DNA of 42,433 nt from Bacteroidales bacterium (GTDB lineage: Bacteria > Bacteroidota > Bacteroidia > Bacteroidales > P3). Shown in pieces: positions 1 to 42,433 of this stretch. Location: NCBI GenBank assembly GCA_024400545.1, contig JAKSMO010000018.1, forward strand, positions 1 to 42,433, in the 5' to 3' direction. Below the pieces are notes generated by a model. The model saw only the letters and a program-made list of their open reading frames with translations, was not told where the DNA came from and made no database searches. Within the stretch, counting starts at the first letter, position 1; each line of letters opens with the position of its first letter. A program made the translations under genes and the position numbers.

Positions 1-397
1 TGTCGTAGATGAGAAACGACTGGAAGTTGCACACCACCACCCATCGGGGATGCTTTGACACAGGCAGTTCGGATGCATAGCGTTTGGCCTGCTGGAAAGG
101 GGTGAGCATAGTGCCGTCGCTCTGCCGGATGGAGGCTCGCAAGTCCTTGTCTATCGACTTCTGCTCTATCAGCACCTTGGTAGAGGGAATGTAGGCATCG
201 ATAAACGAGGTATGCGACAGCATCACCTGGCTTTCAAAGGAGATAAACTCCGTAGGGCGTTCGACACCCAGCACATCGTGCAGCAGCTCAATCCAGAAAG
301 TCTGGCTCTCACCTTTCTCGTAGCCTTTGCCTTTCCAGCGCGTTACAAACTGGCTGATGAGCTGTTTTCGTTGACTGTTTTCCCCTTTGGTAGCCAT
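1..397 (-). CDS. MmeI-type class I DNA methyltransferase / type IIG restriction enzyme, N-terminal part (cut by window edge)
   Basis: Reading the minus strand from the ATG at 395-397 gives 132 codons without a stop, running off the window. The translation starts MATKGENSQRKQLISQFVTR and contains GYEKGESQTFWIELLHDVLG, EFISFESQV, HTSFIDAYIPSTKVLIEQKS, SDGTMLTPFQQAKRYA and HPRWVVVCNFQSFLIYD. These are the conserved blocks of the N-terminal region of MmeI-like proteins, including the D-x(n)-E-x-K-type nuclease core (D in FIDAYIP, EQK in LIEQKS). Family members combine an N-terminal endonuclease with an N6-adenine methyltransferase and a target-recognition domain in one chain, but some act in other defence systems as methyltransferases only. 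The methyltransferase motifs lie outside the window, so activity and completeness cannot be judged. It is transcribed divergently from recA. Confidence 0.8.
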   Translation of the reverse strand, partial: MATKGENSQRKQLISQFVTRWKGKGYEKGESQTFWIELLHDVLGVERPTEFISFESQVMLSHTSFIDAYIPSTKVLIEQKSIDKDLRASIRQSDGTMLTPFQQAKRYASELPVSKHPRWVVVCNFQSFLIYD

Positions 398-468
398 AAG
401 AATATGTTTTTCTGCTATAATCTCTACTATGAAATATGCGCTAATACGCTAACATCAAATCTAAAATA

Positions 469-488
469 ATATGTAAATGCTTACATAT
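469..488. repeat. Inverted repeat ATATGTAA-ATGC-TTACATAT
   Basis: The two 8-base arms are perfect reverse complements separated by ATGC. The site lies between the candidate promoter at 497-504 and the MmeI-like start codon, a position suited to an operator. No regulator gene is visible beside it. Confidence 0.4.
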
Positions 489-496
489 AGCAAATG

Positions 497-504
497 CAAA
501 TTTA
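497..504 (-). promoter_or_regulatory. Candidate -7 element (TAAATTTG) of the MmeI-like gene
   Basis: CAAATTTA on the plus strand reads TAAATTTG on the minus strand, fitting TAnnTTTG about 100 bases before the MmeI-like start codon. The 8-bp inverted repeat at 469-488 would lie just after the predicted transcription start. No clear -33 box was identified. Confidence 0.35.
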
Positions 505-790
505 CACATTTTTTTCGAATTAACAGATTTAAAGGCGAGCACTTTGCAAAACCGAGCCGACAACTAAAAAAGAAAGCAACTTTTTCTTCCAACCTGAGCT
601 AGAATAGTTCCTCGATTCTTCAATGTAAGTTAATATGCACAATACTGGCTAACTGCCAGAATCTTTGGCACAAAGCTTTCAGTGGGGGGACTGGTGCGTT
701 TGAACATATTGAGACAGATGCTTAAGCAACTTATTGCGCACTATTTGATCTGACATTGTTGGTCAGCATTTCACTATCAGCAAAGAAAAA

Positions 791-822
791 AATGCGCATT
801 CAAAAAAAAATGCGTATCTTTG
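791..822 (+). promoter_or_regulatory. recA promoter with overlapping palindrome and direct repeat
   Basis: TATCTTTG at 815-822 matches the Bacteroidota -7 consensus 56 bases before the recA start codon. Just upstream is the perfect 10-bp palindrome AATGCGCATT (791-800). The word AAAAAATGCGCAT is nearly repeated as AAAAAATGCGTAT, which runs into the -7 element. This could be an operator for DNA-damage control, but no LexA consensus for this group can be assigned from the sequence alone. Confidence 0.5.
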
Positions 823-877
823 TGGTTTGATTTTTGTAACGAACAATAATATTAATATAAATAAATCATTGTAAATT

Positions 878-1909
878 ATGGCAAAAGAGATGAATGACGC
901 CGAAGCTCAGAGACTCGAAAAGCTGAAGATTCTGCAGAGCACGCTGGACAAGATTGAGAAAAACTATGGTAAAGGAGCCGTTATGAAGCTGGGCGACAGG
1001 CAAGGAATTGCCGTTGAAGTGGTGCCGACAGGAAGCATTAACCTGGACGTTGCTTTGGGTGTGGGCGGTTTTCCCAAAGGCCGCATCATTGAAATCTTCG
1101 GCCCCGAATCGTCGGGTAAGACCACGCTGGCCATTCATGCCATTGCCGAATGCCAGAAGGCTGGTGGTATTGCCGCCTTTATTGATGCCGAGCATGCTTT
1201 TGACAGCTTTTATGCCAAGAAGCTGGGTGTGGATATCGACAACCTGCTTGTTTCGCAGCCCGACAATGGCGAGCAGGCCCTTGAAATTGCCGACAACCTG
1301 ATCTGCTCTGGCGCTATCGACATTATCGTTATCGACTCGGTGGCAGCACTGACTCCGAAGAGCGAGATTGACGGCGATATGGGCGACTCAAAGGTGGGCC
1401 TGCAGGCACGACTGATGAGCCAGGCCATGCGCAAGATGACTTCCACCATCAGCAAAACAAACTGCTGCTGCATATTTATCAACCAATTGCGCGAGAAGAT
1501 TGGCGTGATGTTTGGCAACCCCGAGACCACCACTGGCGGTAACGCACTGAAGTTCTACTCCTCGGTACGTATCGACATACGCCGCATCCAAGCCATCAAG
1601 GATGGCGACCAGCCCGTGGGTAACCGCGTGAAGGTGAAGGTGGTGAAGAATAAAGTGGCTCCTCCTTTCCGCACCTGTGAGTTTGACCTGATGTTTGGCG
1701 AGGGTATCTCACGCCTGGGCGAGATTATCGACCTTGGTGTGGAATATGAGATTGTGAAGAAGAGCGGCTCGTGGTTCAGCTATGGCGACACCAAACTGGC
1801 CCAGGGACGCGAAGCATTGAAACAAACATTGCGCGACAATCCTGAGCTGTGCGATGAGCTGGAGGCTAAGATTCGCGCTGCTATTAAAGAAAAAAACAGT
1901 CAAGAATGA
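878..1909 (+). CDS. recA: Recombinase RecA
   Basis: RecA is the ATP-dependent strand-exchange protein of homologous recombination and the activator of the SOS response. The 343-residue chain has the usual length. Visible motifs are the P-loop GPESSGKT (75-82), the catalytic glutamate E105 in FIDAEHAFD, the Walker B strand [12 protein letters not shown] (about 147-158), loop L1, and the DNA-binding L2 loop that starts [20 protein letters not shown] (202-221). The C-terminus is acidic and lysine-rich, as is normal. The ATG follows a TATCTTTG promoter. The stop codon overlaps the start of the next gene (ATGA), which indicates co-transcription. Nothing in the sequence suggests loss of function. 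Confidence 0.98.
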
Positions 1910-2559
1910 GAAAAGGATTAATAATCATACTGATGGCCTTAGTGCCCATGGCACTGTGGGCGCAGAGTGACAGCACGGGGATGGGCAATGGATTGACCCC
2001 CACCGTGGATACTATAACCACAACAGCCGACACGCTGGCAATGAAGGCTATGCCTGGCACCGCTGGTGCGGACGAATATATGGAGCCTGTGGCCTACAGG
2101 GCTCCCAATAAGAATCCGATTTACTATTTTGGCAGCCCCTTTGCCTCTCATTTTTTTGAAACTCCTATTATGATTGGCGGCTACCATCACGACTTAGACA
2201 TTGGTATTGGCCTTAACTACACTTACCTGCCCGAAGTATGGGGTTGGAATATTGCCACTTACGCCAGCATCAATGCCGGTTGGTATATGGCTGGAGCCGA
2301 CTACCGATTGTCGAAACCTTGGAACGCTACCGACTGGCAGCTGTATGGCGATATAGGTGTGCGCCACTTTCATTTCCCCTACGACCGTGAATACGCACCC
2401 GTCTTAGCGGCCGGTATTCGTATGAGCGATATTAGTAGATTCAAATTCGGCCTTTCGAGTGCAACGATGGGCATTATGACCGACTTCCACTATACTTATT
2501 TCACTTTTGGTATCAGCCTGACGATGCTGTTTCTTTCCCCGATACTTGTTGTGTTGTAA
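1906..2559 (+). CDS. Small exported, probably outer-membrane beta-barrel protein
   Basis: This 217-residue protein is not one I can name. It starts with a typical Sec signal peptide ([20 protein letters not shown], cleavage expected after A19), followed by a low-complexity Ser/Thr/Gly/Asp linker to about residue 60. From about residue 70 on there are alternating aromatic/glycine strands ([40 protein letters not shown]) and a hydrophobic aromatic C-terminus, the pattern of a small beta-barrel with about eight strands. It overlaps the recA stop by 4 bases and precedes the RelA/SpoT gene by 20 bases, so it is probably translated from the recA transcript. A function in DNA repair should not be inferred from that alone. 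Confidence 0.8.
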
Positions 2560-2579
2560 TTTTTAACTGACGGTGCGCC

Positions 2580-4817
2580 ATGTATGTAATCGACGAAAAA
2601 CAAGAAGCAATTGATATACAAGCCAAATATGATGCCTTGCTGGCCTCATGCAAGGCAATGTTCAATCTGACCGAAGAGCAAGAGAAGGACATATACAGGG
2701 CTTTTGTATTGGCACAAAAGGCGCATGCCGGCACCCGACGCAAATCAGGAGAGCCCTATATCTTCCACCCCTTGGCCGTGGCCCAAATAGCTGTGAGCGA
2801 GGTGGGACTAGGCCCCATAGCAGTGATTTGCGCATTGCTGCATGATGTGGTGGAGGACACCGACATCTCGCTTGACGAATTGCGCACTATTTTTGGCGAT
2901 AGGGTGGCCGTGATTGTGGATGGCGTGACCAAGATAGATGACGCCATATTGCTACAGCAAACGGACTCGAAACAGGCAGAGAACTACCGCAAGATATTGC
3001 TTTCGATGTGCGACGACGCATACGTGATCTTCTTGAAGTTGTGCGACCGGCTGCATAATATGCGCACATTAGGGTCGATGAAGGACACGAAGAAGCTGGC
3101 CATCTCGTCGGAGACACAATACCTGTATATCCCCCTGGCGCACCGACTTGGCCTATATTCCATCAAGACCGAACTGGAGGAACTGGTGATGCGATACACC
3201 AACCCGGAGAAGTATAACGAGATAGCAGCCCTTATCAATGCATCGTCGGGGATTAAGGAGAAGTTGGACGACTGCATTTACCGCCCGATAGAAAAGATGC
3301 TGATTGCCAATGGCTATAATTATTCCCTTAAAACAAGAGTGAAATCGGTTTATAGCTGCTGGAAAAAAATGGAGCGCAAAGGTGTGAAATTTGAAGAGAT
3401 ATATGACCTTTACGCCATGCGCATTATCCTGGATGTGCCTCCTGCAGCAGAAAAGTCGGAATGCTTTAAGGTCTATTCGCTCATTACATCGGTATTCCCG
3501 CCCGACCCCACTCGTTTTCGCGACTGGATTACAACGCCCAAGACCAATGGTTACGAATCGCTTCAAACCACGGTGATGACCCCTCTCGGACAATGGGTTG
3601 AAATTCAGATTCGCACTCGACGAATGGACCTGATTGCCGAAAAGGGTATGGCAGCACATTTCCTCTACAAAGAAGCTCACCCCGAAGAGCATCTGGAATC
3701 GAGCCCGGTGGAGATATGGTTGCAGCAGATCCGCTCGACACTAGAAAACACCGAGAAGAGCGCGCTTGACTTGGTGGAAGAATTTAAGGAGACTCTATAT
3801 ACCAAAGAGATATACCTTTTCACCCCAAAGGGGGAGATGAAGAAATTGCCAGCACACTCAACAGTGCTCGACTTTGCCTTTGCCATCCACTCCAAACTGG
3901 GCCTGCACTGCATTGGCGCCAAAGTGAACGGCAAGGTGCAACCCATAAACTACACGCTGAGGGCAGGCGAACAGGTGCAGGTGCTTACCAGCCCCAAAAT
4001 TCGCCCCACCGAAGAATGGCTGACGCAAGCCAGAACAACCCGCGCCAAAGAGTCAATAAAAGATTATTTGCGCAGCGAACGAAAGGGTTACCGCGAAGAA
4101 GGCCAGCAACGTTTGGAATCATTTATGAATCAGTTGCACCTCGACTGCAATGCGACTACTATCGGCCAAATTAAACGTTTCTTCGGCATCCCGAGCGAGA
4201 CCGACCTGTACTTCCAATTAGCTATGGGCACTATTGGATTGCACGATATTGAGCATTGTTTTGGACGAGGGAACGACGACGGACACAATGTTTATTTCAT
4301 GGGCGATTTCAACTCATTGTTTGTGAAAAACAGCACGTCCATACGCCACAAAAACCTGCAACAACAGGCCACCCAACATTCGTTTTTGCTGGATGAAGAA
4401 TATGAGAAATACGCAACCCAGCCCGCCCCTTGCTGCAACCCGGTGCCGGGAGATCATGTGGTGGGAATAGTTGACGATGGCAAGATTATGGTGCACCGCA
4501 CCAACTGCCGTGTGGCGATGAACGAGATGGCAAACCACGAAAATCACATTGTGAGAGCCCGATGGAGAACGGGAGAAAGAGTGTCGCTGATGTCGGGCAT
4601 TGCATTTACCGCCATTGACCGCCAAGGCCTCCTTACCGACCTTACCCGCATCATTACCGATCAAATGAACCTGAATATGCGAGCTATCACGCTGGAAGCT
4701 GTAGAAGGAATTGTGAGGGGTATTGTGATGCTGTATGTGCTGGACCTCGACAATCTGAACAATTTGATCAAGAATCTCGAAGCCATTGACGGCATTCAAG
4801 AAATACGTCGCTTATGA
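2580..4817 (+). CDS. Bifunctional RelA/SpoT-family (p)ppGpp synthetase/hydrolase
   Basis: This long RSH protein (745 residues) makes and degrades the stringent-response alarmone (p)ppGpp. In order: an HD hydrolase domain (H63 in YIFHPLAVA, HD at 88-89 in LLHDVVEDT); the synthetase domain (SVYSCWKKM, YDLYAMRIIL, then RFRDWITTPKTNGYESLQTT and WVEIQIRTRRMD); a TGS domain (IYLFTPKGEMKKLP to EQVQVLTS); a zinc-finger-like/helical region with CCNPVPGDHVVG; and a C-terminal ACT domain (about 670-745). Both catalytic domains look intact, as expected for a Rel-type enzyme; whether this is the only copy in the genome cannot be seen. The stop codon overlaps the mazG start by 4 bases. Linking the alarmone enzyme to a house-cleaning pyrophosphatase is consistent with starvation physiology. 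Confidence 0.95.
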   Translation: MYVIDEKQEAIDIQAKYDALLASCKAMFNLTEEQEKDIYRAFVLAQKAHAGTRRKSGEPYIFHPLAVAQIAVSEVGLGPIAVICALLHDVVEDTDISLDELRTIFGDRVAVIVDGVTKIDDAILLQQTDSKQAENYRKILLSMCDDAYVIFLKLCDRLHNMRTLGSMKDTKKLAISSETQYLYIPLAHRLGLYSIKTELEELVMRYTNPEKYNEIAALINASSGIKEKLDDCIYRPIEKMLIANGYNYSLKTRVKSVYSCWKKMERKGVKFEEIYDLYAMRIILDVPPAAEKSECFKVYSLITSVFPPDPTRFRDWITTPKTNGYESLQTTVMTPLGQWVEIQIRTRRMDLIAEKGMAAHFLYKEAHPEEHLESSPVEIWLQQIRSTLENTEKSALDLVEEFKETLYTKEIYLFTPKGEMKKLPAHSTVLDFAFAIHSKLGLHCIGAKVNGKVQPINYTLRAGEQVQVLTSPKIRPTEEWLTQARTTRAKESIKDYLRSERKGYREEGQQRLESFMNQLHLDCNATTIGQIKRFFGIPSETDLYFQLAMGTIGLHDIEHCFGRGNDDGHNVYFMGDFNSLFVKNSTSIRHKNLQQQATQHSFLLDEEYEKYATQPAPCCNPVPGDHVVGIVDDGKIMVHRTNCRVAMNEMANHENHIVRARWRTGERVSLMSGIAFTAIDRQGLLTDLTRIITDQMNLNMRAITLEAVEGIVRGIVMLYVLDLDNLNNLIKNLEAIDGIQEIRRL

Positions 4818-5461
4818 ACCAAAATATAATTGACGCTTTTTGTCGTTTGAATGAATTGCTAGACACTGTACGCAAAGAATGTCCGTGGGACAAAGTGCAG
4901 ACAATGAATAGCCTGCGGTATCTTACCATAGAAGAGACTTACGAACTGAGCGAAGCTATACTGGATTTGAGTCAGAACGACTGCGAGAAGGCCAACAACG
5001 AGCTAAAGAAAGAGCTTGGCGATATATTTATGCATTTGCTGTTCTACGCCAAAATAGCCGAAGAAGAAGGGCGTTTTGGTACTGCTGACGTGCTGAATGC
5101 TATCAGCAACAAATTGGTAGATCGGCACCCATTTATCTTCCGCAAAGAAGACTATCACGGTGAGAGTTGGGAACAACTGAAAATGCATGAAGGCCGAAAA
5201 TCGGTGCTGGACGGTGTGCCAGCCTCCCTCCCACCCTTAGTGAAAAGTATCCGACTGCAAGAAAAAGCTGCCGGCATTGGCTATCACAACTTTGCCAGTC
5301 CCGCCGCATTGAGTGAGGAAATGACAGAAGAGCAATTTGGCAATATGCTTTTTGACCTTGTGCACTGGGCTCACGACCACGGAATAAATGCTGACGATGC
5401 GCTGAGCAAAGCCAATCTACGATTCCAACAACAGGTTAGGGAATTTGAGGAAACAAAATAA
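4814..5461 (+). CDS. mazG: Nucleoside triphosphate pyrophosphohydrolase MazG
   Basis: MazG hydrolyses (d)NTPs to the monophosphate and pyrophosphate and is known to lower (p)ppGpp-linked stress effects in E. coli. The 215-residue protein shows the N-terminal signature CPWD (24-27), the metal-binding EExxE (E40, E41, E44) and the second-helix ExxD (E67, D70 in KKELGDIF). The second, C-terminal MazG-like half (FGNMLFDLVHWAHDHGINAD, then ALSKANLRFQQQVREFE) is present, so the protein is full length. It is translationally coupled to the RelA/SpoT gene by ATGA and ends 33 bases before the convergent LptF/G gene. Confidence 0.95.
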   Translation: MNQNIIDAFCRLNELLDTVRKECPWDKVQTMNSLRYLTIEETYELSEAILDLSQNDCEKANNELKKELGDIFMHLLFYAKIAEEEGRFGTADVLNAISNKLVDRHPFIFRKEDYHGESWEQLKMHEGRKSVLDGVPASLPPLVKSIRLQEKAAGIGYHNFASPAALSEEMTEEQFGNMLFDLVHWAHDHGINADDALSKANLRFQQQVREFEETK

Positions 5462-5494
5462 GACTTCTCATTTTTCTCATTATACCGCCAAACT

Positions 5495-6967
5495 CTATTT
5501 CTCTTCTTCGCTCGGAGGCACCGCTTCTTCCGCAGGGGGGGCATCCTGGGATACGGGAGATTGGGAACGCGTAGGTATTTTCAACCACTTTTTCCAAGTG
5601 GCCAGGTCGAAGAACGAGGAATCGGTGGTGGCCTGCCAAGTGAGCAAAGCCCCAATGGGAATAAAGACAAATGTTGATATCCACATACCTATCGGCCCTG
5701 TGGCACTTTCGCGCACCGATTTCTCACTAATCATTCCTATCACATAATACATTACAAAGAACACCACTGAAGCCACCAAGGGCATTCCTAACCCGCCTTT
5801 GCGAACTATGGAACCAAATGGTGCACCTATCAGGAACAGTAACAAACATGCCACGGATAATGTGAACTTTCGCATTAACTCAATATAATGGCGGTTGATA
5901 AACTCCTTCTCGGAACTAATTTCACTGATACAGATGTCCACATCAGACTGTAGATTGTAAGTGAATTGACGAGCCTGATCGATAACTTGCTGGCGCGTGA
6001 AATCGGTATTATTCTCTAGCCATGCCTTCACATCAACAAACGACGTGCTATCACCAACATGAGAATTAGCGACTTCGTATGCTTTCATCCTGCTTCTCAT
6101 CAGCGCTTCGAGATCACTATAGCGGCCATTCAGTTGGGCCTCCAACTCACCGACCCTTGTGCGTAACTGCGAAACATTGAGCACTTGATAGTGACCCGTG
6201 AAAAAATCATCGTTGGACTTAGAGAAGCCAAAAGATGAGATATCAAAGGTCATTTGTTGCTCATCAAAACCAATACTTGTCAAGGGGCGGCTTTCATAAT
6301 ACTCGCCATCGGCCAACTCGCTATAAGTATAACCATTGAACAGCGTAAAGATGAGATATTGGTCGTCGGGGGTTGACTGCATATAACCATGGTCGGCCAC
6401 AATAATGTTGGTGCGGTTGATGCCCTGCGTATGGTCATAGATGATAATATCACGCAGAGTTCGACCATCATTATCTTTGCCGTTGACACGAATCACATAA
6501 CCGTCGATTTCGTTATAATACTCGCTTGGACGAATACTGACGGCCGGTTTTTTGCGCTGAATATCATATAGCGTGGTACGATACTTGAACATGGCCACCG
6601 GCAACACATTGTTGGAGAAATAGAAGGCCACACCCACAAGTAAAAAGGCCACTATGGTCATCGGGGCCATTACCCGCACCAAAGAGATACCACCTGCCTT
6701 GATAGCGATGAGCTCATATTTTTCACCAAAATTGCCCATCGTCATAATGGAGGCAAACAAGACCGCAATGGGGAGCGCCATCGGGACAAATGTGGCCGAA
6801 GCATACAGCAGCAATTGCGCTATCACACCAAACTCCAGTCCTTTGCCAACCAAATCATCAATATACTTCCATACAAACTGCATGAGCAACACAAACACCG
6901 CTATAGCGAAAGTGAGCAACAGAGGTCCGAGAAAGGACTTGAGTATCAGTTTGTCGAGTTTTTTCAT
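5495..6967 (-). CDS. LptF/LptG-family lipopolysaccharide export permease (YjgP/YjgQ)
   Basis: A 490-residue inner-membrane protein of the LptF/LptG family, the transmembrane subunits of the ABC exporter that extracts LPS from the inner membrane. The N-terminus MKKLDKLILKSFLGPLLLTF and the following PMALPIAVLFASIMTMGNFGE are characteristic. There are three transmembrane helices in the first 130 residues, a large periplasmic jellyroll region (about 140-340, with extra charged helices typical of Bacteroidota members), and three helices at 380-460. The tail is proline- and glutamate-rich. It starts 15 bases after rseP, so the two form an envelope-maintenance operon. Which of the two subunits (F or G) it is cannot be decided from sequence alone. 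Confidence 0.92.
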   Translation of the reverse strand: MKKLDKLILKSFLGPLLLTFAIAVFVLLMQFVWKYIDDLVGKGLEFGVIAQLLLYASATFVPMALPIAVLFASIMTMGNFGEKYELIAIKAGGISLVRVMAPMTIVAFLLVGVAFYFSNNVLPVAMFKYRTTLYDIQRKKPAVSIRPSEYYNEIDGYVIRVNGKDNDGRTLRDIIIYDHTQGINRTNIIVADHGYMQSTPDDQYLIFTLFNGYTYSELADGEYYESRPLTSIGFDEQQMTFDISSFGFSKSNDDFFTGHYQVLNVSQLRTRVGELEAQLNGRYSDLEALMRSRMKAYEVANSHVGDSTSFVDVKAWLENNTDFTRQQVIDQARQFTYNLQSDVDICISEISSEKEFINRHYIELMRKFTLSVACLLLFLIGAPFGSIVRKGGLGMPLVASVVFFVMYYVIGMISEKSVRESATGPIGMWISTFVFIPIGALLTWQATTDSSFFDLATWKKWLKIPTRSQSPVSQDAPPAEEAVPPSEEEK

Positions 6968-6982
6968 GATTTGAGTCCGATA

Positions 6983-8386
6983 TTATCTAAACCAACCTCC
7001 AAATAAGCGGATAAGGTCGTTGCCATTGGCAAGCACCATCAATGCCAAAAGGAGGAACATGCCAATGTTCTGAATGACATTCAGTACCTTCTCGTTTACG
7101 GGCTTACGTGTGATCATCTCCCAAAGAGTGATGACGATATGGCCGCCATCAAGACCAGGAATGGGGATGATATTCATGAAGGCAAGCACTACGGCAAGCA
7201 ATGCAGTAAGATTCCAGAAACGAAGCCAATCCCAAGTATCGGGAAAGATTGAGGCCATAGTGATGAAACCACCAAGGCTCTTGGTTCCGCCTTTGGTGAA
7301 TAAGATTTTGAGCGAGGAAACATAAGTGACAAGCGTTTCCCAACCATAGCTGATACCAGCAGGAATGGCTTGGAAGAACGTGTATTCGATATGCTTGACA
7401 TCGAATATTTTTGCCATATTATCCTCGGCAAAGATGCCCAACTTGGCATCGCTTCCCAACAAAGCGGAGACCTCGACATAACTTCCATCACGATAAAGAC
7501 CAAGGACAACACTATCATCAGCATAATTGGCCAGTGTGGTGGTGAAATCGACAGCCGAAGGAGTAGGCACTCCACTGATGCTTACCAAGCTGTCGCCAGG
7601 CTGCAGACCATACTGTTTGCCACGTGATCCGGGAGCAAAATCCTTGATTACAAAAGGCCAACGGGCAGCCATGATTTGTTTGGGATTTTCGGTAGCAATT
7701 TTTGATAGCAAATCTTTACTCATAGTAAGGTTCACCAAGCTATCGCCACGCATAACGGTAACTTCCTTAGGTTTATCCAAGATGAGTTTCTGCGTGGTTG
7801 ATGTGAAATCGTACTGTTCTTCGCCATCAATAGCATAAATGATATCGCCATTTTGGAAACCCTCGTTGAGCAGAATTTGGTGATATTCGTAGCCTAACTT
7901 TGCATTGCGCAAAGGAAGTTCGTCAACTCCCCAATGAGAGAAAATACCCGTATAAATAATCAATGCCGAGATAAAGTTGACCAACACACCACCGGCAATA
8001 ATGCACAAACGCTGCCAACGCGGCTTGGTGCGATATTCCCAAGGTTGAGGAGTGCTAGCCAAATCGTCAACAGATTTGGTTTCATCCACCATTCCGGCAA
8101 TGTCGCAATAACCACCCAGAGGCAGCCATCCCAAACCCCACATTGTATTGTCCTGATCTTCGGGCTTTAGATTTTCCTCATTCCACGCCTCGGGAGTTGT
8201 GGTACTGAAAAAACTGAAATGCCATTTGCCATCAAACTTCTTAGCTTTGAGAATAGAAAACCACGGGTTGAAGAAGACGTAGAAACGACGCACACGTGTG
8301 TGGAACAACTTGGCAAACAATAAGTGGCCCAATTCGTGAGTGACTACCAGCAACGAGAGGCTGACGAAGAATATAATTGCTTTCAT
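6983..8386 (-). CDS. rseP: Site-2 intramembrane metalloprotease RseP
   Basis: RseP cuts transmembrane segments of anti-sigma factors and remnant signal peptides inside the inner membrane. The zinc-binding HELGH (17-21) lies in the first helix (MKAIIFFVSLSLLVVTHELG). A central region carries two PDZ-like segments (for example LLNEGFQNGDIIYAIDGEEQ and QPGDSLVSISGVP). The third metal ligand lies in the C-terminal NIIPIPGLDGGH motif. The 467-residue length matches Bacteroidota RseP. It heads an operon with the LptF/G permease and is preceded by a TATCTTTG promoter (8426-8433). No anti-sigma factor gene is adjacent. Confidence 0.95.
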   Translation of the reverse strand: MKAIIFFVSLSLLVVTHELGHLLFAKLFHTRVRRFYVFFNPWFSILKAKKFDGKWHFSFFSTTTPEAWNEENLKPEDQDNTMWGLGWLPLGGYCDIAGMVDETKSVDDLASTPQPWEYRTKPRWQRLCIIAGGVLVNFISALIIYTGIFSHWGVDELPLRNAKLGYEYHQILLNEGFQNGDIIYAIDGEEQYDFTSTTQKLILDKPKEVTVMRGDSLVNLTMSKDLLSKIATENPKQIMAARWPFVIKDFAPGSRGKQYGLQPGDSLVSISGVPTPSAVDFTTTLANYADDSVVLGLYRDGSYVEVSALLGSDAKLGIFAEDNMAKIFDVKHIEYTFFQAIPAGISYGWETLVTYVSSLKILFTKGGTKSLGGFITMASIFPDTWDWLRFWNLTALLAVVLAFMNIIPIPGLDGGHIVITLWEMITRKPVNEKVLNVIQNIGMFLLLALMVLANGNDLIRLFGGWFR

Positions 8387-8425
8387 CTATATATTTGTTT
8401 CAATAATATTTTACAAAAAAACGTG

Positions 8426-8433
8426 CAAAGATA
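8426..8433 (-). promoter_or_regulatory. -7 element of the rseP-lpt promoter
   Basis: CAAAGATA on the plus strand is TATCTTTG on the minus strand, 40 bases before the rseP start codon, giving a short leader of about 33 bases. Confidence 0.6.
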
Positions 8434-8689
8434 CGAAATATTATTCAATAATTCAGTTTTTTCATGCCTTTTGAATCGAATAACACCTTAACAAACTGTA
8501 TTTCAAACAATGAATACATTAAAATACCTTTTATGTAAAGACGCTTAAATCCGCATCACTTTGTGACTTTGAAGCTTCACCTCAATTTTGACCATCAAAG
8601 ACAAATATCTAATAAAATCAACCAAAGATGTATGGAAAAAATCAATACTGACATCTATCAATTTTTTTCAACAAATCATTTTTTTTGTG

Positions 8690-8697
8690 TATCTTTG
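8690..8697 (+). promoter_or_regulatory. -7 element of xerC, placing transcription start at or next to the start codon
   Basis: TATCTTTG ends only 5 bases before the GTG at 8703. An upstream TTG start at 8685 would lie upstream of the transcript, so the promoter decides the start and implies a leaderless or nearly leaderless message. Confidence 0.6.
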
Positions 8698-8702
8698 CAA
8701 AT

Positions 8703-9641
8703 GTGAAAATAGTCGAAGCCATAGAACTCTTTGCCACCTATATCGGCAGTGAACGTCGATTGGCCGAAGGAACTTTGAAGTATTATGTCAAGGTTTCTCA
8801 AGAACTTAGCGACTATTTATGCGAACAAAAGATAACAACAATCGAGGAAATAACAGCCAACGATATTCGGGGATGGATGATGTCGCAGATTGATCAGGGT
8901 ACGGCAGCTAGCACCATAGTAAAAAAGACCGCAGCACTACGGTCTTTGTTCAAATATCTACTCAAAGAAAAGTATCTGCACAACGACATTATGGTAAAAA
9001 TAGCGCCTCCTAAAACCCCTAAAAGGCTGCCTGTCTTCTTTCGGGAAAGCGAGGCCGAACATATATACGATGACCGCTACCCTGATACATTTGACGGGGA
9101 AACGCATAAACTGGTACTGCGAATGCTTTACGAAACGGGCATGCGCCGTTCAGAATTGGCCATGCTACCATTGGGCAATATCGACTTTTCTGCCCGCACC
9201 ATCAAAGTACGTGGCAAAAGAAACAAAGAGCGCATTATTCCTATCGAAAATGAACTTGCAAACAATATTTCGCGATATATTGCGTTACGTAATCAAGTAC
9301 TCGCCGAGCGAGAGAGTCTAGAACCCACTGAAAGGTTGCTGGTGAACGGGAAAGGAAAACCGCTAAGCGATGGCATGATCTACAAAATTGTGCAAAGATA
9401 TATGTCGGGACTTAGCGACGCCGACCGCACAAGTCCACATGTTTTCCGCCACTCATTTGCCACCCACATGCTGAACGAAGGTGCAAACATTGACGCCATC
9501 AAAGAGCTTTTGGGCCACAGCGACCTGACTGCCACCGAGGTTTACACCCACGTGACAAGAGAACATTTGAAAGAGACTTATAAACATGCCCATCCAAGGG
9601 CAACTAAAAATAAGGAGGTTAATTATGATAACAACAATTAA
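8703..9641 (+). CDS. xerC: Tyrosine recombinase XerC/XerD family
   Basis: A 312-residue site-specific recombinase of the Xer type, which resolves chromosome dimers at dif. The N-terminal SAM-like core-binding domain (about 1-95) is followed by the catalytic domain with Arg in YETGMRRSELA, the beta-hairpin Lys in KVRGKRNKERIIPI, the HxxR pair in HVFRHSFATHML, the GHSDL histidine, and the nucleophile Tyr in TATEVYTHV. I place the start at GTG 8703 rather than TTG 8685, because the -7 promoter element covers 8690-8697 and the resulting N-terminus (MKIVEAIELFATYIG) fits the family. The 3' end overlaps hpf. Xer next to hpf and rpsU is a recurrent Bacteroidales neighbourhood. XerC versus XerD cannot be fixed by eye. 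Confidence 0.9.
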   Translation: MKIVEAIELFATYIGSERRLAEGTLKYYVKVSQELSDYLCEQKITTIEEITANDIRGWMMSQIDQGTAASTIVKKTAALRSLFKYLLKEKYLHNDIMVKIAPPKTPKRLPVFFRESEAEHIYDDRYPDTFDGETHKLVLRMLYETGMRRSELAMLPLGNIDFSARTIKVRGKRNKERIIPIENELANNISRYIALRNQVLAERESLEPTERLLVNGKGKPLSDGMIYKIVQRYMSGLSDADRTSPHVFRHSFATHMLNEGANIDAIKELLGHSDLTATEVYTHVTREHLKETYKHAHPRATKNKEVNYDNNN

Positions 9642-9921
9642 TGCCGTGAAATTCAAGGCTGACGAGAAATTGGAGAAGTTTGTTGATGAGAAAATCGCCA
9701 AACTGGATCGCCTGATCGACAATGCAACCAAATGCGAAGTAATCTTGAAGGTGGACAAACCCGAAAGCGACAACAACAAGATTGCCGAAATTTCGCTCAA
9801 TCTCCCTGGCCAAACCCTATTCAACAGCAAGCAGGCCAATACTTTTGAGGAAGCTGTGGCAGAATGCGTTGACGCAATGAAAGTTCAAATTGAAAAGTAT
9901 AAGGAGCGCTACAACAAGTAG
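9625..9921 (+). CDS. hpf: Ribosome hibernation-promoting factor, short form (HPF/YfiA)
   Basis: This 98-residue protein has the HPF/RaiA beta-alpha-beta fold pattern (INAVKFKADEKLEKFVDEKI, then CEVILKVD, IAEISLNLPGQTLF and a C-terminal amphipathic helix). It binds the ribosomal decoding region in stationary phase and blocks translation. I chose the ATG at 9625 because AAGGAGG lies 7 bases upstream; a longer frame from 9586 would add 13 residues not seen in the family. The gene overlaps xerC by 17 bases, and the strong Shine-Dalgarno sits inside xerC. It lacks the C-terminal dimerisation domain of long HPF, so it should act as the short form. A hairpin follows at 9946-9975. Confidence 0.93.
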   Translation: MITTINAVKFKADEKLEKFVDEKIAKLDRLIDNATKCEVILKVDKPESDNNKIAEISLNLPGQTLFNSKQANTFEEAVAECVDAMKVQIEKYKERYNK

Positions 9922-9945
9922 CCCACTATGATGTGCTCCTGAACA

Positions 9946-9975
9946 AAGAGGCTCGCCTAGAATGGCGAGCCTCTT
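9946..9975. terminator. Hairpin between hpf and phzF-like gene
   Basis: AAGAGGCTCGCC pairs perfectly with GGCGAGCCTCTT around a 6-base loop. It separates two convergent genes and may serve both strands, although the T-tract is weak. Confidence 0.7.
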
Positions 9976-9979
9976 GTCA

Positions 9980-10816
9980 TTAATCTAATACCAAACCTTT
10001 GCCTCCAACCATCACCTCATCAATCTCATCATTATTTACAATAAGTTGGACTTCTATGCGCGACGGTTTCCCCATTGACAATCCCTGCTCAAAAACGTAT
10101 TTAGTCCGCTTTGAATAATAACGATGAAGATAACAAGCCAACGCACAATTGGATGTGCCAGTTGCCGACTCTTCATCAATATCATATCGTGGTGCAAAAT
10201 TACGACAAACAGCGATTCTTTCAGCTTCGTCAACTATCGAAAAGGCATGAACCGACACTACGTCCTGTTTGGTGTTCAGCTTTATCATCTCGGCAAAGTT
10301 GGGCTGCAATGTGTCAAGATGTTCCGCTGTATCGATTGGCACAAATACATCTCGGAGCCCTGTAGAAACAACTTGAATGGGGAAACGAGTGTCAATCCAC
10401 TGAGATTGCAAACAACAATCAAAGTCGGATGGAATATATTTATCATAAAAAACCGGCTTAGACTGCTCCATCATCACTGTGCCATCTTCTTCAATCACAA
10501 TCTTCATCACTCCAGCCAAAGTTTCTATTGAATAATTACCCGGTCTGACCAACCCTTTTTTCTGCATAAGAACAAATGTGGCTATTGTGGCATGACCACA
10601 TAGTGGCACTTCGGCCACTGGGGTGAAATACTCCAACCGATAATCTGCCACTTTTGAGGTTTGCACAAATACCGTTTCGGAGAAACCTAAGCGAGCCGCT
10701 TCCTCCTGTTTCTCTTGACGCGAATAATCGTCACCGCTGAGTGACACCCCGGCCAGATTACCACCATTGCCATCTTTACAAAAGGCCAAGACTGTATATA
10801 TTTTATCTTTCTTCAT
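9980..10816 (-). CDS. PhzF-family isomerase
   Basis: A 278-residue member of the PhzF/diaminopimelate epimerase-like fold family. The conserved elements are GGNLAGVSL near the N-terminus, the catalytic glutamate E47 in GFSETVF, the strand YFTPVAEVPLCGHATIATF, and a second-lobe block with ESATGTSNCALACYL plus the SRIEVQ segment near the C-terminus. In PhzF this fold isomerises trans-2,3-dihydro-3-hydroxyanthranilate, but most family members are of unknown substrate, and no phenazine genes are present here. It is a monocistronic unit between two hairpins. Confidence 0.88.
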   Translation of the reverse strand: MKKDKIYTVLAFCKDGNGGNLAGVSLSGDDYSRQEKQEEAARLGFSETVFVQTSKVADYRLEYFTPVAEVPLCGHATIATFVLMQKKGLVRPGNYSIETLAGVMKIVIEEDGTVMMEQSKPVFYDKYIPSDFDCCLQSQWIDTRFPIQVVSTGLRDVFVPIDTAEHLDTLQPNFAEMIKLNTKQDVVSVHAFSIVDEAERIAVCRNFAPRYDIDEESATGTSNCALACYLHRYYSKRTKYVFEQGLSMGKPSRIEVQLIVNNDEIDEVMVGGKGLVLD

Positions 10817-10840
10817 AGCGCAGATTATGATTATTAATCA

Positions 10841-10876
10841 AAAGAAGGGCAACTCTATAAAGAATTGCCCTTCTTT
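10841..10876. terminator. Rho-independent terminator downstream of rpsU
   Basis: AAAGAAGGGCAA and TTGCCCTTCTTT form a 12-bp stem with T-rich flanks in both directions. Orientation of genes makes it the terminator of the rpmB-rpsU unit on the minus strand. Confidence 0.8.
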
Positions 10877-10899
10877 TTGTGATACGTGCGGACTCAAGA

Positions 10900-11097
10900 C
10901 TATTTGTCAAGTTCCTGCTGACGCAGGTGCTGAACATAGATAGCTTTTTGTCTGCGCTCTCTGTTCACTACAGAAGGCTTGGTAAATTTCTGACGCTCGC
11001 GGAGTTCTTTCACGACACCAGTTTTTTCAAATTTTCTTTTGAGTTTCTTGAGGGCTCTCTCAATGTTTTCGCCTTCTTTAATAGGAACTACGATCAT
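10900..11097 (-). CDS. rpsU: 30S ribosomal protein S21
   Basis: A 65-residue, highly basic small-subunit protein. The N-terminus MIVVPIKEGENIERALKKLK and the RKFEKTGVVKELRERQKF block are the S21 signature; the C-terminal extension ending in QHLRQQELDK is usual for Bacteroidota. It lies 68 bases after rpmB on the same strand and is followed by a strong hairpin. Bacteroidota ribosomes sequester the anti-Shine-Dalgarno with S21 and partner proteins, which fits the scarcity of Shine-Dalgarno sequences in this window. Confidence 0.96.
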   Translation of the reverse strand: MIVVPIKEGENIERALKKLKRKFEKTGVVKELRERQKFTKPSVVNRERRQKAIYVQHLRQQELDK

Positions 11098-11165
11098 GTT
11101 AAATACCTCTTTCTTGTTAAGGATTGATAAAAATTGTTTATTAAGACCTTGTATGTCTTCTAAAG

Positions 11166-11405
11166 TTAGAATTTCAGGTGACCCTGAGCAGCTGCATCGT
11201 TAAGAGCGGCAAGGATGCCTTTCTTGTTGATGATACGCATACCTTTAGCACTAACCTTAAGGGTAATCCACATATCCTCTTCGGGAATGTAGAATTTCTT
11301 GGTCTGGAGGTTAGGAGCGAAAGTGCGCTTGGTGTGGATGCGGGAGTGGGAAACGTTGTTACCAGTGATAACGTGTTTGCCAGTAATTTCACAAATCTTT
11401 GACAT
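11166..11405 (-). CDS. rpmB: 50S ribosomal protein L28
   Basis: A 79-residue ribosomal protein. MSKICEITGKHVITGNNVSH and the SRIHTKRTFAPNLQTKKF block, followed by WITLKVSAKGMRIINKKGI, identify L28. The zinc-type cysteine pairs found in some L28 forms are absent (only one Cys), so it is the zinc-independent form. In many Bacteroidota rpmB is followed by rpmG and a small DUF4295 gene; here rpsU follows instead. Confidence 0.96.
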   Translation of the reverse strand: MSKICEITGKHVITGNNVSHSRIHTKRTFAPNLQTKKFYIPEEDMWITLKVSAKGMRIINKKGILAALNDAAAQGHLKF

Positions 11406-11692
11406 AATTGATATACTTTTTTGTTGTTTATTTACGTTATTTATGAGTGCTTTTTTTGTCGAAAAGCGGGTGCAAAAGTCGGACTTTTTTTTGAATTGGC
11501 AAAACTTTTCGGCCTCTCAAATTGGCAAAAAAATATTTTTTAACATTCTTTAAAATACAAAATTATATTTATCAACAAGATACAATAAATCTAAAAATAA
11601 ACTTTAACATTATTTTTTCAAGTAGTTATAACACAATAACCTGTTCAGAACGCCCAAAATAACCCTTATTTTTCAAAAATTAGCCCTTTTCA

Positions 11693-12739
11693 ATGTTCTC
11701 AGAAAAACTCATAAACTGGTATGGCGAATTTGGTAGAAATTTGCCTTGGCGAAACACCAATAACCCCTATTATATATGGCTTTCGGAAATTATTTTACAA
11801 CAAACTCGCATTGAGCAAGGCCGTAGTTACTACGACCACTTCATCACTCAATACCCTACTGTAACCGATTTAGCGAATGCCACAGAAGAACAAGTGCTAA
11901 AAAGCTGGCAGGGCCTAGGGTACTACTCTCGAGCGCGCAACCTTCATGCTGCCGCTCAATATATAGCTAACGATCTTTGTGGGACATTTCCTGATTCTTA
12001 CCAAGGCATCTTAAAACTAAAGGGTGTGGGGAAATACACCGCTGCGGCTATTGCATCTTTTGCATTTAAGCTACCCTACCCCGTAATCGACGGTAACGTT
12101 TATCGATTCATTGCAAGGAAGTTCGGAATCTACACCCCAATAGGCACTGAGCAATCATACCGTGAGTTCGAAAAGCTCCTATTGAATTTAATCGATGTCA
12201 AACAGCCAGACGTTTTTAATCAGGCCATCATGGATTTCGGATCCACCTATTGCAAACCAACAGGAAGCGACTGCGAGCATTGTATATTTCGAGAAGAGTG
12301 CGTAGCTTTTAAGGAAAATAAAGTTGACCTATTGCCTGTTAAACCACAAAAAATCAAAATTATTGAACGCTATTTTTATTATATCGACGTGACCTTCGAT
12401 GGAAAGAGGCTTATGCAGCAACGAGCATCGGGCGATATTTGGCAAGGACTATATGAATTACCTTTATACGAGTCGCCGGAAGCCATCAATCCAGCAAACG
12501 AGCATCAACATATCAACGACATATTATCATCCTGGTTTGGCGAAGCCCCTAAAGAATTAGTTGCCGGACCCGAATACAAGCACCAACTAACCCACCGCAC
12601 CATTATTGCAAGATTTTTCAAGGCTAAATACGACCATTCGCTGTCTCAAATCCCTCCAAAAATGATGATTGTGGATGCCGACGAACAAAAATCTCTACCG
12701 ATTTCGCGTTTGATAGACAGGTATTTGTCCAAATTGTGA
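11693..12739 (+). CDS. mutY: A/G-specific adenine glycosylase MutY
   Basis: MutY removes adenine mispaired with 8-oxoguanine. The 348-residue protein has the catalytic glutamate E32 in WLSEIILQQT, the helix-hairpin-helix LKGVGKYTAAAI (109-120), the catalytic aspartate D133 in PVIDGNVYRF, and the 4Fe-4S cluster cysteines C187-x6-C194-x2-C197-x5-C203. The C-terminal NUDIX-like domain (about 225-348; YYIDVTFDGKRLMQQRASGD and KHQLTHRTI) recognises 8-oxoG. Upstream is 287 bases of AT-rich DNA with no other gene. ssb follows after its own promoter. Confidence 0.96.
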   Translation: MFSEKLINWYGEFGRNLPWRNTNNPYYIWLSEIILQQTRIEQGRSYYDHFITQYPTVTDLANATEEQVLKSWQGLGYYSRARNLHAAAQYIANDLCGTFPDSYQGILKLKGVGKYTAAAIASFAFKLPYPVIDGNVYRFIARKFGIYTPIGTEQSYREFEKLLLNLIDVKQPDVFNQAIMDFGSTYCKPTGSDCEHCIFREECVAFKENKVDLLPVKPQKIKIIERYFYYIDVTFDGKRLMQQRASGDIWQGLYELPLYESPEAINPANEHQHINDILSSWFGEAPKELVAGPEYKHQLTHRTIIARFFKAKYDHSLSQIPPKMMIVDADEQKSLPISRLIDRYLSKL

Positions 12740-12750
12740 ATATCTTTATC

Positions 12751-12780
12751 TTTGCAGTTGTGCAAAAAGTATTATCTTTG
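12751..12780 (+). promoter_or_regulatory. ssb promoter
   Basis: TTTG at 12751-12754 and TATCTTTG at 12773-12780 are spaced by 18 bases, close to the Bacteroidota -33/-7 consensus. A second TATCTTTG (12747-12754) overlaps the upstream box, so two start sites are possible. Confidence 0.6.
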
Positions 12781-12849
12781 CAATCTAAAACGCCAAAAAT
12801 GGCATGAAGAATATTAATAGTATATAATTATATTTAAGGTAAAAAGACT

Positions 12850-13296
12850 ATGGTAGGAGTAAACAAAGTTATTCTGATTGGTAATTTAGGCAAGAACCCC
12901 GATGTTGTGGCCTTTCCTCAAGACCGACATGACGAAACTTCAAATGTGGTAAAGAAGGCATCATTCCCCTTGGCCACCACCGAATACAGAAAAAATCGCT
13001 CAGGAGAGCGTGTAGAACAAACCGAATGGCATAATGTGGTATGCTGGCGCACATTGGCAGAAATTGCAGAAAAAATCTTGCGCAAAGGTACACAAATCTA
13101 TGTGGAGGGAAAACTGCAAACCCGCTCTTGGGAAGACAAGGAAGGTAACAAACGTTATATCACTGAAGTTGTTGCTGACAATTTCACCGTTTTGGCCAAC
13201 AAGAACCGTCCCGACGAAGCAAACGACCGTGAGCACGACCCTCTTTGCGCTATTTTAAACAACGACACCGAACCCCTTGGTGATCTTCCTTTCTAA
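12850..13296 (+). CDS. ssb: Single-stranded DNA-binding protein SSB
   Basis: A 148-residue SSB. The OB fold covers about residues 1-115 (NKVILIGNLGKNPDV, SFPLATTEYRKNRSGE, QTEWHNVVCWRTLAEIAEKI, GTQIYVEGKLQTRSWEDKEG). The short linker ends in the protein-interaction tip EPLGDLPF, which recruits repair and replication proteins. The central insert PQDRHDETSNVVKK is longer than in E. coli. mutY and ssb neighbour each other in many Bacteroidales. Confidence 0.95.
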   Translation: MVGVNKVILIGNLGKNPDVVAFPQDRHDETSNVVKKASFPLATTEYRKNRSGERVEQTEWHNVVCWRTLAEIAEKILRKGTQIYVEGKLQTRSWEDKEGNKRYITEVVADNFTVLANKNRPDEANDREHDPLCAILNNDTEPLGDLPF

Positions 13297-13313
13297 TAAG
13301 ATCCAAGAATAAT

Positions 13314-13351
13314 AAAAGAGGCTAGTTACACCGTGGCAACTAGCCTCTTTT
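13314..13351. terminator. Bidirectional terminator between ssb and pgi
   Basis: AAAAGAGGCTAGTT pairs with AACTAGCCTCTTTT around a 10-base loop. A-runs on one side and T-runs on the other make it usable by both convergent genes. Confidence 0.85.
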
Positions 13352-13366
13352 AATATTCAAAACAAG

Positions 13367-14674
13367 TTATTCGGCATAACCGGGTTTGCCCAACAAACGG
13401 AACATATTCTTCTTATATGCTTCCACGCCAGGCTGATCGAAAGGATTAACCCCTAGCATATAGCCGCTCACGCCACAAGCAAACTCAAAGAAATAAATAA
13501 GTTGGCCCAATACATACTCACTAACTTCAGGGATTTCTATTCGAAGCACCGGAACGTCGCCATCCTTATGGGCCAAAATTGTTCCAAGCTCTGCATTATG
13601 GTTAATCTCTGTGAGGCTCTTCCCTAACAAATAATTAATCCCATCAAGATTCTGCTCATCTGCCGGAATTACCACCGTGTGACGGGGTTTGGCCACGCTG
13701 AGCACAGTTTCAAACATCAAACGTTCCCCCTCTTGCACATATTGTCCCATGGAGTGCAAATCAGTAGTAAAACTTAGGCTATGAGGCAGAATTCCTTTAC
13801 CTTCCTTTCCTTCACTCTCACCATAAAGTTGCTTCCACCATTCGCTGATATACTTTAGATTGGGGACAAAATTCTCCAAAATCTCAACCTTTCGGCCTCC
13901 ATCATAAAGTATGTTTCGGATTGCGGCATACAGCAGTGCCGGATTGCCCTCCAATGTGTTATCTTTAACACAGATGTCGCGCATATCCCTTGCACCCTGC
14001 AACAACTTTTCAATATCATATCCAGCCATAGCTATGGGCAAAAGGCCTACCGGTGTCAGAACAGAGAATCGGCCACCTACATTATCGGGAATCACATACA
14101 TACGATAGCCCTCTTGTTGTGCAATATCATGAAGCGCACCGCGCTTGGCATCGGTAATAGCCACAATTCTTTCGCATGCTGCTGCCTTTCCATATTTTGC
14201 CTCAAGATGAGATTTGATGATACGGAAAGCTACAGCAGGTTCGGTCGTCGTTCCCGACTTGGAGATCACTGCCACAGAATAGTCCTTTTTATCCAGCAAC
14301 GAAAGCAACTGCTGGTAATAATCTTCACTTAACGTATGCCCGGCATAAACGACAAAGGGGTGTCGCCCAGATTCCATCGAAGCAAACTCAGATTGCAAAG
14401 CCTCTATCACTGCCCGAGCGCCTAAATAGCTACCGCCAATGCCAATCACTACAAAAAGTTGCGATTTTGGAGCAAGGCGTTCTACATCGGCTTTGATATT
14501 CGTAATAATTTCCTGCGAAAGCTCTTGAGGCAGGTTAACCCAACCCAGAAAATCATTACCTTTTCCTGTTCCTTCCAACAAAGTTACTTTTGCCAACAAA
14601 GCTTTTTGACCAGCTTTATCTATGTCAGTTTTAGATATAAACTGCTGTAAATAATCAATATGTAAATTAATCAT
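13367..14674 (-). CDS. pgi: Glucose-6-phosphate isomerase
   Basis: This enzyme interconverts glucose-6-phosphate and fructose-6-phosphate in glycolysis. The 435-residue chain contains GIGGSYLGARAVIEAL (78-93), the sugar-phosphate loop SKSGTTTEPAVAF, GGRFSVLTPVGLLPIAMAG, and the C-terminal GVNPFDQPGVEAYKKNMF. It belongs to the shorter Bacillus/Bacteroides-type clade. The start is set at ATG 14672-14674 (MINLHIDYL): a longer in-frame ORF reaches 14746, but the -7 promoter element at 14717-14724 lies inside that extension, so the extension is not transcribed. Confidence 0.96.
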   Translation of the reverse strand: MINLHIDYLQQFISKTDIDKAGQKALLAKVTLLEGTGKGNDFLGWVNLPQELSQEIITNIKADVERLAPKSQLFVVIGIGGSYLGARAVIEALQSEFASMESGRHPFVVYAGHTLSEDYYQQLLSLLDKKDYSVAVISKSGTTTEPAVAFRIIKSHLEAKYGKAAACERIVAITDAKRGALHDIAQQEGYRMYVIPDNVGGRFSVLTPVGLLPIAMAGYDIEKLLQGARDMRDICVKDNTLEGNPALLYAAIRNILYDGGRKVEILENFVPNLKYISEWWKQLYGESEGKEGKGILPHSLSFTTDLHSMGQYVQEGERLMFETVLSVAKPRHTVVIPADEQNLDGINYLLGKSLTEINHNAELGTILAHKDGDVPVLRIEIPEVSEYVLGQLIYFFEFACGVSGYMLGVNPFDQPGVEAYKKNMFRLLGKPGYAE

Positions 14675-14716
14675 ACTCTTGATATCAATGTTAATAATTG
14701 AACACTTTTGATTTTG

Positions 14717-14724
14717 CAAATATA
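14717..14724 (-). promoter_or_regulatory. -7 element of pgi
   Basis: CAAATATA on the plus strand reads TATATTTG on the minus strand, 43 bases before the pgi start codon. It decides the start codon by excluding the upstream ATG. Confidence 0.5.
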
Positions 14725-14829
14725 TGAAAAAAAAATGTACCGACAAATATTCACACCCAAAATTAACACTTAGCCCCCATACATCAAACTCGATATTTAA
14801 TAAAAAGATATTTAAAATAATATAAAAAG

Positions 14830-14860
14830 TTTGTTGAATTAAAAAAAATATGTAATTTTG
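14830..14860 (+). promoter_or_regulatory. Consensus promoter of the major OmpA-family protein
   Basis: TTTG (14830-14833) and TAATTTTG (14853-14860) are separated by 19 bases, the best match to the Bacteroidota -33/-7 consensus in the window. This fits a strongly expressed gene. Confidence 0.75.
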
Positions 14861-14908
14861 CAGTTTGAAACAAAAAGCAAAATAATATATAACTAAAAGT
14901 ATATCAAA

Positions 14909-16192
14909 ATGTTAAAAAAAGTATCAAGAATTGCAGCTATGTTCTGTTTGCTCGCTTTCGCAGGCAACAGCTATGCTCAGACTGTTGAGGAGCCCATTTA
15001 TCCTCAGTACGGTTTCTGGAGCAATTGGGGTATCGGCGTTAACGGTTCCTTCAATTTCCAGCCTGATGTAAAATCCTTCTTTGGCAATGAGTCCTACAAA
15101 TGGGGTGAAGGTTTCAATGCTGGTTTCGGCCTCCTTCTCCAGAAAGAGATCGATCGTGGCGCTTGGCTCCGTCTCCACTGGAACTATACCGACCTCGCTA
15201 ACTGCGATCGCGACACCACCGCTATCCTCGGCCCTGCCGGTGAAGCTTGGGGTGTTACCAACAAGGAAGCTACCATGGACAAACACATGGCCCTCACTGC
15301 TGAGTACGTTCTCTCTCTGAACAACTCTTTCCACAACTGGAAACCCGAAACCCGCGGCAACCTCTATCTCTTCGCTGGTGGTGGTGTTTTCTGGACCCTC
15401 AACAACTCCCGTGGTGTTGACAACCTCGGTGTTCAGATTGACGGTGGTCTTGGCTTCAGCTACAGAGTTTGCGAACGCAGCATTCTTTTCTGCGAACTTG
15501 AGGCCGACTTCCTCACCAACATCCCCGCTCCTTGGGCATCTCCTTATGGCTGGCACCACACCAACCTCCTCGCTACCGTTGGTTACATCTACAACCTCGG
15601 TGTTACCGCTGCTGACAAAGAACTCATCGCTCAGCGCGCTCTCGTAACCAAAGAGGCTCTCGATGCTCTCGAAGAAGAAAACGATGCTCTGAAGAAAGAA
15701 GTTGCTGACGCAAAAGACAATGAGAAGAAACTTAAGGGTCAGATTGAGCAGCTCCAGAACCAGAACAACCAGGGTCGCGAAGAAGAACTTGCTCGTGCTC
15801 AGCGCGTTTCCGACAGCCTCAATGGCGTCCTCGATCAGCTGAAGAACGACCAGTTGAACTACTATGCTATTCCTTTCTCCGTCCTCTACCCCAACGATGT
15901 ATGGGTAGTTCAGCCCGACGAGATGATCAAGGTTAAGGCTGTTAGCCGCATCATGAAAGACAACCCCGATGTTAAGATCACCGTTGTTGGTTTCTGCGAC
16001 TACACTGCTTCCGACGCTTACAACATGAAGCTCTCTCAGCGTCGTGCTGAAGAGGTTAAACGCCTCATGGTTAAGAAATACGGTATTGATGCTGACCGCA
16101 TCAGCTGCGACTGGAAGGGTAAGACCATTGCCTTTGGTGATATCCACTACGAACTCAACCGTCGTGTATCCTTCTACCGCGTTATTGAATAG
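14909..16192 (+). CDS. Major OmpA-family outer-membrane protein (barrel + coiled coil + OmpA domain)
   Basis: A 427-residue outer-membrane protein. A signal peptide (MLKKVSRIAAMFCLLAFAGN, cleavage after SYA) is followed by an N-terminal beta-barrel-like region (25-235), a predicted coiled coil rich in Glu/Lys/Gln (about 240-310, EALDALEEENDALKKEVADA) and a C-terminal OmpA-like peptidoglycan-binding domain (about 325-427; VVGFCDYTASDAYNMKLSQR, RAEEVKRLMVKKYGID). Codon use is strongly biased to C-ending and a few preferred codons, unlike its neighbours. With the consensus promoter and the strong terminator, this marks one of the most abundant cell proteins, probably linking outer membrane and peptidoglycan. 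Confidence 0.92.
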   Translation: MLKKVSRIAAMFCLLAFAGNSYAQTVEEPIYPQYGFWSNWGIGVNGSFNFQPDVKSFFGNESYKWGEGFNAGFGLLLQKEIDRGAWLRLHWNYTDLANCDRDTTAILGPAGEAWGVTNKEATMDKHMALTAEYVLSLNNSFHNWKPETRGNLYLFAGGGVFWTLNNSRGVDNLGVQIDGGLGFSYRVCERSILFCELEADFLTNIPAPWASPYGWHHTNLLATVGYIYNLGVTAADKELIAQRALVTKEALDALEEENDALKKEVADAKDNEKKLKGQIEQLQNQNNQGREEELARAQRVSDSLNGVLDQLKNDQLNYYAIPFSVLYPNDVWVVQPDEMIKVKAVSRIMKDNPDVKITVVGFCDYTASDAYNMKLSQRRAEEVKRLMVKKYGIDADRISCDWKGKTIAFGDIHYELNRRVSFYRVIE

Positions 16193-16209
16193 TTCTCTCG
16201 AACTATCCT

Positions 16210-16249
16210 AAAAAAGAAAGGCGGCTCAAATGAGCCGCCTTTCTTTTTT
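16210..16249 (+). terminator. Strong Rho-independent terminator after the OmpA gene
   Basis: A 19-bp perfect stem (AAAAAAGAAAGGCGGCTCA / TGAGCCGCCTTTCTTTTTT) with a 2-base loop spacer and a terminal T-run lies 17 bases after the stop codon. Confidence 0.95.
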
Positions 16250-16730
16250 ATCCATCACTCAAGTAAATCAACTTCAAATAATTGGTCATAGGGGATAATG
16301 CAATAAATAATACCCTCTAGCGGAATTAATCCTGCGCATCCTCACCATGTCCATTGGGGATATCGGACGTTGGTCTTAATAATTGCTCTTGCAAATAGAA
16401 CGAGCGCAACGCCGATGAACAGCAATGCCATTCTCCGAATTTGAAAAAGTCTATTCTAGACTCCAGCTTTGCAGCTCTCCCAAGGAAGTATCGGTCATTC
16501 TACGGTGATGCTACGGAGTATGTGCGGTCCATAGAGCGAAGAATCCCCGTAGGATAACCGTAGAATGACCGAAGCATGAACGATGGCAGTGGGTATCTAT
16601 ACCGGAACTTAGGTTCCAATAAGGAAATCCTAAGTCACATTAGGAAATGCAACTTATAGTCGAAATCAAGATGCAGAAAAACTAGAAAAACAAGACTCAA
16701 AATAATGCGGAATCGATTTATCGAAGTCAC
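16250..16730. other. Intergenic region between two OmpA-family genes
   Basis: About 480 bases with no credible reading frame. Its central part carries the 16-bp inverted repeat at 16491-16572. No promoter consensus was found. It is less AT-rich than the other intergenic regions, which suggests it holds something other than spacer DNA. Confidence 0.55.
16491..16572. repeat. Long inverted repeat with nested stem (possible structured RNA or MITE-like remnant)
   Basis: TCGGTCATTCTACGGT (16491-16506) is the exact reverse complement of ACCGTAGAATGACCGA (16557-16572). Inside the 50-base loop CTACGG and CCGTAG can form a second, nested stem. It is too far from a T-run to be a terminator. Confidence 0.6.
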
Positions 16731-17918
16731 CTATAACGCTAATATCTTGAACTCCACTCTACGATTGTTTGCCCTACCCTCTTCAGTTTCATTTGTATCA
16801 ATCGGCAGGGATTTTCCGTAACCTTTTGAGCGTAATCTTTTTTCATCCACACCTTTCTTTACCAAATAGTCCAACACAGCTTTGGCTCTAGATTCTGACA
16901 ACCGCAGGTTATACGCGTCAGAACCTTTAGCATCGGTATGCCCACGAATCTCTATCTTCATCTCAGGGTAAGTCTCAAGTAGTGATATAAGTCTCATGAG
17001 TTCGAAATAGGACTGCTGAAGAATTGTACTTTTATCAAACTCAAAAAAGACATCCTTCATCACAAAAGTGCTCCCAACGCTAAACGCAGGCTGCTCAGGC
17101 GTCAGATAAACCGAATCCACGTTAGAATCATCCGTCACGGGAGGTTTACAATTCAAGCATTCCACACTAACATCATCCAGATAGTAATAGGCTCCGGGCA
17201 ATAACTTTGTTAAAGAATCCAGATCAGAAAACCCAGACAACTCCTGTGGATAAAAGTTTCCTATAGTGACAAACTGCTCACCACCCTCAGCAACATATAC
17301 ATCAGTAATTCTTTGCCACCCCTTCGTGTCAATCAGCGGAATATCAATAGGATTCATCACTTGAGGATGGAAGGTTGTTGCAATCACCTGCGAAATACCT
17401 TCGCCCAATTCTTGATATTCCTTATGCAGCAAAATACTACGGACCGTATCGCCTACACTCTCTTTGGTAAACAAAGCTCCAATCGTTGATACCGCCCCGG
17501 TTGATTCTTCCGACAAACTCACATAAAAAGTCACTCTCACACTATCTCCTTCATGCAATTTACGGCGCAAACGGGTCTGCAGGTATTCCCTATAATCATT
17601 CTTACTACAATAAATACCACAATAACCATCACCGTCATGGGGCATTTGTTTTCCTAATTTGTTGACCGGCACGCCACAATCCCTGCTCCCGCAAACATTA
17701 AAGTAGTCCGCGCTACCTTTTGTCGGCTGATACCATCCTTCAACATTAACCAAAATGCCGACAGCATCCACTCTTTTAGGACAATAACGATAGTCTTCAA
17801 ATGAACCATTATAAACAAGATTGACCCGAGTACTATCCTCCTCTTTTGCATTTTGTGCAAACAAAAGACATGAGGAGAATACTAACAATATAGCTAAAAA
17901 CAGACTATTCTTTTTCAT
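16731..17918 (-). CDS. OmpA-family protein with N-terminal sugar-binding-like domain
   Basis: A 395-residue exported protein with a signal peptide (MKKNSLFLAILLVFSSCLLF, then AQ). Residues 30-260 start with NLVYNGSFEDY and resemble the jellyroll, carbohydrate-binding-like modules seen in Bacteroidota gliding/adhesion proteins; I cannot name the family with confidence. Residues 285-395 are a canonical OmpA domain (VFFEFDKSTIL, IEIRGHTDAKGSDAYNLRLS, RLRSKGYGKSLPI, NNRRVEFKIL) that binds peptidoglycan. The start is set at 17918, not at the upstream ATG at 17933, because AAGGAGG precedes it at Shine-Dalgarno distance. It overlaps the glycosyltransferase 3' end by 14 bases. Confidence 0.9.
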   Translation of the reverse strand: MKKNSLFLAILLVFSSCLLFAQNAKEEDSTRVNLVYNGSFEDYRYCPKRVDAVGILVNVEGWYQPTKGSADYFNVCGSRDCGVPVNKLGKQMPHDGDGYCGIYCSKNDYREYLQTRLRRKLHEGDSVRVTFYVSLSEESTGAVSTIGALFTKESVGDTVRSILLHKEYQELGEGISQVIATTFHPQVMNPIDIPLIDTKGWQRITDVYVAEGGEQFVTIGNFYPQELSGFSDLDSLTKLLPGAYYYLDDVSVECLNCKPPVTDDSNVDSVYLTPEQPAFSVGSTFVMKDVFFEFDKSTILQQSYFELMRLISLLETYPEMKIEIRGHTDAKGSDAYNLRLSESRAKAVLDYLVKKGVDEKRLRSKGYGKSLPIDTNETEEGRANNRRVEFKILAL

Positions 17919-19053
17919 TGTTCCTCCTTGCATTTACCGTCTTCATCATGCTCTCCCACAATTTATTTGCAGTAATATCCCAACTGAATCTTTTACGTTG
18001 CTCACATCCTTTTGCAACTAGATTGGCACAAAAAAGCGGATCCTTTGCTATACGTCCCATCGCTGCAGCCATCGCCAAACTATCGGTTGGTTCAACCAAG
18101 ATTGCGGCACCGCCTGCCACTTCTGGCATAGATGTACAATTTGAAGTAATCACTGGCACTTCAGCATTGTAGGCTTCCAGGATGGGTATGCCAAATCCCT
18201 CAAACAACGACGGATAAACCAGAGCTATCGAAGATCCTAGCAGTTTGAATAGGTCTTCCTGCGGAGCTCTGCCAATAAAAACAACATCTTTTTGATACTT
18301 CATAGCATTATATTCCGCTTCCAATTCATCCTGCCACCAAACCCTGTTCCCCACCACAAGGAGTTTTATTCCCTCTTTATCAGTTGCCTTAAACCTATCA
18401 AAGGATTTCAACAAAGTGGACAGATTTTTTCTTTTTAATATAGTACCTATAAAAATAAAATATCTCGCACCTTGAGAAAAACGGGCTCTCGTCATTCTTT
18501 GTTCCTCCAATGAGAGCGGCCTATACCCTTCGTTTGCCCCATTATAAACAACGTCAACCTTATTTGGATCAATCTGGTACGTATCGACAATATCTTGTTT
18601 TGAATAAGTTGAAACTGTGGCTATGCGTGTACTACCTCCTGCAAATCTCCGCGAAAAATAATCCATATACATCTGATGCGAAGGTTTTAAATAGTCCTTG
18701 GCGTGTTCATAATTCAAATCGTGAAACACCGACAAAGTGGGAATACCTAAACGCAATGGGATATAACATTCTGGGGAAAAGAGAAAATCAATCTTATGCT
18801 TTTTCAACGCACACTTCATGCTTACTTCAAAATACAGAATCCACAATAGCGGATGCCTTGCTTGTGGACACAGCACTACTGGATGTACGTTTGAAGCGAA
18901 AAAAAATCTTGGGTCAGGCTTTCTATCAAAAAAGAAATAAAACTGGTGTTCCGGATGGGACACGACAATACGCGACAAAGTCTCGTATGTAAACCAGCCA
19001 ATGCCGTCCATTTTGCCATGCAACAACAGACGGGTATTCACACCAATTCTCAT
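17905..19053 (-). CDS. GT4-family glycosyltransferase (GT-B fold)
   Basis: A 382-residue glycosyltransferase. The C-terminal nucleotide-sugar domain has YFIFIGTILKRKNLSTLLKS and the E-x7-E motif in LFEGFGIPILEAYNAEVPVI, followed by SMPEVAGGAAILVEPTDS. The N-terminal acceptor domain begins MRIGVNTRLLLHGKMDGIGW. The closest general match is the mannosyl/rhamnosyltransferase group acting on lipopolysaccharide or capsule, but substrate cannot be told. It overlaps purN by 4 bases and the OmpA gene by 14, so the three genes form a tightly coupled operon. A purine gene, a glycosyltransferase and an OmpA protein have no obvious shared pathway. Confidence 0.92.
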   Translation of the reverse strand: MRIGVNTRLLLHGKMDGIGWFTYETLSRIVVSHPEHQFYFFFDRKPDPRFFFASNVHPVVLCPQARHPLLWILYFEVSMKCALKKHKIDFLFSPECYIPLRLGIPTLSVFHDLNYEHAKDYLKPSHQMYMDYFSRRFAGGSTRIATVSTYSKQDIVDTYQIDPNKVDVVYNGANEGYRPLSLEEQRMTRARFSQGARYFIFIGTILKRKNLSTLLKSFDRFKATDKEGIKLLVVGNRVWWQDELEAEYNAMKYQKDVVFIGRAPQEDLFKLLGSSIALVYPSLFEGFGIPILEAYNAEVPVITSNCTSMPEVAGGAAILVEPTDSLAMAAAMGRIAKDPLFCANLVAKGCEQRKRFSWDITANKLWESMMKTVNARRNNEKE

Positions 19054-19616
19054 CCTAATAAAGTTTTCGCTATTACCTGAGGGAAATACTCATACTCTAA
19101 TTCATGCACTTTAGCGGCCAACGAATCCGGAGTTTCATCGGGTGCAAGAGCACATTTGGCCTGGAATAAAACCTGGCCTTTATCATAGTGATCATCTACC
19201 AAATGGATGGTTATTCCGCTCTCTTTCTCGCAATTAGCAACCACTGCCTCATGAACATGACGACCATACATGCCTTTTCCGCCATAGTTTGGCAGCAAAG
19301 CCGGATGGATATTGATAATATGTTGCGGAAAATCTTCCAACAAATCGCCCGGCACCAGCCACAAAAATCCTGCCAAGACAATCCAGTCAATCTGATGATC
19401 CTTCAAAAACAATCTCACGCTTCCATTCTCATAAAAGTCTTTTCGTCCAAAATAGCGAGCCTCAACACCCAACATTTTCGCACGTTCGGCCACAAAAGCA
19501 TCCTTTACATTATATATAACACACTCAACTTTCACTTGTGTATTTTCGGCAAAATATTCTATAATTCGCTGGGCATTAGAGCCGTTTCCAGAAGCAAATA
19601 TCGCAATTCTAATCAT
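19050..19616 (-). CDS. purN: Phosphoribosylglycinamide formyltransferase (GART)
   Basis: PurN transfers a formyl group from 10-formyltetrahydrofolate to GAR in purine synthesis. The 188-residue protein has the N-terminal phosphate-binding FASGNGSNAQ, the catalytic triad N102 and H104 (INIHPALLP) and D145 (HYDKGQVLF), and the GITIHLVDDHYD strand. The frame ends in ATGA overlapping the glycosyltransferase start. The upstream 296 bases are AT-rich and shared with acpP on the other strand. Confidence 0.95.
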   Translation of the reverse strand: MIRIAIFASGNGSNAQRIIEYFAENTQVKVECVIYNVKDAFVAERAKMLGVEARYFGRKDFYENGSVRLFLKDHQIDWIVLAGFLWLVPGDLLEDFPQHIINIHPALLPNYGGKGMYGRHVHEAVVANCEKESGITIHLVDDHYDKGQVLFQAKCALAPDETPDSLAAKVHELEYEYFPQVIAKTLLG

Positions 19617-19851
19617 AATATAAAAATTGTCAATAAATAACGCTAAATTGCTCTATTTGTTGTATTTCCAATAAATTTAACATTTCGCATGCTAAAAAAG
19701 GACTCATTTTAACAAAATCAGAGAAAAAAAACTTCAATTTGCACAAGAAAAAATACGAAAACGAAATAAAAAACGACAAGAATATTAATCCACTATTGTT
19801 TGTTTTTCAAACATATAGCAAAAAACATGAAAAGAAAAATAGTTAAAAATT

Positions 19852-19882
19852 GTGTTTATATGGTTTTTTTTTCGTTTCTTTG
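19852..19882 (+). promoter_or_regulatory. Candidate acpP promoter
   Basis: TTTCTTTG (19875-19882) resembles the -7 box with one mismatch, and TTG ends at 19852, 22 bases upstream. The acpP start codon follows 30 bases later. The spacing is slightly long, so the call is tentative. Confidence 0.4.
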
Positions 19883-19912
19883 CACTTTGTTAAACTTTAA
19901 AATTTGAATAAA

Positions 19913-20149
19913 ATGTCTGAAATTGAAAGCAAAGTAAAAGCTATCATCGTTGATAAGCTCGGCGTTGACGAAAAAGACGTCAACTTGGAAGCAAGTTTCA
20001 CCACTGACCTCGGCGCAGATTCCTTGGACACTGTTGAACTTATCATGGAACTTGAGAAAGAATTTGACGTTCAGATTCCCGATGAGGAAGCTGAGAAGAT
20101 CGCCACCGTTGGCGACGCTGTTTCTTTCATCGAAAATCACCAGAAATAA
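19913..20149 (+). CDS. acpP: Acyl carrier protein
   Basis: A 78-residue acidic carrier protein for fatty acid synthesis. The phosphopantetheine attachment serine is S37 in [17 protein letters not shown]. The ATG at 19913 gives the family-typical N-terminus [20 protein letters not shown]; an alternative TTG at 19904 would only add three residues. fabF follows after 21 bases, the usual acpP-fabF-rnc arrangement. Confidence 0.98.
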
Positions 20150-20170
20150 ATCAATTTCTGTTACAACCCG

Positions 20171-21415
20171 ATGAATCTGAAACGAGTTGTAGTAACAGGT
20201 CTCGGCACACTTACTCCTATTGGCAATAATGTCGCTCAATTTTGGGATTCATTATTGAAAGGAGTAAGTGGAGCTGGTCCTATTACACATTTCGATGCAT
20301 CCAACTATAAATGCCGCATTGCTGCCGAAATAAAAGGATTCGACCCTTGCGAGCATTTCGACCGCAAAGAGGCACGAAAACTCGATCCCTTTACCCAATA
20401 TGGGATGGTAGTAGTCGATGAAGCCATTCGAGATGCAGGTCTCGACAAAGAAGCTATCAACCCCGACCGAGTCGGAGTTATTTTTGGCACCGGTATGGGT
20501 GGTGTTGAATCTTTCCAGTCTGAGATAGTTTCATTTGCCAATTCTAACCAGGTTCCTCGTTTCAGTCCATTCTTCATTACCAAAACAATTGGTGACATCT
20601 GCGCAGGTCAGATTTCTATCAAATATGGCTTCCGTGGTCCCAATTATTCCACTTCTGCAGCATGTGCAAGTGCTCCCATGGCCATCAACGATGCCTTCAT
20701 GTATCTTCGCTTAGGCAAAGCTGATGTTATGATTACTGGTGGTAGCGAAGCTGCTGTTGTGCCTTGTGGAATTGGCGGCTTTTCTTGTATGCAGGCCCTC
20801 TCCACTCGCAACGACGATCCTTCTACAGCATCGCGTCCCTTTGATAAGGATCGCGACGGTTTCGTCTTAGGCGAAGGTGCTGGTGCACTAGTACTTGAAG
20901 AACTTGAGCATGCAAAAGCTAGAGGTGCGAAGATTTATGCCGAACTTACGGGTTGTGGCCTTAGCGCCGATGCTTATCACATCGCAGCCTCACACCCTGA
21001 AGGTCTTGGTGCCATGAACGCAATGCGTTTAGCTGTAGAAGATTCAGGGATGCAATTGACAGATGTTGATCACATCAACACTCATGGTACATCCACCCCC
21101 ATCGGCGATATTTCCGAACCCAAAGCAGTTGTAAGCCTGTTTGGTGAACATGCCAACAAAATCACGCTCAATTCCACCAAATCAATGACCGGACACCTGT
21201 TAGGTGCAGCTGGTGCTATTGAGGCTGTTGCTACCATTATGGCCATTAAAAACGATATTGTGCCGCCAACAATTAATCACTTCACCGACGACCCCAATAT
21301 CGCCCCTCTTGATTTTTCATTCAACAAGCCCACCCACCGTCGAGTAGATTTCGCCTTGAGTAATGCCTTCGGTTTTGGCGGACACAATGCTTGTCTAGCC
21401 TTCCGTAAATATTAA
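20171..21415 (+). CDS. fabF: 3-oxoacyl-ACP synthase II (KASII)
   Basis: The elongating condensing enzyme of fatty acid synthesis. The 414-residue protein carries the Cys-His-His triad: C165 in TSAACASAPMAI, H305 in NTHGTSTPIGD and H342 in STKSMTGHLLGAAGAIEA, with the conserved Lys K337. It begins MNLKRVVVTGLGTLTPIGNN as usual for FabF. It is 3 bases upstream of rnc. Confidence 0.98.
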   Translation: MNLKRVVVTGLGTLTPIGNNVAQFWDSLLKGVSGAGPITHFDASNYKCRIAAEIKGFDPCEHFDRKEARKLDPFTQYGMVVVDEAIRDAGLDKEAINPDRVGVIFGTGMGGVESFQSEIVSFANSNQVPRFSPFFITKTIGDICAGQISIKYGFRGPNYSTSAACASAPMAINDAFMYLRLGKADVMITGGSEAAVVPCGIGGFSCMQALSTRNDDPSTASRPFDKDRDGFVLGEGAGALVLEELEHAKARGAKIYAELTGCGLSADAYHIAASHPEGLGAMNAMRLAVEDSGMQLTDVDHINTHGTSTPIGDISEPKAVVSLFGEHANKITLNSTKSMTGHLLGAAGAIEAVATIMAIKNDIVPPTINHFTDDPNIAPLDFSFNKPTHRRVDFALSNAFGFGGHNACLAFRKY

Positions 21416-21418
21416 TTC

Positions 21419-22171
21419 ATGCTGAGCTTTCGTCGATATAAAGGGGAAAATAAGGATTTCTATCTTTTCTTTAAGAACGTACTGGGATTCACTCCTCGCA
21501 ATACTCAATTGTATCAGATTGCCTTTATTCACAAGTCCAAATCTGTCGATCTCGGACAAGGATGGCGTGTCAACAATGAGCGATTGGAGTATCTGGGCGA
21601 CGCTGTCTTAAGTGCTGTAGTTGCCGAATTCCTATACAAAAAATATCCTCATCAGGGCGAAGGATTCCTTACCGAGATGCGCTCGAAACTTGTCAGCCGA
21701 GCCAATCTCAACAAACTTGCTCAGAAAATCGGTCTTTCCCAGCTAATCCAATACAACCGCGAATCGCAAGGAGTGTTCAAATCCATTGATGGCGATGCTT
21801 TCGAGGCTCTCGTCGGTGCTATTTATCTTGAAAAGGGATACCGCTTTACCCGCCGCATCATCATCAAAAAGATTATGACAACCTACCTTGATGTTGATGC
21901 TATGGCTCATACCGATTGGAATTTCAAGAGCAAACTCATCGACTGGGGTCAAAAGAATCATAAAAAGATTAGTTTTGAGGTTGAAAAAGTAACCTTCCAC
22001 GGCAAAGAGAGTCGCCGCCAATACGATGTTCGCGTAAAGATTGACACCGACCCTGCTGAACACGCTATCGAATACTCCATCAAGGCCGCCGAACAGCTTG
22101 CTGCTGAAAAAACCTATAAAAAGCTACAGGAACAGGGTATCATCCCACCCCATACCGATGATATTCGGTAG
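21419..22171 (+). CDS. rnc: Ribonuclease III
   Basis: RNase III cuts double-stranded RNA, maturing rRNA and controlling mRNAs. The 250-residue protein has the signature NERLEYLGDAV (53-63), the second metal site D126/E129 in GDAFEALVGAIYLEKG, and a C-terminal dsRNA-binding domain (about 170-240; FKSKLIDWGQKNHKKISFEV, then AAEQLAAEKTYKKLQEQG). The acpP-fabF-rnc operon is widely conserved. Confidence 0.97.
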   Translation: MLSFRRYKGENKDFYLFFKNVLGFTPRNTQLYQIAFIHKSKSVDLGQGWRVNNERLEYLGDAVLSAVVAEFLYKKYPHQGEGFLTEMRSKLVSRANLNKLAQKIGLSQLIQYNRESQGVFKSIDGDAFEALVGAIYLEKGYRFTRRIIIKKIMTTYLDVDAMAHTDWNFKSKLIDWGQKNHKKISFEVEKVTFHGKESRRQYDVRVKIDTDPAEHAIEYSIKAAEQLAAEKTYKKLQEQGIIPPHTDDIR

Positions 22172-22184
22172 TTTATTTATCCTC

Positions 22185-24284
22185 TTACCATTTCCATCTT
22201 AACTGAATGCGCCACTGCTGTCGGTGATTCGCATCTATTAAGTCGTTTCCCGAACCAAATGTGTCTCTATCAGAGTATATAGTGACGCCATACTTAAATC
22301 CGATATTCCAATTCTTGCTAATATCGTATCGGACCACCAGGTAGCCCCTATACCCTTCATTCTGATAAACATTGCTATTATATTGATAAATAAAATCGCT
22401 CTCCACCGTATATAATCTTGCCTCGTAATCATCTACATCAAACCAAGCCACACGAGCTGCCAGTGTAAGCGGAACCCTCTTTGGTTCGTACATCAAATCC
22501 TGATAGAACAAAAAGCCACTGCTCGCCATCGTCATGTCGCCATAATAGCAGGCATAGGCCACACGGCTCACCAATCGCCACGATCCTTTACAGTACTCTA
22601 TATCCCCTTGTATCTGATGCCTGTAGGTCTGCTCCAGCTGATACACCCCGTCCACCAATGTAGTTGGTATCACATTCCTACCCTTGTCCTTATATCGATA
22701 ACGCAAATTAATCGTCAATCCATCTACTTGTCTGAAAGGCTTCGACAACATAGCCCTAAACTCTTTCCCCCTACTCGGTCCATAGATCAGATATTTCTCA
22801 TGAGGGAAATAGAAGAAATCCGCCATTGCTGTAGCCGTCATCCCCCATGGAAGTCGGCCTTGATAATATAACGCTGCGCCCATTTCATTCTGAGGCTCAC
22901 CTCCTTGTCCCAACGCCGACGAATGAAAAGAATGGTAAGTCGGCGAATAATAACGCAACTGACCGCTTAGCTTATGTCCTGTGCCTAAAGCAAGCTCACT
23001 TCCCAATATGGAAGCTTGCGCGTAATTTTTCGACAAACTATCCAACCCGTCATTTACACATAATGCCGTTTCGCCAAACAAAAGCCAACCCCCTTTTCTA
23101 TACATAAAGTCAACCCCAAGATTGGTATTCCTATCTCCTTGAAAATAATTATCGTTATAAACCGTCTTGGCCGGAATAATTGCCTTGTCAAACCAAGTAT
23201 GCACACCTGTAAAACCCACCTTCACATTCGTACTTCCATACTGCAGATGTCCTCCCGCCAACTGTTCCACCAGCTGATTCTTCTTGGCAAGCTCTGTTTG
23301 TGTGCGGAAATAGCCCGAATTGTAAATACTCTGCACCCAGTTTATTGAGCTATCCTTGTCTGCTCCTCTAGGCAATGTGGCAGCCCTATTCACATACGAG
23401 TAAAACACCGATAAATCCCAATGCCTATCCAAGGCCAATGTCGTGGCTCCCCCTTGAAGGTATCCGTATTCTGAAAATGCGCCACTAGGTCTTATCCCCT
23501 GACCATATTTGCCAATATTGGCTCCTATCGAGCTTCGCGCACCCATGCCCGACCACAATGCCAACCCTTGTCCAAACTGCAGATGATACTGGCCCACCAT
23601 CAATCTCTTCACCCTAAAGCCTCTCGAACCACTACCCCATCCTATATCATTAATCATCAAACTAAATCCGTAAAAGTCAAAACCCTGTTTCTTACTGCCG
23701 GAGAATAATGCCTCGCCAGGATCTTTATCGCCTGACACTTGCAATTGTATTTTATCCTTATACTTATAATAATACCTCCACATCATGCGCAGATTGTCGC
23801 CCTCGTAGATATCCTCGCTATAGCCTTTCGCCTGCTCCACTGTTCCCCCTACGCCAGCCACCAGATTACTACTGCCTCTAGTCACTAGGTCCTTCAGCGT
23901 TATCTTTGTTTCCTTCTGTGCTATGCTACAATCCACCAACGGGCGCAGCAGCTCAATTGTCAGGGTATCAAATCCATTCACACCATGCAGCTCATCCACA
24001 CTAACCAATGGCCCAAACAATACAATATACGTTCTAAGACAGTCTCGCTGATAATCACTTACAAATGGAAACACACGCAACCCCGATACTGTGTCGTTCA
24101 CGCTCACACGATTAATGCTATATTCTCCAAACACAGCCACCAAATCCTCCACAATTTCATCCTCTCCATCTTCCGACAACTGTTCCAGATAAACCCTCCA
24201 CACATACGGCAATACCTCTTGAGCCTTGCCAAAAAATGGCACAAGCATCATCATTATCAATATAGCCCATCCTCTTTTTCTCAT
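22185..24284 (-). CDS. Helix-hairpin-helix domain outer-membrane beta-barrel protein
   Basis: A 699-residue exported protein. After the signal peptide (MRKRGWAILIMMMLVPFFGK, then AQ) comes a region with helix-hairpin-helix-like elements (about 60-120; VDELHGVNGFDTLTIELLRP). From residue 150 on there are many short beta strands of alternating aromatic residues ending in WRIQLRWKW, the outer-membrane-barrel pattern. Family members are widespread in Bacteroidota and often annotated HhH-domain proteins; a role in DNA uptake or export has been suggested for the HhH part but I cannot confirm it. It overlaps the upstream nuclease-fold gene by 4 bases and converges on rnc 13 bases away. Confidence 0.85.
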   Translation of the reverse strand: MRKRGWAILIMMMLVPFFGKAQEVLPYVWRVYLEQLSEDGEDEIVEDLVAVFGEYSINRVSVNDTVSGLRVFPFVSDYQRDCLRTYIVLFGPLVSVDELHGVNGFDTLTIELLRPLVDCSIAQKETKITLKDLVTRGSSNLVAGVGGTVEQAKGYSEDIYEGDNLRMMWRYYYKYKDKIQLQVSGDKDPGEALFSGSKKQGFDFYGFSLMINDIGWGSGSRGFRVKRLMVGQYHLQFGQGLALWSGMGARSSIGANIGKYGQGIRPSGAFSEYGYLQGGATTLALDRHWDLSVFYSYVNRAATLPRGADKDSSINWVQSIYNSGYFRTQTELAKKNQLVEQLAGGHLQYGSTNVKVGFTGVHTWFDKAIIPAKTVYNDNYFQGDRNTNLGVDFMYRKGGWLLFGETALCVNDGLDSLSKNYAQASILGSELALGTGHKLSGQLRYYSPTYHSFHSSALGQGGEPQNEMGAALYYQGRLPWGMTATAMADFFYFPHEKYLIYGPSRGKEFRAMLSKPFRQVDGLTINLRYRYKDKGRNVIPTTLVDGVYQLEQTYRHQIQGDIEYCKGSWRLVSRVAYACYYGDMTMASSGFLFYQDLMYEPKRVPLTLAARVAWFDVDDYEARLYTVESDFIYQYNSNVYQNEGYRGYLVVRYDISKNWNIGFKYGVTIYSDRDTFGSGNDLIDANHRQQWRIQLRWKW

Positions 24285-25246
24285 GGCAATGTAACTATTA
24301 TTGGCAAATGGTCGCTGTAGCCGCCCTGGTACCGCATACCCAAATATGTTCTAAACAATTTCTTGCCCAAATATTTCTGATCGTCTATCAGCATAAAATC
24401 GGGGGCAAAAACCTCAAATTCCAAATCCCAATTGCAAATCATCTGATCAATACACGACCAGGCGTCATGATACTTGTAACTTCCCACTCCTTCTGGCACT
24501 TGATATGTCAGATTATAAAAGCCCAGTGCATTCTCACAACCTCCGCCAAAACCCAAACCCTTGTACACGGCCTCTTCGTCAGAGCTGGCATTCAAATCTC
24601 CCATGGCCAGCACCAAAGCCCCCTCTGCACAATTCCTCACACTATCCATTGTCTGCATCAGCTTTTGGGCTATCTGCAAACGATGCCTGTCGGCCGCAAC
24701 TCCCCCTAATTTCGAGGGCCAGTGGTTCACAAACAAATAGCACGTATCCCATTTTTCGCTACACTTAATCATGCCATGCACCATGAGAATATCACGGGTA
24801 TAAAAATCCTCTGCCGAATCCGAAACGCATATTGCTTTCGACGATAATACTTTAAACTGGTCTTTCCTATATATCATCGCGCAATCCACCCCTCTCCTAT
24901 CCGGCGATTCATAGTGCACCCATTCGTAGCCCATCTTTCGCAGAGGAGTGTCTTTGCACAAATCTGCCAACACCCTGTCGTTCTCCACCTCGGCCATGCC
25001 CAACACTGCGGGCCATCCCATTGCCGCCACCACCTTAAAAATCTTATTCCGCTTATCTTCATATCGCTTTATGGTCCAATGGTTCTCGCCCCAAGGGGTA
25101 AAAGCCTCGTCCGATTTCAGCGTGTCGTGTCGGGTATCAAACAAGTTCTCCACATTCCAAAACGCTATACGCCTCCTTGTGTCGGCCTGACTCCAGCCCT
25201 CACAACACAATATAGCCAGTGCAAGCAATAGCGCAAACTTTTTCAT
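24281..25246 (-). CDS. Secreted endonuclease/exonuclease/phosphatase-family protein
   Basis: A 321-residue EEP-fold hydrolase (nuclease or phosphodiesterase). After a signal peptide (MKKFALLLALAILCCEGWSQ) the family motifs follow: the catalytic N/E in AFWNVENLFDT, E in LGMAEVEND, YLFVNHWPSK, the Asp/Asn pair in AMGDLNASSDEEAV, and the terminal SDH in GGYSDHLPIIVTL. All metal- and substrate-contacting residues of the fold appear intact. The coupling to a helix-hairpin-helix outer-membrane protein suggests that the pair acts on extracellular or periplasmic DNA, but this is inference. Confidence 0.9.
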   Translation of the reverse strand: MKKFALLLALAILCCEGWSQADTRRRIAFWNVENLFDTRHDTLKSDEAFTPWGENHWTIKRYEDKRNKIFKVVAAMGWPAVLGMAEVENDRVLADLCKDTPLRKMGYEWVHYESPDRRGVDCAMIYRKDQFKVLSSKAICVSDSAEDFYTRDILMVHGMIKCSEKWDTCYLFVNHWPSKLGGVAADRHRLQIAQKLMQTMDSVRNCAEGALVLAMGDLNASSDEEAVYKGLGFGGGCENALGFYNLTYQVPEGVGSYKYHDAWSCIDQMICNWDLEFEVFAPDFMLIDDQKYLGKKLFRTYLGMRYQGGYSDHLPIIVTLP

Positions 25247-25250
25247 AATG

Positions 25251-25296
25251 CAAAGATACGAATATTATTCCATTTCAAAATAATATCGTATCTTTG
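25251..25296. promoter_or_regulatory. Back-to-back divergent promoters forming an imperfect palindrome
   Basis: TATCTTTG occurs on the minus strand at 25251-25258 (nuclease gene) and on the plus strand at 25289-25296 (EamA gene). The intervening DNA makes a near-perfect inverted repeat (GATACGAATATTATT against AATAATATCGTATC, one base gap). The arrangement allows shared control. Confidence 0.65.
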
Positions 25297-25362
25297 CATC
25301 CCTATTCTCCAACAGGAATTCGAACACATCTTACTGAATAACAAATAAGAGCAGCACCACTG

Positions 25363-26298
25363 ATGGCCGACACAAATATAAAAAAAGCATTCGCCAAACT
25401 CCACCTAGCCGTACTTATCGCAGGCGGAACAGGACTTTTCGGCCGTCTAGTTTCTGTGGGCGAACTGCCGCTGGTCTGCATTCGCGTAGTCCTTGCCGCA
25501 ATAATGCTCACACTACTCCTTGGCTTCCAGCACCGCCTAAAAAAACTGACATGGCACAACCTCTGGCGTATCATGGGTTGCGGCATCCTTCTCTCTATTC
25601 ACTGGGTCTTTTACTACGGCAGCATCAAAGCCGCAAATATCTCTATCGGAGCCATTTGCTTTGCCCTGGTCGGATTTCTCACTGCCATCATCGAACCTAT
25701 GATCGACCACCGCAGTCCTCGATGGAAAGAGCTCTTCCTGGGCATACTCACCGTAATTGGCATCGGCCTTATTTTCGGCCTCGACGCCCGCTACCGCCTA
25801 GGTATCGGTCTCGGCGTCATTTCTTCACTCATCTACACATTTTTCAGCATCTACAGCAAACGTGTCCAAGCCTCTTCCGGCGAATCCAGCAGCACCATGC
25901 TGCTCTACGAAATGATTGGTGGTGCCATCATACTCATCATAGCTACACCATTCTACGCCAAACTGTTCCCCAACGTTGGCATCATCCCCACCGCCACCGA
26001 CTGGCTCTATCTCATCCTCTTCTCCTCAGTGTTCACCATCGCACCTTTCCTTCTGCAACTTCAAGCTTTGCGCCACATCTCAGCCTTTTCGGTCAACCTC
26101 ACTTACAATCTCGAGCCTGTCTATACCATCCTCCTTGCCATGATTCTTTTTGGCGAAGCCACCGAGCTTAATATGTCTTTCTATATAGGCATATTACTGA
26201 TTATAAGCTCCGTCGCACTACAGATTATCGATAGTATCAAAAGTCAAAATAAAAATCAACCGGCTAGCACAACCCAATCCGCAAAAGAAAGAAACTAA
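25363..26298 (+). CDS. EamA/DMT-family transporter
   Basis: A 311-residue integral membrane protein with ten predicted helices in two EamA repeats (about 12-135 and 150-290). GTGLFGRLVSVGELPLVCIR and SVFTIAPFLLQLQALRHISA are typical of the family, followed by FSVNLTYNLEPVYTILLAMI in the second repeat. Family members export metabolites or amino acids; the substrate here is unknown. The C-terminal tail is Ser/Gln/Lys-rich. A strong hairpin follows. Confidence 0.9.
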   Translation: MADTNIKKAFAKLHLAVLIAGGTGLFGRLVSVGELPLVCIRVVLAAIMLTLLLGFQHRLKKLTWHNLWRIMGCGILLSIHWVFYYGSIKAANISIGAICFALVGFLTAIIEPMIDHRSPRWKELFLGILTVIGIGLIFGLDARYRLGIGLGVISSLIYTFFSIYSKRVQASSGESSSTMLLYEMIGGAIILIIATPFYAKLFPNVGIIPTATDWLYLILFSSVFTIAPFLLQLQALRHISAFSVNLTYNLEPVYTILLAMILFGEATELNMSFYIGILLIISSVALQIIDSIKSQNKNQPASTTQSAKERN

Positions 26299-26336
26299 CA
26301 ATCTCCAACGCTGATTTTCTCGTATTAATAGCAATA

Positions 26337-26374
26337 TGCAAAAAGGAACCAATAAATGTTGGTTCCTTTTTGCA
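26337..26374. terminator. Bidirectional terminator between EamA and phosphohexomutase
   Basis: TGCAAAAAGGAACCAA pairs with TTGGTTCCTTTTTGCA, a 16-bp perfect stem with a 6-base loop and U-tracts for both strands. Confidence 0.9.
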
Positions 26375-26392
26375 AAATTAATTCATATCATC

Positions 26393-28138
26393 TTAAAGGT
26401 TCATACTCTGCTTGATAGCCTCGATTTTGGCATCAAGCTGGGCGTTTACCTCGTCAAAATGGCATTTGCAAGTCAGCTCGCCCTTCACGCCGAAGTAGAA
26501 CTTAATCTTGGGCTCGGTACCACTGGGGCGGACAGTCACTTTGTTGCCCTTGTCGGTGAAGAACTGCAGCACATTGCTGGTGGGCAGATCAATCTTTTCC
26601 ACATCGCCAGTAATCATGTTGCGACTCTCATGGAGCTTATAGTCTTTAATACACACAACACGCTCGCCGTCAATCTCCTGCGGAGGATTCTCGCGATAGG
26701 TCTTCATCATCTGCTGAATCTCCTCGGCACCGCTCTTACCCTTGCGGACCACACTGAGCAGACCCTCTTTGTAGAAGCCGAACTCCTTGTAGATATCTAC
26801 CAGCACATCGTAGAAGGTCTTGCCCTGCTCGGCAGCCCAGGCGGCAATCTCGGCAATCATGGAGCATGCAGCCACAGCATCCTTGTCGCGCACAAAGTCG
26901 CCAATCATATAGCCATAGCTCTCCTCGCCACCACCGATGAACACCTCCTTGCCCTCCATCTCGCGAATCTTGGCACCGATGAATTTGAAGCCGGTCAGCA
27001 CATCATACACCTTCACACCCACCTTCTTAGCAATATCGGCAGGCAACTCGCTGGTAACGATGGTCTTGACAATATATTCCTTGCCAGTCAGGCGGCCGGT
27101 TTCTTTCCATTCTTTCATCAGATAATAGATGAGCACCGACATGGTCTGGTTGCCGTTCAGCAGCATCCATTCACCATCGGGACGCTTCACAGCTACACCC
27201 ACGCGGTCAGCGTCGGGGTCGGAAGCGAAAACGATGTCAGCATCAATGTTTTGGGCCAGCTCCACGGCCATCTTCATAGCTGCCTTTTCCTCGGGGTTGG
27301 GGCTGGGCGTGGTGGGGAAATTGCCATCGGGGGTGGCCTGCTCTTTCACCACATTCACATTGGTGAAACCCAATTTCTCCAACATGCGGGGAATCAAGGT
27401 GATGCCAGTACCATGCAGCGGAGTATATACAATCTTCACATCGTGATGCTTCTTGATCAGCTCGGGATGCGGCGAGTTTTTCTCGATACGGTCGAGATAG
27501 ACTTGGTCAACAGCCTCGCCGATAATCTCGATATTGGCTTCGCCGCCTGTCATCTTCACATCCTCCAGACACTGGATCTTCAGCACCTCGTCAATCACAT
27601 TGGTGTCGTGCGGAGCGGTCAGCTGGCAGCCATCGTCCCAATAAGCCTTGTAGCCATTATATTCCTTGGGGTTATGGCTGGCGGTGAGCATCACACCCGT
27701 TTGGCAACCGAAATGGCGCACTGCAAACGACAGTTCGGGAGTAGGACGCATCGAGTCAAAAAGATACACATGAAAACCATTTGCAGCAAGCACATTAGCC
27801 GTGATTTCGGCAAACTGGCGGCTATTGTTACGACTATCATGCGAGATGGCGGCTTTCAGCTGCTGGCCGGGGAAACATTTGGCCACATAGTTGGCCAGTC
27901 CCTGTGTGGCCATAGCCACGGTATATTTGTTCATGCGGTTGGTGCCCACGCCCATAATGCCGCGCAGGCCGCCAGTACCAAACTCAAGATTGCGGTAGAA
28001 GCTCTCGTTCAGTTCGTTGGGATTATCCATCATATCGCGAATAGCCTGCTTGGTTTCCTCGTCATACGAGCCATTGAGCCAAGTGCTGATGTTCGCTTTT
28101 GCCGAAGCATCGATATTCAAGTTATCAAGATTTGTCAT
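26393..28138 (-). CDS. Phosphohexomutase (phosphoglucomutase/phosphomannomutase family)
   Basis: A 581-residue alpha-D-phosphohexomutase. The four active-site loops are present: the phosphoserine S154 in VMLTASHNPKEYNGYK, the metal loop FASDPDADRVG, the sugar loop GGGEESYGYMIG, and the phosphate loop RPSGTEPKIKFYF. The length and the EFGTGGLRGIMGVGTNRMN N-terminus match the long phospho-sugar mutase group (PgcA-like), probably acting on glucose-1-phosphate/glucose-6-phosphate. Codon use is biased as in highly expressed genes, which produces an even longer meaningless frame on the opposite strand. Confidence 0.95.
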   Translation of the reverse strand: MTNLDNLNIDASAKANISTWLNGSYDEETKQAIRDMMDNPNELNESFYRNLEFGTGGLRGIMGVGTNRMNKYTVAMATQGLANYVAKCFPGQQLKAAISHDSRNNSRQFAEITANVLAANGFHVYLFDSMRPTPELSFAVRHFGCQTGVMLTASHNPKEYNGYKAYWDDGCQLTAPHDTNVIDEVLKIQCLEDVKMTGGEANIEIIGEAVDQVYLDRIEKNSPHPELIKKHHDVKIVYTPLHGTGITLIPRMLEKLGFTNVNVVKEQATPDGNFPTTPSPNPEEKAAMKMAVELAQNIDADIVFASDPDADRVGVAVKRPDGEWMLLNGNQTMSVLIYYLMKEWKETGRLTGKEYIVKTIVTSELPADIAKKVGVKVYDVLTGFKFIGAKIREMEGKEVFIGGGEESYGYMIGDFVRDKDAVAACSMIAEIAAWAAEQGKTFYDVLVDIYKEFGFYKEGLLSVVRKGKSGAEEIQQMMKTYRENPPQEIDGERVVCIKDYKLHESRNMITGDVEKIDLPTSNVLQFFTDKGNKVTVRPSGTEPKIKFYFGVKGELTCKCHFDEVNAQLDAKIEAIKQSMNL

Positions 28139-28197
28139 AGCCGAAACCTTTCTTTATTGTGTTAGAGTTATTTGACTAATAATTAATTTTGAGTCTG

Positions 28198-28205
28198 CAA
28201 AGATA
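28198..28205 (-). promoter_or_regulatory. -7 element of the phosphohexomutase gene
   Basis: CAAAGATA on the plus strand is TATCTTTG on the minus strand, 60 bases before the start codon. Confidence 0.6.
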
Positions 28206-28278
28206 CACATTTTTTTTCATATTCCGACAAAAAAAAGCCTTTACGCAAAAAAAAAACTGTCATATCGCAAAAAAGTCG

Positions 28279-28286
28279 TATCTTTG
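28279..28286 (+). promoter_or_regulatory. -7 element of the DUF6266-like/GH95 transcript
   Basis: TATCTTTG followed by GCA matches the -7 consensus; it implies a 5' leader of about 125 bases containing the hairpin and phased repeats. Confidence 0.6.
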
Positions 28287-28329
28287 CACCATAATAACTT
28301 CGGTTGTCTTACCCCATATATACCTTAGT

Positions 28330-28372
28330 TATACTATACTTATCCTATACGTAATAGAATAAGTATAGTATA
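28330..28372 (+). promoter_or_regulatory. Leader hairpin before the DUF6266-like gene
   Basis: TATACTATACTTAT (28330-28343) is the exact reverse complement of ATAAGTATAGTATA (28359-28372), loop 15 bases. AU-only pairs dominate, so it may be weak as RNA and could be an operator instead. Confidence 0.5.
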
Positions 28373-28392
28373 TATATAGTATAAATATAGTA
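28364..28392 (+). repeat. Three TATAGTA heptamers at 11-base spacing
   Basis: TATAGTA occurs at 28364, 28375 and 28386, each one helical turn apart, 26 bases before the start codon. The first copy lies in the right hairpin arm. Confidence 0.5.
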
Positions 28393-28417
28393 AAACGAGC
28401 GAGAAAACAACGATACT

Positions 28418-29236
28418 ATGGCAAAATTGAACAAAAGTACGCTAGGTCCTATCACGGGAAAATTAGATGGTGCAACTTATTACATGAGAAACGGCAAAAT
28501 GATCATGCGCCGAAGCAAGAACAGGTGCTCCAACCCAACCAAATCTGTAGCCCAGGCATCTTCGCGCATGAAATGGAACAATGTGCAGCGCCTCTGGGGC
28601 ACTTTTCCTCAGGATTGGAAGCCCATCTTCCAGAACCGCAAAGCAGGCAGCAACAACTACAATGCCTTCATGTCGGAGAACATGCACACCACCCCCATCT
28701 ACTTCACCCGCCAGGAGCATCTGAATTTTGCCTCAGTGCTCGTACCCCTGCAAATTTCACAAGGCATTCTCCCCGAAATAGTCATTGAACACAATGGCCA
28801 GCAACTGGTGTCGAACATTAGCGTCGGCAATGCCGAAATCAACACCCTCGGCCAGCTTGCCAATGCCATCATCAAGCACAACCGCGATTTCTGCCACGGC
28901 GACGTGCTGACTTTTGTCTTAGGCCAACAGCGCGAAGAATTGGGCATCCCCAAGGTCTATTTCCACACCTATGCCCTCACGCTCGACACCCACTCGAATA
29001 TGCCCTTACAGCAGGCCGTTGCAGGAAAATACGGCTTCGAAATTGTCAATGGTGTCATGACTTGCGCTATCACCACAGGTGCTGCCACATGGGTACATTC
29101 TCGTGTAAAAACCGATGGTGAGACGATTGTTTCCTCCCAATGCCTCTGGTGCGAGAATGCCACCACTATTGCACAATACTCCTCCGAGGAAGCCCTACTC
29201 CGAGCTCAAAAGACTTACGGCGAAATTAAAGGCTGA
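28418..29236 (+). CDS. DUF6266-like protein of unknown function
   Basis: A 272-residue protein without signal peptide or membrane segment. The N-terminus MAKLNKSTLGPITGKLDGAT, followed by YYMRNGKMIMRR and NPTKSVAQASSRMKWNN, resembles the DUF6266 pattern (glycine-rich start, then NP-T-Q-x-R-x-K) found in multi-copy Bacteroidota proteins. I recognise this only from memory and cannot exclude another family. The rest is beta-strand-rich. It is 3 bases upstream of the GH95 gene, so the two are one transcript, but no link to fucose metabolism is evident. Confidence 0.75.
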   Translation: MAKLNKSTLGPITGKLDGATYYMRNGKMIMRRSKNRCSNPTKSVAQASSRMKWNNVQRLWGTFPQDWKPIFQNRKAGSNNYNAFMSENMHTTPIYFTRQEHLNFASVLVPLQISQGILPEIVIEHNGQQLVSNISVGNAEINTLGQLANAIIKHNRDFCHGDVLTFVLGQQREELGIPKVYFHTYALTLDTHSNMPLQQAVAGKYGFEIVNGVMTCAITTGAATWVHSRVKTDGETIVSSQCLWCENATTIAQYSSEEALLRAQKTYGEIKG

Positions 29237-29239
29237 CAA

Positions 29240-31555
29240 ATGAGAAAGTCATTTCTGGCAGCTATCGCCTTACTTTTTAGCCTTGGCACCACTGCCCAGG
29301 TGCTTCATTACGACCGCCCTGCGCAGTTTTTTGAGGAAGCGCTGGTAATTGGCAACGGCACCTTGGGCGGCATCGTGTATGGCGGCACCGAGGTGGACAG
29401 TATCAGCCTCAACGACATCACGTTGTGGACCGGCGAACCCGATTGCGTTAAGATTGACTCTGCGGCTTGTGCCAAGGCACTGAAGGAGGTTCGTAGTGCC
29501 TTATGGAGAGAGAATTATGCCAAAGCCAACGAGATGCAGAAAGGTCTGCAAGGGCATTATAGTGAGAATTATCAACCCCTTGGCACATTATATATCGAAT
29601 ATGACCGCAGCGGGAGTCAGATCAATGATTATCACCGTTCACTGGACCTTGGTAAGGCAATAGTCCAAAACAGTTACCTCGTTGATGGAGAACGTTTTGA
29701 ATCACATTATTTCTGCAACCATCCCGACAATGTGATGGCTGTGCAGCTATATGGCGTTGAACCTTTCGACTGTGTGCTGCGTTTCAACTCCCAGTTGCCG
29801 CACAACGTGCAAGTAAGGGGGAACGAGATTATCGTTGACGGATATGCCGCCTATCATTCTGTGCCTCATTACCTTTGGGCCAAAAAGTCGTTCTGGTACG
29901 ACCCAGCGCGCGGCATTCATTTTCGCACCATCATCCAAGTCATAAACCAAGCTATGGGGATGACTACTATCGAACAAGATGGCGACCGACTCAAAATCAA
30001 GAGTGGCAATGATATCGTGCTGCTCATCGCCAACGCCACTTCGTTCAATGGGTTTGACAAAGACCCTGTGAAAGAGGGTGCCGACTATAAGTCAATCGTT
30101 CGCAACCGCATAGACATGGCATCCGAAATCGGATTGGGGGCTCTGACATATAACCACCGCAACGACTACCAACAACTATTCAACCGTGTGCAACTGGATC
30201 TCGGCGCCACACCCGACAGCATTGCAAAACTGCCCACCGATGTGCAGCTCCGCCGCTATACCGACCTCCACGAGTACAACCCCGACCTGGAGGAAACGTA
30301 TTTCCAATACGGCAGATACCTGCTTATCAGCTGTTCGCGCACCCCCGAGGTACCCGCCAACCTGCAAGGTTTGTGGAACGAACAGATGCTGCCCCCCTGG
30401 AGCAGCAACTACACCACCAACATCAACCTCGGCGAGAACTATTGGGCCGCCGAGGTGGCCAATCTCAGCGAGTTGCACATGCCGTTGCTATCTTTCTTGA
30501 GAAATGTCAGCATCGGTGGTCGGCAGACGGCCCGCCGCATGTTCGGTGTGAAAGAAGGTTGGTGCCTGGGTCATAATTCCGACATCTGGGCTATGAGTGT
30601 GCCTGTGGGCGACCACAGTGGCGACCCTACCTGGGCCAACTGGAACATGGGCGGCACATGGCTCAGCACGCATATCTGGCAACATTATTCGTTTACACAC
30701 GATACAGCATTCCTGCACGAGTATTACCCCGTGCTCAAGGGGGCTGCGCAATTCTGCATGGGATGGCTGGTGGAGAAGGACAACTATCTCATAGCCATGC
30801 CCTCTACCTCGCCTGAGAATACCTATATTGCCCCCGACGGCTTCCGCGGCGGCACATTTTACGGCGGCACGGCCGACCGAGCCATGATTTGGCAGTGCCT
30901 GACCGATGCCGCAAAGGCGGCACAAGTGCTTGGCGACAACAATTTTGGCAAGCAATGCCAGGCCGTATGCCAAAAACTTGCGCCCTATAAGATTGGCAAC
31001 AAGGGCAATCTGCAGGAGTGGTACTACGACTGGGCTGATGCCGACCCGCATCACCGCCACCAGTCGCATCTCTTCGGCCTATACCCCGGCAACAGTATCT
31101 GTCCTATGAATGAAGATGACGATTTGCTGGCACAAGCCTGCCGACGCACACTGGAATTGCGCGGCAACGAAAGCACTGGCTGGAGTACCGGCTGGCGGGT
31201 CAACCTACACGCCCGACTGCTGGACGGCGAGAAGGCTTATGCCACCTACCGCAAACTGCTGCAATATATTAGCCCCGATGGATACCAGGGCAAAGATGCC
31301 CGCCGTGGTGGTGGCACCTACCCCAACTTACTAGATGCCCACAGTCCATTTCAGATTGATGGCAACTTCGGCGGCATGGCAGGCGTGGCCGAGATGCTGC
31401 TGCAAAGCGACGACGAGGGCAACATCTACCCCCTCCCTGCACTCCCCGAGGCCTGGAAACAGTCGGGCCGAGTGACCGGTCTCAAAGCCCGCGGTGGCAA
31501 AACCGTTGACATCGAATGGCACGACGGCAAAGTCACCAAATTGGATATCCGCTAA
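29240..31555 (+). CDS. GH95 alpha-L-fucosidase (1,2-alpha-fucosidase type)
   Basis: A 771-residue exported glycoside hydrolase family 95 enzyme that releases alpha-1,2-linked fucose (or, in some members, galactose) from host glycans or plant xyloglucan. The signal peptide is [20 protein letters not shown]. The N-terminal beta-sandwich begins [20 protein letters not shown]. The (alpha/alpha)6 domain holds the catalytic asparagines in [11 protein letters not shown] (about 390-400), the acid Glu in PSTSPENTY (about 524) and the Asp in [20 protein letters not shown] (about 705). All catalytic residues appear intact. No SusC/SusD pair is adjacent, so this is not a complete polysaccharide utilisation locus. 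Confidence 0.94.
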
Positions 31556-32355
31556 AGATTGAGCACCACTAAGGAATAGTCGTCCTTGTCCAGCACGCCC
31601 TGTCTTTGCAATGACAAAAGATGCGATTCAAAACGCTCTGCTGACTCCACCGAGGCCAGCAAGTCATCTAGTATCTTGTCAAAATCCATCGGCATTTGCT
31701 CCGCCACGGCCAGCAGTTGCCCATTGATGGTGCCTCTGTTCCGCTCATCCAATAGCTCTTGATAGTAATCGCCACAATGTGCCAACTCATAGCACATCAT
31801 GATGTAGTGCGACAAGGCGTCGCTGGCCGCAAACACCAGCGAATCTTCTCCCAAGGCAAACACCCCTGCGCGAAATCCCTCTTCCTCCAGCGGCTCTTTG
31901 CAATTAATCAGATGCGGTGGTTTGGAGAAATCGACAAGCTGGGTGAAACTATGCTCTAATCGCTTGGTATTTCGGGAGTAATGGAACACCACGCTGTCGC
32001 CATAGCTCACCCAAGGGCAACGCCCGTCTTCCATCCTCCAAGCTGCAGCCAAAGTGGCAAAAGAGCCCTCGTCGTAGTATTTCTGCACTAGCATCGCGTC
32101 GCCCATCTTGGCCTTCTCCTCATGTGCTTCGTAGAATGGTTCCCATATCTGGTCTATCCAATCATTCAGCTCATCGTAGGTGGTCAAAGGTCTGTTTTGC
32201 GGCAGGTTATTCATTAGGTATGCCGACCATTCATCGGCAAACACGCCGCAACCTCCCGCACCATCCGACACGGCTATGCAGTTCTCTGCCTCCAATATAG
32301 CATCTTCGTTGGCCAGATGTTCGCGGGGCTTGGCCAGGGTCATTCCTTTGCTCAT
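31552..32355 (-). CDS. PP2C-like serine/threonine protein phosphatase
   Basis: A 267-residue metal-dependent phosphatase of the PP2C fold. Motifs in order: NEDA (16-19), the metal Asp in [10 protein letters not shown] (D31), [10 protein letters not shown] (97-106), YGDSVVF, the second metal Asp in [10 protein letters not shown] (D179) and the C-terminal [10 protein letters not shown] (D258/D259). The protein should remove phosphates from Ser/Thr of partner proteins. The start is taken at ATG 32353-32355, two bases after the stop of the DarT-VWA gene; an alternative ATG eight codons upstream would overlap that gene. Its stop codon interlocks with the convergent GH95 stop. With the kinases and the VWA protein it completes a kinase/phosphatase/VWA set. 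Confidence 0.85.
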
Positions 32356-32357
32356 AA

Positions 32358-33824
32358 CTATTGGTTGTTGTTTACCCAAGTGCTCGACAGTGTGCCAATC
32401 TTCATCATCTTCACCAGGTGCTCCATGCCGGTGTTCACGCCCATGGCACGGTAGCGGATGTCGGCTTGCTTATCATCGCCAAACAACTGACGAATTTGTT
32501 CGTTGTAGTTCAATGGCAGCAGACTCGACATATTGAACAGTTTTTCGCCATAGCCGTTGCCGTTCAGCTCGCCCACGGTGGCTGGGAATGCTACAGCCTC
32601 GCTGTTGCCTTCTACAATATGCACATTGAACAGCAACACATTACCATCGTTGGTAAAGAGACTCTTCAACTCATTCGACACCTGCGCCATCTCATCGTGG
32701 CTCACATGGTTGTACTGGCCGTCGGTGATGTTGATGATGGTGGGCGGATAGCAGTCTTTGTCGGCATGGTCGGCCATCCACACTTCTAGTAGCTGCTGTG
32801 CTTTGCGGAAGGCCAGGTGCATGTGTGTCCACGAGCCGTCGTGCCGTGCACCTATCCATTGGTTTTTCTCCACCTCTTTCACACTGATACCCTTGCGGGT
32901 ACGCACCTCTTCGCGCACCGTGATTTTGCGGTAGGGGTTGTCTCTAATTTCTTGTGGAGTCACGAAGTCGCGCCCCGCCAAGTCGCCCTGCCATGCCGAG
33001 TAAGCCTCCTCGCCATAGCCTATCACGGCAATGTCGAAGTAGTGCCTTGTCTCGTCGCTCTTCACGCAGCGTTGTATCAACTCGTTTATCTGCCCATTGA
33101 CGATTCTGGCCACAGCTTCCGACATGGTCATATCCTCGCCGTTGAAGGTGGTCAGTCGCTTCATCGACACGCTCTGATCCACCAAGAAGATGAATGCCGT
33201 GGGGTGCTCTCGGTCAATGCGGGCGGTGTAGGCGTTCTTGCTCTGCAATGCCTGAGGCTGGTTGGGAATGGGAATGCCGAAATTACCTATGTTGGTGATG
33301 GCCGACAGCGGTATCTTGCCTTTCACCAATATCTCGGCCTGGAAGTAGGGCTGCTCGTTGGCATCCAAGTCAAAGTGCTTGCGAGCCTTCACCGAGTTGA
33401 AATGTATGCTCTTGAAATCATTCAACGTATTACCCACATTCGCTTCACCTCTTGTGGCGTTCATGTTGGCATAGCGGGTCTCGGGGTCGTATATCACGCT
33501 GGGGTCAATCTCCAAGATTACGGGGTTGCTGATGCGGCCCTCGTTCATGGCCACATACATCATAGGGTGCTGGGTGGTGAAACTCACCCGCACATAATGG
33601 CTCAGTCCTGCCCGCTGGTCCAGTCCCCACGATAGCGAACCGGGACCGCCACCGCCGGGCTTGGCAATGCTGATGCCTTGGTCTTGGCAGTCGCCCCATG
33701 AGAGCAGGCCGCCATGCTTGATGATGGATTCCAAGTTGTCGCGGTCGGTAAAATGATACAACTTGGTGATATGGTGTTGGTTGAGGATGGCTTTGAATTC
33801 CTCCCAGTTACTGCGTTTGTTCAT
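32358..33824 (-). CDS. DarT-like ADP-ribosyltransferase fused to a von Willebrand A domain
   Basis: A 488-residue two-domain protein. Residues 15-175 match the DarT (DUF4433) pattern: the NAD-binding start LYHFTDRDNLESIIKHGGLL, the core strand HYVRVSFTTQHPMMYVAM, and the catalytic-type glutamate E164 in YFQAEILVKGKIPLSAI. DarT enzymes attach ADP-ribose to thymidine (or guanosine) of single-stranded DNA. Residues 207-440 form a VWA domain with a full metal-ion-dependent adhesion site: D216-x-S218-x-S220 (FLVDQSVSM), T333 (GSWTHMHLAF) and D368 (NITDGQYN). VWA domains bind protein partners. The fusion suggests that the toxin-like domain is delivered or restrained through the VWA part. The base specificity is not determinable. 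It follows DUF6939 by 12 bases and precedes PP2C by 2. Confidence 0.82.
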   Translation of the reverse strand: MNKRSNWEEFKAILNQHHITKLYHFTDRDNLESIIKHGGLLSWGDCQDQGISIAKPGGGGPGSLSWGLDQRAGLSHYVRVSFTTQHPMMYVAMNEGRISNPVILEIDPSVIYDPETRYANMNATRGEANVGNTLNDFKSIHFNSVKARKHFDLDANEQPYFQAEILVKGKIPLSAITNIGNFGIPIPNQPQALQSKNAYTARIDREHPTAFIFLVDQSVSMKRLTTFNGEDMTMSEAVARIVNGQINELIQRCVKSDETRHYFDIAVIGYGEEAYSAWQGDLAGRDFVTPQEIRDNPYRKITVREEVRTRKGISVKEVEKNQWIGARHDGSWTHMHLAFRKAQQLLEVWMADHADKDCYPPTIINITDGQYNHVSHDEMAQVSNELKSLFTNDGNVLLFNVHIVEGNSEAVAFPATVGELNGNGYGEKLFNMSSLLPLNYNEQIRQLFGDDKQADIRYRAMGVNTGMEHLVKMMKIGTLSSTWVNNNQ

Positions 33825-33836
33825 ATTATAATAGTA

Positions 33837-34430
33837 TTAGTTGAATAGGTCCAGTTGGTTGTCATCGTTGGTTTTCTGCCCGAAGGGATATGTGCCTTCC
33901 ACGTAAGCCTTTATCAATGCGGCGTGTGATAGGGGCTTCTTCGGGTTATCTACATCGGCGTTGGTCTCATAGTCCAGCAGCACTATGGTCTTGGTCTTTG
34001 TTGCCTCCCGCAGTCGGGCTATGATGTCCTGCACCTTGTTCTCCAGCACCCATTGATAGGTGGGGATATAAATCTTCTTACGTGCCGTGATATAGTCTAG
34101 CAGCTCGGTGCTGTCCAAGCCGTACTGGTGGCCTAAGGGCTTGCCGTATTTGCGCACGGTGCGCTTGATGTTCTTCATCGTGTCGTTGCCAAACATCGCC
34201 ACATCCACCCCGCATGATTCAAACACCTTCAGTCCCTGCCAGATGGCTTCCACACAAGCGGCTTTCACCCCATGCGAGTTGGGCACAGGTATGCCACCGT
34301 GGGGGTAGAAAGGGCTCAGCTTCACCAGCTGTGCATTGTCCGACTTGCTTGTCACGTCAGCAATCACAGCCCCAGGGTAAAGCTTCTGCAGCGTCTCTAT
34401 TTTCTTTCTTTTTGATTCTATGATTATCAT
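33837..34430 (-). CDS. DUF6939-like protein, possible NADAR-type ADP-ribosyl hydrolase
   Basis: A 197-residue cytoplasmic protein that I recognise as the DUF6939 group. By eye its core (residues 37-180) follows the order of NADAR/YbiA proteins: KLSPFYPHGGIPVP (compare NADAR FSNF-P-I), CVEAIWQGLKVF (compare SEHYFQAQKF; E61), KRTVRKYGKPLGH (compare AARMGR), a helical AxxxKF-like stretch TARKKIYIPTYQWVLENKVQ, and SHAALIKAYVEG. NADAR enzymes remove ADP-ribose from guanosine and act as antitoxins to DarT-type toxins in some operons, which would fit its place beside the DarT-like gene. The C-terminus NQLDLFN contains a sliding-clamp-type QLxLF motif. The NADAR relation is inference. The start overlaps the upstream gene by ATGA. 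Confidence 0.7.
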   Translation of the reverse strand: MIIIESKRKKIETLQKLYPGAVIADVTSKSDNAQLVKLSPFYPHGGIPVPNSHGVKAACVEAIWQGLKVFESCGVDVAMFGNDTMKNIKRTVRKYGKPLGHQYGLDSTELLDYITARKKIYIPTYQWVLENKVQDIIARLREATKTKTIVLLDYETNADVDNPKKPLSHAALIKAYVEGTYPFGQKTNDDNQLDLFN

Positions 34431-36226
34431 GGCTTCGTGTTATTGGAGCGTTTTAATTTATCGGATATGACTTTGCCTTGTGGGGTAAGCCGGTATTTCT
34501 GTTTGGAACTATTAGGTTTGTCAGTCTGTGTGGGCGTGATGAACTGGATTTTAATAAGCGGTGATAGGATATGTTGGCGGAAATAACTGCGACTTGCCAA
34601 ACCAAGAAATGACATCATTTCAGCCATGGCGACATCGCCTTTTATGAGTTGTAGCAGTTTCTTTTGATTAGGACTAAGCCTAATCTGTAAGGTGTCTCCA
34701 ACTTGGTCACTGACTTGGTCACTAACTTGGTCACTAACTTGGTCACTAACTTGATCACTAACTTGATCACTAACTTGATCACTAACTTGGTCACTAACTT
34801 GGTCATTAACTTGGTCACTAGTTTGATACTCTATAATACTATTAGATGCTATCTGTACGCTATCTGATTGAGAAATAATGCGAATAGAACTGCCCTTGCC
34901 GCTCTTGCACACAATCACTCCCATTTCTCTCAATGCAGAAATGTCACGTTCGATGGTGCGTGTGCTCACCGACAAAGACTCCGACATCTGTTTGTCGGTG
35001 ATTGTCGGTGTGGTCTTAATCAAGTTGAGTATCTTGTGCTGTCGCTCGGTGATTCTGATGTCCGGCAAGGCTTCGACATTGGGCTCTGTCGGTGATGCGT
35101 AAATCGTAGTCTGGAATTGGGTTGGAGTGGATGAGAATCTAGGCATCAATTCGTCTTTATAACCCTCCAAAGCTTTTGTCTCATTGCAAATTCGAGTAAG
35201 GCCACTGCCGCGTTTCTCCATATAGTCAAGCTGAGCCATGACATTGGCGAGTATCGGATTGCGTCTTTCTGAGGACACATTGTCAATATCAAGATTCTGT
35301 ATAAGCATGCCGTTGTACATTCCTCCTGGCGATGTGACTGTCAGTCGATCATCATAGATGTCAAGATGCACTTCTCCGCCCATCACAGTATAGTCTCTGT
35401 GTATGAAATGATTCACCATCGCTTCCAACACTGCGCGTTCGGCATACTCGGGCTTGTTCTTGCGTCCTTTGGGCAATTTCTCCCACCCATTTTTCGTGTT
35501 TGACTTGATGAAGTTGATCGCCTCTCGCAGCAACAGAAGGATGTTCCCCGTAAATTCCGCATCATTAATAGCATCACTCTTTCCTTTTCCATCCCACCGG
35601 GTGCAGTAAAGGCGCGATTGCCATAAAGGACAGTCGTCTGCGAAAAGCGCACCGGCATTAGTCAGGGTATCTGCGTTGGTCACAAGCCCAAACGAAATAA
35701 GGAACTTTTTATTCCAATCCCGAGTAGTGCGTTTCTTAAACTCGTTAGCCAGAATGATAAAGGTGTTGTCGGCAGCTTTATAATCAGACACCAGCGAGTC
35801 GTAGGTTTTGTTCGACCCCTTAAGTACGAGTCTGACCATTTGTTCTGCCGTTGCAGGGATGCTCTCGTCTCCAATACGGACAAACGCAATACGCTGTCCG
35901 TCCCCTATATAATAATATGGAGTGTAGCTGCCTGGTTTAACCTTGAGTTGTAGGATATTGACACCTTCGATGTGGTGGGGTATCATCTCCACTTCGGGCA
36001 GAGGATCCATATAGTCTCGAATCTTACTGCTGATAGTCTCGCATACATGCTGTACATCAGGCAATCCTTTCGCATGGCCATCGTTGGTTATGCCAAATAG
36101 CAAAGAGCCGCCTGAGCCGTTGGCAAAGGCGCTAACACTTTTCATCCAACTCTTAGGCCTCTTTTCTTCAAGCATCTCCTTGAAATCGTACGCGGTACAT
36201 TCGCTGATAAGATTTTCTATTTTCAT
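34427..36226 (-). CDS. AlbA_2/Schlafen-type ATP-binding regulator with winged helices and a DQV repeat
   Basis: A 599-residue protein. The N-terminal AlbA_2 (Schlafen-like DNA/RNA-binding) domain shows YDFKEMLE, SVSAFANGSGGSLLFGITND and FVRIGDESIPATAEQMVRLV. A GHKL-type ATPase segment follows (about 260-370; AERAVLEAMVNHFIHRDYTV, GVHLDIYDDRLTVTSPGGMY-like strand, MEKRGSGLTRI). A winged-helix region (about 388-440; ITDKQMSESLSVSTRTIERD) is followed by ten SDQV-type tetrapeptides (469-508) and a second winged-helix-like tail. Such proteins are common putative regulators in Bacteroidota and are frequent beside defence and mobile genes. It is coupled to DUF6939 by a 4-base overlap and is the first gene of the four-gene downstream set. 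Confidence 0.85.
   Translation of the reverse strand: MKIENLISECTAYDFKEMLEEKRPKSWMKSVSAFANGSGGSLLFGITNDGHAKGLPDVQHVCETISSKIRDYMDPLPEVEMIPHHIEGVNILQLKVKPGSYTPYYYIGDGQRIAFVRIGDESIPATAEQMVRLVLKGSNKTYDSLVSDYKAADNTFIILANEFKKRTTRDWNKKFLISFGLVTNADTLTNAGALFADDCPLWQSRLYCTRWDGKGKSDAINDAEFTGNILLLLREAINFIKSNTKNGWEKLPKGRKNKPEYAERAVLEAMVNHFIHRDYTVMGGEVHLDIYDDRLTVTSPGGMYNGMLIQNLDIDNVSSERRNPILANVMAQLDYMEKRGSGLTRICNETKALEGYKDELMPRFSSTPTQFQTTIYASPTEPNVEALPDIRITERQHKILNLIKTTPTITDKQMSESLSVSTRTIERDISALREMGVIVCKSGKGSSIRIISQSDSVQIASNSIIEYQTSDQVNDQVSDQVSDQVSDQVSDQVSDQVSDQVSDQVSDQVGDTLQIRLSPNQKKLLQLIKGDVAMAEMMSFLGLASRSYFRQHILSPLIKIQFITPTQTDKPNSSKQKYRLTPQGKVISDKLKRSNNTKP
34701..34820. repeat. Ten tandem copies of a 12-bp repeat (ACTTGGTCACTA)
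   Basis: The unit is repeated ten times with G/A exchanges at few positions and one C/T change; it encodes (S/N)DQV four-residue units. Twelve bases is a multiple of three, so unit gain or loss changes repeat length without frameshift. Confidence 0.95.
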
Positions 36227-36332
36227 TTAATCTGTGTACTTGTTGATTTACTACTAATTGGGATAACTCAATTTGCTAGATTTTATTATATGACTGCTTC
36301 CAGCTCAATCCAACATATCGACAAGGTTTCCT

Positions 36333-38417
36333 TTAGTCAGTTATTATTTTCACTTTTTGGAGGTCAACACCTGTGCCTTCAAGCAGTTTCGGATTCTTGA
36401 TTTTGATGAACTGCAACCTGCTGCAACCATCGAAAGTATACTCCCCAATCTCCGTGACCGAATCGGGGATGACGATGAACTGCAAACTGCTGCAACCATC
36501 GAAAGCATACTCCCCAATCTCCGTGACCGAATCGGGGATAACGATGGACTGCAAACTGCTGCAACCAAAGAATGCACCTCCCCTAATTTCCGTGACCGAA
36601 TCGGGGATGACGATGGACTGCAAACTGCTGCAACCACCGAAAGTATTAGACCAAATTTCCGTGACCGAATCGGGGATGACGATGGACTGCAAACTGATGC
36701 AATCCTTGAAAGTTGCTCCACATATCTCCGTGACCGAATCAGGGATGACAATGGTCTGCAAATTGCTGCAACCATCGAAAGCATACCCCCCAATTTGAGT
36801 GACCGAAGTGGGGATGACGATGGACTGCAAACTGCTGCAACCATTGAAAGCGCCGATCCAAATCTCCGTGACCGAAGTGGGGATGACGATGGACTGCAAA
36901 CTGCTGCAACCATAGAAAGCATACTCCCCAATCTCCGTGACCGAATCGGGGATGTCGATGGACTGCAAGCTGCTGCAACCAGCGAAAGCTAATTTCCCAA
37001 TCTCCGTGACCGAATCAGGGATGACGATGGACTGCAAACTGCTGCAACCACGGAAAGCATTATACTCAATCTTTGTGACCGAATCCGGGATGGCGATGGA
37101 CTGCAAACTGCTGCAATCATCGAAAGCATGATCCCCAATCTTGGTGACCGAATCCGGGATGACGATAGACTGCAAACTGCTGCAACCAGAGAATGCCCCG
37201 CTCCTAATTTCCGTGACCGAATCGGGGATGACGATGGACTGCAAGCTGCTGCAACCAACGAAAGCATTATGATTAATTCCAACTACTTGGTATTTTGCAA
37301 TCTTGCGAGGGATTGTAATTTTGCCAATCGGTTTGGAAGAATTAAGCCAACCAGGTGTGAAATAGCTATCTGGTGCCACCACCCACACTTTTGAATTATC
37401 CTCCTTATCATATTTAAAATACAGGCAGTTGCCGTCTTTGAACTGGATGTGGATGTTGGAGTTGGGGGTGGGTTCGTTGATGATGATATAGTCGAGCTCT
37501 TCGGCTTTGGGCTTGCTGAGGTTGAAGAGGCGGAAGGAGAGGTGCTGGAGGGTCTTTTGGCTGAGGGCGGCAAGGAATTGGCTGGCAAGGGTGGCAAACT
37601 CTTTGTCATACATCAGCTGCTGGAGTTTGGTCCATATCTGGCTCTTTGACAAGTCGCGGTAGTCGTCGGCGGAGAACAATAGTCGGTCGGTGCCGCCACA
37701 ATGGGTATAGAACGCGTCATCCAGAGCTATGGCCTTGAGCGAGAGTGCCGTGGTGGACAGGGCAAAGTCGTCGATGGTCTCGTCGAAGTCCTCCACGGTG
37801 CGCTCGGGATGGGAGAAGTCGCGGGTGCCCAGGGTGGGCGACTGCTGCCCCTTCATGGCTGGCACAAACATGCCGTCGTAATCCACTAGGGTCAGCGAGC
37901 CATCGGGCCGCACAATCACATTGTCCGGCTTGATGTCGCCATGTGCCAGGGACTGAGATCGCAGCCATGCCGCCATGCGGCAGAAACGATAGCAGAGCCA
38001 CTGCATCTTGGTGGAATCCTGATGATTCTCACGGATGTATTGCTCCATGGTGATGCCCTCCACCCAGTCCATGAGCAGCACGGGGAACTCGGACTCGTCG
38101 GCACAAGAACTATCCACAAACAACTCCTTGTCGTAGTACTGCACGGCGGTGATATAGGGCGAATCTACAGCCGACAGTTCCTCGGCAATCAGGCGGTAGG
38201 CCTCGGCACGGCCCGACTGCTCCTCGGTGAAGCACTTGAGGGCGTAGCATTTGCCCGAAGCGGGGTCTTGCATCTTGAACACCACGGCAAAAGCACCGCT
38301 GCTGCGGTAAGGCTCGCCATGGTCGTCCAGCACAGGGCGTAGGTGCGCAAGCTTGTCGAGATTATCCTCGGCGGATGCCACAGATTGCAGATATTCAGTG
38401 ATTAGCGGATAGTTCAT
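36333..38417 (-). CDS. Serine/threonine kinase-like protein with C-terminal BspA-type leucine-rich repeats (paralog A)
   Basis: A 694-residue cytoplasmic protein (no signal peptide). The kinase domain (about 30-230) has the glycine loop SSGAFAVVF (39-47), the ATP lysine K61 (YALKCF), the catalytic loop HGDIKPDN (159-166; D161, K163, N166) with Gly in place of the HRD Arg, and LVDYDGMFVP with DYD in place of DFG (D179). A linker (about 313-385, DGNCLYFKYDKEDNSKVWVV) leads to twelve 23-residue BspA-type repeats of the form CSSLQSIVIPDSVTEIG-x(2)-AF-x-G. BspA repeats are usually on surface or secreted proteins, so their place on a cytosolic kinase is unusual; they could sense a ligand or bind the partner proteins. 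It has its own -7 promoter and a near-identical paralog upstream. Confidence 0.85.
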   Translation of the reverse strand: MNYPLITEYLQSVASAEDNLDKLAHLRPVLDDHGEPYRSSGAFAVVFKMQDPASGKCYALKCFTEEQSGRAEAYRLIAEELSAVDSPYITAVQYYDKELFVDSSCADESEFPVLLMDWVEGITMEQYIRENHQDSTKMQWLCYRFCRMAAWLRSQSLAHGDIKPDNVIVRPDGSLTLVDYDGMFVPAMKGQQSPTLGTRDFSHPERTVEDFDETIDDFALSTTALSLKAIALDDAFYTHCGGTDRLLFSADDYRDLSKSQIWTKLQQLMYDKEFATLASQFLAALSQKTLQHLSFRLFNLSKPKAEELDYIIINEPTPNSNIHIQFKDGNCLYFKYDKEDNSKVWVVAPDSYFTPGWLNSSKPIGKITIPRKIAKYQVVGINHNAFVGCSSLQSIVIPDSVTEIRSGAFSGCSSLQSIVIPDSVTKIGDHAFDDCSSLQSIAIPDSVTKIEYNAFRGCSSLQSIVIPDSVTEIGKLAFAGCSSLQSIDIPDSVTEIGEYAFYGCSSLQSIVIPTSVTEIWIGAFNGCSSLQSIVIPTSVTQIGGYAFDGCSNLQTIVIPDSVTEICGATFKDCISLQSIVIPDSVTEIWSNTFGGCSSLQSIVIPDSVTEIRGGAFFGCSSLQSIVIPDSVTEIGEYAFDGCSSLQFIVIPDSVTEIGEYTFDGCSRLQFIKIKNPKLLEGTGVDLQKVKIITD
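36400..37275. repeat. Tandem 69-bp leucine-rich-repeat units in kinase paralog A
   Basis: Twelve or so units of 69 bases, each containing the words GACTGCAAACTGCTGCAACC, GAAAGC and TCCGTGACCGAATCGGGGAT with few differences. The length of unit (23 codons) and the encoded IPDSVTEI motif show that it is coding. Confidence 0.95.
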
Positions 38418-38424
38418 AGGGCAT
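37375..38424. repeat. Duplicated kinase segment, copy A (partner 41291-42340)
   Basis: A 1050-base stretch aligned without any gap to 41291-42340 (constant offset 3916), covering the kinase domain, the start codon and the bases CATAGGGCAT just before it. Identity is very high by eye with scattered third-position changes. Confidence 0.9.
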
Positions 38425-38446
38425 ATTCTTTATTGTAACGGCACTG

Positions 38447-38454
38447 CAAAGATA
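38447..38454 (-). promoter_or_regulatory. -7 element of kinase paralog A
   Basis: CAAAGATA on the plus strand is TATCTTTG on the minus strand, 30 bases before the start codon. It is probably the promoter of paralog A and possibly of the genes down to PP2C. Confidence 0.6.
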
Positions 38455-38586
38455 CGAAATATCCCCCATATTTGCTAAATGATTGCTGCATATCGATTAT
38501 TATTTCCTCCAAGGTGTGTGGCTCTAGTCCATCATTGACAGGGTCTATGTGCGTGATGCGATTGCCCATAAAGACAATCGTATAGC

Positions 38587-38864
38587 GGGCTGAAAGCCCA
38601 ATTATTTCCATAGCCCAAGGCAACGCCCTGGGACGGTGTTGATGTTTGTTTCCATCTCGCCCTGAAAGGGCAAAAGTATGAAACATTATGTGCGGATATA
38701 TTTTGTTCAATAGATTGTGACATGTCGAATTATGTTATTCAAGGTGTTGTCGGATTGTACTTATGCCCTTTCAGGGCGTTTGGTGTGGGCGGGGTCTCTG
38801 TTTCCCAGGGTGCCGCTGCGCTATACCCTGGGCTATGGACGTTGTGCGATTGCCCTTTCAGGGC
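38587..38864. repeat. Inverted pair of non-coding palindromic repeat elements
   Basis: Left copy (38587-38671): GGGCTGAAAGCCC, then TAGCCCAAGGCAACGCCCTGGG, then GCCCTGAAAGGGC. Right copy (38765-38864): GCCCTTTCAGGGC, then CCCAGGGTGCC-x-TATACCCTGGGCTA, then GCCCTTTCAGGGC. The right copy is the diverged reverse complement of the left. Fragments encoding RALPWAME-type peptides from such elements are often mis-annotated as short proteins in Bacteroidota and other phyla. Confidence 0.8.
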
Positions 38865-38964
38865 GTTTCCCATTTCTGGTTGAGCCGTTTTGGTGTTATC
38901 GTTGATTATTTGTAGCTCTTGTCACATCTTATGAAAAGGTTTTACAAACAACATGTAGTTTCCT

Positions 38965-41900
38965 TTAGTCAGTTATTATTTTCACTTTTTCGAGGTCGAC
39001 ACCTGTGTATTCAAGCAGTTTCGGATTCTTGATTTTGATGAACTGCAAACTGCTGCAATCTTCGAAAGCACCATATCCAATCATCGTGACAGAATCGGGG
39101 ATGACGATGGACTGCAATCTGATGCAACCTTGGAAAGCCCACCCAATAATCTTCGTGACAGAATCGGGGATGATTAAGGACTGCAACATGCGGCAATCTG
39201 AGAAAGCACCTTCACCAATCTCAGTGACCGAGTCTGGAATGACGATGGACTGCAACATGCGGCAATTAAAGAAAGTCCATTCCCCAATCTCCGTGACCGA
39301 ATCGGAGATGGCAATGGACAGCAAACTGCTGCAACAATAGAAAGCGCCTTCCCCAATCTCCGTGACTGAATCGGGGACGACGATGGACTGCAAACTGCTG
39401 CAACCATAGAAAGCACTCTTCCCAATCTCTGTGACCGAATCAGGGAGGACGATGGATCGCAAACTGCTGCAACAAGAGAAAGCAGACCTCCCAATCTTCG
39501 TGACCGTATCGGGAATGAATGTGTTTTTGCATCCGGCAATCAAAATGTTGTCGGATGTCTTGATAATGGCATTGCAATTGTTTCGGCTATCGTATTTGGG
39601 GTTCTTATTATCCACAATGATGGACTGCAAACAGCTGCAACCAGAGAATGGACCATCTCCAATTTCCGTAACTGAATCGGGGATGACGATGGACTGCAAA
39701 CTGCTGCAACCTCTGAAAGCACTCCGCCTAATCTCTGTGACCGAATCTGGAATCACGATGGTCTGCAAACTGCTGCAATGATAGAAAGCACCTTCCCCAA
39801 TCTCCGTGACCGAATCAGGGATGACGATGGACTGCAAACTGCTGCAACCAGAGAATGCATTCTCCCCAATCTTCATAACCGAATCTGGAATCACGATAGA
39901 TTGTAAATTGTTACAATCACGGAAAGTAGATTCTCCAATCTCAGTAACCAAGTCGGGAATAACGATGGTCTGCAAACTGCTGCAACCAGAGAAAGCATAT
40001 TCACCAATCTTCATAACCGAATCTGGAATCACGATAGACTGCAAATTATTACAGCCACAGAAAGTAGATTCCCCAATCTCCGTGACAGAATCGGGGATGA
40101 CAGTGTTTGGACAACCGGCAATCATTTTGTTGCTTGCAGTCTCAATAATGGCATTACAATTGTTTCGGCTGTCGTATTTTGGATTGTTACTATCTACAAC
40201 GATGGTCTGCAAACTGCGGCAACAATCGAAAGCGTGTCCGCGAATCTCCGTGACCGAATCGGGAATGATGATGAACTGCAAACTGATGCAATGACTGAAA
40301 GCCTCACTCCAAATCTGCGTGACCGAATCGGGGATAACGATGGACTGCAAACTGCTGCAACCAAGGAAAGCAGATCTATCAATTCCAATCACTTGGTACT
40401 TTGTCATCTTGCAAGGAATGGCGACCTTGCCAATAGGTTTGGAATATTCTTGCCAATCAGGATGGTTATAATATCTGTCAAAATCCGGTGTCACCACCCA
40501 CACCTTTGAATTATCATCTTTATCATGTTTAAAATACAAGCAGTTGCCGTCTTCAAACTGGATGTGGAAGTCGGAGTTGGGGGTGGGTTCGTTGATTATC
40601 TCATAATTTTGCCCTTCGTCATTGGGCAGGATTTTTATTCTTGATAGATCTGCTCTTGAACCTTCCAATAATTGCAGATTGTTGATTTTGATAGACTGCA
40701 AACTGCTACAATTAAAGAAAGCAGATTTCCCAATCTTCTTGACCGAATCAGGGATGACGATAGACAGCAAACTGCTGCAACCAGAGAAAGCAGATCTCTC
40801 AATCTCCATGACCGAATCAGGAAAGTCGATGGACTGCAAGCTGCTGCAATATAAGAAAGCATCACTCCCGATTTTTGTGACCGAATTAGGGATGGCAATA
40901 GACTGCAAACTGCTACACTCCCTGAATGCGGACGTTCCAATTTCCGTGACAGAATCAGGGACGGCTGTGCTTTGGCAACCAATAATCAAGATGTTACTTG
41001 CGGTCTCAATAATGGCATTGCAATTGTTTCTGGTATCGTATTTCGGATTGTTGTTATCAACGATGATGGACTGTATACTGATGCAACCTTGGAAAGCCCC
41101 CCACTCAATCTGTGTGACAGACTCAGGGATAAATATTGAATGTAAAGTGTCACATCCAGCGAAAGCCTCTTCTTCAATACCGATAACAAGGTATTTTGAT
41201 ATAGTTTTAGGAATCACAAGGTCTCTATTGGGTTTTTCAAATTTCCCCCATTCAACCCCTTCGTCAAATTCACAACCCCACAGAGAGGGCGCCACCACCC
41301 ACACCTTTGACTTATCATCCTTGTCATATTTGAAATACAGGCAGTTGCCGTCTTTGAACTGGATGTGGAAGTTGGAGTTGGGGGTGGGCTCGTTGATGAT
41401 AATATAGTCTAGTTCTTCGGCTTCGGGTTTGCTGAGGTTGAAGAGGCGGAAGGATAGGTGCTGGAGGGTCTTCTGGCTGAGGGCGGCAAGGAATTGGCTG
41501 GCAAGGGTGGCGAATTCTTTGTCATACATCAGCTGCTGGATCTTGGCCCATATCTGGCTTTGCGATAGGTCGCGGTAGTCATCGGCGGAGAACAATAGCC
41601 GGTCGGTGCCGCCACAGTGGGTATAGAACGCTGCATCTAGGGCTATGGCTTTGAGCGAGAGCGCCGTGGTGGCCAGGGCAAAGTCGTCGATGGTCTCGTC
41701 GAAGTCCTCCACGGTGCGCTCGGGGTGAGAGAAGTCGCGGGTGCCCAGGGTGGGCGACTGCTGCCCCTTCATAGCTGGCACGAACATGCCGTCGTAATCG
41801 ACTAGGGTCAGCGAGCCATCGAGCCGCACAATCACATTGTCCGGCTTGATGTCGCCATGAGCTAAGGCTTGGGATCGCAGCCATGCCGCCATGCGACAAA

Positions 41901-42333
41901 AGCGATAGCAAAGCCACTGCATCTTGGTGGAATCCTGATGATTCTCACGGATGTACTGCTCCATGGTGATGCCCTCTACCCAGTCCATGAGCAGCACGGG
42001 GAACTCGGTCTCGTCGGCGCAAGAGCTATCCACAAATAGCTCCTTGTCGTAGTACTGCACGGCGGTGATATAGGGCGAATCTACAGCCGACAGTTCCTCG
42101 GCAATCAGGCGGTAGGCCTCGGCACGACCCGACTGCTCCTCGGTGAAGCACTTGAGGGCATAGCATTTGCCCGAAGCGGGGTCCTGCATCTTGAACACCA
42201 CAGCAAAGGCACCGCTGCTGCGGTAAGGCTCGCCATGGTCGTCCAGCACGGGGCATAGGTGCGCAAGCTTGTCGAGATTGTCCCCGGCGGATGCCACAGC
42301 TTGCAGATATTCAGTGATTAGCGGATAGTTCAT
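38965..42333 (-). CDS. Serine/threonine kinase-like protein with two blocks of BspA-type leucine-rich repeats (paralog B)
   Basis: A 1122-residue protein with the same plan as paralog A. The first 350 residues are almost identical, with G-loop SSGAFAVVF, K61, HGDIKPDN, LVDYDGMFVP. Then come linker 1 (about 312-385), a first repeat block (about 385-565) with PKYDTRNNCNAIIETASN, a second copy of the linker (about 577-650, DGNCLYFKHDKDDNSKVWVV) and a long second repeat block to the end. Two more PKYDSRNNCNAII islands interrupt that second block. The start is ATG 42331-42333; a longer frame to 42399 runs over the upstream symporter stop codon region and is rejected. The gap to the symporter stop is 22 bases, so it may be read from the symporter transcript. 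Confidence 0.85.
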   Translation of the reverse strand: MNYPLITEYLQAVASAGDNLDKLAHLCPVLDDHGEPYRSSGAFAVVFKMQDPASGKCYALKCFTEEQSGRAEAYRLIAEELSAVDSPYITAVQYYDKELFVDSSCADETEFPVLLMDWVEGITMEQYIRENHQDSTKMQWLCYRFCRMAAWLRSQALAHGDIKPDNVIVRLDGSLTLVDYDGMFVPAMKGQQSPTLGTRDFSHPERTVEDFDETIDDFALATTALSLKAIALDAAFYTHCGGTDRLLFSADDYRDLSQSQIWAKIQQLMYDKEFATLASQFLAALSQKTLQHLSFRLFNLSKPEAEELDYIIINEPTPNSNFHIQFKDGNCLYFKYDKDDKSKVWVVAPSLWGCEFDEGVEWGKFEKPNRDLVIPKTISKYLVIGIEEEAFAGCDTLHSIFIPESVTQIEWGAFQGCISIQSIIVDNNNPKYDTRNNCNAIIETASNILIIGCQSTAVPDSVTEIGTSAFRECSSLQSIAIPNSVTKIGSDAFLYCSSLQSIDFPDSVMEIERSAFSGCSSLLSIVIPDSVKKIGKSAFFNCSSLQSIKINNLQLLEGSRADLSRIKILPNDEGQNYEIINEPTPNSDFHIQFEDGNCLYFKHDKDDNSKVWVVTPDFDRYYNHPDWQEYSKPIGKVAIPCKMTKYQVIGIDRSAFLGCSSLQSIVIPDSVTQIWSEAFSHCISLQFIIIPDSVTEIRGHAFDCCRSLQTIVVDSNNPKYDSRNNCNAIIETASNKMIAGCPNTVIPDSVTEIGESTFCGCNNLQSIVIPDSVMKIGEYAFSGCSSLQTIVIPDLVTEIGESTFRDCNNLQSIVIPDSVMKIGENAFSGCSSLQSIVIPDSVTEIGEGAFYHCSSLQTIVIPDSVTEIRRSAFRGCSSLQSIVIPDSVTEIGDGPFSGCSCLQSIIVDNKNPKYDSRNNCNAIIKTSDNILIAGCKNTFIPDTVTKIGRSAFSCCSSLRSIVLPDSVTEIGKSAFYGCSSLQSIVVPDSVTEIGEGAFYCCSSLLSIAISDSVTEIGEWTFFNCRMLQSIVIPDSVTEIGEGAFSDCRMLQSLIIPDSVTKIIGWAFQGCIRLQSIVIPDSVTMIGYGAFEDCSSLQFIKIKNPKLLEYTGVDLEKVKIITD
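39000..40390. repeat. Tandem 69-bp leucine-rich-repeat units, second block of paralog B
   Basis: About eighteen 69-base units, the longest such array in the window, broken by longer spacer islands encoding PKYDSRNNCNAII. Units are more diverged than in paralog A. Confidence 0.85.
40680..41180. repeat. Tandem 69-bp leucine-rich-repeat units, first block of paralog B
   Basis: A shorter array of about six units before the second linker copy, containing one PKYDTRNNCNAII island. Confidence 0.8.
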
Positions 42334-42340
42334 AGGGCAT
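41291..42340. repeat. Duplicated kinase segment, copy B (partner 37375-38424)
   Basis: The second copy of the 1050-base segment. Similarity stops just before the start codon of each gene, so the promoter region was not duplicated. Confidence 0.9.
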
Positions 42341-42355
42341 AATATTTGACATTCG

Positions 42356-42433
42356 TTATTCCGCAGACTCGGTGTTCTCGCCTCTAATCTTATCAACAAT
42401 CAGGGCGATGGCGCCATCGCCGGTGACATTGCC
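42356..42433 (-). CDS. Dicarboxylate/amino acid:cation symporter, C-terminus (cut by window edge)
   Basis: Only the last 25 codons and the TAA stop are inside the window. The minus-strand frame reads GNVTGDGAIALIVDKIRG and ends ENTESAE. The NVTGD-x-x-A-x-x-IV motif is the end of the last transmembrane region in the GltP/DctA sodium- or proton-coupled dicarboxylate and glutamate transporters. The assignment rests on this short motif. The stop lies 22 bases before the start of kinase paralog B. Confidence 0.65.
   Translation of the reverse strand, partial: GNVTGDGAIALIVDKIRGENTESAE

What the first reader, a model, noticed from the sequence alone, without database searches (positions are those of the whole stretch)
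31552..38417. Candidate new system: kinase, PP2C phosphatase and a VWA protein that carries a DarT-like toxin domain
Kinase + PP2C + VWA protein is the composition of the TerY-P phosphorylation triad known from Ter stress-response neighbourhoods. Here the VWA partner is fused to a DarT-like nucleic-acid ADP-ribosyltransferase (full VWA metal site, candidate catalytic E164), and the set includes a possible reversal enzyme and an AlbA_2 regulator. The genes are on one strand with 4-base overlap, 12-base and 2-base gaps from the regulator to PP2C. Domain calls are seen in the sequence; the role of phosphorylation as the on/off switch of a DNA- or RNA-modifying toxin is inference.
Basis: partly seen in the sequence, partly recalled or inferred. 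Interest (0 to 1): 0.9.

Follow-up and report, generated by a model that had tools for sequence, protein, structure and literature searches.

The report
Kinase-gated DNA-marking toxin in gut bacteria
In gut Bacteroidales a toxin predicted to tag DNA with ADP-ribose is built into the same protein as the vWA part of a kinase/phosphatase switch and sits next to the enzyme predicted to erase the tag, which suggests a bacterial self-arrest or anti-phage alarm controlled by phosphorylation.

Summary
On one strand lie a kinase with leucine-rich repeats, an AlbA_2 gene, DUF6939, a 488-residue protein and a PP2C phosphatase. The 488-residue protein is DarT (Pfam E 3.8e-40) joined to a TerY vWA domain (PADLOC E 3.8e-48). 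The fusion occurs in 58 distinct loci (41 clusters at 90% identity), nearly all labelled Bacteroidota. PP2C follows in 57 of 58, DUF6939 is present in 55 of 58, a kinase in 40 of 40 loci with at least 2 kb upstream; the gaps are at contig ends. DarT E164, N122, M88 and the vWA metal site are invariant in 56 of 56.

New here: the AlphaFold model of DUF6939 has one significant PDB match, the DarT1-associated NADAR antitoxin 8bat, and its counterparts of the NADAR catalytic/rescue residues (E61, K68, K89, D153) are invariant in 64 of 64. So this looks like a DarT-NADAR toxin-antitoxin pair captured by a TerY-P phosphorylation triad. AlbA_2 is an accessory. Phosphorylation as switch, guanine as target and phage defence are inference. 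My library searches found no paper describing it.

The parts
31552..32355 (-). PP2C-type phosphatase (267 aa from the ATG at 32355; the ORF listing gives a TTG at 32379)
   Evidence: PADLOC TerY-P PP2C E 1.8e-12; acidic metal-site residues E17, D18, D31, D120, D179 the same in 56 of 56 PP2Cs aligned and D258, D259 in 55 of 56 (one of the 56 is from L024, not a fusion locus); adjacent downstream in 57 of 58 fusion loci
32358..33824 (-). DarT-TerY fusion protein, 488 aa
   Evidence: AlphaFold model pLDDT 80.9 with a low-confidence linker 191-202
33201..33758 (-). DarT ADP-ribosyltransferase domain (residues 23-208 by Pfam); E164, N122, M88 invariant
   Evidence: PF14487 E 3.8e-40; profile match to 8baq DarT1 E 1.2e-9; Foldseek 7omy DarT E 8.6e-8; residues 56 of 56
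32382..33233 (-). TerY-type von Willebrand A domain (residues 198-481) with full MIDAS D216-x-S218-x-S220, T333, D368
   Evidence: PADLOC TerY E 3.8e-48; vWA folds in Foldseek; 56 of 56
33837..34430 (-). DUF6939, 197 aa: NADAR-fold predicted ADP-ribose eraser (antitoxin); E61, K68, K89, D153
   Evidence: PF22075 E 1.5e-75, PF22397 NADAR-DarT1 E 4.7e-5 below cut-off; Foldseek 8bat NADAR E 2.4e-4, prob 1.00; 64 of 64
34427..36226 (-). AlbA_2/Schlafen + HATPase_c_4 + HTH protein, 599 aa: accessory gene, not core
   Evidence: PF04326 E 3.5e-20; AlbA_2-like gene in this slot in 8 of 41 loci
36333..38417 (-). Ser/Thr kinase (residues 1-300) with C-terminal BspA-type LRR array, 694 aa
   Evidence: Pkinase E 1.2e-11, LRR_5 E 2.7e-106; STK_OB E 6.7e-50 on the kinase part
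38965..42333 (-). Second, paralogous LRR kinase (likely ATG at 42333; ORF listed from TTG 42399, 34 bases from the contig end)
   Evidence: kinase domain 96% identical to the first; Pkinase E 4e-11

Best explanation
This is a DarT-NADAR-type toxin-antitoxin pair that has been wired into a TerY-P phosphorylation switch. The DarT domain transfers ADP-ribose from NAD+ to a nucleic-acid base (most likely guanine in single-stranded DNA, as DarT1 does); DUF6939, a NADAR-fold hydrolase, removes the mark and keeps the cell safe at rest. The toxin is fused to the TerY vWA domain, the component that the operon's kinase(s) and PP2C most plausibly act on or through. One or more kinases with a constant catalytic domain and interchangeable C-terminal sensor parts detect a trigger (most likely phage infection); phosphorylation releases the toxin beyond what DUF6939 can reverse, stopping replication, and PP2C resets the switch. 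Shown by sequence or model: domains, intact active sites, operon, conservation, NADAR fold. Inferred: catalysis, guanine, the direction of the switch, what is phosphorylated, the trigger, defence.
For: Domains. Operon conserved in 58 loci: PP2C 57 of 58, DUF6939 55 of 58, kinase 40 of 40 loci with at least 2 kb upstream (one of them, L048, a weak kinase match), every component found on the same strand (L048). Catalytic residues of DarT and MIDAS 56 of 56, PP2C metal residues; kinase D of HGD 61 of 66, D of DFG-like 65 of 66. DUF6939: only significant PDB fold match is 8bat, the DarT1-associated NADAR antitoxin of G. lovleyi (PMC11543638 passage); E61-x6-K68, K89 and D153 match in order the E88-x6-K95, K115 and D171 that PMC11543638 tests by mutation; 10 of 10 distinct DUF6939 loci in two genome tallies sit in ADP-ribose contexts: 7 beside DarT, 1 fused to NADAR, 2 beside NADAR. 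Purifying selection: fusion dN/dS 0.02-0.12 in the 6 close pairs computed. Sensor diversity: 70 kinase C-terminal parts match LRR_5 in 42 and Sel1 in 14, others FGE, WG, TPR; 10 of 71 kinases have a strongly hydrophobic segment beyond residue 300. DarT+DUF6939 without TerY exists as a pair in L094-L097, L025 and L113, and a locus with PP2C, TerY, DUF6939 and a PP2C-DarT frame exists in L024. In 12 of 12 other TerY loci of a phylum sample no DarT match lies within the stretch held. Known TerY-P protects P. aeruginosa PAO1 against phage (PMC10889362 passages), and the kinase/phosphatase toxin-antitoxin KKP is phage-triggered (PMC11341870 passages).
Against: No experiment. No phosphosite is identified; phosphorylation of the fusion is assumed. 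No relative was found in viral contigs by the pattern scan or in phage records at E 1e-5, and no plasmid record holds 80% of the fusion (15 hold one part), so there is no direct link to phage biology. Guanine specificity is unsure: by sequence profile DarT1 (8baq) is closest, by fold the DarT of Thermus (recalled as the thymine-specific type 2) scores better (8.6e-8 against 8.8e-6 for 8baq). DUF6939 fails the Pfam cut-off for NADAR-DarT1 (9 of 34 members match at E 0.01), hhalign with few NADAR sequences gave nothing significant, and the TM-score to 8bat is only 0.55/0.50. K89 and D153 are mapped by order and predicted strand, not by superposition. R71, the likely counterpart of R52 of DarT1, is R in 42 of 56. 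In five of 66 kinases the HGD motif is missing in my alignment. PP2C exchange is seen in some close pairs only.
Confidence: 0.6

Rival explanations
1. A plain DarT/NADAR toxin-antitoxin pair: DUF6939 alone controls the toxin, and the TerY domain is only a scaffold or targeting part; kinase and PP2C regulate something else (for example transcription through an accessory gene).
For: DarT+DUF6939 exist without TerY in L094-L097, L025 and L113; stand-alone DarTs carry quite different extra parts (coiled-coil-like and others, judged by eye), so DarT does not need TerY.
Against: Every fusion locus that is long enough has a kinase, PP2C and DUF6939 together; the MIDAS site is invariant; the last kinase often abuts a DUF6939 copy (23 of 41 gaps of 107 bases or less, three of them to a fragment).
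Confidence: 0.2
2. A stress- or growth-control module rather than phage defence: the kinases sense envelope, metal or metabolic state and the DarT mark slows replication reversibly.
For: TerY-P was tied to tellurite resistance and a metal-sensing switch was hypothesised (PMC11090510 passage); DarT of M. tuberculosis coordinates stationary-phase growth (PMC12170906, start of abstract).
Against: Patchy distribution: 4 of 393 genomes of the order carry the full fusion, own included, and the other genome of its genus in that tally lacks it; partners are exchanged between some loci; slot genes include AbiH, RhuM and YhcG.
Confidence: 0.25
3. The target is not DNA guanine but RNA, thymine or a protein; DUF6939 removes that mark.
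For: NADARs also reverse guanosine-ADP-ribose in RNA (PMC11833690 abstract and passages); a Thermus DarT is the best fold match; a gene whose scanned member has DUF1810 lies downstream in 20 loci, in 19 of them right after PP2C, and an ADP-ribosylglycohydrolase-like gene lies in the flanks of 5 (one member scanned), which may point to a second kind of mark.
Against: DUF6939 has an Asp (D153) where DarT1-associated NADARs have one; the NADARs tested reverse guanosine and not thymidine marks (PMC11125620 passages).
Confidence: 0.3

Closest known systems
TerY-P (TerY-phosphorylation triad; Gao et al. 2020, not read, seen through PMC7699616, PMC11090510, PMC10889362 passages)
   Same: vWA (TerY) + PP2C + Ser/Thr kinase; PADLOC TerY, PP2C and STK_OB models all match.
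   Different: TerY is fused to DarT; a NADAR-fold eraser lies in the operon; the kinase C-terminus is LRR, Sel1 or other instead of OB-fold or zinc ribbon; several kinases in 21 of 43 loci.
DarTG1 (DarT1-NADAR), PMC11543638
   Same: DarT-family transferase next to a NADAR-fold protein with matching active-site residues.
   Different: DarT is fused to a vWA domain; the eraser is DUF6939, which does not reach the Pfam cut-off for NADAR-DarT1; kinase(s) and PP2C are constant neighbours.
KKP kinase-kinase-phosphatase toxin-antitoxin system (PMC11341870)
   Same: Kinase(s) and a phosphatase in one operon; toxicity set by their balance; phage-triggered.
   Different: In KKP the kinases are the toxin; here a separate ADP-ribosyltransferase is attached to the vWA.
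vWA-MoxR ternary conflict systems (PMC7159879)
   Same: Variable effector domains fused to a vWA protein.
   Different: No MoxR ATPase among the six proteins of the locus scanned; effector at the N-terminus; kinase/PP2C instead of ATPase.

Membership tests
TerY-P triad | TerY-type vWA domain with MIDAS | tested here: met
   PADLOC TerY E 3.8e-48; MIDAS 56 of 56
TerY-P triad | PP2C phosphatase next to it | tested here: met
   57 of 58 loci; metal residues
TerY-P triad | Ser/Thr kinase next to it | tested here: met
   STK_OB E 6.7e-50; 40 of 40 loci with at least 2 kb upstream
TerY-P triad | Kinase C-terminal OB-fold or zinc ribbon, as in the described variants (PMC11090510) | tested here: not met
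   STK_OB match stops at position 271 of 562; C-termini LRR_5 42, Sel1 14 of 70, no OB or zinc-ribbon family among the 25 families shown of 45
TerY-P triad | TerY as a stand-alone protein | tested here: not met
   Fused to DarT in 58 loci
TerY-P triad | Anti-phage activity | not testable with these tools
   needs phage challenge
DarTG1 (DarT1-NADAR) | DarT fold with catalytic glutamate | tested here: met
DarTG1 (DarT1-NADAR) | Closer to DarT1 than to DarT2 | tested here: inconclusive
   Sequence profile favours DarT1 8baq; fold score favours the Thermus DarT 7omy
DarTG1 (DarT1-NADAR) | NADAR antitoxin gene beside it | tested here: inconclusive
   Fold match to 8bat and invariant E/K/K/D but below the Pfam NADAR-DarT1 cut-off
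DarTG1 (DarT1-NADAR) | Reversible guanine ADP-ribosylation | not testable with these tools
   needs enzyme assays
KKP | Paired kinases that are themselves the toxin, with the phosphatase as antitoxin | tested here: not met
   22 of 43 loci show one kinase in the stretch read; a separate ADP-ribosyltransferase is fused to the vWA

The most novel reading that the evidence does not exclude
A modular bacterial immune-receptor pathway: several kinases with one constant catalytic domain and interchangeable, fast-changing sensor parts (LRR, Sel1, FGE-type, membrane-spanning) converge on a single phosphorylation-gated DNA-marking toxin with its own eraser, while the PP2C is exchanged between lineages because phage proteins attack it. 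It would give the TerY-P triad its first covalently attached effector.
Probability: 0.35. Interest if true: 0.92.

Novelty: new variant of a known kind. Interest (0 to 1): 0.8.

Why it matters
What TerY-P triads switch on is open in the passages I saw: they give a hypothesised switch and phage protection but no effector. Here the predicted effector is part of the vWA protein, so a phospho-controlled readout (toxicity, DNA ADP-ribosylation) becomes directly testable. It also suggests a function for DUF6939 (a NADAR-fold eraser; no paper in the library names it), and puts a DarT toxin under possible kinase/phosphatase control, a layer I did not see described for DarTG.

Tried and rejected
AlbA_2 as a core regulator: rejected, 8 of 41 loci (9 with L060). 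Conserved Y199-T200 as a linker phosphosite: dropped, because a stand-alone TerY starts with a like segment (L028). Positive selection on PP2C: rejected for the pairs where PP2C diverges; synonymous distances also jump (window versus L038 dS 0.107 for the fusion, 0.786 for PP2C), so exchange by recombination is the simpler reading. A phage or plasmid origin: no full-length match. A short ORF at 38414-38710: no match in the loci other than itself. Sequence-only links from DUF6939 to NADAR by hhalign: not significant; a viral-contig scan for NADAR relatives found none. A PDB sequence search with the DUF6939 profile gave only chance hits.

Rows dropped before counts: duplicates L020, L021, L022 (same records as L092, L040, L082) and one of L050/L051 (identical last 300 residues in two contigs of one MAG; L050 kept, L051 in later calls); fusions cut by contig ends (L080, L089) in the 56; four DUF6939 fragments in the 64 (L055, L060, L088, L099), which holds also copies from non-fusion loci; PP2Cs too short or too long (L048, L067, one of L024) in the 56 PP2Cs; kinases with an open 5' end in the 66; kinases of five loci without the fusion in the 66, 70 and 71, and one more mostly unreadable one (L063) in the 70.
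Full report
OBSERVATION. The window is one whole contig of a draft genome (G000:C16; 96% complete, 8% contaminated). The nearest loci are a Bacteroidales MAG from horse faeces (L037) and 'Candidatus Colimorpha merdihippi' (L038), whose fusion proteins differ from the window's by 6 and 5 of 488 residues. Pfam finds DarT (PF14487, 3.8e-40) in the 488-residue protein, DUF6939 (1.5e-75) in the 197-residue protein, SLFN_AlbA_2 with HATPase_c_4 and HTH in the 599-residue protein, and Pkinase plus LRR_5 in the 694-residue protein. PADLOC adds TerY (3.8e-48) on the second half of the 488-residue protein, PP2C (1.8e-12), and the TerY-P kinase model STK_OB (6.7e-50) on the kinase part only, positions 1-271 of 562. 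A second LRR kinase lies upstream at 38965-42399, and its kinase domain is 96% identical to the first.

THE FUSION IS A CONSERVED FAMILY. A search of 393 genomes of the order gave matches in 18, four of them full-length fusions, own included; the others matched one domain (G067 has both, apart). A scan of genome contigs returned 63 loci. With the loci fetched earlier, 62 loci carry DarT and TerY in one open frame, 58 after removing duplicates, and 41 clusters at 90% identity. The records are labelled Bacteroidales, Prevotella, Porphyromonas, Parabacteroides, Bacteroides, Segatella and the like, except two bins labelled Lachnospiraceae (L064) and Clostridia (L089); the L064 DarT part is 99% identical to a Prevotella one, so that label is probably a binning error. 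In a tree of 66 DarT domains the 56 full-length fusions are clustered, with one truncated copy (L023) inside; eight stand-alone DarTs group together with modest support (83/92) and one long-branched DarT (L036) lies outside.

THE OPERON. PP2C follows directly in 57 of 58 loci; the exception ends inside the fusion. DUF6939 is present in 55 of 58; the three without it have 3, 61 and 196 bases upstream, and in L065 it lies after PP2C. A kinase is present in 42 of 58, and in 40 of 40 with at least 2 kb upstream (L048 by a weak match); every component found is on the same strand. In 23 of 41 loci with both genes the last kinase abuts a DUF6939 copy (gap -3 to 107 bases; a fragment in L055, L060 and L088). 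Otherwise a changing gene or a gap sits there: an AlbA_2-like gene in 8 of 41 (window, L046, L048, L062 by Pfam; L049, L061, L083, L090 by similarity), YhcG nuclease (L038, L091), AbiH (L079, and L093 by its start), RhuM (L078) or PLD (L059), and some without a name. So the core is kinase(s), DUF6939, DarT-TerY and PP2C, and AlbA_2 is an accessory.

ACTIVE SITES. In 56 full-length fusions DarT Y23, H24, R79, M88, N122 and E164 and the MIDAS residues D216, S218, S220, T333 and D368 are invariant. HMMER aligns E164 with the position that reads as the mutated E152 of E. coli C7 DarT1 and N122 with its N104, counting one residue of offset in the chain (residue roles and the E152A crystal from PMC11543638 passages). 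R71, the likely R52 counterpart, is R in 42 of 56; of the 14 others 13 have R at position 66 and one H. In 56 PP2Cs the acidic metal residues are kept (55 of 56 for the last pair). Of 66 kinases the HGD aspartate is kept in 61 and the DFG-like aspartate in 65. Between six close pairs the fusion has dN/dS 0.02-0.12, that is, strong purifying selection.

DUF6939 IS A NADAR-FOLD ERASER. Nine of 34 members match Pfam's DarT1-associated NADAR weakly (best 6.1e-6; the window's 4.7e-5 is below the curated cut-off). The AlphaFold model (pLDDT 92) has one match with E of 0.001 or less in the PDB: 8bat, E 2.4e-4, probability 1.00, TM 0.55/0.50, rmsd 4.4, 22% identity over 170 columns; PMC11543638 calls it the DarT1-associated NADAR antitoxin of G. 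lovleyi (passage). That paper (section 12 read) shows by mutation that E88, K95 and D171 of the C7 NADAR matter for hydrolysis or rescue and K115 for rescue. DUF6939 has E61-x6-K68 with the spacing of E88-x6-K95 (hhalign, though not significant, puts this segment on the like segment of a DarT1-type NADAR, L114), K89, and D153 at the end of the last strand; all four are invariant in 64 of 64. K89 and D153 are mapped by order and predicted strand, not by superposition. Context agrees: of 10 distinct DUF6939 loci in two genome tallies (7 of 393 order genomes and 4 of 395 phylum genomes, own counted in both) 7 sit beside DarT, one is fused to a NADAR domain (L110) and two lie beside a NADAR with genes that read like an ADP-ribosylglycohydrolase (L111) and SIR2 (L111, L112); Pfam was run on L110 and on the L111 NADAR only.

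THE FUSION MODEL. The AlphaFold model has pLDDT 80.9 with a low-confidence linker at 191-202. Foldseek finds DarT structures (Thermus 7omy 8.6e-8; M. tuberculosis DarTG complex 7yk3 4.6e-7; C7 DarT1 8baq 8.8e-6 with 25% identity) and many vWA domains. Whether the DarT is of type 1 or 2 is not settled by these tools.

SENSORS AND MOSAIC. The kinase catalytic part is alike across loci, but the C-terminal part changes: of 70 parts, 42 match LRR_5, 14 Sel1, two FGE-sulfatase, two WG repeats and others; 13 of 71 kinases have a strongly hydrophobic segment, 10 of them beyond residue 300. Of 43 loci with kinases, 22 show one, 15 two, five three and one four in the stretch read. In the window the LRR parts are 69-bp tandem repeats (12.5 copies in the first kinase). 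Window and L038 fusions differ by 5 residues (dS 0.107) but their PP2Cs by 44 of 266 (dS 0.786); L042 and L064 fusions by 6 of 480 but PP2Cs by 112 of 258. This is not general: of 11 pairs with DarT at least 97% identical, PP2C identity is 0.56-0.86 in five and 0.91-1.00 in six, and in two of the six pairs with dS computed (L037/L038, L076/L079) PP2C dS is not raised to that degree. So PP2C and sensor parts have been exchanged around a constant toxin in some lineages. In KKP a phage protein inhibits the phosphatase (PMC11341870 abstract and passages); whether that explains the exchange here is speculation.

EVOLUTION. L024 holds PP2C, TerY, DUF6939 and a frame with PP2C and DarT as neighbours, a different way of joining the two modules. 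Three stand-alone TerY loci of the same order have a kinase but no DarT match (L026, L028, L029). In a sample of 296 phylum genomes 13 have TerY, own included; in the 12 others no DarT match lies in the stretch held (about 1.5 kb each side), while a kinase matches in 8 and PP2C in 6. The simplest history is capture of a DarT/NADAR-type pair by a TerY-P triad.

LITERATURE. Library searches for DUF6939 (none), for DarT with TerY, vWA, kinase and phosphatase terms, for NADAR/DUF4433/DarT and for TerY-P listed no title or abstract that describes this fusion, and the passages I opened do not mention it. Only open-licence papers are held; Anantharaman 2012, Gao 2020 and LeRoux 2022 were not read. 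For PMC9503650, PMC7159879, PMC7699616, PMC4978471, PMC11125620, PMC11341870, PMC11833690, PMC11090510, PMC10889362 and PMC10910872 I saw passages only; for PMC11543638 passages and section 12; for PMC12170906 the start of the abstract in a search listing.

VERDICT. It is a new combination of known modules, with a newly assigned NADAR-fold eraser. The switch, the target base and the trigger remain to be tested.

Noticed in passing
L079:12233-13489 and downstream of the fusion in 19 other loci: A recurring gene (about 418 aa): the scanned member has an N-terminal part of phage family phrog_2072 (4.1e-33, unknown function) plus DUF1810 (1.3e-53; phmmer match to Rv1873, 2jek); in 19 of the 20 loci a copy starts 751-863 bases after the fusion, right after PP2C.
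   Followed up: partly
L079:15526-16329 and 4 other loci: ADP-ribosylglycohydrolase-like gene (PF03747, 1.2e-29 for L079; others by similarity) within the fetched flanks of 5 fusion loci.
   Followed up: no
L110:5814-7070; L111 and L112 around 4700-8900: DUF6939 fused to a NADAR domain (L110), and DUF6939 beside NADAR with genes that read like ADP-ribosylglycohydrolase (L111) and SIR2 (L111, L112): a separate ADP-ribose cassette.
   Followed up: partly
L024:2614-4131: PP2C and DarT in one 505-residue frame, next to DUF6939, TerY and a second PP2C.
   Followed up: partly
L023:9800-10447: DarT frame that ends just after the linker, with a kinase-like stretch upstream: probably a decayed copy of the system.
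   Followed up: no
window 34700-34819: Ten nearly identical xDQV units in the linker of the AlbA_2 protein.
   Followed up: no
window 36405-37267 and arrays within 39037-40959: 69-bp tandem repeats coding the LRRs of the two kinases; copy number may vary fast.
   Followed up: partly
window 38414-38710: 98-aa ORF between the two kinases, no match elsewhere in the loci.
   Followed up: yes
L095:9269-10540 and L094:1938-3209: Stand-alone DUF6939-paired DarTs carry long, coiled-coil-like N-terminal parts (judged by eye) instead of TerY.
   Followed up: no
L055, L060, L088, upstream of the fusion: Extra, partial DUF6939 copies beside the complete one.
   Followed up: no
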